This document shows, in pieces, positions 1-64,000 of a stretch of 64,000 nucleotides of DNA (its first letter is position 1; every line of letters begins with the position of its first letter). The position numbers were made by a program, and so were the translations under genes. This stretch comes from Ruminococcus sp. AM36-2AA (lineage in GTDB: Bacteria > Bacillota > Clostridia > Lachnospirales > Lachnospiraceae). The stretch covers positions 124,001 to 188,000 of the forward strand of contig NZ_QTYB01000004.1 in the NCBI RefSeq assembly GCF_003461955.1. Direction: 5' to 3'. The notes beneath the pieces are model-generated. The model saw nothing but the letters and a program-made list of their open reading frames with translations. It did not search any database and was not told the DNA's origin.

Positions 1-362
1 AGATGATATCGCCGGATCAGATCCGACACTTTTTCCTGTGCAAAAGATTTTTCTCCACGGTAACCACAGCGGATATTCTGCTCTACCGTCATAGTCGGAA
101 ATAATGCATAATTCTGGAAGAGGTAGCCAATCTGCCGCTTCTGTGGCTTCAGATTGATTCCTGCTTCTGAATCAAAGACTGTTTTTCCGTTAATTACGAT
201 TTTTCCCCGATCCGGAGTTTCAATTCCTGCTATACACCGCAGTGTCATGCTCTTTCCGCTGCCGGATGCTCCAAGAAGCCCGATGGCTGCCGAGCTGCCC
301 TCAAATTGCACTTTCAGGGAAAAATCCCGGAAATTCTTTTCGATATTTACGCTGACTGCCAT
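1..362 (-). CDS. modC: Molybdate ABC transporter ATP-binding protein ModC (partial)
   Basis: Only the N-terminal about 120 residues are inside the window; the gene runs off the left edge. Translation from the ATG at 362 shows a Walker A motif (GASGSGKS) and a Q-loop region (LFQNYALFP), which identify an ABC ATPase. It would power uptake of molybdate or tungstate through ModB. The start codon overlaps the modB stop by one base (TGATG), so the two are translationally coupled in a modA-modB-modC operon. The family is certain; the substrate is inferred from ModA, ModB and the adjacent Mop protein. Confidence 0.9.
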   Translation of the reverse strand, partial: MAVSVNIEKNFRDFSLKVQFEGSSAAIGLLGASGSGKSMTLRCIAGIETPDRGKIVINGKTVFDSEAGINLKPQKRQIGYLFQNYALFPTMTVEQNIRCGYRGEKSFAQEKVSDLIRRYH

Positions 363-1057
363 CAGATCCACCTTCTTGTCTTCATTCCTCTTCCGGATAC
401 AATGTTGATCAGTGCCACGATCACAAAAGAAATCAGCACAATCACAACGACCCAGAAGCCTGCGGTTCCATAGTTTCCAGCTGCGGTCTCTGCAGCTATG
501 GCTACTGAAACTGTTCTTGTTTTTCCAAGGATATTTCCGGCAAGCATGGAAGTCGCTCCGTACTCACCAATGGCACGTGCAAAAGCCAGTACCGTTCCGG
601 AAGCAATTCCCGGTCCTGCCGCAGGCATAACCACCTTCCAGAAGATCCGGTTGTCGCTCATTCCCAAAGTCTGGCCCACATAGATCAGATTCACATCTAC
701 CTGCTCAAAAGCAGCACGTGCATTGCGGTACATCAGCGGAAACGCAATCACTGCAGCCGCGATCACACAACCTTTCCAGGTCTGTACGATCTTAATATCA
801 AAATTATCCAGAAGAAAACTTCCCAGCGGTCTTTTCAGGCTGAAAATCAGCAGAAGAAAAAATCCGGCAACTGTAGGCGGAAGCACCAGGGGAAGGGTAA
901 GGATCCCATCCAGTACTGCCCTGGCGCCCGGCTTCAGTTTCATGATCTTACGGGCACAGAATACTCCCAGGAAAAAAGCGATCACGGTAGCCACCAGACC
1001 TGTTTTTAAGGAGATCCACAGGGGACTCCAGTTTATTTCTTTCAAAAATTCTGTCAT
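362..1057 (-). CDS. modB: Molybdate ABC transporter permease ModB
   Basis: A 231-residue integral membrane protein with about five hydrophobic segments and the EAA-type loop of binding-protein-dependent permeases (around ARAIGEYGATSML, typical of ModB/CysT permeases). The length is normal for ModB. It forms the membrane channel for molybdate and docks ModC. It lies downstream of modA and overlaps modC by one base. The intergenic space to modA is about 128 nt if the modA stop at 1186 is used, but only 65 nt from the second in-frame stop (1123). Confidence 0.93.
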   Translation of the reverse strand: MTEFLKEINWSPLWISLKTGLVATVIAFFLGVFCARKIMKLKPGARAVLDGILTLPLVLPPTVAGFFLLLIFSLKRPLGSFLLDNFDIKIVQTWKGCVIAAAVIAFPLMYRNARAAFEQVDVNLIYVGQTLGMSDNRIFWKVVMPAAGPGIASGTVLAFARAIGEYGATSMLAGNILGKTRTVSVAIAAETAAGNYGTAGFWVVVIVLISFVIVALINIVSGRGMKTRRWI

Positions 1058-1122
1058 CGTTCATTCCTGCACCGGCATTTACCGCATTGGTCAAAATTGC
1101 TGCCGGTTTTTTTGCATAATGA

Positions 1123-1185
1123 TTATTTGGAGGTGCTGTCTGTTGAGTCTGTGCTGTCCTCAGTCTCAGTGCTGTCTTCGGAAGC
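1123..1185 (-). other. In-frame acidic Ser/Thr/Asp tail behind the modA stop codon
   Basis: Directly after the modA TAA (1186-1188) the same frame stays open for 20 codons before a second TAA at 1123-1125. The conceptual peptide is ASEDSTETEDSTDSTDSTSK, built from the same DSTDSTDST units that end the lipoprotein at 9096-10022. Seen: frame continuity and composition. Inferred: ModA once carried, or by readthrough may still carry, a disordered acidic C-terminus. Confidence 0.5.
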
Positions 1186-2025
1186 TTATGCATCTTCCCT
1201 GGAAGCTTCTGCCTTAAATGCTGTGAAACCATAGTCCTCAAAGACTTTGATCGCAGCGTCAGATTCTACATAATCCAGAAATGCCTCTGCAGCCTTGGTA
1301 TCGTCTTCGGATGCTTCTTTATCCTCAATAAGGCCTACCGGATAAAGAACCGGTGTCTGAAGGCTTTCTGCCGGAGCTTCTGCGATAATCTCTACTTTAT
1401 CAGCAACAGATGCTGCATCTGTCGCATATACTACACCAACTTCATTACTTCCCTCGCTGACTGCAGCAAGTACATCTGTCACATTCTTGCACTCATTGAT
1501 CTCCATCTTGTTTACATCGTCCATGATCCCGAGGTTGTTGAAGATCTCACGGGAGTACTGTCCAACCGGAACATCCTCACCTGCAAGTGCCATGTTCTTG
1601 GCATCTGTGATGTTCTCAAATCCTGTTACCTTTGTCTCTCCGTCCTTTGGTTTGATCAGAACAACTTTATTCTCAAGAAGGTCAACAACGGTGTCCTCTT
1701 TTGTCAGTTTCTCCTCTGTGAGGGCATCCATCTGTTTATCTGCTGCTGAAAAGAAAAGATCGCAGCGTGCGCCTTCCTCAATCTGTGTCTGCAGTGTACC
1801 TGAGCTGTCTGCGCTGTAGTAGATTGTCACATCCGGATAAAGTTCATTGAAATCTTTCTGGATCTCTTCCATGGAATTGCTGAGGCTGGCTGCGATAAAA
1901 GCGTAAACCTCACCTTTCAGATTCTCATCACCTTTCACCTCTGTATCTGCCGCAAAGACATTTCCGGTCAGAAGGCCTGTTGTCAGGATTCCTGCTGTAA
2001 GAGCCGCTAAGATTTTTTTCTTCAT
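1186..2025 (-). CDS. modA: Molybdate-binding protein ModA
   Basis: Solute-binding protein of the molybdate transporter, 279 residues from the ATG at 2025. That start has AGGAGA upstream; an in-frame ATG at 2064 has no ribosome site. The N-terminus is a Sec signal (KKKILAALTAGILTTGLLTG) followed by a VFA-AD type cleavage site. Family landmarks are AASLSNSMEEI near the N-terminus, SSGTLQTQIEEGARCDLFFSA for ligand binding, and VPVGQYSRE. Oddity: there is no lipobox Cys (LTGN where LTGC would be expected), unusual for a Gram-positive binding protein. A second oddity is an in-frame acidic tail behind the stop codon. Confidence 0.93.
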   Translation of the reverse strand: MKKKILAALTAGILTTGLLTGNVFAADTEVKGDENLKGEVYAFIAASLSNSMEEIQKDFNELYPDVTIYYSADSSGTLQTQIEEGARCDLFFSAADKQMDALTEEKLTKEDTVVDLLENKVVLIKPKDGETKVTGFENITDAKNMALAGEDVPVGQYSREIFNNLGIMDDVNKMEINECKNVTDVLAAVSEGSNEVGVVYATDAASVADKVEIIAEAPAESLQTPVLYPVGLIEDKEASEDDTKAAEAFLDYVESDAAIKVFEDYGFTAFKAEASREDA

Positions 2026-2087
2026 CTTTTTGTTTCTCTCCTTTTTTGTTTCGCTCAGTTTCATTCAGTTTTGAATGGTTTCGTTTA

Positions 2088-2116
2088 ATTTTACCCAAAT
2101 GAATGTTTCTTGTCAA
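2088..2116 (-). promoter_or_regulatory. Promoter of modABC
   Basis: On the minus strand a consensus -35 TTGACA (2116-2111) is separated by 17 bp from -10 TAAAAT (2093-2088). The leader of about 55 nt contains a small hairpin (CATTCA/TGAATG). No G-rich Moco riboswitch fold was recognised. Confidence 0.85.
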
Positions 2117-2127
2117 GCGTAAGGCCA

Positions 2128-2156
2128 TTGCTGTTTTTTCATACACATGCTATCAT
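2128..2156 (+). promoter_or_regulatory. Promoter of the mop/regulator pair
   Basis: The plus strand has -35 TTGCTG (2128-2133), a 17-bp spacer and -10 TATCAT (2151-2156), about 60 bp upstream of the mop start. It is back to back with the modA promoter, so a regulator bound in 2090-2156 could control both directions. Confidence 0.7.
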
Positions 2157-2217
2157 AAAATATACCGAGCAGTTTTCACTGCAACATCAGGATCTTAAAA
2201 GATAAGGAGATTTTTTT

Positions 2218-2430
2218 ATGAAACTCAGTGCACGAAATCAGTTAAAAGGAAAAGTTATCAATATCAACAAAGGAGCCGTAAATTCCATTGTTTCCATCGA
2301 TATTGGCGGAGGAAATATTATCACAGCAACCATTTCCTGTGCCGCTGTGGAAGAACTGGGACTGAAAGTTGGATCTGACGCTTACGCTGTCATCAAAGCA
2401 ACCAGTGTTATGGTGGGAATCGATGAATAA
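2218..2430 (+). CDS. Molybdopterin/molybdate-binding Mop-like protein (TOBE domain)
   Basis: A 70-residue protein consisting of a single Mop/TOBE domain: LSARNQLKGKV, a central SIVSIDIGGG segment and a final AYAVIKATSVMVGIDE. The start is preceded by AAGGAG. Mop proteins oligomerise and bind molybdate oxyanion, acting as storage or as the sensor part of regulators. It is divergent from modABC and overlaps the next gene by 8 nt. The molybdate link is strong by family and by context; its role as store versus sensor is unknown. Confidence 0.88.
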   Translation: MKLSARNQLKGKVININKGAVNSIVSIDIGGGNIITATISCAAVEELGLKVGSDAYAVIKATSVMVGIDE

Positions 2431-3343
2431 ATTCTACACAGCCCAGGAAGTCGCCGATAAATTAAAGATCAAAAAAACAACCGTATACGAACTGATCAAA
2501 CGCGGGGAGCTTTCCTCTTCCAAAATCGGTAAACAGCTGCGAGTCAGTGAAGATCAGCTGTCCCTGTATCTGAACGGAGCGGCGAAAAACAGTGTCTCCG
2601 CCCAGCACCATGATTATCAACCGGAAAGTTCCCTTCTGAAAAGAGATTATCTGCTTCACTCCAGCGGACTGATCATCAGCGGACAGGCATCTCCGGCGCT
2701 GGATCTTCTTCTGAATCAGCTGCCTTCCACACCTGGGAACCTTCCTGTGCTGCAATCACATATGAATACCTACAATGGCCTGTATTCCCTCTATTTTGAA
2801 AAAGTCCATATTGCCTGTGCCGCAGCAGCTCCTGAGGATGTCCGCAGTCTGGTACCCGGACTTTCTCTTACAGCCCTTCTCTTCTGCCAGTATCCCATGG
2901 GCTTTTATGTAAAAAAGGGGAATCCACGGAATATTCATGACTTTCCGGATCTTACAAGAGCGGATATCATTTTTGCAAACCGCGAAAAAGGAAGCAGCCG
3001 CAGGGTTCTTCTTGACCGCACCCTGAAATCTTCCGGTATTTCTCTGGAATCCATATCCGGTTACCGTAATGAGCTTGTTTCCGACTATTCCACAGCTGCC
3101 GCGGTTGCCGGTGGGCAGGCAGATGTTGCACTTGGAGAAAGTTATGCTGTAAGAAGTTTCCCGGAACTTACGTTTCTCCCCCTTACACAGGAGACACTTT
3201 ATCTGATCATGCATTCCGAAAATCTAGATACTCCCGGTTTTCAGGCAGTGACCGAAACGATCTCTTCAGAGAATTTTCGCCGCACACTGGCACTCCAGAC
3301 CGGATATGATACCACTCATACAGGAGAAATTTTTTCTATCTGA
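2423..3343 (+). CDS. Excisionase-type HTH regulator with periplasmic-binding-like domain
   Basis: 306 residues from the ATG at 2423, which lies inside the end of mop; coupled translation is likely. Residues about 3-52 are a MerR/excisionase-like DNA-binding domain (FYTAQEVADKLKIKKTTVYE). The rest, about 75-300, resembles the PBP-like domain found in one-component molybdate regulators (SSGLIISGQASPALDLLL, GFYVKKGNPRNI, REKGSSRR). It probably senses molybdate or a related anion and controls the adjacent modABC and mop promoters, replacing ModE. The family is well supported; the ligand is inferred from context. Confidence 0.8.
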   Translation: MNKFYTAQEVADKLKIKKTTVYELIKRGELSSSKIGKQLRVSEDQLSLYLNGAAKNSVSAQHHDYQPESSLLKRDYLLHSSGLIISGQASPALDLLLNQLPSTPGNLPVLQSHMNTYNGLYSLYFEKVHIACAAAAPEDVRSLVPGLSLTALLFCQYPMGFYVKKGNPRNIHDFPDLTRADIIFANREKGSSRRVLLDRTLKSSGISLESISGYRNELVSDYSTAAAVAGGQADVALGESYAVRSFPELTFLPLTQETLYLIMHSENLDTPGFQAVTETISSENFRRTLALQTGYDTTHTGEIFSI

Positions 3344-3362
3344 GAGTCTGTTATTTATGCAC

Positions 3363-3451
3363 AAAAAAGTCCTGAGCATTGATCTATGCCAGAATCCCGG
3401 ACATCTTCTTTGTCCGGTAAATAAGGCACTTATCAAAGTTCAGGACTTTTT
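3363..3451. terminator. Bidirectional terminator with nested hairpin
   Basis: The outer arms AGTCCTGA (3368-3375) and TCAGGACT (3440-3447) are flanked by A and T runs on the correct sides for both strands. The long loop holds an inner hairpin, CCGGACA/TGTCCGG. It separates the convergent regulator (plus) and acyltransferase (minus) genes. Confidence 0.75.
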
Positions 3452-3457
3452 ATGCTT

Positions 3458-4552
3458 TTATACAGTTAGTTCAATTTTTTCACAGATATTCCGGATCAGG
3501 CGGTTGTAACCGGTTATATTTTTCAGCCATTCCAGCACAATGGACACTGCCAGAGAAATTCCCAGCAGTACCAGAACATTTACCACAAAATGACCAAAGG
3601 AATAAATAAAATCACTCCAGAAATAATGTCTTATAAATGTATGTATCAGAAAAATATTCATGGAATGTTTTCCAAGGAATAACAGTACCTGGCGGATTCC
3701 CGGGATCACTGTGATAAACTCGCTGCAAAATGCGATCACAATAATCGGAAAAATCCCCCAGCGGATCTCATTATATACAGATCCCGGTAATTTCCCATAT
3801 ACTTTGTACAGAACAAATAATATCAGCAGCTCCAACAAAAATTTCATGATCTTCTTCGGTCCCCGGTTCCACACCTGCAGCCACCGGTCAGCCAGCTCAT
3901 ACTTTGCTGCACACATTCCCATAAGAAATACAGGAATAAAAGAATATACATTGGTTTCTCCCATGATCTTCAGTGATAGCATATGGGGAACTGCCACAAC
4001 CAGCGCAAGGATCATCGGAAGACAGTCTTCATTTTTCATGACCAGTGGAACCAGGATCACAAAGATCACCGCAGCGCTCATATACCACCAGGTTCCATTC
4101 ATGGTTACTGTACCAAACAGGCTATGAATCCCCAGAAAATCAAGCCCCATAGCTGCCAGACCTTCGATTCTGCTTCCGCCTGAAAAATATACTTTTGATA
4201 CGTATCCGAACATGCCCTGAAAAATAACCGCAGATAAGATCCAGATGATCCAGAACCCGGACATGGTTTTGACCAGCCGGCCGGCAGTCCATCTCACAGG
4301 CGCAGAGCGCTTCTTACGATAACTTAAATATAGTCCGTATCCGGAAATAAAAGCATAGATCGGCACACAAATCTTAAATACACTGCACATATAGATCATG
4401 GTATCATCCGCAAATGGCGCAAAAGATACCGTAAATCCCTCAAAGCGCTTTCTTGAAAGATACTGATGATGAAACAGCATCATCACTATGGCAATCCCTT
4501 TCATCGCCTGGGAAGCGTATTTATCAAATCGGACTGTTTTTTCCTTTTCCAA
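3458..4552 (-). CDS. Membrane acyltransferase, acyltransferase-3 family
   Basis: 364 residues with about ten membrane segments. The start is TTG at 4552, preceded by AAAGGAG at proper spacing; upstream ATGs lie within or before the neighbouring stop and lack a site. The N-terminal FDKYASQAMKGIAIVMMLFHH matches the acyltransferase-3/OatA-like fold, where the His of the first membrane helix is catalytic. Such enzymes O-acetylate sugars or polyols on surface polymers. It is the last gene of the uppP to glycerophosphotransferase operon, 16 nt after the preceding stop, so it probably decorates that operon's polymer. The exact acceptor is unknown. Confidence 0.8.
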   Translation of the reverse strand: MEKEKTVRFDKYASQAMKGIAIVMMLFHHQYLSRKRFEGFTVSFAPFADDTMIYMCSVFKICVPIYAFISGYGLYLSYRKKRSAPVRWTAGRLVKTMSGFWIIWILSAVIFQGMFGYVSKVYFSGGSRIEGLAAMGLDFLGIHSLFGTVTMNGTWWYMSAAVIFVILVPLVMKNEDCLPMILALVVAVPHMLSLKIMGETNVYSFIPVFLMGMCAAKYELADRWLQVWNRGPKKIMKFLLELLILFVLYKVYGKLPGSVYNEIRWGIFPIIVIAFCSEFITVIPGIRQVLLFLGKHSMNIFLIHTFIRHYFWSDFIYSFGHFVVNVLVLLGISLAVSIVLEWLKNITGYNRLIRNICEKIELTV

Positions 4553-4568
4553 AATTTTCTCCTTTATA

Positions 4569-7331
4569 TTACATGTTTTCCATGATTTTTTTGTATACCC
4601 GCCTGCAGCAGTTACGGTCATTAAATGCAAATGTATCCTCCATTCGCTTCAGATATTTCTCTTTTATCTGACAGTCAGAAGCCATATATTCAATGATCCG
4701 TTCTACCGTTCCTTCCAGTGTATCTTCCACCTCTCCAAATCCGTCCCTCTCATAATCAAAATATCCCTCTGTGTAGGAATGGGAACCGCTGAAAAAGCTC
4801 TCTCTGTCAAACTGTGCATACACGATCGGCTTCCTTAAATACGCAAAGTCAAATGCAACCGAAGAATAATCCGTGACCATCAGATCTGTCTGCGCAAAAA
4901 TCTCTCTGTAGGAACTGGAGCTATCCAGAAATTTCACCCTGGGATCTCTTCGGAACAGATGCAGTCCATCAACAGTATTCGGATGTGGCATAAAGCAGAT
5001 AGTGTAACCATATTTTTCAGAAGCTTTCAGAAGCTTTTCACTGTTCAGAAGATCATTATAAAAGCAAAAATATTCACTGTGGACGAATTCTTCTCCAAGC
5101 TTCCACACACCTCTGTCATCGGTTCCGGAGGAAAGACTTTTTCGCCAGGTAGGCATAATCGTCACGTATTTCCGTTCCGCATGGACCAGCCTGTCAAATC
5201 TTGGCATACCAGTAAGCCATACATTCTTTGCCGGATAATAGTAATCATAATTGAATATGGAATCATACTCCTGCTTCGTATTTACCACAAACCCAAACAG
5301 ATTCCGGTTATATTTATTCAGCCACTGAGACTGATTATCTTTCGTCACTCCATGCTGCAAAAATACCAGTTTCTTATTGTACATCAGATCCCGGTAAAGA
5401 TACTCGAAACTTCCAAATGGATTCACTACGGTCTTATTTGCCTGAGAAGAAAGAGAAAGATCATTCAGAAGAAACAGGATTTTGTGATTCCAGGAAAAAG
5501 GCTCCACAATTTTTCCAAGTTTCACCAGTTCCCGGCTCTCCGGTGTATTTTTACTGATAACAAAATATGGTTTCACCCCGGAAACCGGATTTTCACAGAC
5601 ATAGCGGAACATAACCTCTCCGTTATCATCTCCCCGGTTGACTCGATCCGAGAACAGCCAGATCTGTTTTTTCTTCCTTGCACGTTTCCATGCACAGAGC
5701 CAGCGTACAAAAAAGGCTTTTTTTCCGGGAAGTCCCTGTAACAGTAAAGCACGGTCACGTTTCCATCCAAGTATCAGGGTCCTGCCTATTCGATAAGGTT
5801 TTACACAGATCTCATATTGCTCCTGGATTTGATCTTCGTTCTGTTCTTCCAGTGAAGAAATGGATCTTTTTTTTCCGGCAGGCAGCAACAGCATTCCCCT
5901 TACATGCAGAAAAAGAGGAACCGCTTTGGCAAATGGTGTATATTTTCCGTAAGAAACATTATACATCTTCCTGATATGACCCTGCTCTTTTTCCGCCCAG
6001 CAAACAGAATCGTGAATTCCCCCATAAGGAATATCCACCAGATACAGCTTCTCTGTCGCTGTTTCCTTCCTGCACCACCCGAATCGATCCAGTGTATATC
6101 TCCAGACTGCTTTATATCTTCGTTCTCCGGTTATCATGCAGAACTCCCGGTTCCTTATCCATGGTTCCACAACCGAAAACTCACAGTGTATTCCCTCATC
6201 TGTAAGCTGGAAAATCCTGACATTCAGCTCATCCTGTTCTGAATTTATAACAGCCTCTGTCTGTCTGGGATATCTTTTATTTATATCCGGAAAATATTTA
6301 TGAAGCAGATAAAGTTTATTTTCTCTTCCTATGTGATGGCTGAATATGATAAGTTCCGGAAATTCCAGATGTTTCAGAAATTCATCAATATTTCTTTCAT
6401 AGGAAATCAGCTCCACATGTTCCGGATTCCGGAATATCACTTCTGCCAGTTTTGTATAATAATACAGAAGCACATAATCACCATTCTTCACAAACCGGAT
6501 TTTTCCCTGCTTTCTGTATTCTTCAAGCCTTTTCAAAAAACGCTCGTAAAACATCCCTGTCTGCTCAGTATCCTGTATAAGATTCTCCCATTCATCCCTG
6601 ATAAAATGCTCCGCAGGAATCTGCACCCGGGCATTTTCCCCGGAAATTACCGAAATTTTCCCGCAGGATACCGCATTTCTGTATACCATTTCCATGATAT
6701 CCAGATACCAGGTATCCTTTCTGATTTCTTTTGTCCATTTCAGTTTTTCTGTAACAAATGTATATGCCGGATACATCTGATGCAACAGACAGGCATGATC
6801 GTCCAGTGTTGCATCTTTTCCAAAAGAGTCACAGTAATTATTATGCTCTTTTACCGGCAAACTGTCTTTTCCGTCAATTTTTATCACAGCTACATCACTG
6901 CCTTCTTCCTGAAAGCAACGCTGCAGTTCCCGGAATGCCTCTTTTGAAAAACCATTTCCGCCTCTTACAAATGTAATATAAGTTCCGGTAATCTGACTGT
7001 AAAGTTCACTGGCAATATCCTGACACTCTGATCCGTCAATATAGATCAGTTTCGGATCTTTCAACATTTCCCGAAAACGCTTATCTTTCATTTGAAATGG
7101 ACCAAATTTCTCATCCATCGCCTGTGCCTGAAGAGTTTTCTCCTTTTCTCCAAGAAGCTGCAGTTCTTTCAGATCACTCTGGCTGAACTGATCTGCATTC
7201 CCTTCCACACGTACCGCCAGGATCTGTATGGTATCTGCCAGTGGATTCTGTTTTATATTTCTGTATGTTCTGTATAATCCTGATGTATTTTTAGCAAAAA
7301 CAACAACTGAAAAATCATCTTCTCTGGTCAT
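4569..7331 (-). CDS. CDP-glycerol glycerophosphotransferase family protein with N-terminal GT-like domain
   Basis: 920 residues. About residues 5-220 look like a GT-A type fold (FSVVVFAKNTSGLYRTY, ITGTYITFVRGGNGF). About 540-910 are a CDP-glycerol:polyol glycerophosphotransferase domain, with KLVFLQHGVT, WLTGMPRFDRL, MVTDYSSVAFDFAYLRKPIV and a final SHSYTEGYFDY. TagB/TagF-type enzymes transfer polyol phosphates in teichoic acid synthesis at the inner membrane face. The start has GGGAGAAAT before ATG. It lies 85 nt downstream of a second such enzyme. No tagD/tarI nucleotide gene lies nearby, so the donor (CDP-glycerol, CDP-ribitol or other) is open. Confidence 0.82.
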   Translation of the reverse strand: MTREDDFSVVVFAKNTSGLYRTYRNIKQNPLADTIQILAVRVEGNADQFSQSDLKELQLLGEKEKTLQAQAMDEKFGPFQMKDKRFREMLKDPKLIYIDGSECQDIASELYSQITGTYITFVRGGNGFSKEAFRELQRCFQEEGSDVAVIKIDGKDSLPVKEHNNYCDSFGKDATLDDHACLLHQMYPAYTFVTEKLKWTKEIRKDTWYLDIMEMVYRNAVSCGKISVISGENARVQIPAEHFIRDEWENLIQDTEQTGMFYERFLKRLEEYRKQGKIRFVKNGDYVLLYYYTKLAEVIFRNPEHVELISYERNIDEFLKHLEFPELIIFSHHIGRENKLYLLHKYFPDINKRYPRQTEAVINSEQDELNVRIFQLTDEGIHCEFSVVEPWIRNREFCMITGERRYKAVWRYTLDRFGWCRKETATEKLYLVDIPYGGIHDSVCWAEKEQGHIRKMYNVSYGKYTPFAKAVPLFLHVRGMLLLPAGKKRSISSLEEQNEDQIQEQYEICVKPYRIGRTLILGWKRDRALLLQGLPGKKAFFVRWLCAWKRARKKKQIWLFSDRVNRGDDNGEVMFRYVCENPVSGVKPYFVISKNTPESRELVKLGKIVEPFSWNHKILFLLNDLSLSSQANKTVVNPFGSFEYLYRDLMYNKKLVFLQHGVTKDNQSQWLNKYNRNLFGFVVNTKQEYDSIFNYDYYYPAKNVWLTGMPRFDRLVHAERKYVTIMPTWRKSLSSGTDDRGVWKLGEEFVHSEYFCFYNDLLNSEKLLKASEKYGYTICFMPHPNTVDGLHLFRRDPRVKFLDSSSSYREIFAQTDLMVTDYSSVAFDFAYLRKPIVYAQFDRESFFSGSHSYTEGYFDYERDGFGEVEDTLEGTVERIIEYMASDCQIKEKYLKRMEDTFAFNDRNCCRRVYKKIMENM

Positions 7332-7416
7332 ATTTCTCCCATCTTATCCATTCCCGGTGCAGACAACTCTTTCTACCGCTTATTTATCCAGGCATCTGCG
7401 TAGAGAACTGATCTGC

Positions 7417-9078
7417 TCAAAAATTTATATCTTTTCTTCTTTTTTTCAGCTTACTGGGAATGTGCGCTCTGACAATCGCTTCGTAAATACGTTTGCTGTT
7501 ATTGTGATCCCGGTACGGAAGAAGAGTATCTCTTCGCTTTGCATATTCCGGTTTCTCCTGGAAGTTGTTTTTCACATAGGATTCTATGGTATCCAGAAGC
7601 TCCTCTTCTGTCCATGCCAGATCCCCGAAAACATCTTTTCTGTAATCTACATAACTTCCGTGGGCCTTCTCGTAAGTTTCCAGATCAAAAGGATAAAAAA
7701 CTACCGGTTTCCCCTGATAATAAACTTCCCAGGAAACAGAAGAATAATCTGTGATCAGCATATGACAGCTCATCAGAAGCTGGTTTAACGGCACAGTTCC
7801 AAAGGGGATCAGCCGGATGTGTCTGTCCTCCGTATAAAAGTTTCCGAGACGCTCCCGAAACTTGGCATGAATATAAAAATTCAGCGTGATATTCTCTCTT
7901 TCCAGGATCGTCCTCAGCCGTTCATCCTGCAAAAGTGTTTCATATCTCTGATAATATTCACTTTTACGGAATGCTTCTTCACTGATATCTTCCAGCCAGT
8001 TTCTCCACGTAGGCATCAGAAGGATCTCTTTATGTGCAGGGTCCGACCGGTCTTCCAGAACATCCCATCTGGAAAAGCCGGTTACAATCACTTCTTCCTT
8101 ATCATAACCAAAATATTTCTCTATGATCTTCTGCTCCGGTTCTGAAGTTACCACAAACAACGCCATCTGGTTTCCACAGTTTTTGCGATAGGTTTTATGA
8201 CACTGTTTAAATGCGGTGACACCATGCTGCAGAAAAATAATATTTTTTCTGGCCTGATACTGAAGCTTATAAACACTGATCGGAGAATCCCAGATATAAA
8301 AATGCCGGATCGCATCTGTGGAAATAAGATACTGAGCCGCACTGAGATAGATCATGTATTTAAATGACATGAACTGGATCACATTCGGTTCATATTTCTT
8401 TACAGCCTGATAATCCGAACTATTTTTATCTATTACATAAAGGATCTTTTTTCGTTGTTCTTCCGGTACCTGTTCCATACAGTACCGGAAGAAATAAAAA
8501 CCGTTGTCCTGTGCCATCGTGCAGTATTTCTCGCCTACAAGCCACAATTTCTTATGGTCCCAGTAGGGCTTCAGGATAAAATAACACAAAAGAGCCAGAA
8601 ATTCTTTCATAAGGAACAGATAGCTGTCGTATTTTCGGTCATATTTCCGGTATTGAAGATTAAACTGCCGCTTCCCGTTGACAAAGGGATAGATCATATT
8701 TCCGCCATTTGTTCTTGTCCATCTTGGAAAAAAGATCAGTTTCAGTTTCAGAAATATACTTAATCCACCCAGGATCGCATCATAAGTTTCCCCACTGCCG
8801 CTGTCAACAACAGCCACAACATCCCAGAATGCCCGCTCCATAGGATAGGCATTTACATTGATCTCCGCCCGATAGACAGTTCTGTTTCCTCTGGATCTCG
8901 TGTGTAGTATAAACGGATAGCTGACATCCATGATCTCATTTCGCAGTTTCAGTTTCAAAGACCGGATCTGTCCCTTTTCCTCCGGCAGTTCAAAACAGAT
9001 CTTTATGGTTCCTTTTTTCAGGGAAAATCTTTTGGTTTTTACTTTGATCTCAGCCGAAGCTTCCTTGAAATCCTGCAT
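7417..9078 (-). CDS. CDP-glycerol glycerophosphotransferase family protein
   Basis: 553 residues. The N-terminal 120 form a beta-rich accessory domain. The C-terminal part, about 200-540, shows the polyol-phosphate transferase landmarks IIFLQHGVTAF, VIVTGFSRWDVL, LMPTWRNWLED, MLITDYSSVSWEVYYQGKPVV and AHGSYVDYRKDVFG. The likely role is priming or extending a polyol-phosphate glycopolymer in the cytoplasm at the membrane. It starts 17 nt after the lipoprotein stop and is followed by a longer paralogue, so the two may act in sequence as TagB/TagF do. Family certain; substrate inferred. Confidence 0.83.
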   Translation of the reverse strand: MQDFKEASAEIKVKTKRFSLKKGTIKICFELPEEKGQIRSLKLKLRNEIMDVSYPFILHTRSRGNRTVYRAEINVNAYPMERAFWDVVAVVDSGSGETYDAILGGLSIFLKLKLIFFPRWTRTNGGNMIYPFVNGKRQFNLQYRKYDRKYDSYLFLMKEFLALLCYFILKPYWDHKKLWLVGEKYCTMAQDNGFYFFRYCMEQVPEEQRKKILYVIDKNSSDYQAVKKYEPNVIQFMSFKYMIYLSAAQYLISTDAIRHFYIWDSPISVYKLQYQARKNIIFLQHGVTAFKQCHKTYRKNCGNQMALFVVTSEPEQKIIEKYFGYDKEEVIVTGFSRWDVLEDRSDPAHKEILLMPTWRNWLEDISEEAFRKSEYYQRYETLLQDERLRTILERENITLNFYIHAKFRERLGNFYTEDRHIRLIPFGTVPLNQLLMSCHMLITDYSSVSWEVYYQGKPVVFYPFDLETYEKAHGSYVDYRKDVFGDLAWTEEELLDTIESYVKNNFQEKPEYAKRRDTLLPYRDHNNSKRIYEAIVRAHIPSKLKKRRKDINF

Positions 9079-9095
9079 ATTTCCACCTGTATCGC

Positions 9096-10022
9096 TTATT
9101 GCTCTGACCAGTCTCCATTATCATCCCAGATAATGTCTCCGTTTCCGCCATCGCTGCCGCTGTCATCGATCACTTCGTCTCCGTTTCCGCTGTTATCACC
9201 GTCATCTACATAACCGCCATCATCGCTGTTATCGGAATCGCCGCTGTCTCCATTGTCATAATTATCATTGCCGTCATCACCGTCACCATTGTCATAATTT
9301 CCGTTATCACTGCTGTCATCACTTCCATCGTCTCCGCCGTCGTAATTTCCATTATCACTGTTATCGTAATCACTGCTGTTATCACTGTTATCTGTGCTGC
9401 TGTCAGAAGAAGAATCGGTTGCATCAGAAGAATCCGTTGTACTGTCTGTAGAATCTGTGCTGTCTGTATTCTCACTGTTATCCGTTTCCACATTTCCCTG
9501 TGTGCTCTTCTCGCTCTTCTCGCTGAGACTCATATAAGTCAGATATGCAGATCCGTTGTCGATCATCAGCTTCGCACTCTCCATATCTCCCAGTTCCACA
9601 CTGTAGATCTCATATGCGTTTCCGTCTCCATCCACGATCTTCATATCATAAATAGCATCTGTGGCGGATTCCGGTGTGTAATACATCTGTACCTGTTCTG
9701 CTGCCTTGATCGTAGACTCTGCCGGAACCAGATTCTTACCCCATTCTGATCCACCGGCTGCACGGAGATAGATCTCTCGCACTTCACCCTTGGTGCTGTT
9801 TGAGAGATAAACAAATTTCGCGGTACTTGTCTTCACACCAATAAGCTTCGGTGCCGGTGTTGAAGTCGGCAGCGGACTGGCTGTTGTCGGTGTTGAAGTC
9901 GGTGCGGCTGTCGGAACCGGTGTCGGTGTTACTTCCACGGTGTCTTTTGATGAGCTTCCGCATCCGGCTGCGCTCAGTGCTGCAGTTGCTGCCAGTGCGA
10001 TCATAATTTTCTTATATTTCAT
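9096..10022 (-). CDS. Lipoprotein with acidic Asp/Ser/Asn-rich C-terminal tail
   Basis: 308 residues. The signal peptide ends in a lipobox (LSAAGC, Cys21). A Pro/Thr-rich linker (about 30-58) leads to a compact domain, about 60-175, that I do not recognise. From about 180 to the end the protein is low complexity: DSTDSTDST followed by many DNSDN, GGDDGSDD and NYDNGD units. The start has GGAGG at good spacing. It sits between uppP and the glycerophosphotransferases. A long acidic tail could reach through the wall and bind cations, but that is speculation; no enzymatic motif is visible. Confidence 0.8.
   Translation of the reverse strand: MKYKKIMIALAATAALSAAGCGSSSKDTVEVTPTPVPTAAPTSTPTTASPLPTSTPAPKLIGVKTSTAKFVYLSNSTKGEVREIYLRAAGGSEWGKNLVPAESTIKAAEQVQMYYTPESATDAIYDMKIVDGDGNAYEIYSVELGDMESAKLMIDNGSAYLTYMSLSEKSEKSTQGNVETDNSENTDSTDSTDSTTDSSDATDSSSDSSTDNSDNSSDYDNSDNGNYDGGDDGSDDSSDNGNYDNGDGDDGNDNYDNGDSGDSDNSDDGGYVDDGDNSGNGDEVIDDSGSDGGNGDIIWDDNGDWSEQ
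9150..9500. repeat. Low-complexity coding repeat
   Basis: Degenerate short tandem units rich in tcatcactg/ttatcactg-like words encode the Asp/Ser/Asn/Gly tail of the lipoprotein. Units are too short and irregular for a CRISPR array. The tract is a likely place for length variation between strains. Confidence 0.7.
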
Positions 10023-10061
10023 AATAATTACCTCCAGAATTACTGTTTATACATATTTGTT

Positions 10062-10964
10062 TTATGCAAGTAACGTTTTTCCGATAAAATATCCGAGAAC
10101 CAGGATTCCAAGAATGATTCTGTACCATCCAAATGCCTTGAAATCATGTTTCTTGATATATCCCATCAGGAATTTGATCGCCAGGATAGATACCACAAAA
10201 GATACCAGTACACCTACGATCAGGATGATCAACTCTGTAGAGCTGAAGGCAAAACCGAATTTCACAAGCTTCAGAAGACTTGCGCCAAACATAACCGGAA
10301 TTGCCAGGAAAAAGGTAAACTCAGCCGCAACAGTACGGGAAGTTCCGGCGAGGATTCCTCCGATAATGGTAGATCCGGAGCGGGAAGTTCCCGGGATTAC
10401 GGAAAGCACCTGGAAACAGCCAATGATCAGCGCCGTTTTAAAGGTAAGATCCTCCAGGCTGGTACAGGCTGGTCTGCGACGTTTATTGTAATTCTCGATC
10501 ACAATAAACAGAACACCATATACGATCAGTGTGATCGCAACTACAACATAATTATAAAATTTCTCTTCAATGATATCATTAAATGGAAGTGCGATGATGA
10601 TCGTCGGCAGACATGCTACCAGGATCTTGAACCACAGGATCCATTTCTCCTTGTCACAGTATTTCTCCACAAATGTAAGGATTGCTCTGGATACTGCCGG
10701 CTGTTTACGCAGTGCCATCTGTGTTTTTTTCGGGATTTTTCTTATGTAAAAAGGCCACAGCTTACTCCAGTACAATACGACAACTGCCATGATCGCACCA
10801 AGCTGGATGACAACCAGGAAGAATTCCATAAATGCATCAGATACATTCAGCTTGATAAATTCATCTACCAGGATCATGTGGCCGGTACTGCTGATGGGAA
10901 GCCACTCTGTAATTCCCTCCACGATACCAAGAAGGATAACCTTCAGCAATTCTATAAAGCTCAT
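10062..10964 (-). CDS. uppP: Undecaprenyl-diphosphatase UppP (BacA family)
   Basis: 300 residues, polytopic. It has the two diagnostic motifs [14 protein letters not shown] near the N-terminus and [10 protein letters not shown] in the middle, with the catalytic Glu, His, Ser and Arg positions present. It dephosphorylates undecaprenyl pyrophosphate to recycle the lipid carrier of wall polymers, and gives bacitracin tolerance in many species. It is the first gene of the operon that continues with the lipoprotein, two polyol-phosphate transferases and an acyltransferase, which fits carrier recycling for that polymer. Confidence 0.96.
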
Positions 10965-10997
10965 ACAAACTCCTTTCGTAATTTACGTCCAACGCAA

Positions 10998-11041
10998 GAT
11001 AAGGACAGAGCCGGCATGTAAACAACGGCCCCGTCCTTATC
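10998..11041. promoter_or_regulatory. Hairpin between carB and uppP
   Basis: Perfect 9-bp arms GATAAGGAC/GTCCTTATC (10998-11006 and 11033-11041) with an inner GCCG/CGGC pairing. There is no downstream T run, so it is not a standard terminator. It may reduce readthrough from carB or structure the uppP leader. Confidence 0.5.
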
Positions 11042-11070
11042 AGTATATTACATATTTTGCAATTCGTAAA
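11042..11070 (-). promoter_or_regulatory. Promoter of the uppP operon
   Basis: The minus strand has -35 TTTACG (11070-11065), a 17-bp spacer and -10 TATACT (11047-11042), giving a start near 11035, inside the outer arm of the adjacent hairpin. Confidence 0.6.
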
Positions 11071-11123
11071 CTTTGAAATTTCCATTTCACAAAATTTACG
11101 CTTTTTTTACATTTTCATGACCT

Positions 11124-14100
11124 TTAGCGATTATCAATCTTCGCGATGTCTACCAGAGTCAGATTGTTCAGGTCTGTGTTCTCAAGACTTGTAACCAGAG
11201 CCTCTGCAGTATCAAGGCTTGTAAGTACGTTAACGCCTGTCTCGATAGCATTACGACGGATGACGAAACCATCTTTCTGATGCTCAACGCCCTGTGGCGG
11301 TGTATCGATGACAACATCGATCTTGTGGCCAAGGATCAGGTCCATCAGGTTCGGAGACGGCTGCTCCAGCTTGTTGGTACGTGTTACCTTGATTCCGTTC
11401 TCAGTCAGGACATTTGCAGTACCTCTTGTTGCAAAGATACGGTATCCCTGAGCTTCAAATCTCTTGGCGATCGGAATAATATCCTTTTTATCCTCATCTT
11501 TCACAGTGATGATCATCTGTTTGTGTTTCGGAAGGCGGATTCCTGCTCCGATGAATGCTTTGTAAAGAGCCTCGTTGAAGGTCTTTGCAATACCAAGGCA
11601 CTCACCTGTGGATTTCATCTCAGGTCCAAGGCTGATATCTGCGCCTCTGATCTTCTCGAAGGAGAATACAGGCATCTTGATCGCGAAATACTCTGCCTCT
11701 TTCTGAAGTCCCGGTGTGTAGCCAAGCTCTTTGATCTTGTGTCCAAGGATGACTCTTGTTGCAAGAGGAACGATCGGGATTCCCGTTACCTTGCTGATGT
11801 ACGGTACTGTACGGCTGGAACGTGGGTTAACCTCGATAACATATACATCCTCGCCTACAACGATGAACTGGATATTGATCATACCGATCACATGAAGTGC
11901 CTGTGCAAGACGACGTGTGTACTCGGCAATGGTATCTTTTGCTTTCTGGCTGATGGTCTGTGCCGGATATACGGAAATACTGTCTCCGGAGTGGATACCT
12001 GCACGCTCGATGTGCTCCATGATTCCAGGGATCAGGATGTCCTCACCGTCGCATACCGCATCGACCTCGATCTCTTTACCCATGAGATATTTATCAACAA
12101 GGATCGGATGCTCCTGTGCGATCTGGTTGATGATTCCGATGTACTCTTCCACATCCTCATCGCTGACAGCAATACGCATTCCCTGTCCTCCAAGTACGTA
12201 GGACGGGCGGACAAGTACCGGATATCCCAGCTCGTTGGCAGCTTTTTTCGCCTCTTCTGCTGTGAATACGGTGTGTCCCTTCGGTCTCGGAATCTGGCAT
12301 TTCTCAAGGATGGCATCAAAGAGTTCTCTGTCCTCTGCGGCATCTACGTTCTCAGCAGATGTTCCAAGGATCTTCACGCCCATCTTGATCAGTGCTTCGG
12401 TAAGCTTGATGGCTGTCTGTCCACCGAACTGAACAACGGCTCCGTCCGGTTTCTCGATATTTACAACATTCTCAACATCTTCCGGTGTCAGTGGCTCGAA
12501 ATACAGTTTGTCCGCGATATCAAAGTCTGTACTTACTGTCTCCGGGTTGTTGTTGATGATGATAGTCTCGTATCCTTCTTTTGCAAATGCCCATGTACAA
12601 TGTACAGAGCAGAAGTCGAACTCGATACCCTGTCCGATACGAATCGGGCCGGAACCAAGTACCAGGATCTTTTTCTTATCTTTTGTCTCGATTGCTTCGT
12701 TCTCTGTCTGGTCATCGCCGTATACAGAGTAGTAGTATGGTGTCTCTGCCGCGAACTCTGCCGCACAGGTATCAACCATCTTGTATGCGGCACGGATGCC
12801 GTACTCTTTACGAAGGGCTTTGATCTCGGCTTCTGTCTTGCCTGTGAGATCTGCGATGATGTAGTCCGGGAACTCCATTCGTTTTGCTTCCAGAAGAAGG
12901 TCTTTGTCCAGTTTCTGGGTCTTCAGAGCCTGCTCCATCTCAACAAGGATTGCCAGCTTGTCGATGAACCAAATATCGATCTTGGTGATCTCGTGAAGTT
13001 TCTCCTGAGAAATATTTCGTCTCAGGGCTTCTGCGATCTTCCAGATACGGCGGTCATCCACGATATTCAGCTCGTCCAGAAGTTCCTCATCAGAAAGATG
13101 GGAGAAATCGTAGGACATCAGACTGTCTACGTGCTGCTCCAGGGAACGGATGGCTTTCATTAAAGCACCCTCAAAGTTATGGCAGATACTCATAACCTCA
13201 CCGGTAGCTTTCATCTGTGTAGTCAGTGTACGTTTTGCTGTGATAAATTTATCAAATGGCAGACGCGGGATCTTAACGACACAGTAGTCCAGCATCGGCT
13301 CGAAGCTTGCGTATGTTTTGCCTGTGATGGCATTCGGGATTTCATCCAGTGTGTAGCCCAGTGCGATCTTGGCCGCAACCTTGGCGATCGGATAACCGGT
13401 AGCCTTACTTGCAAGTGCGGAAGAACGGCTTACACGAGGGTTAACCTCGATGACACAGTACTCAAAGCTCTCCGGATGAAGGGCGTACTGTACGTTACAT
13501 CCACCTGTGATACCAAGTTCTGTGATGATGTTAAGCGCAGATGTACGAAGCATCTGGTACTCTTTATCTCCAAGTGTCTGGGAAGGCGCAACTACGATGG
13601 AGTCACCGGTATGGACACCAACCGGGTCAATGTTCTCCATGTTGCAGACTGTGATGCAGTTTCCTGCGCTGTCTCGCATTACCTCGTACTCGATCTCTTT
13701 CCATCCGGCGATACATCTCTCTACAAGAACCTCGCCTACACGGGAAAGACGGAGACCATTCTCAAGGATCTCACGAAGCTCCGGCTCGTTGTGTGCGATA
13801 CCGCCGCCGCTTCCGCCAAGTGTGTATGCAGGACGGAGAACAACCGGATATCCGATGGTCTGTGTAAACTCCACACCATCTTCTACGGTTGTAACGACCT
13901 TGGATGCTGCAACCGGCTCGCCGATCTTTTCCATGGTATCTTTGAACTCCTGACGGTCCTCAGCCTTACGGATGGTAGCTGCTGTGGTACCGATCAGTCG
14001 TACATTGTGCTCTTTCAGGAAGCCTTTCTCCTCAAGCTCCATGGCAAGGTTCAGTCCTGCCTGGCCACCCAGTGTAGGAAGTACACTGTCCGGTTTTTCT

Positions 14101-14339
14101 TTGAGGATCAGCTGCTCTACGACCTCAACAGTCAGAGGCTCGATGTAAACTCTGTCTGCGATGTCTTTATCTGTCATGATGGTAGCAGGATTGGAGTTTA
14201 AAAGTACAACCTCCATGCCCTCTTCCTTCAGAGAGCGGCATGCCTGGGTTCCTGCATAGTCAAACTCTGCTGCCTGGCCGATTACGATCGGACCTGAGCC
14301 GATCACAAGTACTTTTTTTATGTCCTTATTCCTTGGCAT
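11124..14339 (-). CDS. carB: Carbamoyl-phosphate synthase large subunit
   Basis: 1071 residues, the usual length. Two homologous ATP-grasp halves are visible, each starting with a nucleotide-binding loop (VIGSGPIVIGQAAEFD at about 12 and VLGSGPIRIGQGIEFD at about 560). Metal-binding Glu/Asn motifs (IEVNPR) occur in both, followed by a C-terminal MGS-type allosteric domain. It makes carbamoyl phosphate from bicarbonate, ammonia from CarA, and ATP for pyrimidine and arginine synthesis. The start overlaps the carA stop by one base (TAATG). Confidence 0.98.
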   Translation of the reverse strand: MPRNKDIKKVLVIGSGPIVIGQAAEFDYAGTQACRSLKEEGMEVVLLNSNPATIMTDKDIADRVYIEPLTVEVVEQLILKEKPDSVLPTLGGQAGLNLAMELEEKGFLKEHNVRLIGTTAATIRKAEDRQEFKDTMEKIGEPVAASKVVTTVEDGVEFTQTIGYPVVLRPAYTLGGSGGGIAHNEPELREILENGLRLSRVGEVLVERCIAGWKEIEYEVMRDSAGNCITVCNMENIDPVGVHTGDSIVVAPSQTLGDKEYQMLRTSALNIITELGITGGCNVQYALHPESFEYCVIEVNPRVSRSSALASKATGYPIAKVAAKIALGYTLDEIPNAITGKTYASFEPMLDYCVVKIPRLPFDKFITAKRTLTTQMKATGEVMSICHNFEGALMKAIRSLEQHVDSLMSYDFSHLSDEELLDELNIVDDRRIWKIAEALRRNISQEKLHEITKIDIWFIDKLAILVEMEQALKTQKLDKDLLLEAKRMEFPDYIIADLTGKTEAEIKALRKEYGIRAAYKMVDTCAAEFAAETPYYYSVYGDDQTENEAIETKDKKKILVLGSGPIRIGQGIEFDFCSVHCTWAFAKEGYETIIINNNPETVSTDFDIADKLYFEPLTPEDVENVVNIEKPDGAVVQFGGQTAIKLTEALIKMGVKILGTSAENVDAAEDRELFDAILEKCQIPRPKGHTVFTAEEAKKAANELGYPVLVRPSYVLGGQGMRIAVSDEDVEEYIGIINQIAQEHPILVDKYLMGKEIEVDAVCDGEDILIPGIMEHIERAGIHSGDSISVYPAQTISQKAKDTIAEYTRRLAQALHVIGMINIQFIVVGEDVYVIEVNPRSSRTVPYISKVTGIPIVPLATRVILGHKIKELGYTPGLQKEAEYFAIKMPVFSFEKIRGADISLGPEMKSTGECLGIAKTFNEALYKAFIGAGIRLPKHKQMIITVKDEDKKDIIPIAKRFEAQGYRIFATRGTANVLTENGIKVTRTNKLEQPSPNLMDLILGHKIDVVIDTPPQGVEHQKDGFVIRRNAIETGVNVLTSLDTAEALVTSLENTDLNNLTLVDIAKIDNR

Positions 14340-15415
14340 TATTTCTCTCCTCCCATCATCTTCATGAATCTGTCAAACAGGTAACTGGAATCCTGTGGTC
14401 CCGGGCATGCTTCTGGATGGAACTGTACGGTAAAGATGTTCTTTCCATTATATGCCATACCCTCGTTTGTTCCGTCGTTGACGTTTACAAATGCAGGATG
14501 TGCGATGTTTTTCTCCTCAAGGCCTTCTGCATCTACTACGTAGCCATGGTTCTGAGAAGAAATATAAACTCTTCCTGTCTCCAGGTCTTTGACCGGATGG
14601 TTTCCACCTCTGTGACCGTATTTCATCTTATGGGTATCTCCGCCTGTTGCAAGAGCCATAAGCTGATGTCCAAGACAGATGGCAAAGATCGGCACATCGG
14701 AGTCATAGAGTTTCTTGATTTCTTTAATAATAGAAGTGCATTCCTTCGGATCTCCAGGGCCGTTGCTGAGCATGATGCCGTCCGGATTGTCTCCAAGGAT
14801 CTCTTCTGCCGGTGTCAGAGCCGGGTAAATGGTAACCTGGCATCCTCTCTCATTCAGTGAGCGTGCGATGTTTCTCTTGGCGCCCAGATCAAGAAGCGCA
14901 ACCTTCGGTCCGTTCCCCTTAAGCACTTCTTTCTCACGGCAGGAAACCTTCTCTACTACTTTTCCTGTTGTATATGCTTTTAATCTGGGGATGATTGTAT
15001 CCAGGTCATAGTTCTCGTCAACTGTGATCATTCCGTTCATAGTTCCCTTCTCACGAAGGATCTTAGTCAGTGCTCTGGTGTCAATTCCTGCAATTCCCGG
15101 AATGTCGTTCTTGCTCAGAAAATGCTGAATGGTGTCTACGCTTCTGAAGTTGCTGGGAACTCGTGATAATTCGCGTACAATAAATCCGTCAATCCACGGC
15201 TTCCTTGATTCCTGGTCATCATAACAGATTCCGTAGTTTCCGATCAGCGGATATGTCATACATACCGCCTGTCCTGCATAAGAAGGATCTGTCATTACTT
15301 CCAGATAACCTGTCATGGAAGTGTTAAAGACAATTTCACTGATGACTTCCCTTGCAGAACCAATGCTGGTTCCTGTAAATACATGGCCATCTTCCAATAT
15401 CAGAAATGCTTTCAT
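14339..15415 (-). CDS. carA: Carbamoyl-phosphate synthase small subunit
   Basis: 358 residues. The N-terminal CPSase-small domain begins KAFLILEDGHVFTGTSIG. The C-terminal class I glutamine amidotransferase has the nucleophile Cys in FAICLGHQLMALA and the His/Glu pair in QFHPEACPGP. It releases ammonia from glutamine and channels it to CarB. The start has GGGAG upstream and a leader of only about 40 nt, so a PyrR-type attenuator is not present. carA and carB form a two-gene operon here without other pyrimidine genes. Confidence 0.98.
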   Translation of the reverse strand: MKAFLILEDGHVFTGTSIGSAREVISEIVFNTSMTGYLEVMTDPSYAGQAVCMTYPLIGNYGICYDDQESRKPWIDGFIVRELSRVPSNFRSVDTIQHFLSKNDIPGIAGIDTRALTKILREKGTMNGMITVDENYDLDTIIPRLKAYTTGKVVEKVSCREKEVLKGNGPKVALLDLGAKRNIARSLNERGCQVTIYPALTPAEEILGDNPDGIMLSNGPGDPKECTSIIKEIKKLYDSDVPIFAICLGHQLMALATGGDTHKMKYGHRGGNHPVKDLETGRVYISSQNHGYVVDAEGLEEKNIAHPAFVNVNDGTNEGMAYNGKNIFTVQFHPEACPGPQDSSYLFDRFMKMMGGEK

Positions 15416-15461
15416 ACAATCTCCCTTTCTTTGTTCTCTTATTTTATCCTAAATCTTCAAG

Positions 15462-15490
15462 ATTGTATCACAGGAATCGTCATTTTTCAA
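15462..15490 (-). promoter_or_regulatory. Promoter of carAB
   Basis: The minus strand has -35 TTGAAA (15490-15485), a 17-bp spacer and -10 TACAAT (15467-15462). The AT-rich run just upstream (15525-15565) could act as an UP-like element. Transcription would start near 15455. Confidence 0.8.
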
Positions 15491-15568
15491 CACCATATGC
15501 AAAAAAAATGTATAAAACTAACTTAAAATATTTTTTTTGAATTTTTTTAATTTTTTTGAATTTTTCTA

Positions 15569-15597
15569 TTGACATTCTTTAGTTCCTGGGTTATTAT
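15569..15597 (+). promoter_or_regulatory. Promoter of tRNA-Leu
   Basis: Consensus -35 TTGACA (15569-15574), a 17-bp spacer and -10 TATTAT (15592-15597), preceded by T/A-rich DNA. The predicted transcript has a leader of about 50 nt before the tRNA. This promoter is back to back with that of carA. Confidence 0.85.
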
Positions 15598-15653
15598 AAG
15601 TGAGCAGTCGACGAACGGAGCTAAACAAAGCGAAGTAAGCCGGTTGACAAAAT

Positions 15654-15737
15654 GCAGGAATGGCGGAATTGGCAGACGCGCAGGCTTCAGGTGCCTGTGG
15701 TCGCAAGATCGTGTGGGTTCAAGTCCCATTTCCTGCA
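15654..15737 (+). tRNA. tRNA-Leu (anticodon CAG)
   Basis: An 84-nt class II tRNA. Acceptor arms GCAGGAA/TTCCTGC, D-arm GCG...CGC, anticodon stem CAGGC/GCCTG with loop TTCAGGT (anticodon CAG), a long variable arm (GGTC/GATC) and a T-arm with TTCAAGT loop all fold. The discriminator base is A. CCA is not encoded, as in many Clostridia. Confidence 0.97.
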
Positions 15738-15761
15738 TTCTTTTTTATTTTATCCAAAATC

Positions 15762-15820
15762 AAAAGGAGCTGTTGCTTCCCGGAGGAACTTTCATCCGGA
15801 AGGCAGCAGCTCTTTTATTT
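15762..15820 (+). terminator. Rho-independent terminator after tRNA-Leu
   Basis: A long imperfect stem (AGGAGCTGTTGCTTCC with GGAAGGCAGCAGCTCT) around a small loop is followed by a T-rich tract (TTTTATTTTTT). It lies 25 nt after the tRNA. Confidence 0.85.
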
Positions 15821-15925
15821 TTTCCATTTTTCCTCCACAAAATACCAGGAAAAAAGTAAAACCCGGGTCCTCTCCCATTTTCGCTATGATGTAGTCAGTT
15901 CAAAGAACAACACATTTCCAAAACA

Positions 15926-15953
15926 AAAGGAGGACCTGATCATGAAGCCATAA
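15926..15953 (+). CDS. Three-codon minigene M-K-P-stop with strong ribosome site
   Basis: A near-perfect Shine-Dalgarno (AAAGGAGG, 15926-15933) stands 8 nt before ATG AAG CCA TAA (15942-15953). Nothing longer opens in this frame. It is either the relic of a deleted gene or a leader peptide for the two genes downstream (16011 and 16375). Proline before the stop codon is a context that slows termination. Seen: the motif and spacing. Any regulatory role is inference. Confidence 0.4.
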
Positions 15954-16010
15954 ATCTCAGACACCGATACACGTTAACTTCATTCATATTTACAACAGGA
16001 GGAAAAAATA

Positions 16011-16361
16011 ATGACAATTAGATTTAATACTTATGATTACGATGCACTTTTTGGCGCTTTCACAACATTTTTTATTATAATGGCTGGTTTTGCTATTTTA
16101 GTCTGGACTATTTTCTATTTTATAAAAAAATCCGATAAAAACAAACCTGTCTTCGCAACACGTGCAAAAATCCTTGAAAAAATCACAGATACTCTCTTCG
16201 TTGGATGGTATCTTGTAGAATTCGAAAACGGAGAACGTTTAAAACTCAGAACTTTCGAACCACGTAAAGTATTTTTTTCTGCAGGCGATATCGGAATCCT
16301 TCGCTACCAGGGAATCACCATTCTCTCCTTCCAGAAAGAAAACCGTCCACCAATGCGTTGA
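16011..16361 (+). CDS. Small single-span membrane protein, DUF2500-like
   Basis: 116 residues. About 17-41 form one membrane segment (FGAFTTFFIIMAGFAILVWT). The soluble remainder has a beta-rich domain ending in GDIGILRYQGITILSFQKE, which resembles the GDxGxLxYQGxxFxxF pattern I associate with DUF2500. ACAGGAGG precedes the ATG. It is followed after 13 nt by the PP2C phosphatase gene, so the two are one transcription unit. Function unknown; because of its position it may be a membrane partner of the phosphatase or of the kinase-TIR receptor opposite. Confidence 0.7.
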   Translation: MTIRFNTYDYDALFGAFTTFFIIMAGFAILVWTIFYFIKKSDKNKPVFATRAKILEKITDTLFVGWYLVEFENGERLKLRTFEPRKVFFSAGDIGILRYQGITILSFQKENRPPMR

Positions 16362-16374
16362 AAGGACATTTCCT

Positions 16375-17076
16375 ATGATACATGTTCGATCTTTCCGCAC
16401 TGCCGGAAAATGCCACGGATTTGACATCAGCCGGTGTCAGGATCAGATCAGAATACTTTCCGATGCCACACAGACAACCATAGTTTTATGCGACGGGGCT
16501 GGAAGCAGCCCCTATGGTGGCATTGCGGCCAGTGTAGCTGCCAGTACTCTGGCCGGAAATCTTCATCTTAATTTCGAACAGTATCTTCATGGTGCCCTTC
16601 CCGATATCCGGATGCAACTGACCAGGACTGTGGACACTGAATTAAAAAAAATGGCAAAAGAAATGCAGATCGATCCCCGGCTGCTGGCAACAACCATGCT
16701 TGCCATTTCCATAGACAATGACGGCAGATTTGTCGGTGTTCATCTGGGAGACGGCAGCATCTTGTGGAACGTTGGCAGCAGTGATCTCCTTAAGACTGTC
16801 TCTTCTCCTCAGAGAGGAGATCAGCCAAATTCAACCTATCTGACCATGAACTGCCCGCTTTTTTATTACCTGCGCTTTTATCGCTGGACAAAACCTGGTG
16901 CCAGAAGGATCATCCTCTTATCCGATGGAATGAACGGCCTGAACGCGCCACTCACTTCCGGTATCTTTTCTGTGCAGAATCAGGATCTCCTGAATCAGAA
17001 AATGATAAACACCAGAAATTTTGATGATATGAGCTATGTGCTCTGTGAGTTAGATGCTCCCTGTTCCAGGCAATGA
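16375..17076 (+). CDS. PP2C-family serine/threonine phosphatase
   Basis: 233 residues, a stand-alone metal-dependent phosphatase. Motifs in order are CQDQ near 23, VLCDGAGSSPYGGIAAS near 37-53 (metal Asp40), GVHLGDGSIL near 120, LLSDGMNG near 185 and a final NFDDMSYVL. All the acidic metal ligands of the family are present, so it should be active. It converges on the 1212-aa kinase-TIR gene with only 28 nt between the two stops. This suggests it reverses phosphorylation by that kinase. Substrate and partnership are inferred. Confidence 0.88.
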   Translation: MIHVRSFRTAGKCHGFDISRCQDQIRILSDATQTTIVLCDGAGSSPYGGIAASVAASTLAGNLHLNFEQYLHGALPDIRMQLTRTVDTELKKMAKEMQIDPRLLATTMLAISIDNDGRFVGVHLGDGSILWNVGSSDLLKTVSSPQRGDQPNSTYLTMNCPLFYYLRFYRWTKPGARRIILLSDGMNGLNAPLTSGIFSVQNQDLLNQKMINTRNFDDMSYVLCELDAPCSRQ

Positions 17077-17104
17077 CGTCAGTGCCCCGGACATTTTTGC
17101 AAAA

Positions 17105-20100
17105 TCATCCGAAAATATATGTGATATCCACCGTTTTCTCTTTTCTGTCCCCCAGGATCTGCTCCGCTTTCTCCCTCAGCTCTCTGTACCCGTAGAAAGA
17201 AATACCATAATATCTGTCGTCATCCCGTCCCAGCGCATATATCATCTCTTTCTCAAGATCCACATAAGCATAAGGAATATCCGCATACGGGTGCAGCTGA
17301 GAATTTTCATCCACAGAATAGATATTCAGTACTCTTTCCAGCCATCCGTCAAGGGAATGGACGCTTACCTGGCCCTCTCTTGTATACAGCGCCAGATATC
17401 TGCCTTTCGGATCTGCCAAAATATCTGTTTTCTGTGCAGAATCCATATCCACCACCTGTGTGGCGATATTTTTTCCGGAAGCAAGATCCCAGATTGTAAC
17501 TTTTCTGTCGCAGTATACCACCAGCTGTTCATCTTCTTTAAAAAATGCCACCAGTGGTTCCTCTGCCCCATTGCGGGAAATCGTGAAAAACGGCTCTTTC
17601 TTCTCTCCGTCATACACATCGATCGATGTATCATTTATGACTGCAAAACGCTTTGTTGACGCTCCCTGAACCCGTGTTCCTTCTGTCGTCTTCTCCACAG
17701 TTTTTTCTGTCTGAATTTTCTTTTTTATATCCTGTGCCTCTGCCGGTTTCATGGATGTATCCTGCGCGATCTGAGAAATGACCAGAAACGGCGTCCCGTC
17801 CTTCATCTGAATGATCACTTTTTTATTCGCATCATATAAAAAACCGCCAACAGAACTGTCTTCCGCGGAAAAAATCTTCTGACGATCATCCATCCAGAAC
17901 CGTTCCACACTTCCGTCCGCAAGGCCAAGCAGCACTGTACTTTCATTATACACTGCCAGTTTCACGATTGGATATGAAAAATCTTCTTCACATAATATGT
18001 TATATGTATTCCTGTCAATGATCATCAGATGTGTACCCAGGTTGACCAAGATCACGTCTGCCTTTTTTTCACTGTCAAACTGAAAATTTTCATATACTGC
18101 TGCATCTGCATACAGAGAATCTTCATACTGTGTCCGCAGATAATGGGTCGTATTTTCCCACACTCTTCCCTTTTCCATCTGATATATTGCTTCACGGTAT
18201 CTTTTTTTATCATCGATTCCACCACTTCCAAAAGGCACGTTCTCACATTCTATGGTAAGGAATTCCGAATTACTGATAAAACGGATCACGGAAACATGAT
18301 TAGCTTCCAGTGTTGTCTGTTTTCCGGTATTCAGATCAACCGTCTGAATGCCTCCGTCCCAGATATCCCCGGAAGCATAATCAAGCCAGCTGACTGCCAG
18401 AGTATTTCCGTCCGGAGAAATTGCGATGGAAGTTATATGATCCATTGCATCCACAGTCAGTCTGATCTTTTCCATGCTGTCCTGGTTCAGGTCATACCGA
18501 TACACATAAACTCCATCCAGAGACTCGCAGCCAAATACAAGCATTCCATCATGAAGTGCCCAGACCGGAGTTTCCAGCATGTTGTCCTCTTCTTTTAACG
18601 GAATCCTTTTTATACATTTCTGCTGTTCGATGTCTGTGTAGTACGCTGTGTTCTGTGAAAACAACAATATTTTTCCCTCAGAAACAAACTTTCCATCTAT
18701 AAATGCAGAAGTTTCCTCCTCCAGTTTACACTTCCACTTCAAAGACCAGTCTTCCATATTGTAAAAATATGCGATTCCCGATTCATCCAGACAGAAAAAC
18801 ACCTTTCCATCCGGACTGCTTTCACCGATATCCGTTGTATTATTTTCCAGTTCCACCTGTCTGTCCGGCCGGAAACCTTCTACGTTTCCTTCATGATGAT
18901 AACTGTACAGGGCAGAATTCAATGCATAGATCTCTTCCGGGATCACTGGTGTATCCCCTTCTTCCTGTGCTTCCAGAGCAGCCTGTAACGCTTCTTCCCG
19001 GTTTCCTTCCTTCAGAAGTTCCGCAGACAGAGCCACCTGATCCTCCGCCCGGTTTTCCATGATCCGCCGGTTCTGTTCTTCGATCCTGTGGTTTCTGTCC
19101 ATGGCAAACAGGAAAAAAGCATTTGCCATCAGCACAGCCAGAGATCCAATGACTGCATATTTCTTTATGATATAATTTCTCTGCCTCTGTTTCAGGGAAT
19201 CATATGTGGTTCCTAAGATTGGAGCCGCAATCTTTAACAGTACGTTTTTCTTTACATTTCGGAGCACCTGTTCCGGTGTTTCCCCTCTTGCATCGGCCGC
19301 AAGGACCTCTGCGGTCCTGTCACTGCCCAGCAGTTCCTTTTGGAAAACATCTTCCGGTTCTCCCTCTGTTACTACGGCAAGTATCCTGGATCTGTCATGA
19401 AATTCAAGAAATGTTTTTATTTCCAGATTAACCCAGGGGGAATCTTTGGTTTCAGAAGAGCAGATCACGATCAGCCATCCCGAATTTTTCAGTGCTTCCC
19501 GGATCTGGAGCCCAAAATCAGAACAGGATGACAGTTCCCCTTCGTCCATAAAAACCCGTCTGATCTTTTTTATTTTATTTTTACGCATCCACGGAATGTG
19601 GAAATGTTCCAGTTTCTGCTGAAGTATTTTTGCAGCCTGGCTGTCCGTTTTCCCATGACGATAGCAGATAAACGCATCATATACAACCTGGGAAAGATCG
19701 CTTTTATACGGCTGCAGCGCATGAATAAGATCCGATACATCTGCCAGCATTTCTTCACAGGAATGATATCGCTCCTCCGGCGTTTTCTTTAACGCTTTCG
19801 AAATGATCTGATGGACTTTATCCGCCATATGAGCCGGACAGTTCAGCTTTTTCAGTTTTCTTTTTGAGAGATACAGGCCGATATTCGCGGAGTCAAGCTC
19901 CCTCTGAGTGTATCTCTTTCCGGTCAGCATCAGAAGAAGCAGATATCCCACGCTGTACAAATCCGATTCTGCTCCCAGCCTCAGAGTTCCATCATTTCTC
20001 CCGACAATCTCCGGAGACTCAAATCCGATGGTGGAAAACAATGCCCTGTCACGGATCGCAGGACATAATCCATCCTCACAGACAGGTCTCGCCGCTCCAA

Positions 20101-20743
20101 AATCCACCAGAGAAACAAGCTTATCTTCCTCTGAGAGGCTTCCTTTTATAAATACATTTCCGTCCTGGATATCCAGATGGAGAAAACCTGCTTCATGAAC
20201 TTCTTTCACCGCGAATAATACCTGTTTTATGATCTGAAATGCCTGGACAACCGAAAATTTTTCTCCCTGGGAAAGATAAGATTTCAGTGCTTTTCCTTTG
20301 GATTCCAGTGATGTCATGATTGTAACAGTGTTATTTACCAGATGAAAAGTATGTCCCTCATCAAAAGAGAGCTCAACTTCCCCGGAAGCGCTGATGACGG
20401 GAATCGTTCTGGCAGCGGTATTGTAAATTTTCCCTGTTATCTCCTGCTCCTGCATCTGCATTTTTTTGACAGAATCCAGATAACGGACGGATGCCGGATC
20501 TTCTGACGCAGATACGATCTCACCATCTTCTCTTCTCTCAAAAACAAACGCAGCTGACAGCGGAAAACACTCTTTTAACGCATAGTCAATTTCACTGACT
20601 GTAATTTTCCCATCAAGATAAGATATTTTTTTACATGGGTATACAATACTTCCGCCGCCTTCTCCGATAGGTTTTCCGGTAATTTTATACAGTTCACCCT
20701 GGGATAAACGGATCCATGTTCCTTCCTGCAGTACTTTTCGCAT
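17105..20743 (-). CDS. Ser/Thr kinase - TIR - transmembrane - beta-propeller receptor-like protein
   Basis: 1212 residues from the ATG at 20743 (AAAAAGG upstream, 20 nt after the preceding stop). Residues about 20-340 are a protein kinase domain: glycine loop GEGGGSIVY (27-35), Lys57 in YALKE, catalytic HLDIQDGN (189-196; HRD is HLD and the usual Lys is Gln), DFG at 214-216 and SPE at 243-245. About 354-470 are a TIR domain (YDAFICYRHGKTD, RRVFMDEGELS, then SPWVNLEI with Glu441 as candidate NADase residue). One membrane helix spans 527-547 with positive charges before it, so kinase and TIR should be cytoplasmic. A helical stretch (550-620) precedes a WD40-like propeller to the end (SPDGKVFF, SPDGNTLAV). 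The architecture suggests a surface sensor coupled to two intracellular effectors. Confidence 0.85.
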   Translation of the reverse strand: MRKVLQEGTWIRLSQGELYKITGKPIGEGGGSIVYPCKKISYLDGKITVSEIDYALKECFPLSAAFVFERREDGEIVSASEDPASVRYLDSVKKMQMQEQEITGKIYNTAARTIPVISASGEVELSFDEGHTFHLVNNTVTIMTSLESKGKALKSYLSQGEKFSVVQAFQIIKQVLFAVKEVHEAGFLHLDIQDGNVFIKGSLSEEDKLVSLVDFGAARPVCEDGLCPAIRDRALFSTIGFESPEIVGRNDGTLRLGAESDLYSVGYLLLLMLTGKRYTQRELDSANIGLYLSKRKLKKLNCPAHMADKVHQIISKALKKTPEERYHSCEEMLADVSDLIHALQPYKSDLSQVVYDAFICYRHGKTDSQAAKILQQKLEHFHIPWMRKNKIKKIRRVFMDEGELSSCSDFGLQIREALKNSGWLIVICSSETKDSPWVNLEIKTFLEFHDRSRILAVVTEGEPEDVFQKELLGSDRTAEVLAADARGETPEQVLRNVKKNVLLKIAAPILGTTYDSLKQRQRNYIIKKYAVIGSLAVLMANAFFLFAMDRNHRIEEQNRRIMENRAEDQVALSAELLKEGNREEALQAALEAQEEGDTPVIPEEIYALNSALYSYHHEGNVEGFRPDRQVELENNTTDIGESSPDGKVFFCLDESGIAYFYNMEDWSLKWKCKLEEETSAFIDGKFVSEGKILLFSQNTAYYTDIEQQKCIKRIPLKEEDNMLETPVWALHDGMLVFGCESLDGVYVYRYDLNQDSMEKIRLTVDAMDHITSIAISPDGNTLAVSWLDYASGDIWDGGIQTVDLNTGKQTTLEANHVSVIRFISNSEFLTIECENVPFGSGGIDDKKRYREAIYQMEKGRVWENTTHYLRTQYEDSLYADAAVYENFQFDSEKKADVILVNLGTHLMIIDRNTYNILCEEDFSYPIVKLAVYNESTVLLGLADGSVERFWMDDRQKIFSAEDSSVGGFLYDANKKVIIQMKDGTPFLVISQIAQDTSMKPAEAQDIKKKIQTEKTVEKTTEGTRVQGASTKRFAVINDTSIDVYDGEKKEPFFTISRNGAEEPLVAFFKEDEQLVVYCDRKVTIWDLASGKNIATQVVDMDSAQKTDILADPKGRYLALYTREGQVSVHSLDGWLERVLNIYSVDENSQLHPYADIPYAYVDLEKEMIYALGRDDDRYYGISFYGYRELREKAEQILGDRKEKTVDITYIFG

Positions 20744-20763
20744 TGTTTTTTCCTTTTTCTCAT

Positions 20764-22404
20764 TCACACTTCTTCTACGTTTCCATATCCGGATTCCAGC
20801 CACATATCACTTAAATTCTCGGTTTTTCCATCCCATGACAGCCCCGGTGTTCCTATCCCCTCCGCCACAAGCGCATAAAGAACAAACCGGTCCAGAGGAA
20901 ATGGCGGATACAGTGGTTCAAAAGAAAACATCATCAGAAATCCATTGATGCAGCTGATATAACCTTCTATTTTTTCGTATTCATCCCAGCTGTCAACAAC
21001 ATCTTCCAGCTGCCCGAGAATGTTTTCCATATTTTCAGAAAAATGTTTTTCTTCGTTTGCTTCTGCCATTTCATAAAGTTCATTCCGTAAATCTTCATTT
21101 TCATTTCTTGAATATCCGGAAATAAAAAGATACGCAAGCAACAGTATATCTTTACGTTCAACAATGACCGCATTGTCCGGTTTTTCCACAAAGCGTCTGA
21201 TTGCTCCCAGACGGTTGCTTCTCTCATAAGCCTTACACACAAGATAAATTTCTTTATTAAATGGTATATTGTCATGTTTCGTCTTCAGACTTCCATGTGA
21301 TGGCAGGCCAAGCTCCCCGGGTTCTGCAAACTGCCAGCCATGAGCACACATAAATGCTCTGGCCAGACTTCCCATATCCGGATAACCATCTTCCGCGATC
21401 TCAACTTTAACCTGGTTATCTCCGGAATTTGAAACCTTTCCGACTGCATCGTTTCTGCGGTCACCTTTGTGATATGCCCAGTAATCGTAAGTTGGATACA
21501 GTTTTACAAGATAGCGTGTCAGTTCCATCAGGTCTTTTCTTCGCTGCAGGGAGTATCCGGAATAGTAAACAGAAAGATTATCCGATACCACTTTTTTCGT
21601 TTTTTTATCTTTCTTCACGAGGATTTTTCGTCTGGTAAACTCTGGATCTACAGAATACATATATTCGATCAGTTTGTCTTCCATATCTTCCCGCTCAGAT
21701 TCCGGAACACTGATACCGGCCAGTTCCGGTATATGGTTACTGATCATTCTGGTCATGCCGATATTTCCCACAGTCTGCGTTATCCCGCCATCTTCTGCAT
21801 CCTGTGGTCTGTTCTGTTCATATTTTTTGAGTATGCTTTTAACTTTAGTCCAGTCACCCTGGGGACGCAGCATTTTACAGAACAGGCAGATACAGTCCAG
21901 CGGATTTCTTACGCTGAACGGTTCGTGTCCACAGGCAAGGAGAAATTTTGTCGTAGTATAATCATCCATATTTAAAAGGAAAGACAGTTTTACCGCAAGT
22001 TCTCTTTTTCTGGGATATTTTTTGTCACTGAGCCATTGAAACCATTCGATTGCCTTCACTACCTCGTTCTGTTCCTTTAACATATATTTTTCCAGCCTGG
22101 AACTCAGATTCTTAAGAAATTTCTCCGGCCATGGGACATTGTTATTTACGGTCAGATCTTCATAGGATTCCCCTGTTTCTTCGGAAGCATCACGCAAAAG
22201 TTCAGAAAAAGATGCCTGTATCTGCCTTCTCATCAAAAATCCGGCTGTACAGAGATTTCTGGCATCGTTCAGGCTCCTGACAACAGCCATCGGATCGTTC
22301 ATCAGTTCTTCACTCATATCTGCCAGTTCTTTCGTCCATATATCCATTGATTCTTCTGCCTGTCTTGTGAGACTGTTCTCATATTGAAGGCAAGTATTTT
22401 CCAT
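20764..22404 (-). CDS. Unrecognised 546-aa protein with HTH-like segment, partner of the kinase-TIR gene
   Basis: The start is ATG 22404 with AAAGGA upstream; the longer frame has no site. There is no signal peptide or membrane helix, so it should be cytoplasmic. Residues about 131-178 (KRELAVKLSFLLNMDDYTT, then EPFSVRNPLDCICLF) resemble the degenerate helix-turn-helix pattern of small Firmicute XRE-like proteins, in which a short helical pair precedes an RNPxD motif. Near the C-terminus EPLYPPFPLDRFVLYAL repeats the same pattern. The gene ends 20 nt before the kinase-TIR start, so the two are co-transcribed. Function unknown; it may be a kinase substrate or regulator. Confidence 0.7.
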   Translation of the reverse strand: MENTCLQYENSLTRQAEESMDIWTKELADMSEELMNDPMAVVRSLNDARNLCTAGFLMRRQIQASFSELLRDASEETGESYEDLTVNNNVPWPEKFLKNLSSRLEKYMLKEQNEVVKAIEWFQWLSDKKYPRKRELAVKLSFLLNMDDYTTTKFLLACGHEPFSVRNPLDCICLFCKMLRPQGDWTKVKSILKKYEQNRPQDAEDGGITQTVGNIGMTRMISNHIPELAGISVPESEREDMEDKLIEYMYSVDPEFTRRKILVKKDKKTKKVVSDNLSVYYSGYSLQRRKDLMELTRYLVKLYPTYDYWAYHKGDRRNDAVGKVSNSGDNQVKVEIAEDGYPDMGSLARAFMCAHGWQFAEPGELGLPSHGSLKTKHDNIPFNKEIYLVCKAYERSNRLGAIRRFVEKPDNAVIVERKDILLLAYLFISGYSRNENEDLRNELYEMAEANEEKHFSENMENILGQLEDVVDSWDEYEKIEGYISCINGFLMMFSFEPLYPPFPLDRFVLYALVAEGIGTPGLSWDGKTENLSDMWLESGYGNVEEV

Positions 22405-22482
22405 GTGTTTTCGTTTCCTTTCCCTGTAAAAAATACAGCAACAGGCTCCCTTTCTCTCAGGAGCCTGCCACATCTCAAATAT

Positions 22483-23124
22483 TTATTCCGTTTTTTCTTC
22501 AGATTCTGTTGCAGTTTCTTCTGCTTCTTCCACCACTTCCTGCGTATCTGTTTCTTCCGAAGTCTCTGCTTCCGGAGCGGCTTCTTCAGTCTTCATCGTT
22601 TCCGTTTCTCTTCCGGATACTTCCTTCTCCGGTGTTTCTGTTTCTTCTGCTGCCTCTGTTACTTCCTCTGCTTCCGTAACTTCTGCATCTGCTGCGTCTT
22701 TCAGTTCTTCCTCTGCCTGCTCGATCACGTCAGTGGCTTTTTCTTCCAGTTCTGCTGTCGGACACGCGGCGCCGCAGTAAGGGCAGAAACTTGCTTCTCT
22801 CATTACTGCCTTATGGCAGGCCGGACAGAACTTCTCGCCCTTGCTGGCTGCAATGGCATCCCGGAAGTGATCCGCCTCCAGCATGTGCTGGCTGATCTCC
22901 TCGCAGATTGCTCCCACTTCTCCGTCAACAGCTTCTCCGTGTTCATAACGGGTGTAGATCATTTTTCCGATGTCCATCATCAGTTTTTCTATCATACGCT
23001 CCTGTGCAGAAAGTTTATTGCGGATCTTCTGGATCTCATAGAGATTCTCCGCCTTGGAACTGAGGCCCTTCGCTTTCCGTGTCAGTGCATTTCCAAGATC
23101 ATCCCAAAAACTGCTCTTCGCCAT
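22483..23124 (-). CDS. Zinc-ribbon protein with acidic C-terminal tail
   Basis: 213 residues from ATG 23124 (GGAG 10 nt upstream; the in-frame GTG nine bases earlier is too close to the site). Residues 1-95 are helical and probably coiled-coil. A zinc ribbon follows with CPACHKAV and CPYCGAACP, then a Glu/Thr/Ala-rich disordered tail of about 90 residues. It lies 39 nt after the ClpX-like stop and 78 nt before the 546-aa protein. The fold is a common Firmicute zinc-ribbon type without an assigned job; a role as adaptor in the kinase-TIR or ClpX neighbourhood is inference. Confidence 0.75.
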   Translation of the reverse strand: MAKSSFWDDLGNALTRKAKGLSSKAENLYEIQKIRNKLSAQERMIEKLMMDIGKMIYTRYEHGEAVDGEVGAICEEISQHMLEADHFRDAIAASKGEKFCPACHKAVMREASFCPYCGAACPTAELEEKATDVIEQAEEELKDAADAEVTEAEEVTEAAEETETPEKEVSGRETETMKTEEAAPEAETSEETDTQEVVEEAEETATESEEKTE

Positions 23125-23163
23125 ATCTGTCACGCTCCTTTTTATTTGCTTCCTGTGTTATCT

Positions 23164-24549
23164 TTATCCCTCCAGCAGCGGAGTTTCCTGACCACGCATC
23201 AGGATCTTCGGTCCGCCATTTCCCTGGATGTATCCTTCTGTGATCACTACCTCACCGATATTATCATCCTTCGGGATCTCGTACATAATGTCCAGCATAT
23301 ACTCTTCCAGAATCGCACGAAGTGCTCTGGCGCCTGTGTGACGCTCCAGTGCCTTACGTGCAATAGCATGAAGTGCTCCGTCCTCAAACTCAAGCTTTAC
23401 TTCATCCAGCGCCAGAAGTTTCTGGTACTGTTTCAGGATGGCATTCTTCGGCTCCTTGAGGATCTTCACAAGCATGTCTTCTGTCAGTCCATTCAGTGTA
23501 AAGATGATCGGAAGACGTCCGATAAACTCCGGGATCATTCCAAATGCACGGAGATCATCTACAGTTACCTTCTCCAGTACATGAGGATCATTGTCATATT
23601 TATCCTTCAGATCTGCGTAAAATCCGATAGAAGCCTGCTTGTTCAGTCTCTCCTTGATGATATTCTCAAGATCCGGGAAAGCACCGCCGCAGATAAACAG
23701 GATATTTCTTGTATTTACAGTCACCATCGGGACCATTGCGTTCTTGCTGGTAGCACCTACCGGCACCTCGACCTCACTTCCCTCCAGAAGTTTCAGAAGT
23801 CCCTGCTGCACAGCCTCACCACTGACATCTCTCTGATTGGTGTTCTTCTTCTTGGCAATCTTGTCGATCTCATCGATAAAGATGATTCCGTGCTCTGCTT
23901 TCTCCACATCATTATCTGCTGCTGCAAGAAGCTTGGATACCACGCTCTCGATATCATCACCAATATATCCTGCCTCTGTAAGAGAGGTGGCATCTGCAAT
24001 AGCCAACGGCACCTGAAGGAGTTTGGCAAGCATTTTTACCAGATAAGTCTTACCACATCCTGTCGGTCCGATCATCAGCATATTGGATTTCTCGATCTCA
24101 ATATCATCCATGGTGTCCGTAGCAACTCTCTTATAATGATTATATACACCTACGGACATTACTTTCTTGGCATATTCCTGTCCGATCACATATTCATCCA
24201 GCGTTGCCTTGATCTTATGCGGTGCCGGGATATCTTTAAGATCGATCACCGGCCTCGGGGTTTCAGATTTCTTCTTGATCTTCTTCGCCTGATTTCCCGG
24301 ATTCTGAAGACTGCTAAGATCGATCATGCTCACATTTGGCATGTTAAAAAGATCGGAATAATTTCCATTGCTCATCTGTGTATTCATAGTATCAAAGCTC
24401 TTCTGCATACAGTCTGCACAGATATGTATATTATTGGGAAGGTCGATCATCTTCCCTGCCTGACTCTCCGGTCTGCGGCATAAAAAGCAGAATTTCTCGT
24501 ATTTCTGCTCCTGGTCATTGTCTTTATTATTATCAAACTGATCTGCCAT
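23164..24549 (-). CDS. clpX: ClpX-family AAA+ unfoldase (divergent copy)
   Basis: 461 residues from ATG 24549 (AAAGGAA upstream). An N-terminal zinc-binding domain (FCFLCRRPES...HICADCMQ) precedes an AAA+ core with Walker A GPTGCGKT, pore loop GYIGDD, Walker B IIFIDEIDK, sensor GRLPIIFTL and a ClpP-docking-like IGF in the ASIGFYAD loop. It would unfold proteins for ClpP. Compared with canonical ClpX it is about 40 residues longer, with a variant zinc domain, Cys in Walker A (usually Ser) and no clpP or lon beside it. It may therefore be a second, specialised ClpX. It heads the run leading to the kinase-TIR gene. Confidence 0.9.
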   Translation of the reverse strand: MADQFDNNKDNDQEQKYEKFCFLCRRPESQAGKMIDLPNNIHICADCMQKSFDTMNTQMSNGNYSDLFNMPNVSMIDLSSLQNPGNQAKKIKKKSETPRPVIDLKDIPAPHKIKATLDEYVIGQEYAKKVMSVGVYNHYKRVATDTMDDIEIEKSNMLMIGPTGCGKTYLVKMLAKLLQVPLAIADATSLTEAGYIGDDIESVVSKLLAAADNDVEKAEHGIIFIDEIDKIAKKKNTNQRDVSGEAVQQGLLKLLEGSEVEVPVGATSKNAMVPMVTVNTRNILFICGGAFPDLENIIKERLNKQASIGFYADLKDKYDNDPHVLEKVTVDDLRAFGMIPEFIGRLPIIFTLNGLTEDMLVKILKEPKNAILKQYQKLLALDEVKLEFEDGALHAIARKALERHTGARALRAILEEYMLDIMYEIPKDDNIGEVVITEGYIQGNGGPKILMRGQETPLLEG

Positions 24550-24572
24550 AACATTTCCTTTCTGGTTTTTAT

Positions 24573-24602
24573 AAGACGGAAGCCGGTTTCGTTTTCCGTC
24601 TT
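24573..24602 (-). promoter_or_regulatory. Leader hairpin of the clpX-like gene
   Basis: A perfect 9-bp stem, AAGACGGAA/TTCCGTCTT, with a 12-nt loop lies between the promoter and the ribosome site. No T run follows, so it is not a terminator; it may affect mRNA stability or translation. Confidence 0.55.
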
Positions 24603-24616
24603 GTGTCATAATGCAT

Positions 24617-24644
24617 ATTATACCACATAATCCCGACGTATCAA
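24617..24644 (-). promoter_or_regulatory. Promoter of the clpX-like/kinase-TIR run
   Basis: The minus strand has -35 TTGATA (24644-24639), a 16-bp spacer and a consensus -10 TATAAT (24622-24617). Transcription would start near 24610. Confidence 0.75.
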
Positions 24645-24655
24645 ATTAAGTTTTT

Positions 24656-24691
24656 ATAAAACAGGGAGCCGCAAAAAACGCAGCTCCCTGT
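24656..24691 (-). terminator. Terminator of htrA
   Basis: On the minus strand ACAGGGAGCTGC pairs with GCGGCTCCCTGT around a T-rich loop and is followed by TTTATAAAAA. It ends the htrA transcript just upstream of the clpX promoter. Confidence 0.8.
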
Positions 24692-24721
24692 CCAGATTTC
24701 TGTTTTCAGTTGTCACTTTTT

Positions 24722-26398
24722 TCAGTTGTCAGAAGCCGGCTTGCTTCCAAGAGTGACTTCTACGGTTTCTTCTTTATATTCTCCGTTATTTGCTCTTGCA
24801 ATTACCACTTCCACGGTTTCGCCTGATTCGTAATACTGAAGTTTATCCACCAGATCATTCTTGCCGCTTACCTTCTGCCCATCCAGTTTTACAACGATAT
24901 CACCTTTTTTGATCCCGGCTTTATCTGCCGCACCACCTGGTGTAACTTCTGTAAGAAATGCTCCTGCCGGCATATTGTACATCTGGATTGCCTCTGTTGT
25001 AAGGTCCGCAGCTTTGATTCCCATATAACCAACTTTTGAAGTGTCTTCTATTTTATCACGTGTTTCGCGGTTCATCAGCTCTTCCAGGATCGGTTCTGCT
25101 TTGGATATCGGAATTGCATATCCCATTCCCTCCACCTGACTGTCTGCGTATTTGGCCGCATTGATCCCGATCACTTCGCCTTTCATGTTCAGAAGCGCAC
25201 CACCACTGTTTCCGGGATTGATAGCCGCATCTGTCTGGATCAGTCCACTGGTATCACCATCCTCTGTGCTGATGGTACGGTTCAGGGCACTTACCCATCC
25301 GGAAGTGACTGACTGGCCATAACCCAGAGCATTACCAATCGCAACTACCTGCTCACCTACTACAAGATCGTCGGAACTTCCCATCTGTGCGATCTTGATC
25401 TCATTCATCGTCTCTTCCGGAATATCGGACTTCTCTACAGCAATTACTGCCAGATCGTTCTCTTCGTCTGTTCCCTTGATCTTGGCTGATACCGCATTAT
25501 TCACATCCACACTGCTATCTGAACTGTCTGTAATACTGTCGCCACTGGCCATCGCCTGTGTCTCTTCTTCCGCACCGACTACATCTCCGCCTGCAAAACA
25601 TACGGTAAGTGTTGTTGCGCCGGATACCACATGATTATTCGTTGCGATCAGAAGTTCACTGTCATTCTCACCTACAATGATTCCGGAACCGCTTCCCGCA
25701 CTCTGATACTGTCTTGTTCCATATCCGAAAAAGCTCGGGATCTCCTGTACACTGACAGAAGTGATCGCAACGATCGAGGACATCGTCGCCTGTGCAACTC
25801 CGGCTACTGTTCCGCTCTCTGCTACGATGCTTTTCACACTGGATTCTGTGGAACTGCCATCTGTGCTTTTTTCTGTACCGGTAACAGTTTCTGTTTTTCC
25901 GATCTGTGTACTGCTGCTGTTATTATCTCTGTATTTATCTGCCGCAATATTTACTCCCTGAAAAACAGCACCTGCCACCAGTCCAAAGATCACTGCCAGG
26001 GCAACGGCTGTTGCAGCCTTCTTTCCAAAGCCGCCGTTCCCGCCTCCATGAGCTGTCTTCGGTTTATGAGGTTTCTTCGGTGGAATACTTCCTCCCGCAT
26101 AATTTCCTGCCTGCGGCTGATGCACTTCATAATGTGCATATTTCGGTTTTTCCTGAAAACTGGTATTATTCTGAAAATTGCTGCTGTTTGTTCCATTTCC
26201 GTAACCGTTCTCCTGCATTCTCCGGCCTGCGGAATATGGATGAGCCATTGGTTTCTGTGCAATATCTATATTTTCAGTACTGTTATCTGCAGCACTGCCG
26301 GTATCTGTATTTCCAAAAGTATCCAGAGGTTTCTCTTCTGTTGGAACATTTTCGTTTACCTCTGGCAGATCTTCATCCCATCTGTTTTCTTCACTCAT
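24722..26398 (-). CDS. HtrA/DegP-like membrane-anchored serine protease
   Basis: 558 residues. A long, Asn/Gln-rich cytoplasmic N-terminus (1-125) leads to one membrane helix (about 128-148). The extracytoplasmic trypsin-like domain has His256 (ATNNHVVSG), Asp315 (ENDLAVIAV) and Ser398 (NPGNSGGALL). A PDZ domain covers about 455-550 (LTEVTPGGAADKAGIKKGD). It performs quality control of secreted and wall proteins. Oddity: an insert of about 40 residues, rich in Asp and Ser (SITDSSDSSVDVN), separates the His and Asp motifs. It is monocistronic with its own terminator. Confidence 0.93.
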   Translation of the reverse strand: MSEENRWDEDLPEVNENVPTEEKPLDTFGNTDTGSAADNSTENIDIAQKPMAHPYSAGRRMQENGYGNGTNSSNFQNNTSFQEKPKYAHYEVHQPQAGNYAGGSIPPKKPHKPKTAHGGGNGGFGKKAATAVALAVIFGLVAGAVFQGVNIAADKYRDNNSSSTQIGKTETVTGTEKSTDGSSTESSVKSIVAESGTVAGVAQATMSSIVAITSVSVQEIPSFFGYGTRQYQSAGSGSGIIVGENDSELLIATNNHVVSGATTLTVCFAGGDVVGAEEETQAMASGDSITDSSDSSVDVNNAVSAKIKGTDEENDLAVIAVEKSDIPEETMNEIKIAQMGSSDDLVVGEQVVAIGNALGYGQSVTSGWVSALNRTISTEDGDTSGLIQTDAAINPGNSGGALLNMKGEVIGINAAKYADSQVEGMGYAIPISKAEPILEELMNRETRDKIEDTSKVGYMGIKAADLTTEAIQMYNMPAGAFLTEVTPGGAADKAGIKKGDIVVKLDGQKVSGKNDLVDKLQYYESGETVEVVIARANNGEYKEETVEVTLGSKPASDN

Positions 26399-26523
26399 GA
26401 CCCTGGTGCTCCCTTCTCAAATTTTTCTTATGCCATCTGCTTTATAAAAAACAGTTTAACAGGCAATTGTGTTCAAACTGTGATATATCCTTTAAAAAAT
26501 CGTGACCCGCTGATTCTTCCTGA

Positions 26524-27453
26524 TCATTTCTGTTTTTTCCAGTATTCCGGACTCATAGTACAAAACAGGATCAGTCTTTCAGGAAGTTTCTGATATCTTT
26601 TTCCGAGGAAATATCCGGCATACTTGGAAGCACTCTGAAAAAACAGTCCGGGGATCATCCAGATATGTCCGGTTTTCAGAAGATAAGACAGGCTCTTTTT
26701 TACCAGGCGCACTCCCTCCCCCTCAGACGGAACTCCTTCAAAAACTTCCGGATGCTCTGCCTGGGAAACGCCAAGATCAAAATTTCTGTGAAACTGCTGG
26801 CTGCAGCTGTAATTATGAGAGTGATAAACCTTAGCCTCTGCTGCATAAGCAACCGCATAACCTTTTTTTACCATCCAGCCTGCATAGATCATATCTTCAT
26901 TAAAAATAGCATGTTCCGGAAATCCGCCGATCTCATTGTAGATCCTGTGATCGTATGCTGCACAGACATTTGAGCAAAAATATGTCTTGATTCCTCTGGT
27001 CTCTACATCTTTTTCTGTTTTAAGGCAGGACTGCTCCGGATAATTAAACGAACGGGTATATTTTTCAAGGAAACCGCAGTCATTTTTGGGAAGCTGTCGT
27101 GCATAGGCCGCTCCTGTCTTTTCATTCCCGGCAACAGCCTGAACAAGATTTCCAACCAGATTTCTGTCTGCCGGTAATGCGTCCTGAGTCATAAATATGA
27201 GGATCTCCGCATCCGAAAGCTCTGCTCCCCTTCTTCTTGTTGCACCATGATCAAATTCCTGTTTTGTAAGATGGTGGACTTCCACCAGCGGATACTTCTG
27301 TTCCCAGTTTTCTCTCCAGAATTTTTTCTCTGTATTCATAACTATGATCTTATTGACAGGATATTTCTGTGCGCTGAGGCGCTCCAGAAGTTTGTCAAAT
27401 TCTTCTCCCGGGTGATATGCCGGTATGATTACATCTGTTTTTACTGCATTCAT
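26524..27453 (-). CDS. Family 2 glycosyltransferase, rhamnosyltransferase-like
   Basis: 309 residues from ATG 27453 (AGGAGAG upstream). It begins VDVIIPAYHPGEEFD-like (TDVIIPAYHPGEEFDKLLER). It contains EFDHGATRRRGAE, a pattern of bacterial rhamnosyltransferases, then MTQDALPAD for the metal-binding Asp region and GGFPEHAIFNEDMIYA for acceptor binding. It adds a sugar, possibly rhamnose from dTDP-rhamnose, to a growing surface glycan in the cytoplasm. It is the last gene of the 33308-26524 glycan operon. Confidence 0.82.
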   Translation of the reverse strand: MNAVKTDVIIPAYHPGEEFDKLLERLSAQKYPVNKIIVMNTEKKFWRENWEQKYPLVEVHHLTKQEFDHGATRRRGAELSDAEILIFMTQDALPADRNLVGNLVQAVAGNEKTGAAYARQLPKNDCGFLEKYTRSFNYPEQSCLKTEKDVETRGIKTYFCSNVCAAYDHRIYNEIGGFPEHAIFNEDMIYAGWMVKKGYAVAYAAEAKVYHSHNYSCSQQFHRNFDLGVSQAEHPEVFEGVPSEGEGVRLVKKSLSYLLKTGHIWMIPGLFFQSASKYAGYFLGKRYQKLPERLILFCTMSPEYWKKQK

Positions 27454-27468
27454 AATTCTCTCCTGTCC

Positions 27469-27501
27469 AGAAAGGACCACCCTCACCGGATGGTCCCTTC
27501 T
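27469..27501 (-). promoter_or_regulatory. Intercistronic hairpin before the GT2 gene
   Basis: The arms AGAAGGGACCA and TGGTCCTTTCT (one mismatch, 11-nt loop) lie between the LCP stop and the ribosome site of the GT2 gene. No T run follows, so an mRNA-processing or attenuating role is more likely than termination. Confidence 0.5.
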
Positions 27502-27523
27502 GCTGGTTGATTATTTTAATTTT

Positions 27524-28957
27524 TTATTCTCCGTCTGAGAGATCGTCAGCTCCTGCGCCGCCATCTCCGCCGCCAGCATCTCCCCCAGCGTCATCTCCGC
27601 CGGATTCATCTCCGCCTCCAGACGTATCATCGCCAGTATCTCCTGCACCGGAATCGTCGTTTCCTGAATCGTCTCCGCCGCCGGAATAATCTGTATTCGA
27701 ATCGTCTCCACCACCGGAATAATCCGTATCATCGCTGGTGTCATTGCCGTAATCCGTGTAGTCTGTATTATCACTGTAATCCGTGTCATCGTAGCTGTAA
27801 TCGGCAGAAGTGTCTGTACTTCCCTCCCAGGTATACGAATTATCCGTTGTTGTATTCGGAGCGTCCGTTACCGCAGGCGCTGTATCCTGTACCTGTCCAC
27901 CGCCTACAATCGCAGCGATCTGCGCACTTTTGTTCAGTACATCCTGTGTCGGTGTATAATTTGTATTTCCGTACAGGAACTGATGCAGCTTCAGTACATT
28001 GGAATCCAGAGTTGTCGGTACAATGACACTGCCCTTAACTGTAGCAAATTTATAGTCCTGCGGGAATCCCGTTGTTTCATCAATGCAGTATCCGATCATT
28101 GCCGGGATCAGCTTCAGGATCTCTGTCTTGGAAACAGATGTCTTGACCATCGGGAAAACCTGATCCATGATATCAAAGATTGTGGAAAGGCCGGCTTTTT
28201 TTGCCTTGTCAACGATCATCTGGATAACTCTTCTCTGTCTCTCTGTACGTCCCATATCCAGGCTTGCCGTATAACGGATACGGCAGTAGGAAGTAGCCTG
28301 TACACCATTCAGATGATAGGTTCCGACAATCGCTTCCTGATCTTCCGGCTTCGGCTCCGGCAGCTCTACCGGTGTATAACTCTTGCCAGTCTCTTCCGCA
28401 GTTTCCACGCAGTAGTTGTTCATATGAACGATCTCCGCATAGGAAAGCGGGATATCCAGTCCTCCCAGACAGTCTACTACTGTTACCAGTGCGTCAAAAT
28501 CAATGGATACGTAATCTGTAATATTAAGATCCAGGTTTGTGTTCAGCATATTAACTGCCTGTGCCGGTCCTCCAAGGGCATATGCTGCATTGGCTTTGGA
28601 ATAGGTATCATCTTTCACATTGAGAAGTGTGTCTCGGTAAACAGATACCAGCTTGACTGCCTTCGTGTCGTTGTTGATACTTGCAATGATGATGGTATCA
28701 CTGTTCTCTGTGTTCAGCTTCTCATTCCTGCTTCTGTGGTCCAGTCCGAACAGTGCATATGTGGTATAACCCGTCATCTGCGGTGCCTGGTCATTGGTTA
28801 CGATATCCTGTTCCTGAAGATCTGTTTCCTGAATATCGATCTTGTCCAGCTTGGCTGAGATCTGACCGTAAACATATAAGCCTCCTATAAACAGGAGCAG
28901 TACGATAATTTCCAGGATAAACAGAACTTTTCTTCTTTTTTTCCGAGGTTTTGACAT
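27524..28957 (-). CDS. LytR-CpsA-Psr (LCP) family glycan ligase with acidic tail
   Basis: 477 residues. A basic N-terminus and membrane helix (about 10-32) lead to an LCP domain, about 80-300, with ALFGLDHRSR, KLVSVYRDTLL and FDALVTVVDCLGGLDI, which carry the Asp/Arg residues that bind polyprenyl pyrophosphate. LCP enzymes transfer lipid-linked polymers to peptidoglycan outside the membrane. The last about 95 residues are Asp/Ser/Gly repeats (TDYSGGGDDS twice), not part of the family. It lies 18 nt after the polyprenyl glycosylphosphotransferase, so it probably attaches this operon's glycan to the wall. Confidence 0.92.
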   Translation of the reverse strand: MSKPRKKRRKVLFILEIIVLLLFIGGLYVYGQISAKLDKIDIQETDLQEQDIVTNDQAPQMTGYTTYALFGLDHRSRNEKLNTENSDTIIIASINNDTKAVKLVSVYRDTLLNVKDDTYSKANAAYALGGPAQAVNMLNTNLDLNITDYVSIDFDALVTVVDCLGGLDIPLSYAEIVHMNNYCVETAEETGKSYTPVELPEPKPEDQEAIVGTYHLNGVQATSYCRIRYTASLDMGRTERQRRVIQMIVDKAKKAGLSTIFDIMDQVFPMVKTSVSKTEILKLIPAMIGYCIDETTGFPQDYKFATVKGSVIVPTTLDSNVLKLHQFLYGNTNYTPTQDVLNKSAQIAAIVGGGQVQDTAPAVTDAPNTTTDNSYTWEGSTDTSADYSYDDTDYSDNTDYTDYGNDTSDDTDYSGGGDDSNTDYSGGGDDSGNDDSGAGDTGDDTSGGGDESGGDDAGGDAGGGDGGAGADDLSDGE

Positions 28958-28975
28958 CTTTTCCTTTTCCCCTTT

Positions 28976-30379
28976 TTAGTATGCATTCTTGTTGATAAAG
29001 CCTTTAAATATGGTGAGGAACATGATCTTGATATCGAATCCTACTGACCAGTTTTCGATATAGTACAGATCACATTCGATCCTCTTCCTGATAGAAGTGT
29101 CTCCACGGTAACCATTTACCTGTGCCCATCCGGTAAGGCCCGGACGCACCTGATGTTTCACCATATACCGTGGTATTTCCTCACGAAACTTCTCTACAAA
29201 AAACGGTCTCTCCGGTCTCGGTCCCACAAGGCTCATCTCCCCTTTCAGGATATTGAAAAGCTGTGGAAGTTCATCCAGACTGGTATGACGCATGAATTTT
29301 CCGATTCCGGTGACACGTGGATCGTTTTTTACAGTCCATGCTTTCTTTTCTTCGGACTCCTTCTGGATCTCCATGGAACGGAATTTATACATCCGGAAAG
29401 TCTGATTATGAAGGCCAACACGTTCCTGTTTATAGATCAGCGGACCAGGAGAGGTCAGCTTGATCAGGATACACAGGATCAGCATCACCGGCGATGAAAC
29501 AATGATCGCGATCGAAGAACCGATCACATCCATCGTCCTCTTGATCATTGCATTAAACGTATTGCTCAGCGGCACATACCGGATATTGATCACCGGAAGT
29601 CCGAGAATGTCTTCTGTATACGGTTTGGTCGGAATAATATTATTATAATCCGGAATAAATTTCGTGTGTACTCCTGATTTCTCGCAGAGTGCAACAATCT
29701 CTTCCAGACGATAATACTCACTTAAGCCCAGGGTAATAGCTATCTCATCCAGTCGGCTGGATGGAAGGATGATCATCAGATTGGCAATACGCCCGATCAC
29801 CTTGACTCCTTTATAGGTAGTGCCTGCCGGCACATTGTCATCCAGTATGCCCCTGATCACATATCCCCATTGCGGATTCTGCAGGATCCTGTCCACATAT
29901 TCCTCAGCGGCACGGCTGTATCCAACCAGCAGCACCTGTTTCTGGTTCATTCCTTTCTTCCGCATGTCCCGGAGAATGTAAAACACAAACATGCGTACAA
30001 GCCATTCCAGGACAATATTGATAAAACAGAAGGAAACCAGTGTAAGACGGGAATAATCCAGTTCTTTAAAATTATAAAGTGCAAACATGATGATAAGGAG
30101 CCCTAACGCGTTTGCCTTCACGATTCCGGCAAGCACGAGACGACGCCCCTGCATTCGCATCGGTGTATAAAGATCAAATGCCTGATATAAAAGCACATAT
30201 CCAGGAATGATAAAGATCAGCATAAACATATATTCCTGAACGGTCTTGGACTGAACTGCGGAATGTTCAAATATTCCCTGGAAACGGATCAGCCACGCCA
30301 GCGCATAAGAGGCTGCGATCACAAATACATCGATCAGCATATGGAGACGACTGAAATTTTTCTGGTTATCTTTAATCAA
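28976..30379 (-). CDS. Polyprenyl glycosylphosphotransferase (initiating sugar transferase)
   Basis: 467 residues. The start is TTG at 30379 with GAGGTG seven bases upstream. The N-terminal part has four to five membrane helices and a nucleotide-binding-like segment. The C-terminal bacterial sugar transferase domain (about 270-467) has KRTMDVIGS, RVGLHNQTFRMYKFRSM, TSLDELPQLFNILKGEMSLVGPRPE-type motifs and RPGLTGWAQV. It loads the first sugar-1-phosphate on undecaprenyl phosphate, starting a surface polysaccharide. The neighbouring GTs and LCP protein fit this role. Confidence 0.94.
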   Translation of the reverse strand: MIKDNQKNFSRLHMLIDVFVIAASYALAWLIRFQGIFEHSAVQSKTVQEYMFMLIFIIPGYVLLYQAFDLYTPMRMQGRRLVLAGIVKANALGLLIIMFALYNFKELDYSRLTLVSFCFINIVLEWLVRMFVFYILRDMRKKGMNQKQVLLVGYSRAAEEYVDRILQNPQWGYVIRGILDDNVPAGTTYKGVKVIGRIANLMIILPSSRLDEIAITLGLSEYYRLEEIVALCEKSGVHTKFIPDYNNIIPTKPYTEDILGLPVINIRYVPLSNTFNAMIKRTMDVIGSSIAIIVSSPVMLILCILIKLTSPGPLIYKQERVGLHNQTFRMYKFRSMEIQKESEEKKAWTVKNDPRVTGIGKFMRHTSLDELPQLFNILKGEMSLVGPRPERPFFVEKFREEIPRYMVKHQVRPGLTGWAQVNGYRGDTSIRKRIECDLYYIENWSVGFDIKIMFLTIFKGFINKNAY

Positions 30380-30487
30380 TTTCCGTCACCTCATTTAAGT
30401 TCATTGCTTTTATCTTATAATAGATGCATCCCAAAAGCAACAAAATCTTCCCTCCGAAATATAAAATTTCTGTGAAAATATGGAGTT

Positions 30488-31444
30488 TTAACCGGCAAAT
30501 CGCCTAAAAATGTTGATCCAGAGCTCAACCTGCAGCTGGATATAACGTGGAAAATTCCTCATGGAAAACTTTACTTTCCTGTTCTTCCGGCTGATCTGGA
30601 AGCCATTTTTAATTCCTGCCAGATACTCCTTGCCAAAGCCTTTTGACGCAAAAAACAGGATTTTTGCCCCGAATCCGACAAGCAGAAATGGAAGGTTCAG
30701 AACGATCTGAAGGAACGGCATGTTCTTGTAAATAAGGTAAATATTATTTCTGGATGAATACCGGATCTTAAACTGATTATATCTGGAACCGCTTGTTCCG
30801 CTTCCCACATGATAAACTTTCGCCTTTGGAGCATACCAGTTCTGATACCCAAAGATCCGGGCGCGATAACCGATATCCAGATCCTCCAGATAGGCAAAAT
30901 GCTCTTCATCAAAATCTCCGATCCGGTCGATGATTTTTTTTCTGTAAATGGCAGCTCCCGCGCAGGCGGAAAAAATCTTCTGCTCTTTATCGTAATGGTT
31001 AATATCCTTATCTTTCCCTCTGGCAAACGCCCATCCCAGTGCACAGTAATAATTTCCCGCATCGTCCATCTTGTCATGGTCATGAAGCTGGATCATTTTT
31101 GCCTGGCAGGAAAAAGCTTTTTTATGTCTTCTGAGGGCCGCTACCATCTCTTCCAGAAAATCCGGTTCTGCTTCCGTGTCATTATTCAGAAGCAGTACAT
31201 ACGGAGAGCGTGCCGCATGAATTCCCTCATTCACAGCCCTGCTGAATCCATAGTTTTCCGGAAGCTGGATCATGTGGACCCACGGATATTCCGCAGAAAC
31301 AAAAGCACAGCTGCCGTCTGTGGACCCATTGTCCACCAGTATAACCTCAAAATTGCGGATGGTCTGTCTCTCAAGACTTGAAAGCACACCATCCAGATAT
31401 GCCATCCCGTTAAAATTCGGTATGACTACTGATACTTCCTGCAT
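30488..31444 (-). CDS. Family 2 glycosyltransferase
   Basis: 318 residues. VSVVIPNFNGMAYLDGVL, ILVDNGSTDGS and LLLNNDTEAEPDFLEEM carry the nucleotide-binding and DxD-like residues of GT2 enzymes. GDFDEEHFAYLEDLDIGYR is the acceptor region typical of rhamnosyl- and related transferases (WcaE/RfbF type). A C-terminal amphipathic or membrane-associated segment follows. It starts four bases after the stop of the upstream GT2, so the two are coupled. Donor sugar unknown. Confidence 0.87.
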   Translation of the reverse strand: MQEVSVVIPNFNGMAYLDGVLSSLERQTIRNFEVILVDNGSTDGSCAFVSAEYPWVHMIQLPENYGFSRAVNEGIHAARSPYVLLLNNDTEAEPDFLEEMVAALRRHKKAFSCQAKMIQLHDHDKMDDAGNYYCALGWAFARGKDKDINHYDKEQKIFSACAGAAIYRKKIIDRIGDFDEEHFAYLEDLDIGYRARIFGYQNWYAPKAKVYHVGSGTSGSRYNQFKIRYSSRNNIYLIYKNMPFLQIVLNLPFLLVGFGAKILFFASKGFGKEYLAGIKNGFQISRKNRKVKFSMRNFPRYIQLQVELWINIFRRFAG

Positions 31445-31448
31445 TGGT

Positions 31449-33308
31449 TCATCCCTTCTTCTTTCCCATTCCCGGAAGAGGCTTCAGGGAATAATTCCAT
31501 TTTGACAGAGAAAGATTTTTGTTATAGTACGGATCTCCGTTTTTGAGGATGTCTATCCAGTGAGAACGGATATATTCGATTTCCGACTGGAATCGACGGA
31601 CTTTTTCCTCACTGTCCTCCGCACCTCTTGATTTGGACTCATAATGATAAAGTTTCACGTACGGATCATAGACGATCAGATGGCCGTGGCTTCTCACTTT
31701 CAGGCAGAGATCTACATCATTAAATGCTACCGCGAGTTCTTCTGTAAAGCCACCGGCTTCCAGAAAAACATTTTTTTTCATCATCATGCAGGCAGCTGTC
31801 ACACAGCTCATATCCTGCAGAAGGGATGCTTTATGCAGATATCCTGTACGTTCTGCCGGCATATTTACAAACATATGTCCCGCAATGCCGCCCATTCCCA
31901 CCACACAGCCTGCATGCTGGATGGTATTGTCCGGATAGATCAGTTTAGCCCCGACAGCTCCTACTTCCTGTCGCTGGCAGACACCAAGCATCTCCGAAAG
32001 CCAGTCCGGATCGATCACTTTCACATCATTATTCAGGAAAAGCAGATAATCCCCCTTTGCATGGCGCACGCCAAAATTATTGATGGCAGAATAATTGAAT
32101 TCTTTTTTCCAGCGGAGCAGATGGATCCTCGGGTCTTCAGAAAGCTTCCGGTAGTAACGGAAGATCTCGTCGGAACTGCTGTTATTCTCCACGATAATGA
32201 TCTCATAATTCTTATAGACAGTTTTTTCAAAAATGGATTCCACGCAGGCCTGAAGGGTTTCTTTTTCTTCCCGGTTGGGGATGATAATGGACACCAGCGG
32301 TTCCCCCTGCACCGGATATTTCACACGGTAAAATCCGAAATCCGGGGTATGCTCCACAGTTCCCGGAGTTCCGGTTCGTTCAAGATTTCCCTCAATGGCA
32401 CGCTTTCCTGCCTCAAAAGCATACATCTTGCTTGCCGGGTTATCCGCTGTGGAGGATTTGTGGGTTCTCCAGTGGTAAAGGATCTCCGGTACATGGATGA
32501 CCTCACGTGCCTGTTCCACACAGCGGAAAATAAAATCATAGTCCTGCGCTCCGTCAAATTCTCTGCGGAAACCTCCGGCTTTCTGCACAACTGAACGTCT
32601 CACAACCAGAAAATGACAGATATAATTGTTGGATCTTAAAAGGTCCAGGTTAAAATCCGGTTTCAGATGTGGCTGAAAATGCTCGGACAGATCTGTTGTG
32701 ACCTTATCTTCATCGGTATAGATCACATCTGCCTCCGGATGTTCCTCCAGTGCAGCTGCGATCTCATACAGAGCATTGGGTGCAAGCAGATCATCATGAT
32801 CCAGAAGTGCGATAAAATCTCCTCTTGCCATGGCAAAGGCTGCATTGGTATTCTCAGCGATACCGAGATTTTCCTTCAGATCTTCATAGCGGATCCTTTT
32901 ATCCATCTCTGCATAGGATCTCAGTACAAGCTGCATATCCGGATCTTCCGGACTGCCATTTGCGAGACAGAGTTCCCAGTTCTGATATGTCTGGGCAAGC
33001 AGAGAATCAAGCATCTGTCTTAAGAACCTCTCCGGTGTCAGATATGCAGGCACTACAATACTGATCAGCGGGCCATCCGGAAATTTCCTCTTTCGCTGCT
33101 TCTCAAGAGTCTCTTCGGTTGGCCTGTATGCCTCATACCACGGTCCGTAGGGAACTTCTTCCGGCTCAAAGCGTTCATGAAGCCTGATCCAGAATTCTTT
33201 CAGTCCGTAATGCTTCAGGTATCTCAAGCCCTTTTGTACTGTATAGGGAGAAAGCTTCTTCACAAGCCTGTCCCATTGAATCTTTCCTGTGGAATCATCT
33301 TTACTCAT
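31449..33308 (-). CDS. Two-domain family 2 glycosyltransferase
   Basis: 619 residues. An N-terminal helical region (1-75) is followed by two GT2-like domains. The first starts ISIVVPAYLTPERFL with ALLDHDDLLAPNAL. The second starts VSIIIPNREEKETLQA with LLFLNNDVKVIDPDW and a FNDVDLCLKVR acceptor motif. This tandem arrangement is found in enzymes of rhamnose-rich wall polysaccharide synthesis. It is first in the operon 33308-26524 and is close in organisation to the 815-residue GT at 36360-38807. Confidence 0.87.
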   Translation of the reverse strand: MSKDDSTGKIQWDRLVKKLSPYTVQKGLRYLKHYGLKEFWIRLHERFEPEEVPYGPWYEAYRPTEETLEKQRKRKFPDGPLISIVVPAYLTPERFLRQMLDSLLAQTYQNWELCLANGSPEDPDMQLVLRSYAEMDKRIRYEDLKENLGIAENTNAAFAMARGDFIALLDHDDLLAPNALYEIAAALEEHPEADVIYTDEDKVTTDLSEHFQPHLKPDFNLDLLRSNNYICHFLVVRRSVVQKAGGFRREFDGAQDYDFIFRCVEQAREVIHVPEILYHWRTHKSSTADNPASKMYAFEAGKRAIEGNLERTGTPGTVEHTPDFGFYRVKYPVQGEPLVSIIIPNREEKETLQACVESIFEKTVYKNYEIIIVENNSSSDEIFRYYRKLSEDPRIHLLRWKKEFNYSAINNFGVRHAKGDYLLFLNNDVKVIDPDWLSEMLGVCQRQEVGAVGAKLIYPDNTIQHAGCVVGMGGIAGHMFVNMPAERTGYLHKASLLQDMSCVTAACMMMKKNVFLEAGGFTEELAVAFNDVDLCLKVRSHGHLIVYDPYVKLYHYESKSRGAEDSEEKVRRFQSEIEYIRSHWIDILKNGDPYYNKNLSLSKWNYSLKPLPGMGKKKG

Positions 33309-33342
33309 ATATTTTCTCCGTATTACTCAATTTGATAAACGT

Positions 33343-33371
33343 ATTTTAACATTACCGCATTTTTTTTGCAA
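33343..33371 (-). promoter_or_regulatory. Promoter of the 33308-26524 glycan operon
   Basis: The minus strand has -35 TTGCAA (33371-33366), a 17-bp spacer and -10 TAAAAT (33348-33343). The -35 is palindromic and is also usable by the divergent plus-strand promoter. Confidence 0.75.
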
Positions 33372-33395
33372 GGAAGAGAGAAAGTGTGTTATACT
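33366..33395 (+). promoter_or_regulatory. Promoter of the carboxypeptidase-like gene, sharing its -35 with the divergent promoter
   Basis: Plus strand -35 TTGCAA (33366-33371), an 18-bp spacer and -10 TATACT (33390-33395) with an extended TG element. An 88-nt leader follows that contains an imperfect hairpin at 33408-33434. Confidence 0.7.
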
Positions 33396-33489
33396 GTGCT
33401 TACGTGTTGCTGGTCACGGAGTGAACAGTAACATTTACGTATGTATTGCTTACATAAGAATTATTTTTTATACAGGAGTACCATATATT

Positions 33490-34740
33490 ATGAAAAAATC
33501 AAGAATAACCGCGGCGCTTCTGGCCTTTGGGATCTCAGCTTCCATGGTGTTCCAGACTCCAGTTTTCGCCACAGAAGAAACCGCTGCTGCCGCCACATCC
33601 GGTATTACAACCAACTCCATCAGCGGATGGCCACAGGGGCCTGAGATCACTTCCGTATCTGCCGTAGTCATGGAAGATTCTTCCGATACCATTCTCTACG
33701 CCAAAGATATGGATACCGCGCTCTCCCCTGCCGGCGCAGTTAAGATCATGACCTGCCTTCTGGCGCTGGAGAACAGCCAGTTAACCGATCAGGTGACAAT
33801 GACAGAAACCGGTGTATCCGGTGTCACCGACGGAGGCGCCCATATTTCCTCACAGCTCGGAGAAGTTTTTACCATGGAGCAGTGCCTCTATGCGATCATG
33901 CTGGCTTCTGCCAATGATATTGCCCTTCAGGTTGCAGAACAGATCGGCGGTTCTGTGGATGCTTTTGTCCAGAAAATGAATGACCGCGCCCAGGAACTTG
34001 GTTGTACCAATACCGTATTTACCAATCCTACCGGTCTTCCGGACGATAATCAGCACACCACCGCCCACGACCTGGCTCTGATCATGCAGGCAGCAATCAG
34101 CAATGACAGTTTCCGGACAATTTCCGGAGCCACTTCCTATACCATACCGGCCACCAATGTTTCCGGCGGTGCCAGAAACCTCACCAGTTCCTTTTCCATG
34201 ACAAATCCGACTTCCGCCACTTATTACCAGGGCTGTATCGGCGGACGTGAGAGTACTACCACTACTTCCGGAAGCGTCCTGGTAACTGCGGCTGAACGCA
34301 ACAGCACCACACTGATCTGTGTTGTTATGAACGGAGCGACCGGACAGACAGCCAATGAAGCGGTTACTCTTATGGACTACGGTTTTGCCAATTTCCAGCT
34401 TCTGGATCTTTCGGAAGAAGATTTCCACATTCTGTCCGGAGGTACCGTAATGGTTCCGTCCGGTGCAACTTCGGATGATCTTACTACGGAAGATACGGAA
34501 TCCGATGGCCAGATTCTCCGCACCTATTCCTTTGGCGGAGCTCAGGTGGGAACTGCAGTGGTGGAAGACACCTCCACAGAAAGCACTACCGCAGAGGTTC
34601 AGGAAAATGATGACAATATGGATGCCGCAAAAGCTTACTCAGAATCCCGCTCTCCAATTCCTTATTTTGTGATCGGCGGCGCCGGCCTCCTGATCCTGAT
34701 CCTGCTTCTGTGGCGTATGATCAGGATTATCCGCTCCTGA
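33490..34740 (+). CDS. D-Ala-D-Ala carboxypeptidase-like protein lacking catalytic motifs (probable pseudoenzyme)
   Basis: 416 residues from ATG 33490 (AGGAG upstream; the frame is open earlier but without a site). It has a signal peptide, a peptidase S11-like domain and a C-terminal membrane helix (about 393-413), so it is membrane anchored. The family SxxK box is PAGAVK: the nucleophile Ser is Gly82, while Lys85 remains. The SAN motif is intact (140-142). KTG is replaced by RES (253-255). The intact paralogue at 47263-48573 has SITK and KTGT. The reading frame is otherwise clean with its own promoter, so it is probably a maintained non-catalytic protein, perhaps binding wall peptides, rather than a decaying gene. 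Confidence 0.88.
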   Translation: MKKSRITAALLAFGISASMVFQTPVFATEETAAAATSGITTNSISGWPQGPEITSVSAVVMEDSSDTILYAKDMDTALSPAGAVKIMTCLLALENSQLTDQVTMTETGVSGVTDGGAHISSQLGEVFTMEQCLYAIMLASANDIALQVAEQIGGSVDAFVQKMNDRAQELGCTNTVFTNPTGLPDDNQHTTAHDLALIMQAAISNDSFRTISGATSYTIPATNVSGGARNLTSSFSMTNPTSATYYQGCIGGRESTTTTSGSVLVTAAERNSTTLICVVMNGATGQTANEAVTLMDYGFANFQLLDLSEEDFHILSGGTVMVPSGATSDDLTTEDTESDGQILRTYSFGGAQVGTAVVEDTSTESTTAEVQENDDNMDAAKAYSESRSPIPYFVIGGAGLLILILLLWRMIRIIRS

Positions 34741-34761
34741 TCTGCATCACATCTTATATGC

Positions 34762-34811
34762 AAGTCCCCCACCCACTGCTTATTGCTTTTCGCGATTGAA
34801 GCAGGGGACTT
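34762..34811. repeat. Bulged hairpin element
   Basis: The outer arms AAGTCCCC/GGGGACTT and inner CTGCTT/AAGCAG make a long stem with an asymmetric bulge. No T run follows on either strand, and a true terminator lies just downstream. It may be a small repeat element or a structured 3' end. Confidence 0.5.
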
Positions 34812-34824
34812 ACTTGATTTGGTT

Positions 34825-34877
34825 AAAAAATCCCCCCTGTGTACCGGTCATATCCGGATACACAGGAGGGATTTTTT
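34825..34877. terminator. Bidirectional terminator
   Basis: AAAAAATCCC...CCTGTGTA pairs with TACACAGGAGGGATTTTTT around a small CCGG-containing loop. A and T runs flank both sides, so it can end the carboxypeptidase-like gene (plus) and the 18-kb glycan operon (minus). Confidence 0.88.
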
Positions 34878-34907
34878 ATTGTCAATTTCGATTTTCCCCT
34901 CGGAAAA

Positions 34908-36347
34908 TCAGCGATAAAACGGAACCACCAAGAAGATATAGCACAAAAACGGCGAAGCCACCAGAAGTGCACTTAAGCCCCGGTAGATCCACATTCTGAT
35001 ATTTTCTTTTTTTACAAAACGTTCCAGCAGACGGTTCCAGCCCGCTGTCACAAAATACATGGCCGGATACAGTGCCGGCATGATGTAACGTCCCTGTGCC
35101 TGGTTGTCACTGTAATATACATAATACATGAACAATCCCACAGGGATCAGGATCAGAAGGATCATCAGCAGATGGAAGATTCCTTTTCTGTCCCATTTAT
35201 TGGACACAGTCACTGTTTTTATCTTCAGTTTTTCAGTGCCTGATGTTTTCCGTTCTTTTACGACAGTACGTTTCTTCGGATAAAACATTCCCAGCATGGA
35301 CAATACTCCAAGGCCACCGATCCCGAACAACAGGAAATATGCCTTGCTCACACCATAAGGCATATAGATCTGCATCAGTCCGAAAGTTCCGATAAAACTT
35401 ACCAGAACTGTCAGTAACCAGTTATGGTTCCAGCCCGGGTCCTGATACAGAAGAATATCCTTCCATGTCCATTTCAGTTTCTCCGGTGTTGGATATCTGG
35501 ACGGCCGGTAATCAATGGCCGCATATTTCTCCGCACACTCTGCACAGGCTTTTCTTCCGATAAAATCTCCGTCATAAAGAATGGCGTTCCGGACAAACCA
35601 CCAGCCACATAAAACAAGGGTTACTGCCGCGATCACGATTCCTCTTCGAAACAGAAAAGCGATTCTCTGTTTTACCGGTTCTTCCCTGCACAGAAGGACT
35701 GTCAGGCAGAAAAACAGAAAGCTGCATAAGATCCAGCCGTAGGCATTATAGTAGGACAACGCGCAGACTGCCATGCCAACAGCCAGCAGGATCGAGTTTT
35801 TGAAACTCCAGTCTCCTTCTTCCAGATAGCAGGACCAGGAATACAGAATAATTCCCATAGACAAAAGTGCCAGGGAATCCGTATTTACATAAGTTCCCAA
35901 AAACAGTGCCTGTGGCATAAAACCTGCCAGCGCCGCAAACAGCCATCTTCCCTCTTTTGGGAAAAGCTTTCCGGATGCTTTCACAACGAAATACACAGAT
36001 CCGGTCACAAAAAGCACATCTGCCATTCTTGCCGCATGGAGAAGTCCGTCGGCAGAAGCATGGAACAGACCTGCAATTCCCATAAATACAGCAGATACCA
36101 TATAGGAAAGAATGGGATAATAGGCATAGGAAATTCCCCAGGTGGCATCCCGGATGGCAGGATCATCTCCGAGAGGAAGTTTTCCCGGATGTTTATGAAG
36201 ATACTGTGCCACCATGTAGCGCATTTTTTCATCGGGGCCCGCTCCCAGCGGCTGCATGAATGCCCATGCAGTCAAAAGCAGAAATGCTGCCAGGACAAGA
36301 ACCAGCACCTGAAACCGTTCTTCTTTCCAGATTTTTTTCTTTTCCAA
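34908..36347 (-). CDS. Polytopic membrane protein, DUF2142/GT-C-like
   Basis: 479 residues with about ten membrane helices. The N-terminal RFQVLVLVLAAFLLLTAWAF and the following GPDEKMRYMVAQYLHKHPGKLP loop resemble the DUF2142 family of membrane glycosyltransferase-like proteins, with acidic residues in the first extracytoplasmic loop. These are thought to use polyprenyl-phosphate sugars to modify polymers outside the membrane. It is the last gene of the 53003-34908 operon, ending before the terminator. The family is moderately sure; donor and acceptor unknown. Confidence 0.72.
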   Translation of the reverse strand: MEKKKIWKEERFQVLVLVLAAFLLLTAWAFMQPLGAGPDEKMRYMVAQYLHKHPGKLPLGDDPAIRDATWGISYAYYPILSYMVSAVFMGIAGLFHASADGLLHAARMADVLFVTGSVYFVVKASGKLFPKEGRWLFAALAGFMPQALFLGTYVNTDSLALLSMGIILYSWSCYLEEGDWSFKNSILLAVGMAVCALSYYNAYGWILCSFLFFCLTVLLCREEPVKQRIAFLFRRGIVIAAVTLVLCGWWFVRNAILYDGDFIGRKACAECAEKYAAIDYRPSRYPTPEKLKWTWKDILLYQDPGWNHNWLLTVLVSFIGTFGLMQIYMPYGVSKAYFLLFGIGGLGVLSMLGMFYPKKRTVVKERKTSGTEKLKIKTVTVSNKWDRKGIFHLLMILLILIPVGLFMYYVYYSDNQAQGRYIMPALYPAMYFVTAGWNRLLERFVKKENIRMWIYRGLSALLVASPFLCYIFLVVPFYR

Positions 36348-36359
36348 GATCAGTTCCTC

Positions 36360-38807
36360 CTATATCCGCTTCAGAGAGAAATCCTGACTCTCCAGTGTAA
36401 GGTTCGGGTTATAGTAAGGATCTCCGTCACGGAGGATTTCCGGCCAGTGCTTCTCAAAGGAAGCGATCTCACGGTTAAATCTTGCCACTTTCTCCGGCGT
36501 ATCCTCAAGACCTCTGGATTTGGACTCATAGTGATAAAGCTCCGCATAAGGATTGTACACAACCAGATATCCGGCTTTTCCAAGACGGAGGCAGAAATCA
36601 ATATCATTAAAAGCAACCTGGAATTCTTCGCTTAATCCGTGAACCTTGTCAAAAGCCTCACGTTTTACCATCATGCAGGCAGCTGTCACCGCACTGTAAT
36701 CCTGGGCACAGATGATCCTGTGGCAGTATCCCGTAGCGTCCCTCTTCTGCTGCACAAAGCAGTGTCCCGCAATGCCGCCGAAACCAATGACCACACCTGC
36801 GTGCTGCACAGTATCATCCTCATAATAGAGACGCGCTCCCACAGCTCCAACATCCGGTCTCATACAGTATCCCAGAAGCTGTTCCAGACAGTCCGGACTG
36901 ATGATCTCCGTATCGTTGTTGAGAAGAAGCAGATACTCACCTTTGGCATGAGAAGCACCGAAATTGTTGATGGCGGAATAGTTGAAAATGCCATCCCAGT
37001 ACACCACATGAGCCTTCGGATTGGAGGCTTCCAGCTCTTTATAATAAGCGAATGTCTCATCTTCCGTACTGTTGTTCTCCACGATCACATACTCATAATT
37101 GCGGTAAGTCGCTTTTTCTTCGATGGAATCAATACATCTCTTCAGATCATCGATGTGATCTTTGTTCGGGATGATAATGGAGATCAGCGGTTTTTCCTCC
37201 CAGAGGAATTTCGTGCGGTAAAGACCAAGATACTCGCCCTTCTCGATCTCTACCGGAACACCGATCCTGTCATAATGAGCTTTAATGGCACGTGCGCCTG
37301 CGTCAAAGGCGTACATCTTGCTTTCCGGATTCTCTGCTGTGGAATCCTCATGGCATCTCCAGTGATAAAGGATCCTCGGGATATGATGGATCTTCTCTCT
37401 TCCCGCAGCTTCCACGCAGCGGAATACAAAATCGTAATCCTGTGCGCCGTCGAATTCTTTCTTCAGCATTCCGATCTGATCCACGATCTCTTTTTTTACA
37501 ACAAAAAGATGGCAGATGTAGTTTACTGTACACAAAAGATCGATATTGAAGTCCGGTTTGAAATGAGGCTGGAAAAATTTATGGCCATCCATGGACATCT
37601 TATCCTCGTCTGAATACAGGACCTCGATCTCCGGATTTTCATTCAGTGCCTTCACGCACTGGAACAGGGCATCCGGTGTCATCTCATCATCATGATCTGC
37701 AAACACGATAAAATCTCCGGTTGCCGCTTCCATGGCCGCATTGGTATTCTCCGCGATCTGAAGTGCCTGGTCATTGCGGATCACCCGGATTCTTTCATCA
37801 CTTTTTTCCAGTCCGGCAAGATAATCGGTAAGAGGAGAGTCCACTCCGCTTCCATCCGAAAGACAAAGCTCCCAGTTTCCGTAAGTCTGGGCCTCAATGG
37901 AATCCACCAGCTGCTGGAGATATTTCTCCGGGGTCTTGTAAAGCGGGATCACAATACTGAACTTGGGATTCCAGGAAAATTTTGTTTTTCTCTCTTCCGC
38001 AAGTTCCGCCTTATCCGGCAGATGTTTCACAATCCATTTGGAATAATCCACAGGACGGTTTTTCCGGTTCATTACCTTTCCGAAAACTTTTCCGGTAAGG
38101 GCTGCTGCCCCGTGAAGTTTCATGTAGCGGCTTCCCTTCCGGAAATATACCGCGGCTTTCTCCGCAAGGCGCTTCTGTGGCTGCAGATGCACTAGACGAA
38201 GTGTCCGCACATTGCCGGCCTCAAATACAATGTAAAATTCCTTCACATTGTCATAATGGAATTCAAAGAAAAATCCGCTCTTCTCATCAATTTCTGTTTC
38301 CTGGTACTGGTTCTGCACATCCACCCGTTTCAGTCTGGTGATCTCGCAGGGGATTTCCTTCCGGCTGCGGTCTTCCAGACGAATGGTTAAGGGACGGTTA
38401 AAAGCTGCCCATCCACGGACACGGCAGATTTTTTCTGCGGATTCCACCTCAATACTTTCGATAAAGTACTGTGGTTTTCCCTGCTTCCTGTAAAGCTGCT
38501 CTGCGGAAACAGCAAACCACTGGATACGTTTTCCGCCCTTTACCGCATAGACAACAAGCTTCTTTTTGCCTTCCAGATCCGGAAGCTTTATTTCCATCTG
38601 CACACGTTCCCCGTTTACCAGATCCAGATCTTTAAAGCGCTCCAGGGCGCTGACACGCTCCTGGGCACTGATGGCAGCCGGAAGTTTTTCCCCGTCAAGA
38701 ACGGCTTCCGGCTTATGGTCTTTCGGCCAGGTTCCCTGAAGGTGATACAGGGAACTGTCCTTCAGGTCAAACCTGTCTTTTTCTACTTCGTATAGCTCTC
38801 GCTGCAT
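36360..38807 (-). CDS. Two-domain family 2 glycosyltransferase with N-terminal accessory domain
   Basis: 815 residues. About 1-230 form a beta-rich accessory region. The first GT2 domain starts FSIVIPLYKTPEKYL with FADHDDEMTPDALF; the second starts ISIIIPNKDHIDDL with LLLNNDTEIISPD and FNDIDFCLRLG. It shares the tandem GT2 plan with the 619-residue enzyme at 31449. The start codon (GGAGGAATT upstream) lies inside the preceding 1879-residue gene, overlapping its end by 25 nt, so the two are translationally coupled. It probably extends a repeat unit of the exported glycan. Confidence 0.87.
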   Translation of the reverse strand: MQRELYEVEKDRFDLKDSSLYHLQGTWPKDHKPEAVLDGEKLPAAISAQERVSALERFKDLDLVNGERVQMEIKLPDLEGKKKLVVYAVKGGKRIQWFAVSAEQLYRKQGKPQYFIESIEVESAEKICRVRGWAAFNRPLTIRLEDRSRKEIPCEITRLKRVDVQNQYQETEIDEKSGFFFEFHYDNVKEFYIVFEAGNVRTLRLVHLQPQKRLAEKAAVYFRKGSRYMKLHGAAALTGKVFGKVMNRKNRPVDYSKWIVKHLPDKAELAEERKTKFSWNPKFSIVIPLYKTPEKYLQQLVDSIEAQTYGNWELCLSDGSGVDSPLTDYLAGLEKSDERIRVIRNDQALQIAENTNAAMEAATGDFIVFADHDDEMTPDALFQCVKALNENPEIEVLYSDEDKMSMDGHKFFQPHFKPDFNIDLLCTVNYICHLFVVKKEIVDQIGMLKKEFDGAQDYDFVFRCVEAAGREKIHHIPRILYHWRCHEDSTAENPESKMYAFDAGARAIKAHYDRIGVPVEIEKGEYLGLYRTKFLWEEKPLISIIIPNKDHIDDLKRCIDSIEEKATYRNYEYVIVENNSTEDETFAYYKELEASNPKAHVVYWDGIFNYSAINNFGASHAKGEYLLLLNNDTEIISPDCLEQLLGYCMRPDVGAVGARLYYEDDTVQHAGVVIGFGGIAGHCFVQQKRDATGYCHRIICAQDYSAVTAACMMVKREAFDKVHGLSEEFQVAFNDIDFCLRLGKAGYLVVYNPYAELYHYESKSRGLEDTPEKVARFNREIASFEKHWPEILRDGDPYYNPNLTLESQDFSLKRI

Positions 38808-41800
38808 AACAATTCCTCCATTGCGTCCTTTCCGGTATTCTCTGTCAGGTAATGTTCCATAACTTTCTGATGTGCGGCCTCTCCCATGGCTTTTCTGGCC
38901 TTCTCATCGGTTACCAGAGATTCCAGGGCACTGACCCATTCTTCTTTCGTGGTGCACATCCAGCCGTCTTTTCCATTTTCGATCACATATTCCATCTCAC
39001 GGTTGCGGCTCATGACACTTGGAACTTTCACAAGGGCTGCCTCCGTCCACTTGTTTTCGGACTTACAGCAGTGGAACAGTGTGTTCTCCAGCGGCATCAG
39101 GTTGATATCCAGTCCTGCGATGACTCCTGGCAGCTGTCTCCAGTCCATAAACGGAAGCTTTTCAATACGGTTCTGTACCGGCTCCATTCCGGACTCATCC
39201 AGAACACCTACCAGCTTCAGATAAACCTCAGGATGACGCTCCATCACTTCCAGAAGTGCGGCTTCCACCTGGACAAAATCCTGATCATGGGTTTTGGAAC
39301 CGCTCAGATATCCGATATAGATCCGGTCTTTATCTTTATCTGCCTGTTCCACCGCTTCGTGAGACAGAACTTCCATCTCCATACTCATGCAGTTACGGTT
39401 GATCACCACCGGTTTTCCCGGAAATTCCTCCCGGATTTCCTCTGCCAGCGTTTCCGTGGACGTAAAATATCCGTCGCAGAATTCCATACATCCGTGGATT
39501 CGGTCTGTGGTTGTACGGAAATCGCTGTATTCGCTGCCTTTAAGGAAATGCAGTCCGGAAATTTTTTCGTAATCAAATACCAGGTCATCCACATCATAGT
39601 AAACAGGAATTTTGGCAGCTTTTGCCCGGTCGGCCAGCATTTCCGCTTCCATCAGTTTACTGCAGCGGTACATCACAACTGCTGTATATTCTTCGATCTT
39701 CTCCTGCTCTGCCTGATCCATCTGGATAAATTTCGATGCATATCCGTTAAGGATCAGCTGCTCCCGGAAATGTTCCACACGATATCTGGATGCAAAGGAA
39801 ATTTCCTCCCCGACAAAAAGAATCTTGCTTTTTTCCACAGGAAGTTCATTTCCGCCAAGAGTTTTCCACAGGGAAATCATCTCTTCCACAATATTCTCCG
39901 GCTGCTCATTCTTAAGAACAAGACCTTTCCCATAACGTTTTACACGTTCCACAGGTGCGCCTACCGGAAGCACAGCTACCGGGAAGCCCATGGAAATGAT
40001 CTCGGAGGTTGTGTAGGAGAAGGTCTCCGGCCATACAGACGGGATCAGGAACATATCAATATCCTGCTCCAGGGTAAGCCTCGGGATCTCTTCTCTTGTA
40101 TATCTTCCTGTCTGGGAAAATACCGGGCTTTCGATCTCTTCATCGGAAGTACCGATCAGTCTCAGACGGATACTCAGATCATTCTCTTCGATATATTTTG
40201 CAAGCGCCTTCACAACTTCCAGGCCTTTTTTGTAGCAGAGCACACCGATGAGACCGATGTTAAAGGTCTCTGTGGTCTTTCTGGTTTTCTTCACTGCCGG
40301 AAGATAATGTGGTGCATGCGGGATCACATGGAGATTGTATACATCCGGATAAGCACGCTTGAACAGCTTCGCCGTATCATCGGAAAACGCACGGATCTCA
40401 TCACAGTTTGACAGGAATTCCCGGAATTTTGTACGCCAGAGAGTTCCACTTCCATACTCTGTGCATGCATTGCTGCGGTTGTCCGGAACACATTTGTCGC
40501 AGACATCGCAGGATGGAACGCCGCAGTATTTTCCCTTCGCATCGATCAGGTTCACTGCCGGACAGAGAGCAAAGAAGTCATGAAGAAGCATGAGGATCTT
40601 CGCACCCTGTTCTCTCTTAAGACGCAGGATACGCTCCAGGGTTCCATAGAGATTCTGGTAAGTTACAAGCTCGTTGATCCAGATCTCATCCACACGCATC
40701 AGCTCTCCAAGAGCAGTTTCCAGATCGTTGGCAAAAAATTCCATCTCATACTGCTTATACTGATACGTAAAGTAAAAACGGTTGCTTACGATATTATAGC
40801 GGATAGTTACAAAACGGTATCCTTCCCGCAGTGCCAGACGCCTTTTCTCAACAAGATAAGCCGTAGCTCCACCACCCAGATCATGGTCAAAAGCCACAAT
40901 GGTAGGCACATCCAGTTTCTTATTGAGAAGTTTCATTTCCACATAAAGCCTTACCGGACGGAGCGGATCTCTTCTGCAGTAATCTGCGGTATCCTTGTTG
41001 TAGTCCGGATGCTTGCGGAGCAGTGCATCACTGTGCTCTTTCAGAAGGCGCTGTTTCTCCTCGGACGGGAAGCTTCCACCATGCTTGTGATATACAAACA
41101 GGTTATCTACATGTACGTTCTCATAACCTGCTGCTATGGCACGCTGACACCAGTCATTTTCCTCTCCGTAGCCTTTTCCGAAGTTCTCCTCATCCAGAAG
41201 TCCGACTTCTCTGATTGCTTTCAGGTTCATACCCATGCAGAATCCCACACCGGTAGGCATGGCCGGATACTGCGGGCGGATCATACGGAATTCGTCATCG
41301 ATCTCCCACAGCGGCATTCCCTCGAACAGCTTGTTATCCCGGCAGAAATCCGGGAAACTGCAGATGGTTCCACAGGTGGTAAACGGTGTGGTGGTCGCAA
41401 TTTTTTCCTTTGCGAAGATGGGAAGCATCAGGCGCTCCAGCCATTCTTCCGGAACCTCCACATCTGTATTTACAAGGGCAACGTGATTTTCCGCCATCTT
41501 TAACGCACGGTTTACGGACGGAAGGAAGCCCATATTGGTCTCATTATTAAGAAGTACCACATTGTCATGCTCAGCGGCATATTTTTCCAGATATTTTCCT
41601 ACTTCCAAGTCCGGGCTCTTGTCATTTACAATGATCAGGCGATACGGAACCTTTGTCTTCTCAATTCCGGAAAACAGGGCGTCAAAATACTCCAGACCAT
41701 TATAAACAGGCACGATCACATCCACCTTCTGCTGATAAACAGCCTGTGGATAATCTTTTCTCACACTGCGGACATAACGCTGTTTGAAGTGGCGGAGATT

Positions 41801-44422
41801 TCCGATACTCTTCGGATCTTCAATGGCATATACCAGAAGTTCCTTCTGATCTCTGGTTCCGGGAATCTTTCCAATGAGGAATCTTCCGGTATCTGCTGCT
41901 GTTCCGTATTCCAGAAAAACAGAAATCTCTGCCGGCGCAAGAACCGTTGCCAGGAAAGAAAATCCCGCACTTTCCGCCTCCGGCTTTCCAATGGCATTGG
42001 CTACATCCGTACGGTAGATCGTAGTACAGGAAGCTTCCTGAAGCTTCTGTGTTCCCTGATAAAATACGATCCTTGGCTGTCCCATGGAAGCAAATGTAGG
42101 ATCAAATGCCCAGCCAATGGCATTTAAAGTACCATTTTCATAATGGAAAAAATCAACACTTCCCATACAGGTAGGAGTTGCCTCCACTCCCATCACAGTT
42201 GCTGGCTCTGTATGATAATGGAGAACTTTTTTGACCAGCCTTTTCACCTGAGCTTTTTTGCCAGGATGACGCAGTGCCTCTTCCTGCATACGGGCTGCCT
42301 CTTCCGCCGCCTGTTTTGCTGCACGTTCGGCCTCTTTTTTAACTCTTTCCTGTTCCCTGCGTACTTCCCGTTCTTTTTCAAATGCCAGAAGCTTTTCCAC
42401 ATCCGGAAGCTCCAGACAGTCAAGTTTTCCCTCAATTACGATCTTATCTACATTTTCCGGGTGTGTAACGTGAATAAGATAAAAACCATCGGTTGTAAAA
42501 AATGCGGTTATACTGTTGTCCACCTTCATATGAACACCCTGCGGCACAAGTTCTGCACTGCATCCGCAGTCCAGGCGCTCTACTTTTACTTTCAGGAAAT
42601 GACCGTTTGCCGGATTCCATCGGAGATTCTTTATCCCCTCAATTTCGGAAAGATCAAACTCCACCCGAAAACGGTTTCCTGTAAGTTTTCCCTCTGCATA
42701 AAGCGTATGTTCTTCACAGAAGCCCTCACCAAGATCATAGTAAATCTTACTGTGCATCTGGTGTTTTTCTCTTTCTCTGTTCACCAGCTCTGTTACGGAA
42801 ACCGGTACTTTTTTCTGTTCAAACGGAAGCAGGGATCCACATCCAACATACTCATAAACAAAATGCATGGTCCATTTCATGAAGATCTCATAATCTGTGT
42901 AACCGATTTCAAATTCTGCCATCATATCATCTTCATGTATCAGCTGTGGCAGCTCCGGAATATGAGTATACAGTTCATGGATCAGACGCCACATAATGAA
43001 ATTCACCGGTACAGGAAAATCAAACATCCATTCATAATCAATGATCTGATTTTGGCTTTCACCCATGAAAATATTACTGCAGATCAGATCCACATTGGCA
43101 GGGCAGACACATTCATAATCTGTTCTTCCGGGATATTTTCCAAATACCTCACAGAACTCTTTCGTTCTATAATCCATGATCCTGCGGGACTGGAAAAAAT
43201 CCCGATGGAAATTCTTAAGAAGTCCTTTGAGCTCCCCGGTTTTTCCTTCATGAGCAAGTTCAGCGATTTCCTGATGAAGAGTTTTTCCGGTAAGAAGCGG
43301 ATAGCTGACTTTTCCGTTTTCTGCCTTGCATGGAAGATTTTTATATTTATCAGAGCCTGTTTTTTCCGCTCCAAGCTTTTCCAGGGTCTTCAGGAACCCC
43401 TCTGCCTCAGGTACCATGGCCTCTTTTTCTGCACGGACCTCTCCGTTCTCACGAACGATCTTTGTCAGAAGCCGAAACTTTTCCTTTCGTTCCTGATTCA
43501 GTTTTACATAGAGAATTTCTTCCTTCTCCTGTCTTTCTGTTCTTCCGGCCTCCACAAGGAAAGAATTCACAAAACTGCTCAGGATCTTCTCTTTTTCAAA
43601 AGCTTTTACCCCTGCATGTTCTGAGAAAAGATCCGCTGTCTTATCTGTGTACACCGGATAGTTTCTTCCATAGGAATTGGTATAAAGGCTCTCATCTGTA
43701 AAAATTTCTGTAGGAAATTTGTAATCCGGGTACGGGTAATAAAAGTGCAGAAAAGGAAAGCCGCTGTTTTCCAGCAGCTCTCCCAGTTCATTCTTGGAAA
43801 AGGTGCGCACAGACTGATTTCCCGGATATCCGTTGATTCCGAAAAAGTGAAGATCTGTGTGATCCTCCGGTGCTCCGGCAAAGTACTTCAGTCCCAGTCG
43901 GTTCTCGATGGCGATCAGAAGTCTTCCCTCCGGTTTCAGGTATGCACCCATACGCTGAAGAAATGTCTCGTAAGGAGTTTTTCCTTCCGTAAAACTCATG
44001 GCATACTCCAGAACACCGTTTACTACCACATAGTCGAATTTCTCCGGAAAAGTCATGTCGTTGAGATTTCCAACCATGATCGTGAGATTTTCTTTATCAT
44101 TGTTTCTTGCATAATTTATGTCTGCACGACGCTTGGAAAGCTCCACTGAAGTCACATGCCCGGCCTTGCGGCAAAGCATTCCGGTAATAGCTCCGCATCC
44201 GGCTCCGATCTCAAGAACGGAATCCGTCTCTTTCAGAGGGTACCAGCTTAAAATATTCTCCCGCAGTCCGGAAAAATGATAGACCATGGGAAAACTCACT
44301 TCATCCTCCGGCAGGTCCTCAAACGATTTCCCTTCCTGTGCCATTTTCAGAAGTGTTTCCTCGATATCCCCATCGGAATAATGATCCTTCGCCGTATAAT
44401 AATCTAAATTCAACTCCGCCAT
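38783..44422 (-). CDS. Multimodular methyltransferase / GT2 / GT4 / GT4 protein, 1879 aa
   Basis: A giant glycan-assembly protein. About 45-250 are a class I SAM methyltransferase (SVLEIGAGCGAITGML). About 350-560 are a helical or kinase-like region of uncertain nature (NFHRDFFQ, DYEWMFD). About 675-730 are a charged coiled coil (EKEREVRREQERVKKEAER). About 898-1150 are a GT2 domain (VDVIVPVYNGLEYF, ALVNTDVEVPEEW, GYGEENDWCQRA). About 1175-1500 are a GT-B/GT4-like module (FNIGLIGVLCYKKGLEVV), and about 1525-1875 a second one (ILFVGEEISFASRYRVEHFR). Methylation and sugar addition in one chain suggest assembly and perhaps capping of the chain before ABC export. GTGGAGGAAC precedes the start, 14 nt after the Wzt stop. 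Confidence 0.82.
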   Translation of the reverse strand: MAELNLDYYTAKDHYSDGDIEETLLKMAQEGKSFEDLPEDEVSFPMVYHFSGLRENILSWYPLKETDSVLEIGAGCGAITGMLCRKAGHVTSVELSKRRADINYARNNDKENLTIMVGNLNDMTFPEKFDYVVVNGVLEYAMSFTEGKTPYETFLQRMGAYLKPEGRLLIAIENRLGLKYFAGAPEDHTDLHFFGINGYPGNQSVRTFSKNELGELLENSGFPFLHFYYPYPDYKFPTEIFTDESLYTNSYGRNYPVYTDKTADLFSEHAGVKAFEKEKILSSFVNSFLVEAGRTERQEKEEILYVKLNQERKEKFRLLTKIVRENGEVRAEKEAMVPEAEGFLKTLEKLGAEKTGSDKYKNLPCKAENGKVSYPLLTGKTLHQEIAELAHEGKTGELKGLLKNFHRDFFQSRRIMDYRTKEFCEVFGKYPGRTDYECVCPANVDLICSNIFMGESQNQIIDYEWMFDFPVPVNFIMWRLIHELYTHIPELPQLIHEDDMMAEFEIGYTDYEIFMKWTMHFVYEYVGCGSLLPFEQKKVPVSVTELVNREREKHQMHSKIYYDLGEGFCEEHTLYAEGKLTGNRFRVEFDLSEIEGIKNLRWNPANGHFLKVKVERLDCGCSAELVPQGVHMKVDNSITAFFTTDGFYLIHVTHPENVDKIVIEGKLDCLELPDVEKLLAFEKEREVRREQERVKKEAERAAKQAAEEAARMQEEALRHPGKKAQVKRLVKKVLHYHTEPATVMGVEATPTCMGSVDFFHYENGTLNAIGWAFDPTFASMGQPRIVFYQGTQKLQEASCTTIYRTDVANAIGKPEAESAGFSFLATVLAPAEISVFLEYGTAADTGRFLIGKIPGTRDQKELLVYAIEDPKSIGNLRHFKQRYVRSVRKDYPQAVYQQKVDVIVPVYNGLEYFDALFSGIEKTKVPYRLIIVNDKSPDLEVGKYLEKYAAEHDNVVLLNNETNMGFLPSVNRALKMAENHVALVNTDVEVPEEWLERLMLPIFAKEKIATTTPFTTCGTICSFPDFCRDNKLFEGMPLWEIDDEFRMIRPQYPAMPTGVGFCMGMNLKAIREVGLLDEENFGKGYGEENDWCQRAIAAGYENVHVDNLFVYHKHGGSFPSEEKQRLLKEHSDALLRKHPDYNKDTADYCRRDPLRPVRLYVEMKLLNKKLDVPTIVAFDHDLGGGATAYLVEKRRLALREGYRFVTIRYNIVSNRFYFTYQYKQYEMEFFANDLETALGELMRVDEIWINELVTYQNLYGTLERILRLKREQGAKILMLLHDFFALCPAVNLIDAKGKYCGVPSCDVCDKCVPDNRSNACTEYGSGTLWRTKFREFLSNCDEIRAFSDDTAKLFKRAYPDVYNLHVIPHAPHYLPAVKKTRKTTETFNIGLIGVLCYKKGLEVVKALAKYIEENDLSIRLRLIGTSDEEIESPVFSQTGRYTREEIPRLTLEQDIDMFLIPSVWPETFSYTTSEIISMGFPVAVLPVGAPVERVKRYGKGLVLKNEQPENIVEEMISLWKTLGGNELPVEKSKILFVGEEISFASRYRVEHFREQLILNGYASKFIQMDQAEQEKIEEYTAVVMYRCSKLMEAEMLADRAKAAKIPVYYDVDDLVFDYEKISGLHFLKGSEYSDFRTTTDRIHGCMEFCDGYFTSTETLAEEIREEFPGKPVVINRNCMSMEMEVLSHEAVEQADKDKDRIYIGYLSGSKTHDQDFVQVEAALLEVMERHPEVYLKLVGVLDESGMEPVQNRIEKLPFMDWRQLPGVIAGLDINLMPLENTLFHCCKSENKWTEAALVKVPSVMSRNREMEYVIENGKDGWMCTTKEEWVSALESLVTDEKARKAMGEAAHQKVMEHYLTENTGKDAMEELLCSESYTK

Positions 44423-44436
44423 AGTAGTTCCTCCAC

Positions 44437-45765
44437 TTATTTCACAGATACTTTGGAAAACATGTCAAAATATCCCACTGCTTTTTTATCTGTGATCACC
44501 GTCAGATTGCACACATCATAAAGCCGGTGAAATACGGTAAAATCGCCGTCTTTATATCCTGTGCAGCCCAGACAAAGCATATATTCTCCTGCCTCCAGCG
44601 GCATTATCTGTTTAAAAGTAATCTCCCGCACATCACCGGCTTTCTGCGGTTTCACAGGAGTGTGTTCATACATGGTGTTTGTTCCTGTGATTTCCGTACC
44701 TTTCAGATCTTTCAGTGTGAATGCAAAAATCGGGTCATTGACATCTGCCTGAAAGCGTACCTTCATCTGAACAGAAAATTCTTTACCTTTTTCGATCACA
44801 TTTGTAATCATTCCGGTATCATCCCGGATCGCAAAATCCACGATCTCTCCAAGCTTACTGCCATACTCAAGAACCTTCGGATTCAGATTCAGGCTGTCTT
44901 TCATAGCCCTGCCGCCTCCGGCATGCTCTTTTTTCGACACATTTTCTCCAGCTGTGCCATCTGTCAGCTGACCATCCTGCCCTGCTTCTGCATTCTCTGC
45001 ACCTTCCTCCAGATCTGCATCATCATACTGATTCACCAGCACACGACGGTAGAGATTGACCATCTCCTTGGCGCCACCTTCCGCAAGCTTTTCTCCTTTG
45101 TTGAGAAGAACAACCCGATCGCAGTATTTTCCGATACTGCTCAGGTCGTGGCTTACGAACAAAATGGTCTTACCCATTTCCTTGAACTCCTCGAATTTCC
45201 GGTAACATTTTGCCTGGAAAAATACATCACCTACGGAAAGCGCCTCATCAACGATCAGGATCTCCGGATCGATATTGATGGCCACCGCAAAAGCCAGACG
45301 CACGAACATACCACTGGAGTATGTTTTTACCGGCTGATGGATAAACTCTCCAATATCTGCAAAATCCAGGATAGACTGCAGCTTGGCATCAATCTCCTCT
45401 CTGGAAAAACCGATCATACTTCCGTTGAGATATACATTCTCAAGTCCGGAATATTCTCCGTTAAATCCTGCTCCAAGCTCCAGAAGAGCGGAAATCCTTC
45501 CATTTACGGAAACTTCTCCACCTGTAGGAGAAAGTACGCCTGTGATGATCTTCAGGATCGTAGATTTACCAGATCCATTGGTTCCGATGATTCCTACTGT
45601 TTCCCCTTTATGCACCTGAAAAGATACGTGGTTCAGAGCATAGTGCTCTTTATATTTCTTTTTTCTGGATAATCCCAGAGACTCTTTAAGACGGTCCATG
45701 GGATTATCGTAAAGTTTATACATTTTACTGACATCATTTACTGAAATCGCAATATCTTCTGCCAT
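44437..45765 (-). CDS. Polysaccharide ABC exporter ATPase (Wzt/TagH type) with C-terminal glycan-binding-like domain
   Basis: 442 residues from ATG 45765 (GAGG upstream; the in-frame GTG at 45777 has no site). ATPase motifs: Walker A GTNGSGKSTI, signature YSSGMFVRLAFA (characteristic of Wzt/TagH) and Walker B ILIVDEALSVGD. An acidic linker (about 250-290) leads to a beta-sandwich C-terminal domain (about 300-440) like the one by which Wzt recognises the capped chain end. This fits a system in which methylation by the 1879-residue neighbour could mark the chain end. It works with the permease just upstream. Confidence 0.92.
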   Translation of the reverse strand: MAEDIAISVNDVSKMYKLYDNPMDRLKESLGLSRKKKYKEHYALNHVSFQVHKGETVGIIGTNGSGKSTILKIITGVLSPTGGEVSVNGRISALLELGAGFNGEYSGLENVYLNGSMIGFSREEIDAKLQSILDFADIGEFIHQPVKTYSSGMFVRLAFAVAINIDPEILIVDEALSVGDVFFQAKCYRKFEEFKEMGKTILFVSHDLSSIGKYCDRVVLLNKGEKLAEGGAKEMVNLYRRVLVNQYDDADLEEGAENAEAGQDGQLTDGTAGENVSKKEHAGGGRAMKDSLNLNPKVLEYGSKLGEIVDFAIRDDTGMITNVIEKGKEFSVQMKVRFQADVNDPIFAFTLKDLKGTEITGTNTMYEHTPVKPQKAGDVREITFKQIMPLEAGEYMLCLGCTGYKDGDFTVFHRLYDVCNLTVITDKKAVGYFDMFSKVSVK

Positions 45766-45870
45766 TTTTAACCTCACTTTTGTGTAAATCGTTCACTCTC
45801 ACAATCTGTCGCCGTTTTGCTGTTTTTCTGCGTACTGAGCAAGTTTCCGCAGGAGACTTCCCTGATTCGA

Positions 45871-46677
45871 TCAAAGAACGTCTGCAAAATGCGGTTTCAG
45901 ACGTTTGAATATTACAGATCCCAGTCCGAAAAGCAGGATCGTAACCACCCAGAAATAGATCGTCCATGAAGCATGGTTCCAGATTCCGACATGACCAAGC
46001 ATGGAATCACGATAACCCGTAACTACATAGTACATCGGATTCAGCTTGAACAGCTTGATCAGCCATGGATGTGAAGACAGCATATTGATATCCCACATGA
46101 TCGGTGTAAGCCATACGCCAACCTGGAGAAAAATGCTGATGATCTGGGTCAGGTCACGGAAAAAAATGACGATTGCACTTGTGGCATACACAAGCCCCAG
46201 TACCAAAAGGAAGGTACAGATGGAATAATAAATGATCTGCAGTGTATATAAACTTGGTGTATATCCATAACATGCGCACAAAATAAGTGCGAACACTACA
46301 AAAAACACATGCACAAAAAGTGCGGAAATGATCTTCACGATGGGAAGAATACTGATCTTAAATACAACCTTTTTTACAAGGTAATTGTACTCAATCAGTG
46401 CATTGGTTCCACCGTTTAACGCATCCTGGAAGAAAAACCACGGCACGATACCGGATACCAGATAGAGTACAAAAGGATAATCCGATACAGTTCCGGCTTT
46501 CAGTCCCACGGAAAATACAAACCAGTAGACCAGGATCGTCACGATAGGCTGGATGAATGCCCAGACAATGCCAAGATAGGATCCTGCATATTTTGTTTTG
46601 AAATCATTTTTTGCAAGGCTTAAAACCAGCTTTCGATTCTGGTACAGCTCTGCCGGCAAAGCTAATATTTTCTTCAT
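45871..46677 (-). CDS. Polysaccharide ABC exporter permease (Wzm/TagG type)
   Basis: 268 residues with six membrane helices. FKTKYAGSYLGIVWAFIQPIV near residue 26 is the hallmark of ABC-2 polysaccharide or teichoic acid permeases, as is LTPIMWDINMLS. It flips lipid-linked glycan to the outer face of the membrane with the ATPase encoded next. A 105-nt gap separates it from the ATPase gene, without an obvious promoter. Confidence 0.93.
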   Translation of the reverse strand: MKKILALPAELYQNRKLVLSLAKNDFKTKYAGSYLGIVWAFIQPIVTILVYWFVFSVGLKAGTVSDYPFVLYLVSGIVPWFFFQDALNGGTNALIEYNYLVKKVVFKISILPIVKIISALFVHVFFVVFALILCACYGYTPSLYTLQIIYYSICTFLLVLGLVYATSAIVIFFRDLTQIISIFLQVGVWLTPIMWDINMLSSHPWLIKLFKLNPMYYVVTGYRDSMLGHVGIWNHASWTIYFWVVTILLFGLGSVIFKRLKPHFADVL

Positions 46678-46688
46678 TCTGTAATTCC

Positions 46689-47246
46689 TTATCGATTCTT
46701 ATATTCCTCGAAGCTTCCCCACTTCTGATCCTTGTCGGAGAAAATAAGCTCCATGCCTTCCGGGATCGGCCACTCTACATTGATATCCTTGTCATTCCAG
46801 ATAAGACCGCCCTCGTCGTTTGGATGATAGAAGTCAGAGCATTTGTAGGTGAACTCCGCATTCTCGGAAAGTACCAGGAATCCGTGGGCAAATCCCTTCG
46901 GGATAAAGAACTGTTTCTTGTTTTCTGCTGAAAGAACTACTCCGTACCATTTTCCGAATGTTTTGGATCCCTCACGAAGGTCAACTGCAACATCAAAAAC
47001 CTCTCCGTTTACCACACGTACCAGTTTATCCTGCGGATAGTTGATCTGGAAATGAAGTCCGCGGAGGACACCGTAACGGGAGCTGGACTGGTTGTCCTGA
47101 ACAAATTCCACATCAATGCCGGCTTCCTTGAAGTCATTGTAATTGTAAGTTTCCATGAAATATCCTCTGGAATCCCCAAAAACTGTTGGCTCGATCACTT
47201 TCAGTCCTTCAATATCTCCGCACTGTGTTACTTTTATTTTTCCCAT
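46689..47246 (-). CDS. rfbC: dTDP-4-dehydrorhamnose 3,5-epimerase
   Basis: 185 residues, normal length. Cupin fold landmarks are SRYGVLRGLHFQ with the catalytic His, then FIPKGFAHGFLVLSE and the Tyr-containing FTYKCSDFYHP. It epimerises dTDP-4-keto-6-deoxyglucose for dTDP-L-rhamnose synthesis in the cytoplasm. It is the only rml gene in the window (rfbA, B and D must be elsewhere). Its place between the exporter and wall genes suggests rhamnose in the exported glycan. Confidence 0.95.
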   Translation of the reverse strand: MGKIKVTQCGDIEGLKVIEPTVFGDSRGYFMETYNYNDFKEAGIDVEFVQDNQSSSRYGVLRGLHFQINYPQDKLVRVVNGEVFDVAVDLREGSKTFGKWYGVVLSAENKKQFFIPKGFAHGFLVLSENAEFTYKCSDFYHPNDEGGLIWNDKDINVEWPIPEGMELIFSDKDQKWGSFEEYKNR

Positions 47247-47262
47247 TTTTCTTTCTCCTTTT

Positions 47263-48573
47263 CTAACGATATTTATTTGCGTGTTTCTTTTCTTTTATTC
47301 TGAGTGCCACAAGAAGAGCGATCAGGATCAGGATCATAACTGCCATGATTCCCAGAAGGATCTTTCGAAGTACCGGCATTCCTTCTGTTTCGCTGCTTTC
47401 TTTGCTGGCTGTACTCTTCTCTGTTTTTGCAGCAGTCTGATCTGCTGCTGTTTCTGTTTCGGAACCTTCTGTATTTTCCTGATCAGATGCCGCAGTTGGC
47501 TCCGGCGTTGGAGTTGCTGTAGCCTGTGCCACACTTCCGCTGCCCACCAGATATTCTCCAAAATAATAAGAAGTTTCTGTTTTTCCGTTTACATCTTCGG
47601 ATTTCTTTGTGAGAGAATTCAGATCTGTTCCCTTTGGAAGAAGCACACTTCCTCCGTCTACTTCTGTTTTTGTGAAATTATCAAAACCATAGTTAAACAT
47701 GGCAGTACTGTCCATACAGGAATTCGCCAGATCAGCTGCCCTCATGGTCACTGCAATATACGTTGTATTATCTCTTGTAGCCGCAGTAACAAGGGTATGG
47801 CCTGCCGCAACTGTAGTTCCTGTTTTTCCACCGATGCATCCCTGATAATAAAATCCGCTTTCCGGCGCGAACATTGGATGGTGCGTATGCAGAACTCTCT
47901 GCTGAGCATTCATATTGGTAGGCTGGATCGTATAATCCGCAGTCCCGATCACAGTACGGAAATCGTCATTTTTCAGACCTTCCCTCATGATCAGAGCCAT
48001 ATCTCTTGCGGAGGAATAATGATTATCATCCGGAAGTCCGCTGGAATTGGCAAAATGTGTATTCGTACATCCGATTTCCTGAGCTCGCTGGTTCATCATA
48101 TCGATAAACGCCTGCTCCGTGCCACCGATATGCTCAGCAATCTGTGCAGCAACATCGTTGGCCGATTTAATGATCAGTGCATAAAGACAGTCTTTCATGG
48201 ACAGGACTTCGCCTACCTGCGTGCCAATGTTACTGGAATCCGCATTTACATTCTGTACACCCGTCTGTGTAAATGTTACCTGTTCATCCATGCTGGAATT
48301 CTCAACCGCCACCAGAAGTGTCATGATCTTGGTGATACTTGCAGGATAACGCTGTTCATCTGCGCCTTTATTATAAAGAACCACACCCGTATCCGCGTCC
48401 ATCAGAACGCCCGTGTCAGAAATGATATCGGCTCCGGCCGGCCATCCCTGGATCTGGTTGGTACTGATGTCATATTTCGCATTGAGATCCACCGCTGCCA
48501 TAGCCTGTACCGGAAGCATCAGCGCCACACTGACTGCTGCCAGGATCATAAATACTTTTTTAATTTTTTTCAT
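47263..48573 (-). CDS. D-alanyl-D-alanine carboxypeptidase (DacA-like, S11 family)
   Basis: 436 residues with a signal peptide, S11 penicillin-binding domain and C-terminal membrane helix (about 400-423). All three active-site motifs are present: SITK (79-82), SAN (137-139) and KTG (250-252). It trims the terminal D-Ala from peptidoglycan stem peptides outside the membrane. An N-terminal TNQIQGWPAGADI segment is shared with the inactive paralogue at 33490 (TNSISGWPQGPEI). It is embedded in the glycan export operon, linking glycan assembly and wall maturation. Confidence 0.94.
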   Translation of the reverse strand: MKKIKKVFMILAAVSVALMLPVQAMAAVDLNAKYDISTNQIQGWPAGADIISDTGVLMDADTGVVLYNKGADEQRYPASITKIMTLLVAVENSSMDEQVTFTQTGVQNVNADSSNIGTQVGEVLSMKDCLYALIIKSANDVAAQIAEHIGGTEQAFIDMMNQRAQEIGCTNTHFANSSGLPDDNHYSSARDMALIMREGLKNDDFRTVIGTADYTIQPTNMNAQQRVLHTHHPMFAPESGFYYQGCIGGKTGTTVAAGHTLVTAATRDNTTYIAVTMRAADLANSCMDSTAMFNYGFDNFTKTEVDGGSVLLPKGTDLNSLTKKSEDVNGKTETSYYFGEYLVGSGSVAQATATPTPEPTAASDQENTEGSETETAADQTAAKTEKSTASKESSETEGMPVLRKILLGIMAVMILILIALLVALRIKEKKHANKYR

Positions 48574-48591
48574 AATTCTCCCCTTCTTCTA

Positions 48592-49722
48592 TCAGAATCC
48601 ATCAAAAGAAGCAATTGCATCCACGACTCGTTTCGCATCCTCCATGTCAAGATTATAGAACATTGGCAGACGCATCAGCCGTTCGCTTTCTTTTGTTGTA
48701 TAAACATCCTCCCCGGAAAATCTTCCGAATCTCTTTCCTGCGGGTGCGGAATGAAGGGGTACATAATGGAACACGCTGCAGATTTCCCGCTCCCGAAGAT
48801 ATTTCAGAAGCCGTGTACGTACTTTGATATCGTGAACTTTTATGTAGTACATATGTGCATTATGCGTACATTCTTTTGGAACATAAGGCTGCTCGATCTT
48901 TCCTTCTTCGGCAAGGAACTTCAGATTTTCATTATAAAAATCATAAATCTGCATTCTCTTGTCACTGATCTTCTTATGCTGTTCCAGCTGAGCATAAAGA
49001 TACGCCGCATTCAGCTCACTTGGAAGATAGGAGGAACCGTAATCCATCCACCGGTATTTATCTACCTGTCCGCGGAAAAACTTGCTGCGGTCCGTTCCCT
49101 TTTCTCTGAGGATCTCCGCCTTCTCCTGGTACTGGTCCTCATTAAACAGGATCGCGCCGCCTTCTCCCATAGTATAGTTCTTCGTCTCATGGAAGCTGTA
49201 GCAGCCAAAATCCCCGATAGTTCCAAGCGCTTTTCCTTTATAGTAGGCATCCACACCCTGAGCCGCATCTTCCACAACTTTCAGATTATGGCGTCTGGCG
49301 ATGTCCATGATCGTATCCATCTCGCATGCTACACCTGCATAATGAACCGGAACGATTGCTTTTGTTTTTTCTGTGATCGCCTGTTCGATCAGTTTTTCAT
49401 TGATATTCATGGTATCCGGCCGAATATCCACAAATACGATCTTCGCTCCCCGCAGCACAAATGCATCTGCCGTTGACACAAAGGTATACGATGGCATGAT
49501 CACTTCATCACCTGGCTGGATATCCGCAAGAAATGCAGCCATCTCCAGCGCATGGGTACAGGAAGTCGTCAGCATTACATGCCCGGCATGAAAACGTTTT
49601 TCCATCCATGCAGAGCATTTCTTCGTGTAGATTCCATCCCCACAGAGCATTCCCCGTTCTACCGCATCCCGGATATACTCAAATTCCTTACCTGTAAACG
49701 CAGGTCTGTTAAAATCAATCAT
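48592..49722 (-). CDS. DegT/DnrJ/EryC1 sugar aminotransferase, RffA/WecE-like
   Basis: 376 residues. PLP enzyme of nucleotide-sugar metabolism. It begins IDFNRPAFTGKEFEYI, with VVEDAAQGVDAYY (PLP-ring Asp) and SFHETKNYTMGEGGA (Schiff-base Lys). These match dTDP-4-amino-4,6-dideoxygalactose transaminase. It would turn a dTDP-4-keto-6-deoxy sugar into an amino sugar. The adjacent ATP-grasp gene suggests that the amino group is then acylated. The gene is 88 nt after the ATP-grasp stop. Confidence 0.9.
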   Translation of the reverse strand: MIDFNRPAFTGKEFEYIRDAVERGMLCGDGIYTKKCSAWMEKRFHAGHVMLTTSCTHALEMAAFLADIQPGDEVIMPSYTFVSTADAFVLRGAKIVFVDIRPDTMNINEKLIEQAITEKTKAIVPVHYAGVACEMDTIMDIARRHNLKVVEDAAQGVDAYYKGKALGTIGDFGCYSFHETKNYTMGEGGAILFNEDQYQEKAEILREKGTDRSKFFRGQVDKYRWMDYGSSYLPSELNAAYLYAQLEQHKKISDKRMQIYDFYNENLKFLAEEGKIEQPYVPKECTHNAHMYYIKVHDIKVRTRLLKYLREREICSVFHYVPLHSAPAGKRFGRFSGEDVYTTKESERLMRLPMFYNLDMEDAKRVVDAIASFDGF

Positions 49723-49810
49723 GTATTTCCTCTTTATTTTCTGTTTTTCATGGTTTTTCTTTATTAACTGTACATTTCATTTTCTCACACTCATGTTGTA
49801 AATTCAATGC

Positions 49811-51103
49811 CTATTTTTCTGCAGGTGTATAATCGGGGATCTGATTCTGATATGCCACTTCTTTTCCAGATGGATCCAGAATGTGCATTTCCCTGTAAAA
49901 TTCCTGTGTCAGTTCATCCATTTCCTCACGGTTTTCCGTTTTTACGTAATACAGTGCCAGATATGGATTCGGACCATGTTCGATCACCGTTTCTCCTTCT
50001 CTATAAAAGATCCACGGTTTTTCCACTTCTTTTTTCTGTCCCAGCAGGACAGCTTTCGACTGATCTCCGATGGTGAGCAGTCTTCCCTGAAAATAGATCA
50101 CAGCGCCACAGCAATGTGGTTTGTGTATGTCATGGTCTGTGAGCATTTTTTGAAGTTTTGTTCTGTCATACAGAGAAGCCAGAAGAAGTTCTTCCATATT
50201 AAATCCGTATACTATGTCAGTAAGTTCATGCTCATACCCGAAAAAACGTGCCGCAATCTCACAGACCTGGATTCCTTCCCCGGGTTTCCAGAAGAACTGC
50301 ATGGAAAGCGCTCCGTCTTTCTGACCGGTCTTTTCTATATAGGCCTGCAGAAGTTCTGTGGCAGGTCTCTCTACCTTTGCCATAAGCCTGGACGGATAGA
50401 CATTTCTTGTACTGATGGGAATTTCGCCTTTTGCAACCGATGTTTTTTCACGGTCTGCAATACTGATCACATGAACCTGTCCATCCAGGACCCAGGTCAT
50501 CATATTAAATTCATATCCATCGTTATATTCTTCCACCAGGATCTCCGGCATATCAGAAAATTCTGCTGTTTTCTGTGACGCTTCTATAAGTTCATCCAGA
50601 TTTTCAGATATATAGATTCCACGGGAACCGTATTTATCCAGCGGTTTGCTGACTACCGGGTAACGAAGCCCTTTAAGCCGCTCCTTAAGCCTGGATTTTC
50701 TGTCCGGATCTTCCAGCACCGCTGTAGGGATCTTTCGAAATCCCGGGGTTGGCAGTTCCAGTTTCCGGAGAAGTGCCCTTGTCTCGGATTTATCGCGGTA
50801 CCATGGAAGCTGTTCCGGTTTCAGATAGCAGGGCAGTCCTGCCCTGTCGGCAATTTTCACCATACATTCCAGAAGCAGGTCAGAAAAGGAAGTAATGATA
50901 CCGTCAATTTCTTTTTCCCGGCAAAGTTCTGCAATTCTTTCCGTGTCTGTTACCGGAATCTGATACGCCTCGTCCGCAAATTTCCTTGCCGGACCATCCG
51001 GATATCCGTCACAGACAATGGTGTAGTATCCTTTTTCCCGGGATTTCTGTACCAGCTGTACAAATTCCCCCAGAGTTCCCAGTATCAGAAGTCGGTGTTT
51101 CAT
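49811..51103 (-). CDS. ATP-grasp family ligase
   Basis: 430 residues from ATG 51103, which overlaps the preceding stop by four bases (ATGA) and has GGGAGG upstream. The N-terminal preATP-grasp domain (LLILGTLGEFVQLVQ) is followed by KPLDKYGSRGIYISE for the ATP lid and VCEIAARFFGYEHE for the metal-binding Glu. The family joins a carboxylate to an amine or thiol via an acyl phosphate. Placed between two aminotransferase genes, it may link an amino acid or acid group to an amino sugar. The reaction is inferred from context; carboxylate substrate unknown. Confidence 0.82.
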   Translation of the reverse strand: MKHRLLILGTLGEFVQLVQKSREKGYYTIVCDGYPDGPARKFADEAYQIPVTDTERIAELCREKEIDGIITSFSDLLLECMVKIADRAGLPCYLKPEQLPWYRDKSETRALLRKLELPTPGFRKIPTAVLEDPDRKSRLKERLKGLRYPVVSKPLDKYGSRGIYISENLDELIEASQKTAEFSDMPEILVEEYNDGYEFNMMTWVLDGQVHVISIADREKTSVAKGEIPISTRNVYPSRLMAKVERPATELLQAYIEKTGQKDGALSMQFFWKPGEGIQVCEIAARFFGYEHELTDIVYGFNMEELLLASLYDRTKLQKMLTDHDIHKPHCCGAVIYFQGRLLTIGDQSKAVLLGQKKEVEKPWIFYREGETVIEHGPNPYLALYYVKTENREEMDELTQEFYREMHILDPSGKEVAYQNQIPDYTPAEK

Positions 51104-52071
51104 GCTTTTGTTTCCTCCCATTCTCTTATGGAATCCGCAATGTAACGCATTTCTTCCTCCCCGTATCTCTGATCACAGGGCAGAGGAAGGACATTGGCGG
51201 CCCAGTCATATTCCATGGTATCCTCATCAAAATGATCGATGATATTCCGCCAGTAGGTCGGCACAAAAATTTTCCGGCCGGCCAGCCATTTTCGAAGTGC
51301 CAGCCCGTCCTCATGATAATAGGGATAGGCAAACGGTCCCTCAGGAATTACCTGATTAAAAATACTTTCTGACGGAAGAAGTTCTGTCAGCAGATGATAA
51401 TTTTCTTCTCTTTTCGCTTTTATATAAGGATAATCCATAGAGCGGAGAAGATTTCCAGTCAGCCGTGACATGCGGCGGATTTCCATCTCATGATAATCTG
51501 CCGCATTGTCCAGCATCTTCTGGTAAAAAGTACCGGCATCATACTCATATCGGCCCAGAATGTGCTCAAGTCTTCCCATGGAATGATCCAGCGGTTTCTT
51601 TTCCGGATGCAGACTCGCATCCGTTGACAGATATGCCCCGTCGCTGACCCCCAGGAATTTCCGGCAGGAGTACAAAGTATCCACGCCAGGCAAAGGCTTC
51701 TGAAAAAATGCATGTGTATGATCCACGATAATGTTTCCGTAAATTTCCCTATATTGCCGAATTCTGTCATCGGTCAGCTGTCCGTAGTAATTTACAAGGT
51801 AAAGATATTCACCATCCGGAAGTTTCTTTTCCGGCAGAAGCGGACATAACTTTTCATCCATATGATAAAATTCTATTTCCACTTTTGTTTCTTCACAGGC
51901 TCCGGTCACAGAATCGCAGAGATATGTTGGAAGATAGATTTTTTTGCAGTTTCGAGCTTCCATCAACCAAAGAAGTGCGGTTCTCCCAAGGTTTACTCCA
52001 CAAAGTTCAGGATAATATTCCTGACCTGTAGATTCTTCCAGTTCCAGATAACCACCGATTTCTTTTTTCAT
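51100..52071 (-). CDS. DegT-like PLP aminotransferase family protein (divergent)
   Basis: 323 residues, shorter than usual for DegT enzymes (about 370). VNLGRTALLWLMEARNCKKIYLP resembles the PLP phosphate-binding start. IIVDHTHAFFQ holds the candidate PLP-ring Asp and SCRKFLGVSDGAYLS the candidate Schiff-base Lys, so it may be active. It overlaps the GT2 upstream by one base (TGATG) and the ATP-grasp downstream by four, a tightly coupled trio. The substrate is probably a keto sugar or another keto compound; not certain. Confidence 0.75.
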   Translation of the reverse strand: MKKEIGGYLELEESTGQEYYPELCGVNLGRTALLWLMEARNCKKIYLPTYLCDSVTGACEETKVEIEFYHMDEKLCPLLPEKKLPDGEYLYLVNYYGQLTDDRIRQYREIYGNIIVDHTHAFFQKPLPGVDTLYSCRKFLGVSDGAYLSTDASLHPEKKPLDHSMGRLEHILGRYEYDAGTFYQKMLDNAADYHEMEIRRMSRLTGNLLRSMDYPYIKAKREENYHLLTELLPSESIFNQVIPEGPFAYPYYHEDGLALRKWLAGRKIFVPTYWRNIIDHFDEDTMEYDWAANVLPLPCDQRYGEEEMRYIADSIREWEETKA

Positions 52072-53003
52072 CAGTCTGTTTCCTCCTGACGGATCACATA
52101 ATGTGGCATCTTCTTCGCCTCATTGAGGATATTCATAAGATAAATTCCGATAATTCCAATGGAAAGCAGTGTCAGCCCAAAGAATGCCAGCATTACCAGC
52201 ATCAGGGATGTCCATCCTTCCACAGAAATCCCAAACATAAAATAACGCACCAGATAATAAATGGCCAGGCAAAGACTTACCAGAAAGCTTGCGATTCCGA
52301 TGTTCCTCACCATAAGAAGCGGAAATGCCGTATGGGCCGTGATATCATAGATCAGGTCTTTCACAAGACGGCGGAAAGAATATCCGCTTTTTCCATAGGC
52401 ACGGGCTGCATGCTGTACCGGCACATTGATGATCCGATTGGAGCTTAAAACCAGGAGATTGCCGATCTGCGGAAGATATGTATTGGTCTTCAGCATGGCT
52501 TCCACAAGAAAACGGCGGATCAGGCGGTAGCTGGTAATCTGAAGATTCGGGTCTTTCCCAAGCATTTTGGAAGTAGCCCAGACGGATAATTTTGTTCCCA
52601 GTTTACGGATCAGATTATGCTTCCGGCCTTCATAACTTGCAATGATCACATCCACATCATCCCGTTCATTCATGACATTGATCATCTTCGGAAGCTCTTC
52701 CGGCTGATGCTGAAGGTCATCATCCATCGTTACGATGAACTCCCCTTTTGCATGGGCAAATCCGCACAGAAGTGCCGGATGCTGGCCGAAATTTCTTGCC
52801 ATCTGGATGATCTTCACACGGGAATCCTTCTCCCGGAGTTCTTTCATTACTTCAAAAGAACGGTCTTTCGATCCGTCATCTACCAGGATCAGTTCAAATT
52901 CTTCTTTTATTGTTTCCCGGAAAACTTTTTCCAGGCGAGTGTACAGTTCCTGCAGCGTATGTTCTGAATTGTATACAGGAACAACCACTGAATATAGACA
53001 CAT
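52071..53003 (-). CDS. Polyprenyl-phosphate glycosyltransferase (ArnC/DPM1-like GT2)
   Basis: 310 residues from ATG 53003 (AGAGAGG upstream). The N-terminal GT2 domain has YSVVVPVYNSEHTLQ, ILVDDGSKDRS and TMDDDLQHQPEELPKM. Two C-terminal membrane helices (about 225-290) are typical of enzymes that load a sugar on undecaprenyl phosphate. The product would be flipped and used outside to modify polymers. It heads the 18-kb operon and is divergent from a pair of half-size EamA transporters, as ArnC-type enzymes are associated with ArnE/ArnF flippases. Confidence 0.87.
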   Translation of the reverse strand: MCLYSVVVPVYNSEHTLQELYTRLEKVFRETIKEEFELILVDDGSKDRSFEVMKELREKDSRVKIIQMARNFGQHPALLCGFAHAKGEFIVTMDDDLQHQPEELPKMINVMNERDDVDVIIASYEGRKHNLIRKLGTKLSVWATSKMLGKDPNLQITSYRLIRRFLVEAMLKTNTYLPQIGNLLVLSSNRIINVPVQHAARAYGKSGYSFRRLVKDLIYDITAHTAFPLLMVRNIGIASFLVSLCLAIYYLVRYFMFGISVEGWTSLMLVMLAFFGLTLLSIGIIGIYLMNILNEAKKMPHYVIRQEETD

Positions 53004-53046
53004 AGTTTTTTTCCTCTCTTTTGTATCAGTTGACACTTATCGTTTA

Positions 53047-53075
53047 ATATTATCATTTTCGATTCCTGTTGTAAA
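53047..53075 (-). promoter_or_regulatory. Promoter of the 53003-34908 operon
   Basis: The minus strand has -35 TTTACA (53075-53070), a 17-bp spacer and -10 TAATAT (53052-53047). Transcription starts near 53040, giving a 37-nt leader. Confidence 0.75.
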
Positions 53076-53112
53076 CCCGTTGTTGCTGTGCACTTTTCAC
53101 AGAAACATTCTC

Positions 53113-53141
53113 TTGCATAAAACGAACAGATGCGATATATT
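53113..53141 (+). promoter_or_regulatory. Promoter of the EamA pair
   Basis: Plus strand -35 TTGCAT (53113-53118), a 17-bp spacer and -10 TATATT (53136-53141), with a leader of about 30 nt. It is divergent from the operon promoter 40 bp away. Confidence 0.75.
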
Positions 53142-53178
53142 GATTATCAGTTTACAATCACATTTATATGGAGGAAAC

Positions 53179-53529
53179 ATGACAAAACTCAAAGATTATA
53201 TTCAGCTTCATCTGAATATCCTGCTGTTTTCTCTCACCAGCGTTTTTTCCAAGCTTGCGTCCGTTTATTATAATAAAGAGGGGCTTAATAGCCCGTTTCT
53301 CTATTTATTTCTTTTTCTTATGATCGCAAACTGTGGAATTTACGCCATCGCGTGGCAGCAGGTAATCAAAAAATTTTCCCTTTCCACGGCCTACGCCAAC
53401 AAGAGTGTCTATCTTCTGTGGTCACAGGTATGGGCTGTAATTATTTTTCATGAAAATCTGTCGATTCAGAACATCATCGGTATCATGGTCGTTCTGGTCG
53501 GAGTCTGGATGGTGCAGAGATATGAATAG
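53179..53529 (+). CDS. Half-size EamA/DMT-family membrane protein (first of a pair)
   Basis: 116 residues with four membrane helices. GGAGGAAAC stands just before ATG 53179. The repeated EamA-like pattern (KFSLSTAYANKSVYLLWSQVWAVIIFHENL, read in parts) resembles small multidrug-resistance and ArnE/F type proteins. It overlaps the next gene by 8 nt. Such paired half transporters act as heterodimers, and the divergent ArnC-like GT suggests flipping of a lipid-linked sugar. The transport role is family knowledge; the substrate is inference. Confidence 0.75.
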   Translation: MTKLKDYIQLHLNILLFSLTSVFSKLASVYYNKEGLNSPFLYLFLFLMIANCGIYAIAWQQVIKKFSLSTAYANKSVYLLWSQVWAVIIFHENLSIQNIIGIMVVLVGVWMVQRYE

Positions 53530-53860
53530 AACATTTATGCTGATCATGCTGGCAGGAACTTTTTTTTCAGCAATTTCGCAGGTTCTGCTGAAACAGAGCG
53601 CCAATATCACATACAAAAATCCTCTCAGGGAATATCTGAACTGGAGAGTAATTCTGGCTTATGGCATCTTTTTCGGAGTTTTGCTCCTCAATACCTGGTG
53701 TTATACAAGAGTCGATATGAAATTTGGTCCTGTAATCGATACCGCTGCCTATGTTTTTGTACTGATCTTTTCCTGGCGTATCCTGAAAGAAAAGATCACC
53801 CGTGGAAAAATCATTGGTAATCTGATCATTATTCTGGGTATTCTGATCTATACTTTATAA
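53522..53860 (+). CDS. Half-size EamA/DMT-family membrane protein (second of a pair)
   Basis: 112 residues with four membrane helices, starting inside the end of the preceding gene. TFFSAISQVLLKQSANI (helix 1) carries the conserved Gln/Lys of the ArnE/SMR-like group, and RILKEKITRGKIIGNLIIILGI is the typical last helix pair. Translational coupling and complementary size suggest a heterodimer with the product of 53179. A bidirectional terminator follows directly. Confidence 0.75.
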   Translation: MNRTFMLIMLAGTFFSAISQVLLKQSANITYKNPLREYLNWRVILAYGIFFGVLLLNTWCYTRVDMKFGPVIDTAAYVFVLIFSWRILKEKITRGKIIGNLIIILGILIYTL

Positions 53861-53867
53861 TTACAAC

Positions 53868-53940
53868 AAAAAAACGGCAATTGCCTGCTGTATCCGAAAA
53901 CTCTTATGCTTTTCAGTACAGCCGGTAACTGCCGTTTTTT
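53868..53940. terminator. Bidirectional terminator
   Basis: AAAAAACGGCA and TGCCGTTTTTT arms with inner GCTGTA/TACAGC pairing surround a loop of about 20 nt. It serves the EamA pair (plus) and the GH25 lysozyme gene (minus). Confidence 0.85.
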
Positions 53941-53942
53941 AT

Positions 53943-55481
53943 TTATTTACGTTTATTTGCTGCAGCCGCTGTTATGTATACACCGTTTGCATCAAAAGTA
54001 TAACTCTTTCCATTGATCTTGATCGTACAGTTTTTGTACATGATCGCAGTCTCCGGATCAAAATAATATTTCTTTCCGTCATGTCTCAGCCAGGATCTGC
54101 ATGCTCTTCCACTTGCAGTAAAATAATAGGTATGGCTTTCGTTATTTCCGCTCCATGTATAGAATACGCTCTTTACCATGATTCCATCGCCGCCAAAGTA
54201 ATAGAGATCGTCCTTACTGTCCATGTATCTCACATGTTTCATCATATAGCCATATTTCGTCTGGAAATAATAATAATTCTGCCCTACTTTCTTTCTTCCC
54301 TTTAAGGCATGTCCATATTGATCAAAATAATACTTCTTGCCGCTGACAGTTATCCACCGATTCTTTACGAGAACTCCATTTCTGTCCACATAACGGACCA
54401 CATTCTTGGAGTCTCTGAGCAGCTTGCTCTTATACATTCCAAGTGTTTTGTCGATGTAGTACTTTTTGCCGCCGACTTCGATCCAGCCGGTTTTCTTAAC
54501 ACCATTTACATAATAAAATTTCTTTCCATTTTCAGTAACCCAGCCGGTTTTTCCATTGGAGGTGTCTGGTTTGGTGGATGCTTTATAGCTGGTTACGGCT
54601 CTCCACCTTGGTGTAATGATCTTTGTATAATCTACATAGCCGAAATCAATGTCTACTGTAGAATATGACGGAATTCCGGAAACCAGTCCTTTCGTACTCT
54701 TCAGATATCCGCCACCATCACCATCTGTAGCCTGCCAGATCGTATATTTATAGTTCTTTTTGTTCGGTGCAAGGATCGTGTCACCATATCGTGCCAGCCA
54801 GACATCGTAGCCGGTCATTTTACTCCAGTCCAGCTTATTGTCATACCAGTCTGTATTACAGTAGATCATCGGATAATATCCTGCTTTTTTAACCTCATTG
54901 CAGAAAGCCTTGGCAAGGTTTGCGATCTGTGTGGAAGAAAGGCTTCTCATCTTCTCATACTCAATGTCATATACCACGGGATAGGAAACCTTATAACCAT
55001 TCATTTTTTTGATAGCAAGCTGTGCTTCTTTCATCGCCTGCTGTGTTGTTGTGGCAAGGCTGTATATATAAGTTCCAACAGGCATTCCTACCTTTTCGGC
55101 CTGTTTCATATTGTAATCATATTTCATATCTATATGATTCAGTCCGTAGGAAATTCTTACAAACGCAAAATCTACATTGGACTTCTTAACCTTGCTCCAG
55201 TCGATAGTATCCTGCCACTCTGAAACATCAATTCCTCTTGTAATAGCCCCTTCCAGCTTCTGTCCGCTTCCGTTATAGCAGACTCCGTTGAGCTTCTTCC
55301 ATGCCTTTGAGCTTGCTGTTGAGCTGGTTGCCCTGGCCCCCGGCACTTTCTCTTCTTCTGCAACAGCCTTACTGCGGTCGACTCCACCGCCGCCCATGGC
55401 CATTACTGTAGTCCCCATTGTTCCTATTCCCAGCAACGCCGCCATACAGCCGGCTGCTAGCCATCTTTTCCAGTTTTTCAT
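53943..55481 (-). CDS. GH25 lysozyme with C-terminal cell-wall binding repeats
   Basis: 512 residues from ATG 55481 (AAAGGGAG upstream; an ATG at 55511 has no site). A signal peptide (1-28) precedes the GH25 domain (about 82-290) with GIDVSEWQ (Asp85) and VVYDIEYE (Asp172, Glu174), the muramidase active site. Residues about 320-512 are choline-binding/glucan-binding-like repeats of the form GKKYYFD or GQNYYYF that hold the enzyme on the wall. It cleaves MurNAc-GlcNAc bonds, probably for remodelling. It is a single gene with its own promoter and terminator. Confidence 0.95.
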   Translation of the reverse strand: MKNWKRWLAAGCMAALLGIGTMGTTVMAMGGGGVDRSKAVAEEEKVPGARATSSTASSKAWKKLNGVCYNGSGQKLEGAITRGIDVSEWQDTIDWSKVKKSNVDFAFVRISYGLNHIDMKYDYNMKQAEKVGMPVGTYIYSLATTTQQAMKEAQLAIKKMNGYKVSYPVVYDIEYEKMRSLSSTQIANLAKAFCNEVKKAGYYPMIYCNTDWYDNKLDWSKMTGYDVWLARYGDTILAPNKKNYKYTIWQATDGDGGGYLKSTKGLVSGIPSYSTVDIDFGYVDYTKIITPRWRAVTSYKASTKPDTSNGKTGWVTENGKKFYYVNGVKKTGWIEVGGKKYYIDKTLGMYKSKLLRDSKNVVRYVDRNGVLVKNRWITVSGKKYYFDQYGHALKGRKKVGQNYYYFQTKYGYMMKHVRYMDSKDDLYYFGGDGIMVKSVFYTWSGNNESHTYYFTASGRACRSWLRHDGKKYYFDPETAIMYKNCTIKINGKSYTFDANGVYITAAAANKRK

Positions 55482-55532
55482 TTTTCTCCCTTTCCCCATA
55501 TTGTTGTCCATGTTTATTTTTGCCTGAATTTT

Positions 55533-55561
55533 ATTATACTAACTGTTAAATGGAAAGTAAA
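55533..55561 (-). promoter_or_regulatory. Promoter of the GH25 lysozyme gene
   Basis: The minus strand has -35 TTTACT (55561-55556), a 17-bp spacer and consensus -10 TATAAT (55538-55533). Confidence 0.82.
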
Positions 55562-55573
55562 CCCATATTTGGA

Positions 55574-55613
55574 AAAAGACCGGTGCCAGCCTTATTGGCT
55601 GACACCAGTCTTT
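55574..55613 (-). terminator. Terminator of the L,D-transpeptidase gene
   Basis: Long arms (AAAGACTGGTGTCAGCC with GGCTGGCACCGGTCTTT) and a five-base loop, followed by TTTTT on the minus strand. Confidence 0.85.
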
Positions 55614-55655
55614 CATTTGTACTTTCTGTTAATAATATTCTCTTCTGTTTCCAGA

Positions 55656-58448
55656 TCACGGAACTTCCGGGTCTGTCGGATCAAAACTTCCATTGCCACG
55701 GAATGTAGCCAGTGGTCTGCGGCCTAACGGTCCCTTGAAGGACTCAGTATTGCTGTATTTACCACTGCTGTAAATATGGATCGTTGCTCCATTGCAGTTC
55801 TCATATACCCATTTTGCATCCGCTACACAGGTACGGATACATCCGTGAGATGCCGGATTACCAAGTTTCAGGTATTCCCATGACGGAAGGTTGTATACGC
55901 TTTTTGTGGAACCGGCTACAGAGTGAATGAAAATTCCTCCCTGTCCGCAGCCATCAACATGTGTTCCATACTGTCCCCAGGATGGTCCCATCAGAGGCTG
56001 CCATCTTAAGCTGCGGGACAGTCTGTATGTACCATCCCATGTAGGTGTTTCAGGAAGACCTACAGAAACACGGATCGTCTTAACCGGAATCGTTTTATTG
56101 GAACTTGTATAAACAGTCATAACACCATTGGTCTTATCCACTTCCAGATAATATGGTCCTCTGTAGATGGAAGTAAGGTCATTGCGGCGGAATCCGTTCT
56201 TATCAAAGTAATACAGTTTACCGTCAATCCAGCGTCTTGTATTGGTCAGATATTTGGAACCACTGTCCGGATCGATATATCTTACCTGATCATAATAGTC
56301 ACTGTAGATCACCCAGCCTGTTGAAAAACGTCCCTGGCTGTCCAGATAACCGTTTACAGAACCTCGTTTTATGTTTTTATTGGTTACAACTGTGTAATTC
56401 TGCAGATAATACCAGTATTTACCTACTTTCTTCCAGCCGCTTTTTTTCAGGACACCATTGGAAGCTGCATAATACCACCGATTCTGATAACGAATCAGAG
56501 TGTTCTTATACATCCAGCCTCTGTGTGTACTGGAATTGGACGTAGCAAAGAAGTAATAGTTATTACCGATCTTTGTTTTACCACTTGCAAGCTTTCCCTT
56601 GCTGTTAAAATAATAACTTCTTCCGGAGCTCTTTACTGTCAGCATTTTATTCTGATAGTGATTTCCGTTGCTGTCAAAGTAAAACCATCCATAAAACTGC
56701 TTCTTTGCGTTGAGAACTTTCTGCCAGCCTTTTTTCTCAACAACTTTTCCCGGGGTGCTTCCAAAATAATAGATTCTGTTTGATGCTCCCGCACAGTTAC
56801 GCCAGCAATTTGTCCATGTAGCTCTTCTTCCGTTGCCGCCAAAATAATATCTGGCGCCTTTATATCTGACAAGTTTATTTTTCAATACACGACCATGGCT
56901 GTCTGTGACATAATAGGCATTGTCCTGATTCTTAGCCTTCGCCATTGTACTCTTCATTACATAGCCACTGGAATTCAGCATGTACAGATATTTCTTGGAC
57001 ATTACCATAGATACATAAACACCATGTTTCATGATCTGTCCACGTGTAGCTGTCTTCGGGCTGCAGTAAATGAAACGTTTCTCACCTTTACTGTTCACCA
57101 CATAAGTCCATCCACCATAGAAAAGTTTTCCAGGAATATCGCCTTCCTTGGAAGCCGGCTGAAAATAATATTCATAGGTAGTAGAACCTGCTTTCAGCTT
57201 TATTGTACCTTTACGTGGTGCGCCATTACTTGCCAGTGTATAGTAATCATTTCCGATCTTTTTGATCTTTCCATAGAGATTCAGATCAGTTACAGATTTA
57301 TAGCTTCCCTCTGCATCATAAAAACGGAAAGTTTTTCCTGTCCACAGCCAGTAGTTCTTCTGCTGCTGACCAAGGTTGGAAGTCCATGGGGTGATCGTAG
57401 CATTCTCATATCCGGAATACAGAGTTGCTTTATCCTTTTCGAGGAAATACCATTCCACCTTCTGTGTTCCTGCATATCCCGGTGTTCCAGGTTCCCGTGA
57501 CATTCTTCCTGTCACCAGATATCCATCCTCATTAAACAGATAATATCCTGTATGACCATTGGTCTTGATTTTCAGAAGACCATCCTGTGCTGTAAAATAG
57601 CTATATTTAGCAGTTGTTCCTGCGGCATCTTCTGTACTGGAGGCTTCTGCTGCGTCTTCATTCTCCAGGTCCAGATCACCGGAAGCGCTGTCTGTGTTCT
57701 CATCTGCTGATGCAGGTTCTGCCACTTCTGTTTCTGTATTCTGAGCCTCATCCTGCTGTTCTGTACTCTGCGTATCTGCTGTATCTTCAGATACCTCCGG
57801 TGTTTCGACAGTATCTGCTGTATCTTCAGTTATCTCTCCTGCATTATCCCCGGAATCACTGCTGTCTGTCTGGATTTCAGATGGATTCTCAGCTGCCTTT
57901 GCCTCGGATGCAGTGCTCTCCGGTGCTGTCTTCTTACGGAGTTTATAGAAATCCCCCTCTCTGACCCAGTCGTTTTCCTTGGCAACGACTACACCGTTTA
58001 CGATCTCTGCTCCGGTTGCAGTTGCAGATGCCGCATCTGCACTACCTGCATCCACTGTATTTTTCTGCGCATCCGCACTGTTCACAGATGGATCTTCCAG
58101 CTCAGCCACATCTCCCGCATTAAAGTCATCTGCCGGATCTTCCGCCGGTGCTTCAGTAACATCCGGTGTCTCGGTAATATCCGGTGTCTCAGTAATGTCC
58201 GGTGTCTCGGTGATATCCGGTGTCTCAGTCGGATTCTCCGGCACTACCACTTCATCTGTACTGTCGTTGTCTTCATCCGTCTGCGATTGCTGCTCATCTC
58301 CGACTTCATCACTGAAGCTGTCTTCTGAGCCAGTGCCTGCCTCTGCTGTCTGCACATCCGGGCTGCTCAAAGCCGTCGCTCCGGCTTCCAGAGTACCACC
58401 CATGCACAGTGTAAGGCTGAGCATGATTGCCACAACTCTTCTCTTCAT
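55656..58448 (-). CDS. L,D-transpeptidase (YkuD) with acidic/Thr-rich linker and cell-wall binding repeats
   Basis: 930 residues. CAGGAGGG precedes the start. A signal peptide (1-25) is followed by a long disordered Glu/Asp/Thr/Ser region (about 30-290) that includes four ETPDIT-type repeats. Numerous wall-binding repeats span about 290-760 (GKLYYFDKNG, KYWYYLQN). A C-terminal YkuD domain (about 765-895) has FIHSVAG and the catalytic ASHGCIR (Cys near 868). It forms 3-3 cross-links or attaches proteins to peptidoglycan. Its promoter candidate lies in the end of the HPr gene. Confidence 0.94.
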   Translation of the reverse strand: MKRRVVAIMLSLTLCMGGTLEAGATALSSPDVQTAEAGTGSEDSFSDEVGDEQQSQTDEDNDSTDEVVVPENPTETPDITETPDITETPDITETPDVTEAPAEDPADDFNAGDVAELEDPSVNSADAQKNTVDAGSADAASATATGAEIVNGVVVAKENDWVREGDFYKLRKKTAPESTASEAKAAENPSEIQTDSSDSGDNAGEITEDTADTVETPEVSEDTADTQSTEQQDEAQNTETEVAEPASADENTDSASGDLDLENEDAAEASSTEDAAGTTAKYSYFTAQDGLLKIKTNGHTGYYLFNEDGYLVTGRMSREPGTPGYAGTQKVEWYFLEKDKATLYSGYENATITPWTSNLGQQQKNYWLWTGKTFRFYDAEGSYKSVTDLNLYGKIKKIGNDYYTLASNGAPRKGTIKLKAGSTTYEYYFQPASKEGDIPGKLFYGGWTYVVNSKGEKRFIYCSPKTATRGQIMKHGVYVSMVMSKKYLYMLNSSGYVMKSTMAKAKNQDNAYYVTDSHGRVLKNKLVRYKGARYYFGGNGRRATWTNCWRNCAGASNRIYYFGSTPGKVVEKKGWQKVLNAKKQFYGWFYFDSNGNHYQNKMLTVKSSGRSYYFNSKGKLASGKTKIGNNYYFFATSNSSTHRGWMYKNTLIRYQNRWYYAASNGVLKKSGWKKVGKYWYYLQNYTVVTNKNIKRGSVNGYLDSQGRFSTGWVIYSDYYDQVRYIDPDSGSKYLTNTRRWIDGKLYYFDKNGFRRNDLTSIYRGPYYLEVDKTNGVMTVYTSSNKTIPVKTIRVSVGLPETPTWDGTYRLSRSLRWQPLMGPSWGQYGTHVDGCGQGGIFIHSVAGSTKSVYNLPSWEYLKLGNPASHGCIRTCVADAKWVYENCNGATIHIYSSGKYSNTESFKGPLGRRPLATFRGNGSFDPTDPEVP
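58153..58224. repeat. Four 18-bp tandem repeats in the L,D-transpeptidase gene
   Basis: Four consecutive copies of an 18-bp unit (tcrgtaayatccggtgtc type, few mismatches) encode ETPDIT/ETPDVT in the extracellular linker. In-frame unit length allows copy-number change without frameshift. Confidence 0.85.
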
Positions 58449-58486
58449 AATAATCCCTCCTGCTCATGCTGCTGTGTTAATGAATT

Positions 58487-58515
58487 AATATATTTGTACG
58501 GTATCACTCGCCCAA
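58487..58515 (-). promoter_or_regulatory. Possible promoter of the L,D-transpeptidase gene
   Basis: The minus strand has -35 TTGGGC (58515-58510, inside the last HPr codons), a 17-bp spacer and -10 TATATT (58492-58487). The -35 is weak; readthrough from cdaA-cdaR-HPr is also possible. Confidence 0.45.
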
Positions 58516-58767
58516 TCCACTTTCGATAAGTGATGCAAGCGCATCTATTGCCGCCTGTTCATCCTCACCATCGCAGATCAGTGTGATCTCATCTCCGCTT
58601 TTTACACAGGCCCCCAGTACACTTAATACGCTTTTGGCATTTGCTGTGCCTCCATCGTACTGAAATGTAACAGAAGATTTATATTTGATCGCTTCGCCAC
58701 ATAAAAGTCCTGCGGGACGGAGATGAAGCCCTGACGGGTTCCTGACCGTTACCTTATAACTTAACAT
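58504..58767 (-). CDS. HPr-family phosphocarrier protein
   Basis: 87 residues. PSGLHLRPAG holds the PTS phosphorylation site His15, and NAKSVLSVLGA holds Ser46, the HPr-kinase site. Both are present, so it can be a phosphocarrier rather than a Crh-type regulator. In sugar transport HPr passes phosphate from EI to EIIA; HPr-Ser-P drives catabolite repression. No ptsI is next to it. It follows cdaR by 34 nt in the place where glmM often stands, an unusual partner for the c-di-AMP genes. Confidence 0.92.
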   Translation of the reverse strand: MLSYKVTVRNPSGLHLRPAGLLCGEAIKYKSSVTFQYDGGTANAKSVLSVLGACVKSGDEITLICDGEDEQAAIDALASLIESGLGE

Positions 58768-58801
58768 TCCTATGTCTCCCTTACATGCTTTTACTCATAT
58801 G

Positions 58802-60106
58802 TTACTGGCTGTTTCCACTGTCAACATTAGAAACTTTGGAAATTTTGATCTCAGCAGTCACATCCTCCAGAAGCTTATAACCATCCGGAAGACTGATCTT
58901 GATCGGCACTTCATAGCTGCCTTCTTCCCAGTCATCCATGGAAAGAGTCGCACTTATCGATTTCAGATTAAAGCCCGAGAGATCGCCATCCTCTGCCTGT
59001 ACTTTTAATTCTACATCCGCAACCTCAAACGCCAGCTGCAGATTATCAGGCAGGCCTTTTACCTTAATATCCTCCGTCGGGAAATTGTATATTTTACTGC
59101 CTTCAGGCAGGATATTAACCGTAATCCAAAGATCCGTACTGGATCCTGTTGTCAGCTTCAGACCATCCGGAAGAAGCTCTGCAAGATTTACTTTCTTCTC
59201 CACATCATTGCTCTTACCTGAAATATCTACATTCTCGTTATCAAGATATATGGTATTTCCCTGAAGTTTCAAACTGTTCAATGCTTCCTCACTGCCGGCA
59301 ACACTGAACGTTTCCGGCACTGTTGTAACACTGTCTACAACGTAGCCTTCCGCCGGTTCTCCAGTGTATCCTGCACTGATACGTATATCGGAACGTACTT
59401 TCCAGAGTTTTGCCGTAACATTTACTTTTCCGTTATTATCAAACTTCAGATAACTCATGGAATTCGATGAAAGGGTATCCTGATTCTTGTCGGTGATCGT
59501 CAGTTCCGCTCCGGTGATCGTTGTGTCCTGATCGATCCCGTCAATCTTGGAACTTACGTCCACACTCACACTGTCTATTTTACCAACCAGTGATTCCGGC
59601 CCTGTAACTCTGACTTTCTCCGGATTGGCAGTAAGTGATGCAATCTCCAGGCCCTGTGCCGGCTTACTGTCACCGCAGCTTACATTAATGGCAAATTCTT
59701 TGGTAACCTTTTTCTCAAGGTGTACGCTGAGATTCTGCGGAGATACCCGGATATTCTCCGGAAGTACTCCTGCACAGGTGGCCGTAATTGGAATCATGAC
59801 CGGATCCGTGTCTGTAGACTGCGCCTGCTGCAGATCTGCTACTGCCTTAATATCACTTGAGGTGAGACGGTTGACTGTCTTCCGCTCACCTGTAATATAA
59901 ACACGCACTGTATTTTCACTGTCATCCTGCATGACCATCTGTCCAAGCTGATCCACATAAGCCTCATTAATGATCTGCACATCGGAGATCACAAACCCCT
60001 TTGTAATGATAGGATCGTCAACATTTACCACGATCAGCCATACCAGAATACCTACGATCACGGACATGATCTTTAAAGGGATGTTCTTAGTCAGATTTTT
60101 CTTCAT
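58802..60106 (-). CDS. cdaR: CdaA regulator CdaR (YbbR-domain protein)
   Basis: 434 residues. One N-terminal membrane helix (IPLKIMSVIVGILVWLIVV) precedes several YbbR repeats on the outside, each about 80-90 residues (for example QNLSVHLEKKV and ANPEKVRVTGPESLV). CdaR binds and modulates the membrane diadenylate cyclase CdaA. It overlaps the cdaA end by 20 nt, typical of the conserved pair. Confidence 0.93.
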   Translation of the reverse strand: MKKNLTKNIPLKIMSVIVGILVWLIVVNVDDPIITKGFVISDVQIINEAYVDQLGQMVMQDDSENTVRVYITGERKTVNRLTSSDIKAVADLQQAQSTDTDPVMIPITATCAGVLPENIRVSPQNLSVHLEKKVTKEFAINVSCGDSKPAQGLEIASLTANPEKVRVTGPESLVGKIDSVSVDVSSKIDGIDQDTTITGAELTITDKNQDTLSSNSMSYLKFDNNGKVNVTAKLWKVRSDIRISAGYTGEPAEGYVVDSVTTVPETFSVAGSEEALNSLKLQGNTIYLDNENVDISGKSNDVEKKVNLAELLPDGLKLTTGSSTDLWITVNILPEGSKIYNFPTEDIKVKGLPDNLQLAFEVADVELKVQAEDGDLSGFNLKSISATLSMDDWEEGSYEVPIKISLPDGYKLLEDVTAEIKISKVSNVDSGNSQ

Positions 60107-60971
60107 GTTTCACTCTCCCTTTCAGCAGATTTCTCAGTTTGCTGTTGTCAACTACCTTTTTATTCTGTGCTGCTACAAGTATTTCCCGAAGCTGCTTGCT
60201 GTTAAGGCCTCTGGAAAGTTCTCCTCCCTGAGCAACCGATACCTGCCCCGTTTCCTCGGAAACAATGATGGTAACAGAATCCGTCGCTTCACTGATTCCC
60301 ACGCCTGCACGATGTCTGGTTCCCAGCTGTTTGCTCAGTTCCATATTATCAGAAAGCGGAAGATAACAGGTTGCCGCAACGACTCGATTGCCACGCACGA
60401 TCACTGCTCCGTCATGGAGCGGTGTATTATGCTCAAAAATATTGATCAGGAGCTGACTGGTGAGAATTCCGTCAATATTAATACCGGTACGTATATACTC
60501 ATCCAGACGGATTTCTTCTTCGATAACGATCAGTGCACCGGTTTTAACCTCACCCATATCAAAACATGCCTTAACCAGTTCATTGATCGTCTTGTCGTTA
60601 AAGCGTTCCTTGACTTCCTTTCCACTGTCAAATGGAATGATGGTTGATACGATTTTTTTCTGTCCCAGCTGTTCCAGCGCTCTTCTCAATTCCGGCTGAA
60701 AAATTACGATCACACCGATCACCAGCACATTGGCCAGATTGCGGAAGATCCACAGGATCGTATTCATCTTGAATATATAAGCGATCAGAATGAAACCGAG
60801 AACTACCAGAATACCCTTCAGCAATGTATATGCTCTTGTAAATTTGATCCAGGCCATAAACTGATATACAAAGAAAGAAATCAGTCCAATCTCAATAATA
60901 TCAATAACCCCAAGTCCCGGGAGGGAAATCTTCCCCAGATATCCGGTCAGAACTGTCAGTATATTCTGCAT
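60087..60971 (-). CDS. cdaA: Diadenylate cyclase CdaA
   Basis: 294 residues. Three N-terminal membrane helices (about 12-80) precede a DAC domain with the catalytic DGA motif in LHDGAVIVRGNRV and RHRAG in LGTRHRAGVGIS. It makes c-di-AMP from two ATP. The second messenger controls potassium and osmolyte balance and wall homeostasis. AAAGGAGGAG precedes the start. Confidence 0.97.
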   Translation of the reverse strand: MQNILTVLTGYLGKISLPGLGVIDIIEIGLISFFVYQFMAWIKFTRAYTLLKGILVVLGFILIAYIFKMNTILWIFRNLANVLVIGVIVIFQPELRRALEQLGQKKIVSTIIPFDSGKEVKERFNDKTINELVKACFDMGEVKTGALIVIEEEIRLDEYIRTGINIDGILTSQLLINIFEHNTPLHDGAVIVRGNRVVAATCYLPLSDNMELSKQLGTRHRAGVGISEATDSVTIIVSEETGQVSVAQGGELSRGLNSKQLREILVAAQNKKVVDNSKLRNLLKGRVKHEEKSD

Positions 60972-61002
60972 AAGTCTCCTCCTTTCTTTCCGCTCATCCT
61001 GA

Positions 61003-61031
61003 GTAAAATACCATCAGCAAAAATATGTCAA
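61003..61031 (-). promoter_or_regulatory. Probable promoter of cdaA-cdaR
   Basis: Minus strand -35 TTGACA (61031-61026) is perfect. The -10 is weak, either TTTTAC at 17-bp spacing (61008-61003) or TATTTT at 15. The -35 touches a hairpin with arms AAGCGGAT/ATCCGCTT just upstream (about 61030-61053). Confidence 0.5.
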
Positions 61032-61043
61032 GCGGATATTCGC
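61029..61043. repeat. Copy 1 of a 15-bp intergenic repeat
   Basis: CAAGCGGATATTCGC occurs here and, identically, at 63527-63541, both in gaps between minus-strand genes. Here it is part of a hairpin before cdaA. Confidence 0.7.
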
Positions 61044-61098
61044 GATCCGCTTCGCTACGTAGCTCTACACCAAATAACTGCTCCGCAGTTTGGTTAAA

Positions 61099-62202
61099 TC
61101 AAAGATCTTTCAATGATTCTTCCAGCTGTTTTTCAAAGTCAATCTCATCAATTTTCTGTGGTGTCTCATTCACCGGACTTCCAAAATCCGGTTTCTGTGT
61201 AACAGGTGTTTCTTTTCTTTCCGGAAAATTTTCTTCACGGAAAACTACTTTATCTTCTTTCTTTTTTTCTTCACGTACAGGTTCCGCATTGATCTTTTTG
61301 ATACTTCTCTCTGAAGTTGCCACTGATGCTTTCGGAACCGCTTTTACATAGTAGTAATATTCATCATCTTCATACTCCAACCGTTCTGTCCTGCTGTAAT
61401 CTCCGCCATAGACAAGGAATTCCAGTACAAACCCGATCAGAACTGAAACTACTGTAGATATGATCATCGGAACCATTGATACCGTCACATCCAGGCAAAA
61501 ATCTCCCGCAAGAATAACCAGAATATAGGCCACACCACCTGCAATGATCGCAATTCTCCACGCGTAGTCAAAAGAGCGTGTTCTGAGAAGATTCACCAGT
61601 AATACAACAACCACAAAAGCAATCACTGTGATCCACATAGCCCAGTTCTGGACCAGTCCGTCCGAAAGCAGTTTCAGCTTCTCGGCAATTTCTGTTCCCT
61701 GATCGCTGAGTGCCGCGGACTGTGCATGTACAAAACGGATAAAATAATAGATCACCACACCACATCCTGCCGGAAGTGCTGAAACCGCACTGCCAAGTAA
61801 ACCTGCTCCCAGTGGAAGGAGTGTAGGAACACTGAATCCAAAAGAAAGAGGTGTCAGGATCAATGTAAGATTCTGAGATCCGCTGAACCGAAGAAACAGG
61901 ATCATCATAAACAGGATCAGTACCAGCATAAATCCGGCCACTTCCGGTCCCACCGCATAACAATGACCGATCATCATGGCAAATCCGATGAACATCATCA
62001 CGGATACAGGTAAAATAGCACACACCAGTGCCAGTACAAGAATTACAAATATATTATCCAGCTGCTTCATATATCCCATATTACTGTTGATCCAGAGGAA
62101 ATAGACAAATGCCAGAGCGAACTTCAGAACCGGCAGTATATATACTTCATATTCTCCATAAAACCTCTTGATATTCTGTTTAATCTCAAGTAAAGCTGTC
62201 AT
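61099..62202 (-). CDS. Unrecognised polytopic membrane protein with charged C-terminal tail
   Basis: 367 residues. About eight or nine membrane helices cover 1-265. The C-terminal 100 residues are cytoplasmic, charged and probably disordered (EREEKKKEDK-like, ending EKQLEESLKDL). I do not recognise the family. It overlaps the upstream small membrane protein by four bases (ATGA) and lies upstream of cdaA-cdaR with the same direction. A joint role with its overlapping partner in the membrane is likely; function unknown. Confidence 0.75.
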   Translation of the reverse strand: MTALLEIKQNIKRFYGEYEVYILPVLKFALAFVYFLWINSNMGYMKQLDNIFVILVLALVCAILPVSVMMFIGFAMMIGHCYAVGPEVAGFMLVLILFMMILFLRFSGSQNLTLILTPLSFGFSVPTLLPLGAGLLGSAVSALPAGCGVVIYYFIRFVHAQSAALSDQGTEIAEKLKLLSDGLVQNWAMWITVIAFVVVVLLVNLLRTRSFDYAWRIAIIAGGVAYILVILAGDFCLDVTVSMVPMIISTVVSVLIGFVLEFLVYGGDYSRTERLEYEDDEYYYYVKAVPKASVATSERSIKKINAEPVREEKKKEDKVVFREENFPERKETPVTQKPDFGSPVNETPQKIDEIDFEKQLEESLKDL

Positions 62203-62633
62203 TTTCTATGTCCTCCCGATTTTCTCCGGACCGGTGTTCTCTTTTCTCCCCGTCCGTAGATTTTTTCCAGTCTGGTAAGATCCTGATAATATTCCTTCAC
62301 ACTCTTCTTGGCGCGGTGATATTTCACAGAATACTGAATATAAGTCAGCACAGAATACACGATCAGCATGCCCAGATATCCGACTATGATATAAATCCCC
62401 ACTGCGACCAGGTTGATCTTATTCACATTATCCATAAGATATTCACTGAAATACGCAGCAATTCCGGCAAGCAGAAGCACATAGCCAATGGTTACCAGAA
62501 AGAAATTTTTGATCAGTGCAAGGCCGATATAATCGCTCCGGTAATATCTGCTCACCGGAAGATATTTCCTGCCTTCTCCATGTTCATACATGGCAAGGCG
62601 GTTCATGACCTTCACCTTTTCTTCATTTACCAT
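62199..62633 (-). CDS. Unrecognised small membrane protein with two helices
   Basis: 144 residues from ATG 62633 (GAGGAG upstream; the frame is open for another 31 codons without a site). Two membrane helices at about 45-65 and 78-102 are followed by a basic helical C-terminus (YHRAKKSVKEYYQDLTRLEKI). Its stop overlaps the start of the 367-residue membrane protein by four bases. No recognisable domain; probably a partner of that protein. Confidence 0.72.
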   Translation of the reverse strand: MVNEEKVKVMNRLAMYEHGEGRKYLPVSRYYRSDYIGLALIKNFFLVTIGYVLLLAGIAAYFSEYLMDNVNKINLVAVGIYIIVGYLGMLIVYSVLTYIQYSVKYHRAKKSVKEYYQDLTRLEKIYGRGEKRTPVRRKSGGHRK

Positions 62634-62776
62634 AAATAACTCCTCATAAGCTTTCTTATCAGGAAACTCCTGATATATAGTTCGTATTTCGCACTTTATG
62701 CAGCTATACTGTTTAACTGCAATCAAATTTATTGTAGCATAGTTCCCTACCTATGAAAAGTGTTTTTTCAGGGCTT

Positions 62777-63484
62777 TCACGCCCTTCCGGCGCATACTGT
62801 AAGGAAATAAACTTCCTTTGCACCTGCCTCCAGAAGGCACTGTGCCATGGCATCCATGGTACTGCCCGTTGTATAGACATCGTCCACCACCAGCACCGAT
62901 AATCCAGTTATATCTGCAGTTACCTGATATGCATTTTTAAGATTTTGCCGCCGTTTTGCGGCATTGAGTTTCTTTTGCGATCTTGTATTTCGTACTTTTC
63001 GTACCACATCCTCCCTCCAGGGTATCCCGCAGAAACCACTGAGCCGTTCTGCCAGATACGCTGCCTGGTTAAATCCTCTGTTTCTTTTCTTTCTGGGGTG
63101 GAGCGGAACAGGAACGATAAGCTGCGGTCTCCAGCGTTCCAGATATTTCTTTCCATAAATACTCATGGCTTTTGCGTAGAAATCTCCGTATTCCCGACAC
63201 CCGTAATATTTGAACCGTACCAGAGACTGCCGCCACATCTCTCCGTATGAAAATATACTTCTGCCTTCCGAAAAATAATGCTGTTCCCTACGGCAGTCCT
63301 GACAATATTCCTCTTCTGTTTTTACGGGACGGCCACACTTTTTGCACAATGGTTCCACATTTGGCCGGATCTTTCCGGCGCACCCGGAACAGATCAGGCT
63401 GTTCTTCTGTTTCAGGATCTGATGACACATGGGACATTTTTTCGGATAGAGCATATTCAGAAAAATTTCAGCTGTTTTTTTCAA
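62777..63484 (-). CDS. comF: ComF family phosphoribosyltransferase-like protein
   Basis: 235 residues. The start is TTG at 63484 with AAAGGA upstream. The N-terminal zinc finger has four CxxC pairs (CPMCHQIL, CSGCAG, CKKCGR, CQDC). The C-terminal phosphoribosyltransferase domain has the PRPP loop VLVVDDVYTTGSTM. ComF takes part in DNA uptake and processing in competent bacteria, though homologues occur widely in non-competent species. The neighbour is a RecD2 helicase, also a DNA-processing protein. Confidence 0.92.
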   Translation of the reverse strand: MKKTAEIFLNMLYPKKCPMCHQILKQKNSLICSGCAGKIRPNVEPLCKKCGRPVKTEEEYCQDCRREQHYFSEGRSIFSYGEMWRQSLVRFKYYGCREYGDFYAKAMSIYGKKYLERWRPQLIVPVPLHPRKKRNRGFNQAAYLAERLSGFCGIPWREDVVRKVRNTRSQKKLNAAKRRQNLKNAYQVTADITGLSVLVVDDVYTTGSTMDAMAQCLLEAGAKEVYFLTVCAGRA

Positions 63485-63526
63485 GAAAGTCCTTTCTCCC
63501 CGATAGCACTCTCCTTATAGTACAGC

Positions 63527-63541
63527 CAAGCGGATATTCGC
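63527..63541. repeat. Copy 2 of a 15-bp intergenic repeat
   Basis: Same 15 bases as 61029-61043. Here they lie in the loop and arm of an inverted repeat, GTACAGC/GCTGTAC (63520-63546 region), between the recD2 stop and comF. Confidence 0.7.
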
Positions 63542-63557
63542 TGTACTAGTAGCTATA

Positions 63558-64000
63558 CTAGTTGATCTCAGCTTCATCCAGTTCCCGTATTCTCCTGTCC
63601 AGTGAACTGTATCTCTGCTGCTGTTTCTCATTACGGATCATTTCCGCAAAGGTATTTTCACTTCCTACTACTGTGACACATTTACGTGCCCTTGTCACAG
63701 CTGTATACAAAAGATTTCGGTTCATCAGCATTCTTGGACCTGAAAGAATCGGTAAAATAACCGCAGGATATTCCGAGCCCTGTGATTTATGTATGGTCAC
63801 TGCATAGGCAAGTTCCAGTTCTTCCAGCTGTTTAAAGGAGTATTGCGCCTGACGTCCATCCTCAAATTCCACTGTAGCGGTCTCCGCAAATTCATTGATC
63901 TCCGTCATGATACCTGTATCGCCGTTAAATACCCCGACTCCTTTATCTACCGGAATCTTATATCTTCCGAGGATTTCCCACTCCAGCTGATAATTGTTTT
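63558..64000 (-). CDS. recD2: RecD2-like helicase, C-terminal part (partial)
   Basis: The reading frame runs off the right edge; about 146 C-terminal residues are visible. VFNGDTG, then VEFEDGRQAQYSFKQLEELELAYA, VTIHKSQGSEYPAVILPI and LLYTAVTRARKCVTVVG are the SF1 helicase motifs of the RecD/UvrD C-terminal domain. RecD2 is a 5'-3' helicase in DNA repair of bacteria without RecBC. The start is outside the window. Confidence 0.9.
   Translation of the reverse strand, partial: NNYQLEWEILGRYKIPVDKGVGVFNGDTGIMTEINEFAETATVEFEDGRQAQYSFKQLEELELAYAVTIHKSQGSEYPAVILPILSGPRMLMNRNLLYTAVTRARKCVTVVGSENTFAEMIRNEKQQQRYSSLDRRIRELDEAEIN

What the first reader, a model, noticed from the sequence alone, without database searches (positions are those of the whole stretch)
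16011..22404. Kinase-TIR-transmembrane-propeller receptor with its own PP2C phosphatase: candidate undescribed signalling or defence module
One 1212-aa protein joins an apparently active Ser/Thr kinase (HLD, DFG, SPE present), a TIR domain with the candidate NADase Glu441 in SPWVNLE, one membrane helix and a WD40-like ectodomain. Converging on it, 28 nt away, is an intact PP2C. Upstream in the same run is a 546-aa unknown protein, and ahead of PP2C a small membrane protein. PASTA-type receptor kinases pair with PP2C, and bacterial TIR proteins act as NAD-degrading effectors; having both outputs under one extracellular sensor is not an arrangement I recognise as described. Phosphorylation might gate the TIR activity. 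The architecture and neighbourhood are seen; the function is inferred.
Basis: partly seen in the sequence, partly recalled or inferred. Interest (0 to 1): 0.85.

Follow-up and report, generated by a model that had tools for sequence, protein, structure and literature searches.

The report
Kinase–TIR surface receptor gene cassette
A gut bacterium of the Blautia kind carries a four-gene cassette for a membrane receptor that joins a protein kinase to an immune-type TIR domain, together with a helper protein and a phosphatase; receptor and helper are also found together in related bacteria, but what the receptor senses and does has not been tested.

Summary
The 1212-aa protein is a PknB-like kinase (1-342), a TIR domain (355-510), one membrane helix and a WD40-like propeller ectodomain. 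Kinase residues K57, E99, D191, N196, D214 and TIR Glu441 are kept in 19 of 19 kinase-TIR proteins compared. The 546-aa neighbour is the key new fact: it belongs to an unnamed helical family that accompanies such receptors. A companion lies within about 4 kb in 15 of 16 kinase-TIR loci and in 0 of 64 kinase-less TIR loci. In 397 genomes, three companion families searched occur in the same 6 genomes as the receptor. PP2C is a partner but not obligate (3 of 16 loci): a Blautia relative has a PP2C–companion–kinase group with FHA domains and no TIR. The DUF2500-like gene was found only in B. luti. The four genes form a cassette beside a tRNA-Leu, absent from three sister genomes. Phospho-gated TIR activity, defence or stress sensing are inferred, not shown. 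I rate it a new variant of receptor kinase, not covered by Pfam or PADLOC models or found in ten paper searches.

The parts
15766..22482 (.). Whole cassette (outer limits). Left: collinearity with sister genomes stops at 15765, 27 bases after tRNA-Leu. Right: between the companion's start (22404) and the stop of the zinc-ribbon gene next to clpX (22483); similarity resumes with a 33-base match at 22495 (L116) and in long stretches from 22607 (L115), 22642 (L116), 22757 (L117)
   Evidence: blastn against L115, L116, L117; ORFs and tRNAs at the same site
15653..15738 (+). tRNA-Leu (CAG), fixed flank of the insertion site
   Evidence: ARAGORN and Rfam; a tRNA-Leu (CAG) near the site in 12 of 12 relatives examined, L001 included, L125 not examined
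16011..16361 (+). Small single-pass membrane protein, weakly DUF2500-like, 13 nt ahead of PP2C
   Evidence: among the 80 loci only L001 (B. luti) has a match
16375..17076 (+). PP2C phosphatase, 233 aa; Asp motifs look intact (CQD, CDG, SDG, DDMS; motif roles recalled)
   Evidence: PP2C_2 6.7e-22; 44.7% identical PP2C in L112
17105..20743 (-). Kinase-TIR-transmembrane-propeller receptor, 1212 aa; ATG at 20743 preceded by AAGGA
19718..20743 (-). Kinase domain, residues 1-342; K57, E99, D191, N196, D214 kept
19214..19681 (-). TIR domain, residues 355-510
   Evidence: ThsB_TIR 2.7e-10; profile hits on Roq1 and other TIRs of known structure
19421..19423 (-). Glu441, aligned to residue 86 of the Roq1 TIR (its catalytic Glu by recall)
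19100..19156 (-). Membrane segment, residues 530-548, inside one long predicted helix 514-578
17174..18892 (-). Propeller ectodomain, residues 618-1190: a propeller (618-993) and a second, probably propeller-like part
20764..22404 (-). 546-aa helical companion protein, 20 nt upstream of the receptor gene on the same strand

Best explanation
This is an accessory signalling cassette built around a surface receptor. Shown by sequence and model: a PknB-type kinase and a TIR domain on one side of a single membrane helix, a propeller ectodomain on the other (that the propeller is outside is inferred from charge and domain type), a helical companion that goes with the kinase, and a PP2C. Inferred mechanism: a ligand on the propeller clusters or twists the receptor; the kinases phosphorylate each other and the companion, which acts as scaffold or substrate; this brings TIR domains together so that they cleave NAD+ or make a NAD-derived messenger; PP2C reverses the phosphorylation and sets the threshold. 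The likeliest use is a switch that stops growth or kills the cell when an outside threat or envelope damage is sensed. I put a conserved kinase-companion unit, with PP2C as an optional partner, at about 0.85, an enzymatic TIR at about 0.65, phospho-gating of the TIR at about 0.5 and a defence role at about 0.4.
For: Kinase K57, E99, D191, N196, D214 and TIR Glu441 kept in 19 of 19 kinase-TIR proteins; a Glu-containing motif of the same form in 64 of 64 kinase-less relatives, by pattern search. TIR is the most constrained domain, propeller the least. Companion in 15 of 16 kinase-TIR loci, the miss (L008) being cut by a contig end 1.9 kb upstream of the receptor, and in 0 of 64 kinase-less TIR loci. 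Of 397 genomes of the family, 6 have the receptor and the same 6 have a companion of family A2, A3 or A4; G104 and G215 were not used to build the companion profiles. Companion and receptor distances correlate: r 0.77 (n 11; 0 of 5000 permutations as high), 0.86 (n 7; 48), 0.92 (n 7; 6). In G056 (L112) a related PP2C and a 546-type companion sit with a kinase that carries two FHA stretches and no TIR, followed by a kinase-TM-propeller gene: there the companion goes with the kinase, and the output domain differs. Cassette absent in three sister genomes whose CarA is 98.9-99.4% identical.
Against: No activity has been measured. PP2C lies in only 3 of 16 kinase-TIR loci (L114, outside those 16, has a weak, apparently degenerate copy), so it is not obligate. 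One companion family (A4, seven loci) shows no detectable relation to A2 or A3 (A4 against A5 not compared), so 'the companion' may be two unrelated families. G056 has a companion without a kinase-TIR receptor, so the linkage is not to the TIR. In several loci the companion is not next to the receptor but 1.8 to about 4.2 kb away with other ORFs between (L006, L007, L009, L013). The APE motif departs in L006 and L011, and the catalytic loop reads HLDIQ with Gln where most Ser/Thr kinases have Lys (recalled). No ThsA-like effector was found in the cassette. The distance test does not separate function from joint inheritance.
Confidence: 0.55

Rival explanations
1. Ordinary envelope-sensing receptor kinase. 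The TIR only assembles receptors or recruits partners, as in Toll-like receptors, and has no enzyme role; the kinase is the output and PP2C its counterpart, as in PrkC/PrpC-type pairs.
For: A kinase-TM-propeller gene without TIR lies in the G056 group; the window also holds envelope polymer genes (7 ORFs scanned); M. tuberculosis PknD is a kinase with an external six-bladed propeller (passages of PMC3601408).
Against: The TIR Glu is kept in 19 of 19 kinase-TIR sequences and its motif in 64 of 64 kinase-less ones; TIR is the most constrained domain; Toll-like receptor TIRs do not need that Glu (recalled).
Confidence: 0.25
2. Two independent outputs. The TIR-membrane-propeller part works by itself, as in kinase-less relatives, and the fused kinase with companion and PP2C is a separate branch sharing the sensor; phosphorylation does not gate the TIR.
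For: Kinase-less TIR genes are commoner (16 of 22 hits in 397 genomes) and keep the Glu motif; only 2 of 64 have a kinase ORF in the held DNA.
Against: Fusion in one chain and the kinase-companion linkage within kinase-TIR loci argue for coupling, though weakly.
Confidence: 0.2
3. PP2C and the small membrane protein are chance neighbours brought in with the cassette; only companion and receptor belong together.
For: Opposite strand, converging; no PP2C found in the held DNA of 13 of 16 kinase-TIR loci, some of them short contigs; the small protein has no counterpart beyond B. luti and a dN/dS of 0.398.
Against: A related PP2C directly before a companion-kinase pair in G056 with another gene order, and a PP2C directly before the receptor in L009.
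Confidence: 0.1

Closest known systems
PknD-type receptor Ser/Thr kinases (M. tuberculosis PknD)
   Same: PknB-like kinase, one membrane helix, external beta-propeller sensor (PMC3601408, passages seen)
   Different: Here a TIR domain sits between kinase and membrane; the first propeller fits eight-bladed ones and is followed by a second part; an unnamed companion gene is linked
Thoeris ThsB and other bacterial TIR NADases
   Same: TIR of the ThsB_TIR Pfam family; Glu aligned to residue 86 of Roq1
   Different: Membrane receptor fused to a kinase; no ThsA-like gene found in the cassette
TerY-type kinase-PP2C-vWA gene groups (recalled)
   Same: Kinase and PP2C encoded together; L004 has a kinase-vWA-PP2C group 1.3 kb upstream of its companion gene
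   Different: No vWA match in the window cassette; the companion matches no Pfam family
Kinase plus PP2C plus vWA in GAP1-N2 conflict systems
   Same: Active kinase linked to an active PP2C (passage of PMC7159879)
   Different: Those are GTPase-centred and told there for actinobacteria; no TIR-propeller receptor in the passages seen
Plant TIR protein kinases (group 16 of a TIR survey)
   Same: TIR and protein kinase in one protein by domain architecture (passage of PMC7075850)
   Different: Plant proteins; no membrane propeller receptor or companion told in the passage seen

Membership tests
PASTA-type PknB/StkP kinases | PknB-like kinase domain | tested here: met
PASTA-type PknB/StkP kinases | External PASTA repeats and full-length family score | tested here: not met
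   81.6 bits against a cut-off of 450; no PASTA match among the Pfam hits
PknD-type propeller receptor kinases | Kinase, one membrane helix, C-terminal propeller | tested here: met
PknD-type propeller receptor kinases | No further catalytic-type domain between kinase and membrane | tested here: not met
   TIR at 355-510
Bacterial TIR NADases | TIR domain with the catalytic Glu | tested here: met
   the TIR was not ranked separately by structure
Bacterial TIR NADases | Cleaves NAD+ | not testable with these tools
   needs the purified domain
Thoeris | ThsA effector beside the TIR gene | tested here: not met
   No ThsA match among the cassette proteins in Pfam or PADLOC; an unlinked ThsA was not tested
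TerY-P triad | vWA (TerY) protein with kinase and PP2C | tested here: not met
   No vWA match for the four cassette proteins
Known anti-phage system (PADLOC-DB 2.0.0) | Full-length match to a system protein | tested here: inconclusive
   Receptor: 35 matches, 25 shown, centred on the kinase, best PD-T4-6 at 2e-27 over 149-349; companion and small protein none; PP2C only weak ones

The most novel reading that the evidence does not exclude
A bacterial counterpart of animal and plant surface immune receptors: an external propeller senses an enemy or damage cue, and a phosphorylation circuit (kinase, dedicated companion, PP2C) sets the threshold at which a membrane-bound TIR destroys NAD+ or makes a NAD-derived signal, with an exchangeable output slot (TIR or FHA).
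Probability: 0.35. Interest if true: 0.85.

Novelty: new variant of a known kind. Interest (0 to 1): 0.6.

Why it matters
It would put reversible phosphorylation in control of a TIR enzyme under an outward-facing sensor in gut commensals, a combination that I know only from separate systems. It also defines unnamed, kinase-linked companion families, which makes the circuit testable with a handful of purified proteins.

Tried and rejected

Rejected: frameshift or chance ORFs (relatives, dN/dS); vWA identity of the companion (no family match). A companion-receptor fusion was seen only in one metagenomic cluster (P0005) that lacks most of the companion and may be a deletion or an assembly product. 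'Not in print' rests on ten paper searches of open-licence full texts only; six papers were seen as passages, none read whole; the other papers only as listings.

Full report

Catalytic residues. In 19 kinase-TIR proteins (window, L001-L016, L113, L114) the kinase Lys57, Glu99, Asp191, Asn196 and Asp214 and the TIR Glu441 are all kept; the APE motif departs in L006 and L011. In the alignment with Roq1, Glu441 falls on residue 86, the catalytic residue there by recall. The kinase catalytic loop is HLDIQDGN, with Gln where Lys is usual (recalled); what this does is unknown.

Who has it. The window is a Blautia close to B. luti (L001, receptor about 93% identical). The protein search scored 7999 candidates and found 495 at E up to 1e-3; the 120 listed show kinase and ThsB_TIR accessions. 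By record title most of the 16 are Lachnospiraceae or Clostridia assemblies; L016 is titled Eggerthellaceae, a metagenome assembly, so a misplaced contig is possible. Only 1 of 64 genomes of the genus has the full receptor; three more have a kinase-only or TIR-only match: patchy.

The companion. The protein search with the 546-aa protein gave 25 proteins, its own cluster included; of 14 members scanned at most two match any Pfam family, weakly. Reading the genes beside the other kinase-TIR loci showed three more families: A3 (about 520 aa), A5 (about 430 aa) and A4 (about 383 aa). Profile comparison joins A2 (546-aa type) with A5 (97%, 3e-11) and A5 with A3 (96%, 1e-8, nearly full length); A2 with A3 directly is weak (15%); A4 joins neither A2 nor A3 and was not compared with A5. 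With these profiles a companion is found in 15 of 16 kinase-TIR loci and in 0 of 64 kinase-less loci; it is next to the receptor in most, and 1.8 to about 4.2 kb away in L006, L007, L009 and L013. The profiles were built partly from those 16 loci, so the fairer test is a 397-genome sample of the family: receptor with both kinase and TIR in 6 (16 further hits cover TIR onwards only), companions in the same 6 and in no other at E up to 1e-10 (A2 in G001, A3 in G012 and G104, A4 in G004, G007 and G215). A5 was not searched there, and the tool scores only a few candidates a genome. G104 and G215 took no part in building the companion profiles; the other four did. Outside that sample, G056 has a 546-type companion without a kinase-TIR receptor. 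The A4 companions fall in one receptor clade with support 1.0.

The phosphatase. PP2C lies in the held DNA of 3 of 16 kinase-TIR loci: L001, L009 (directly before the receptor) and L004 (in a kinase-vWA-PP2C group); 15 of 16 of these genomes have a PP2C_2 gene somewhere. L114 has a weak PP2C-like ORF just before its companion (E 6.5e-7) that seems to lack the DG motif. The strongest link is G056 (L112), a second genome of the genus: PP2C (44.7% identical), a 546-type companion (44%), a kinase with two FHA stretches and no TIR, then a kinase-TM-propeller gene. So PP2C, companion and kinase look like a unit older than this cassette, with TIR as one of two outputs seen; this rests on one genome.

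The cassette. Sister genomes G025, G033 and G032, whose CarA is 98.9-99.4% identical (gene name by my reading), have carA, tRNA-Leu, the zinc-ribbon gene and clpX in the same order with no match to the four genes; collinearity stops at 15765 and resumes from 22495 (a 33-base match in L116) or 22607-22757. In G033 a 153-aa ORF lies there, in G032 almost nothing. Nine more relatives fetched at this place also show no match to the four genes. No shared 10-mer was found between the two ends, so how the cassette arrived is open.

How it may work. The order sensor, membrane helix, TIR, kinase and the rise of dN/dS from TIR (0.083) to propeller (0.225) fit a sensor that varies and a conserved output. 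Ligand-driven clustering, phosphorylation of receptor and companion, and reversal by PP2C follow from what is known of PknB-type kinases and PP2C partners; NAD+ cleavage follows from the conserved Glu and known TIR enzymes. Gating of the TIR by phosphorylation is the least supported step: kinase-less relatives carry the same TIR motif (64 of 64).

Verdict. The companion families, their linkage to the kinase and the exchange of TIR for FHA are new here, as far as the searches made can tell.

Noticed in passing
L112 7856-15210 (unnamed Blautia-genus genome G056): Gene group PP2C, 546-type companion, kinase with two FHA stretches, then a second kinase-TM-propeller gene: a TIR-less version of the cassette.
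   Followed up: yes
L004 1-3906: Kinase (cut by the contig end), vWA protein, PP2C and a Sel1-repeat protein upstream of the companion and kinase-TIR receptor.
   Followed up: partly
L004 3433-3906, L007 1462-1845, L013 5113-5583, L113 12354-12806: A further small protein with a shared stretch of the form YGWHNxLxPPE (reading of the listed ORF starts) recurs beside receptors of the A4-companion clade; no Pfam match for the L113 copy.
   Followed up: no
L017-L080: 64 TIR genes without kinase, relatives of the receptor's TIR; similarity to the propeller part in some (for example L020, L021, L022, L024); the TIR Glu motif present in 64 of 64 by pattern search.
   Followed up: partly
L116, L118-L124, L126, site between tRNA-Leu and the zinc-ribbon gene: The place that holds the cassette in the window carries other ORFs in relatives (a 153-aa ORF, a roughly 500-aa exported-looking protein, a run of polymer-type genes in L122), so it looks like a variable spot.
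   Followed up: partly
P0005 (protein search cluster, 4 member sequences): About the first 183 residues of the 546-aa protein run straight into the receptor at about residue 16; a deletion or an assembly product.
   Followed up: no
L114 7384-7980: Weak PP2C-like ORF (E 6.5e-7) just before the companion and receptor, apparently missing the DG motif: perhaps an inactive phosphatase.
   Followed up: partly
window 4569-9078, 33289-34740 and 36360-44422: Envelope polymer genes: two glycerophosphotransferases, a D-Ala-D-Ala carboxypeptidase and long multi-domain glycosyltransferases (1879 and 815 aa).
   Followed up: no
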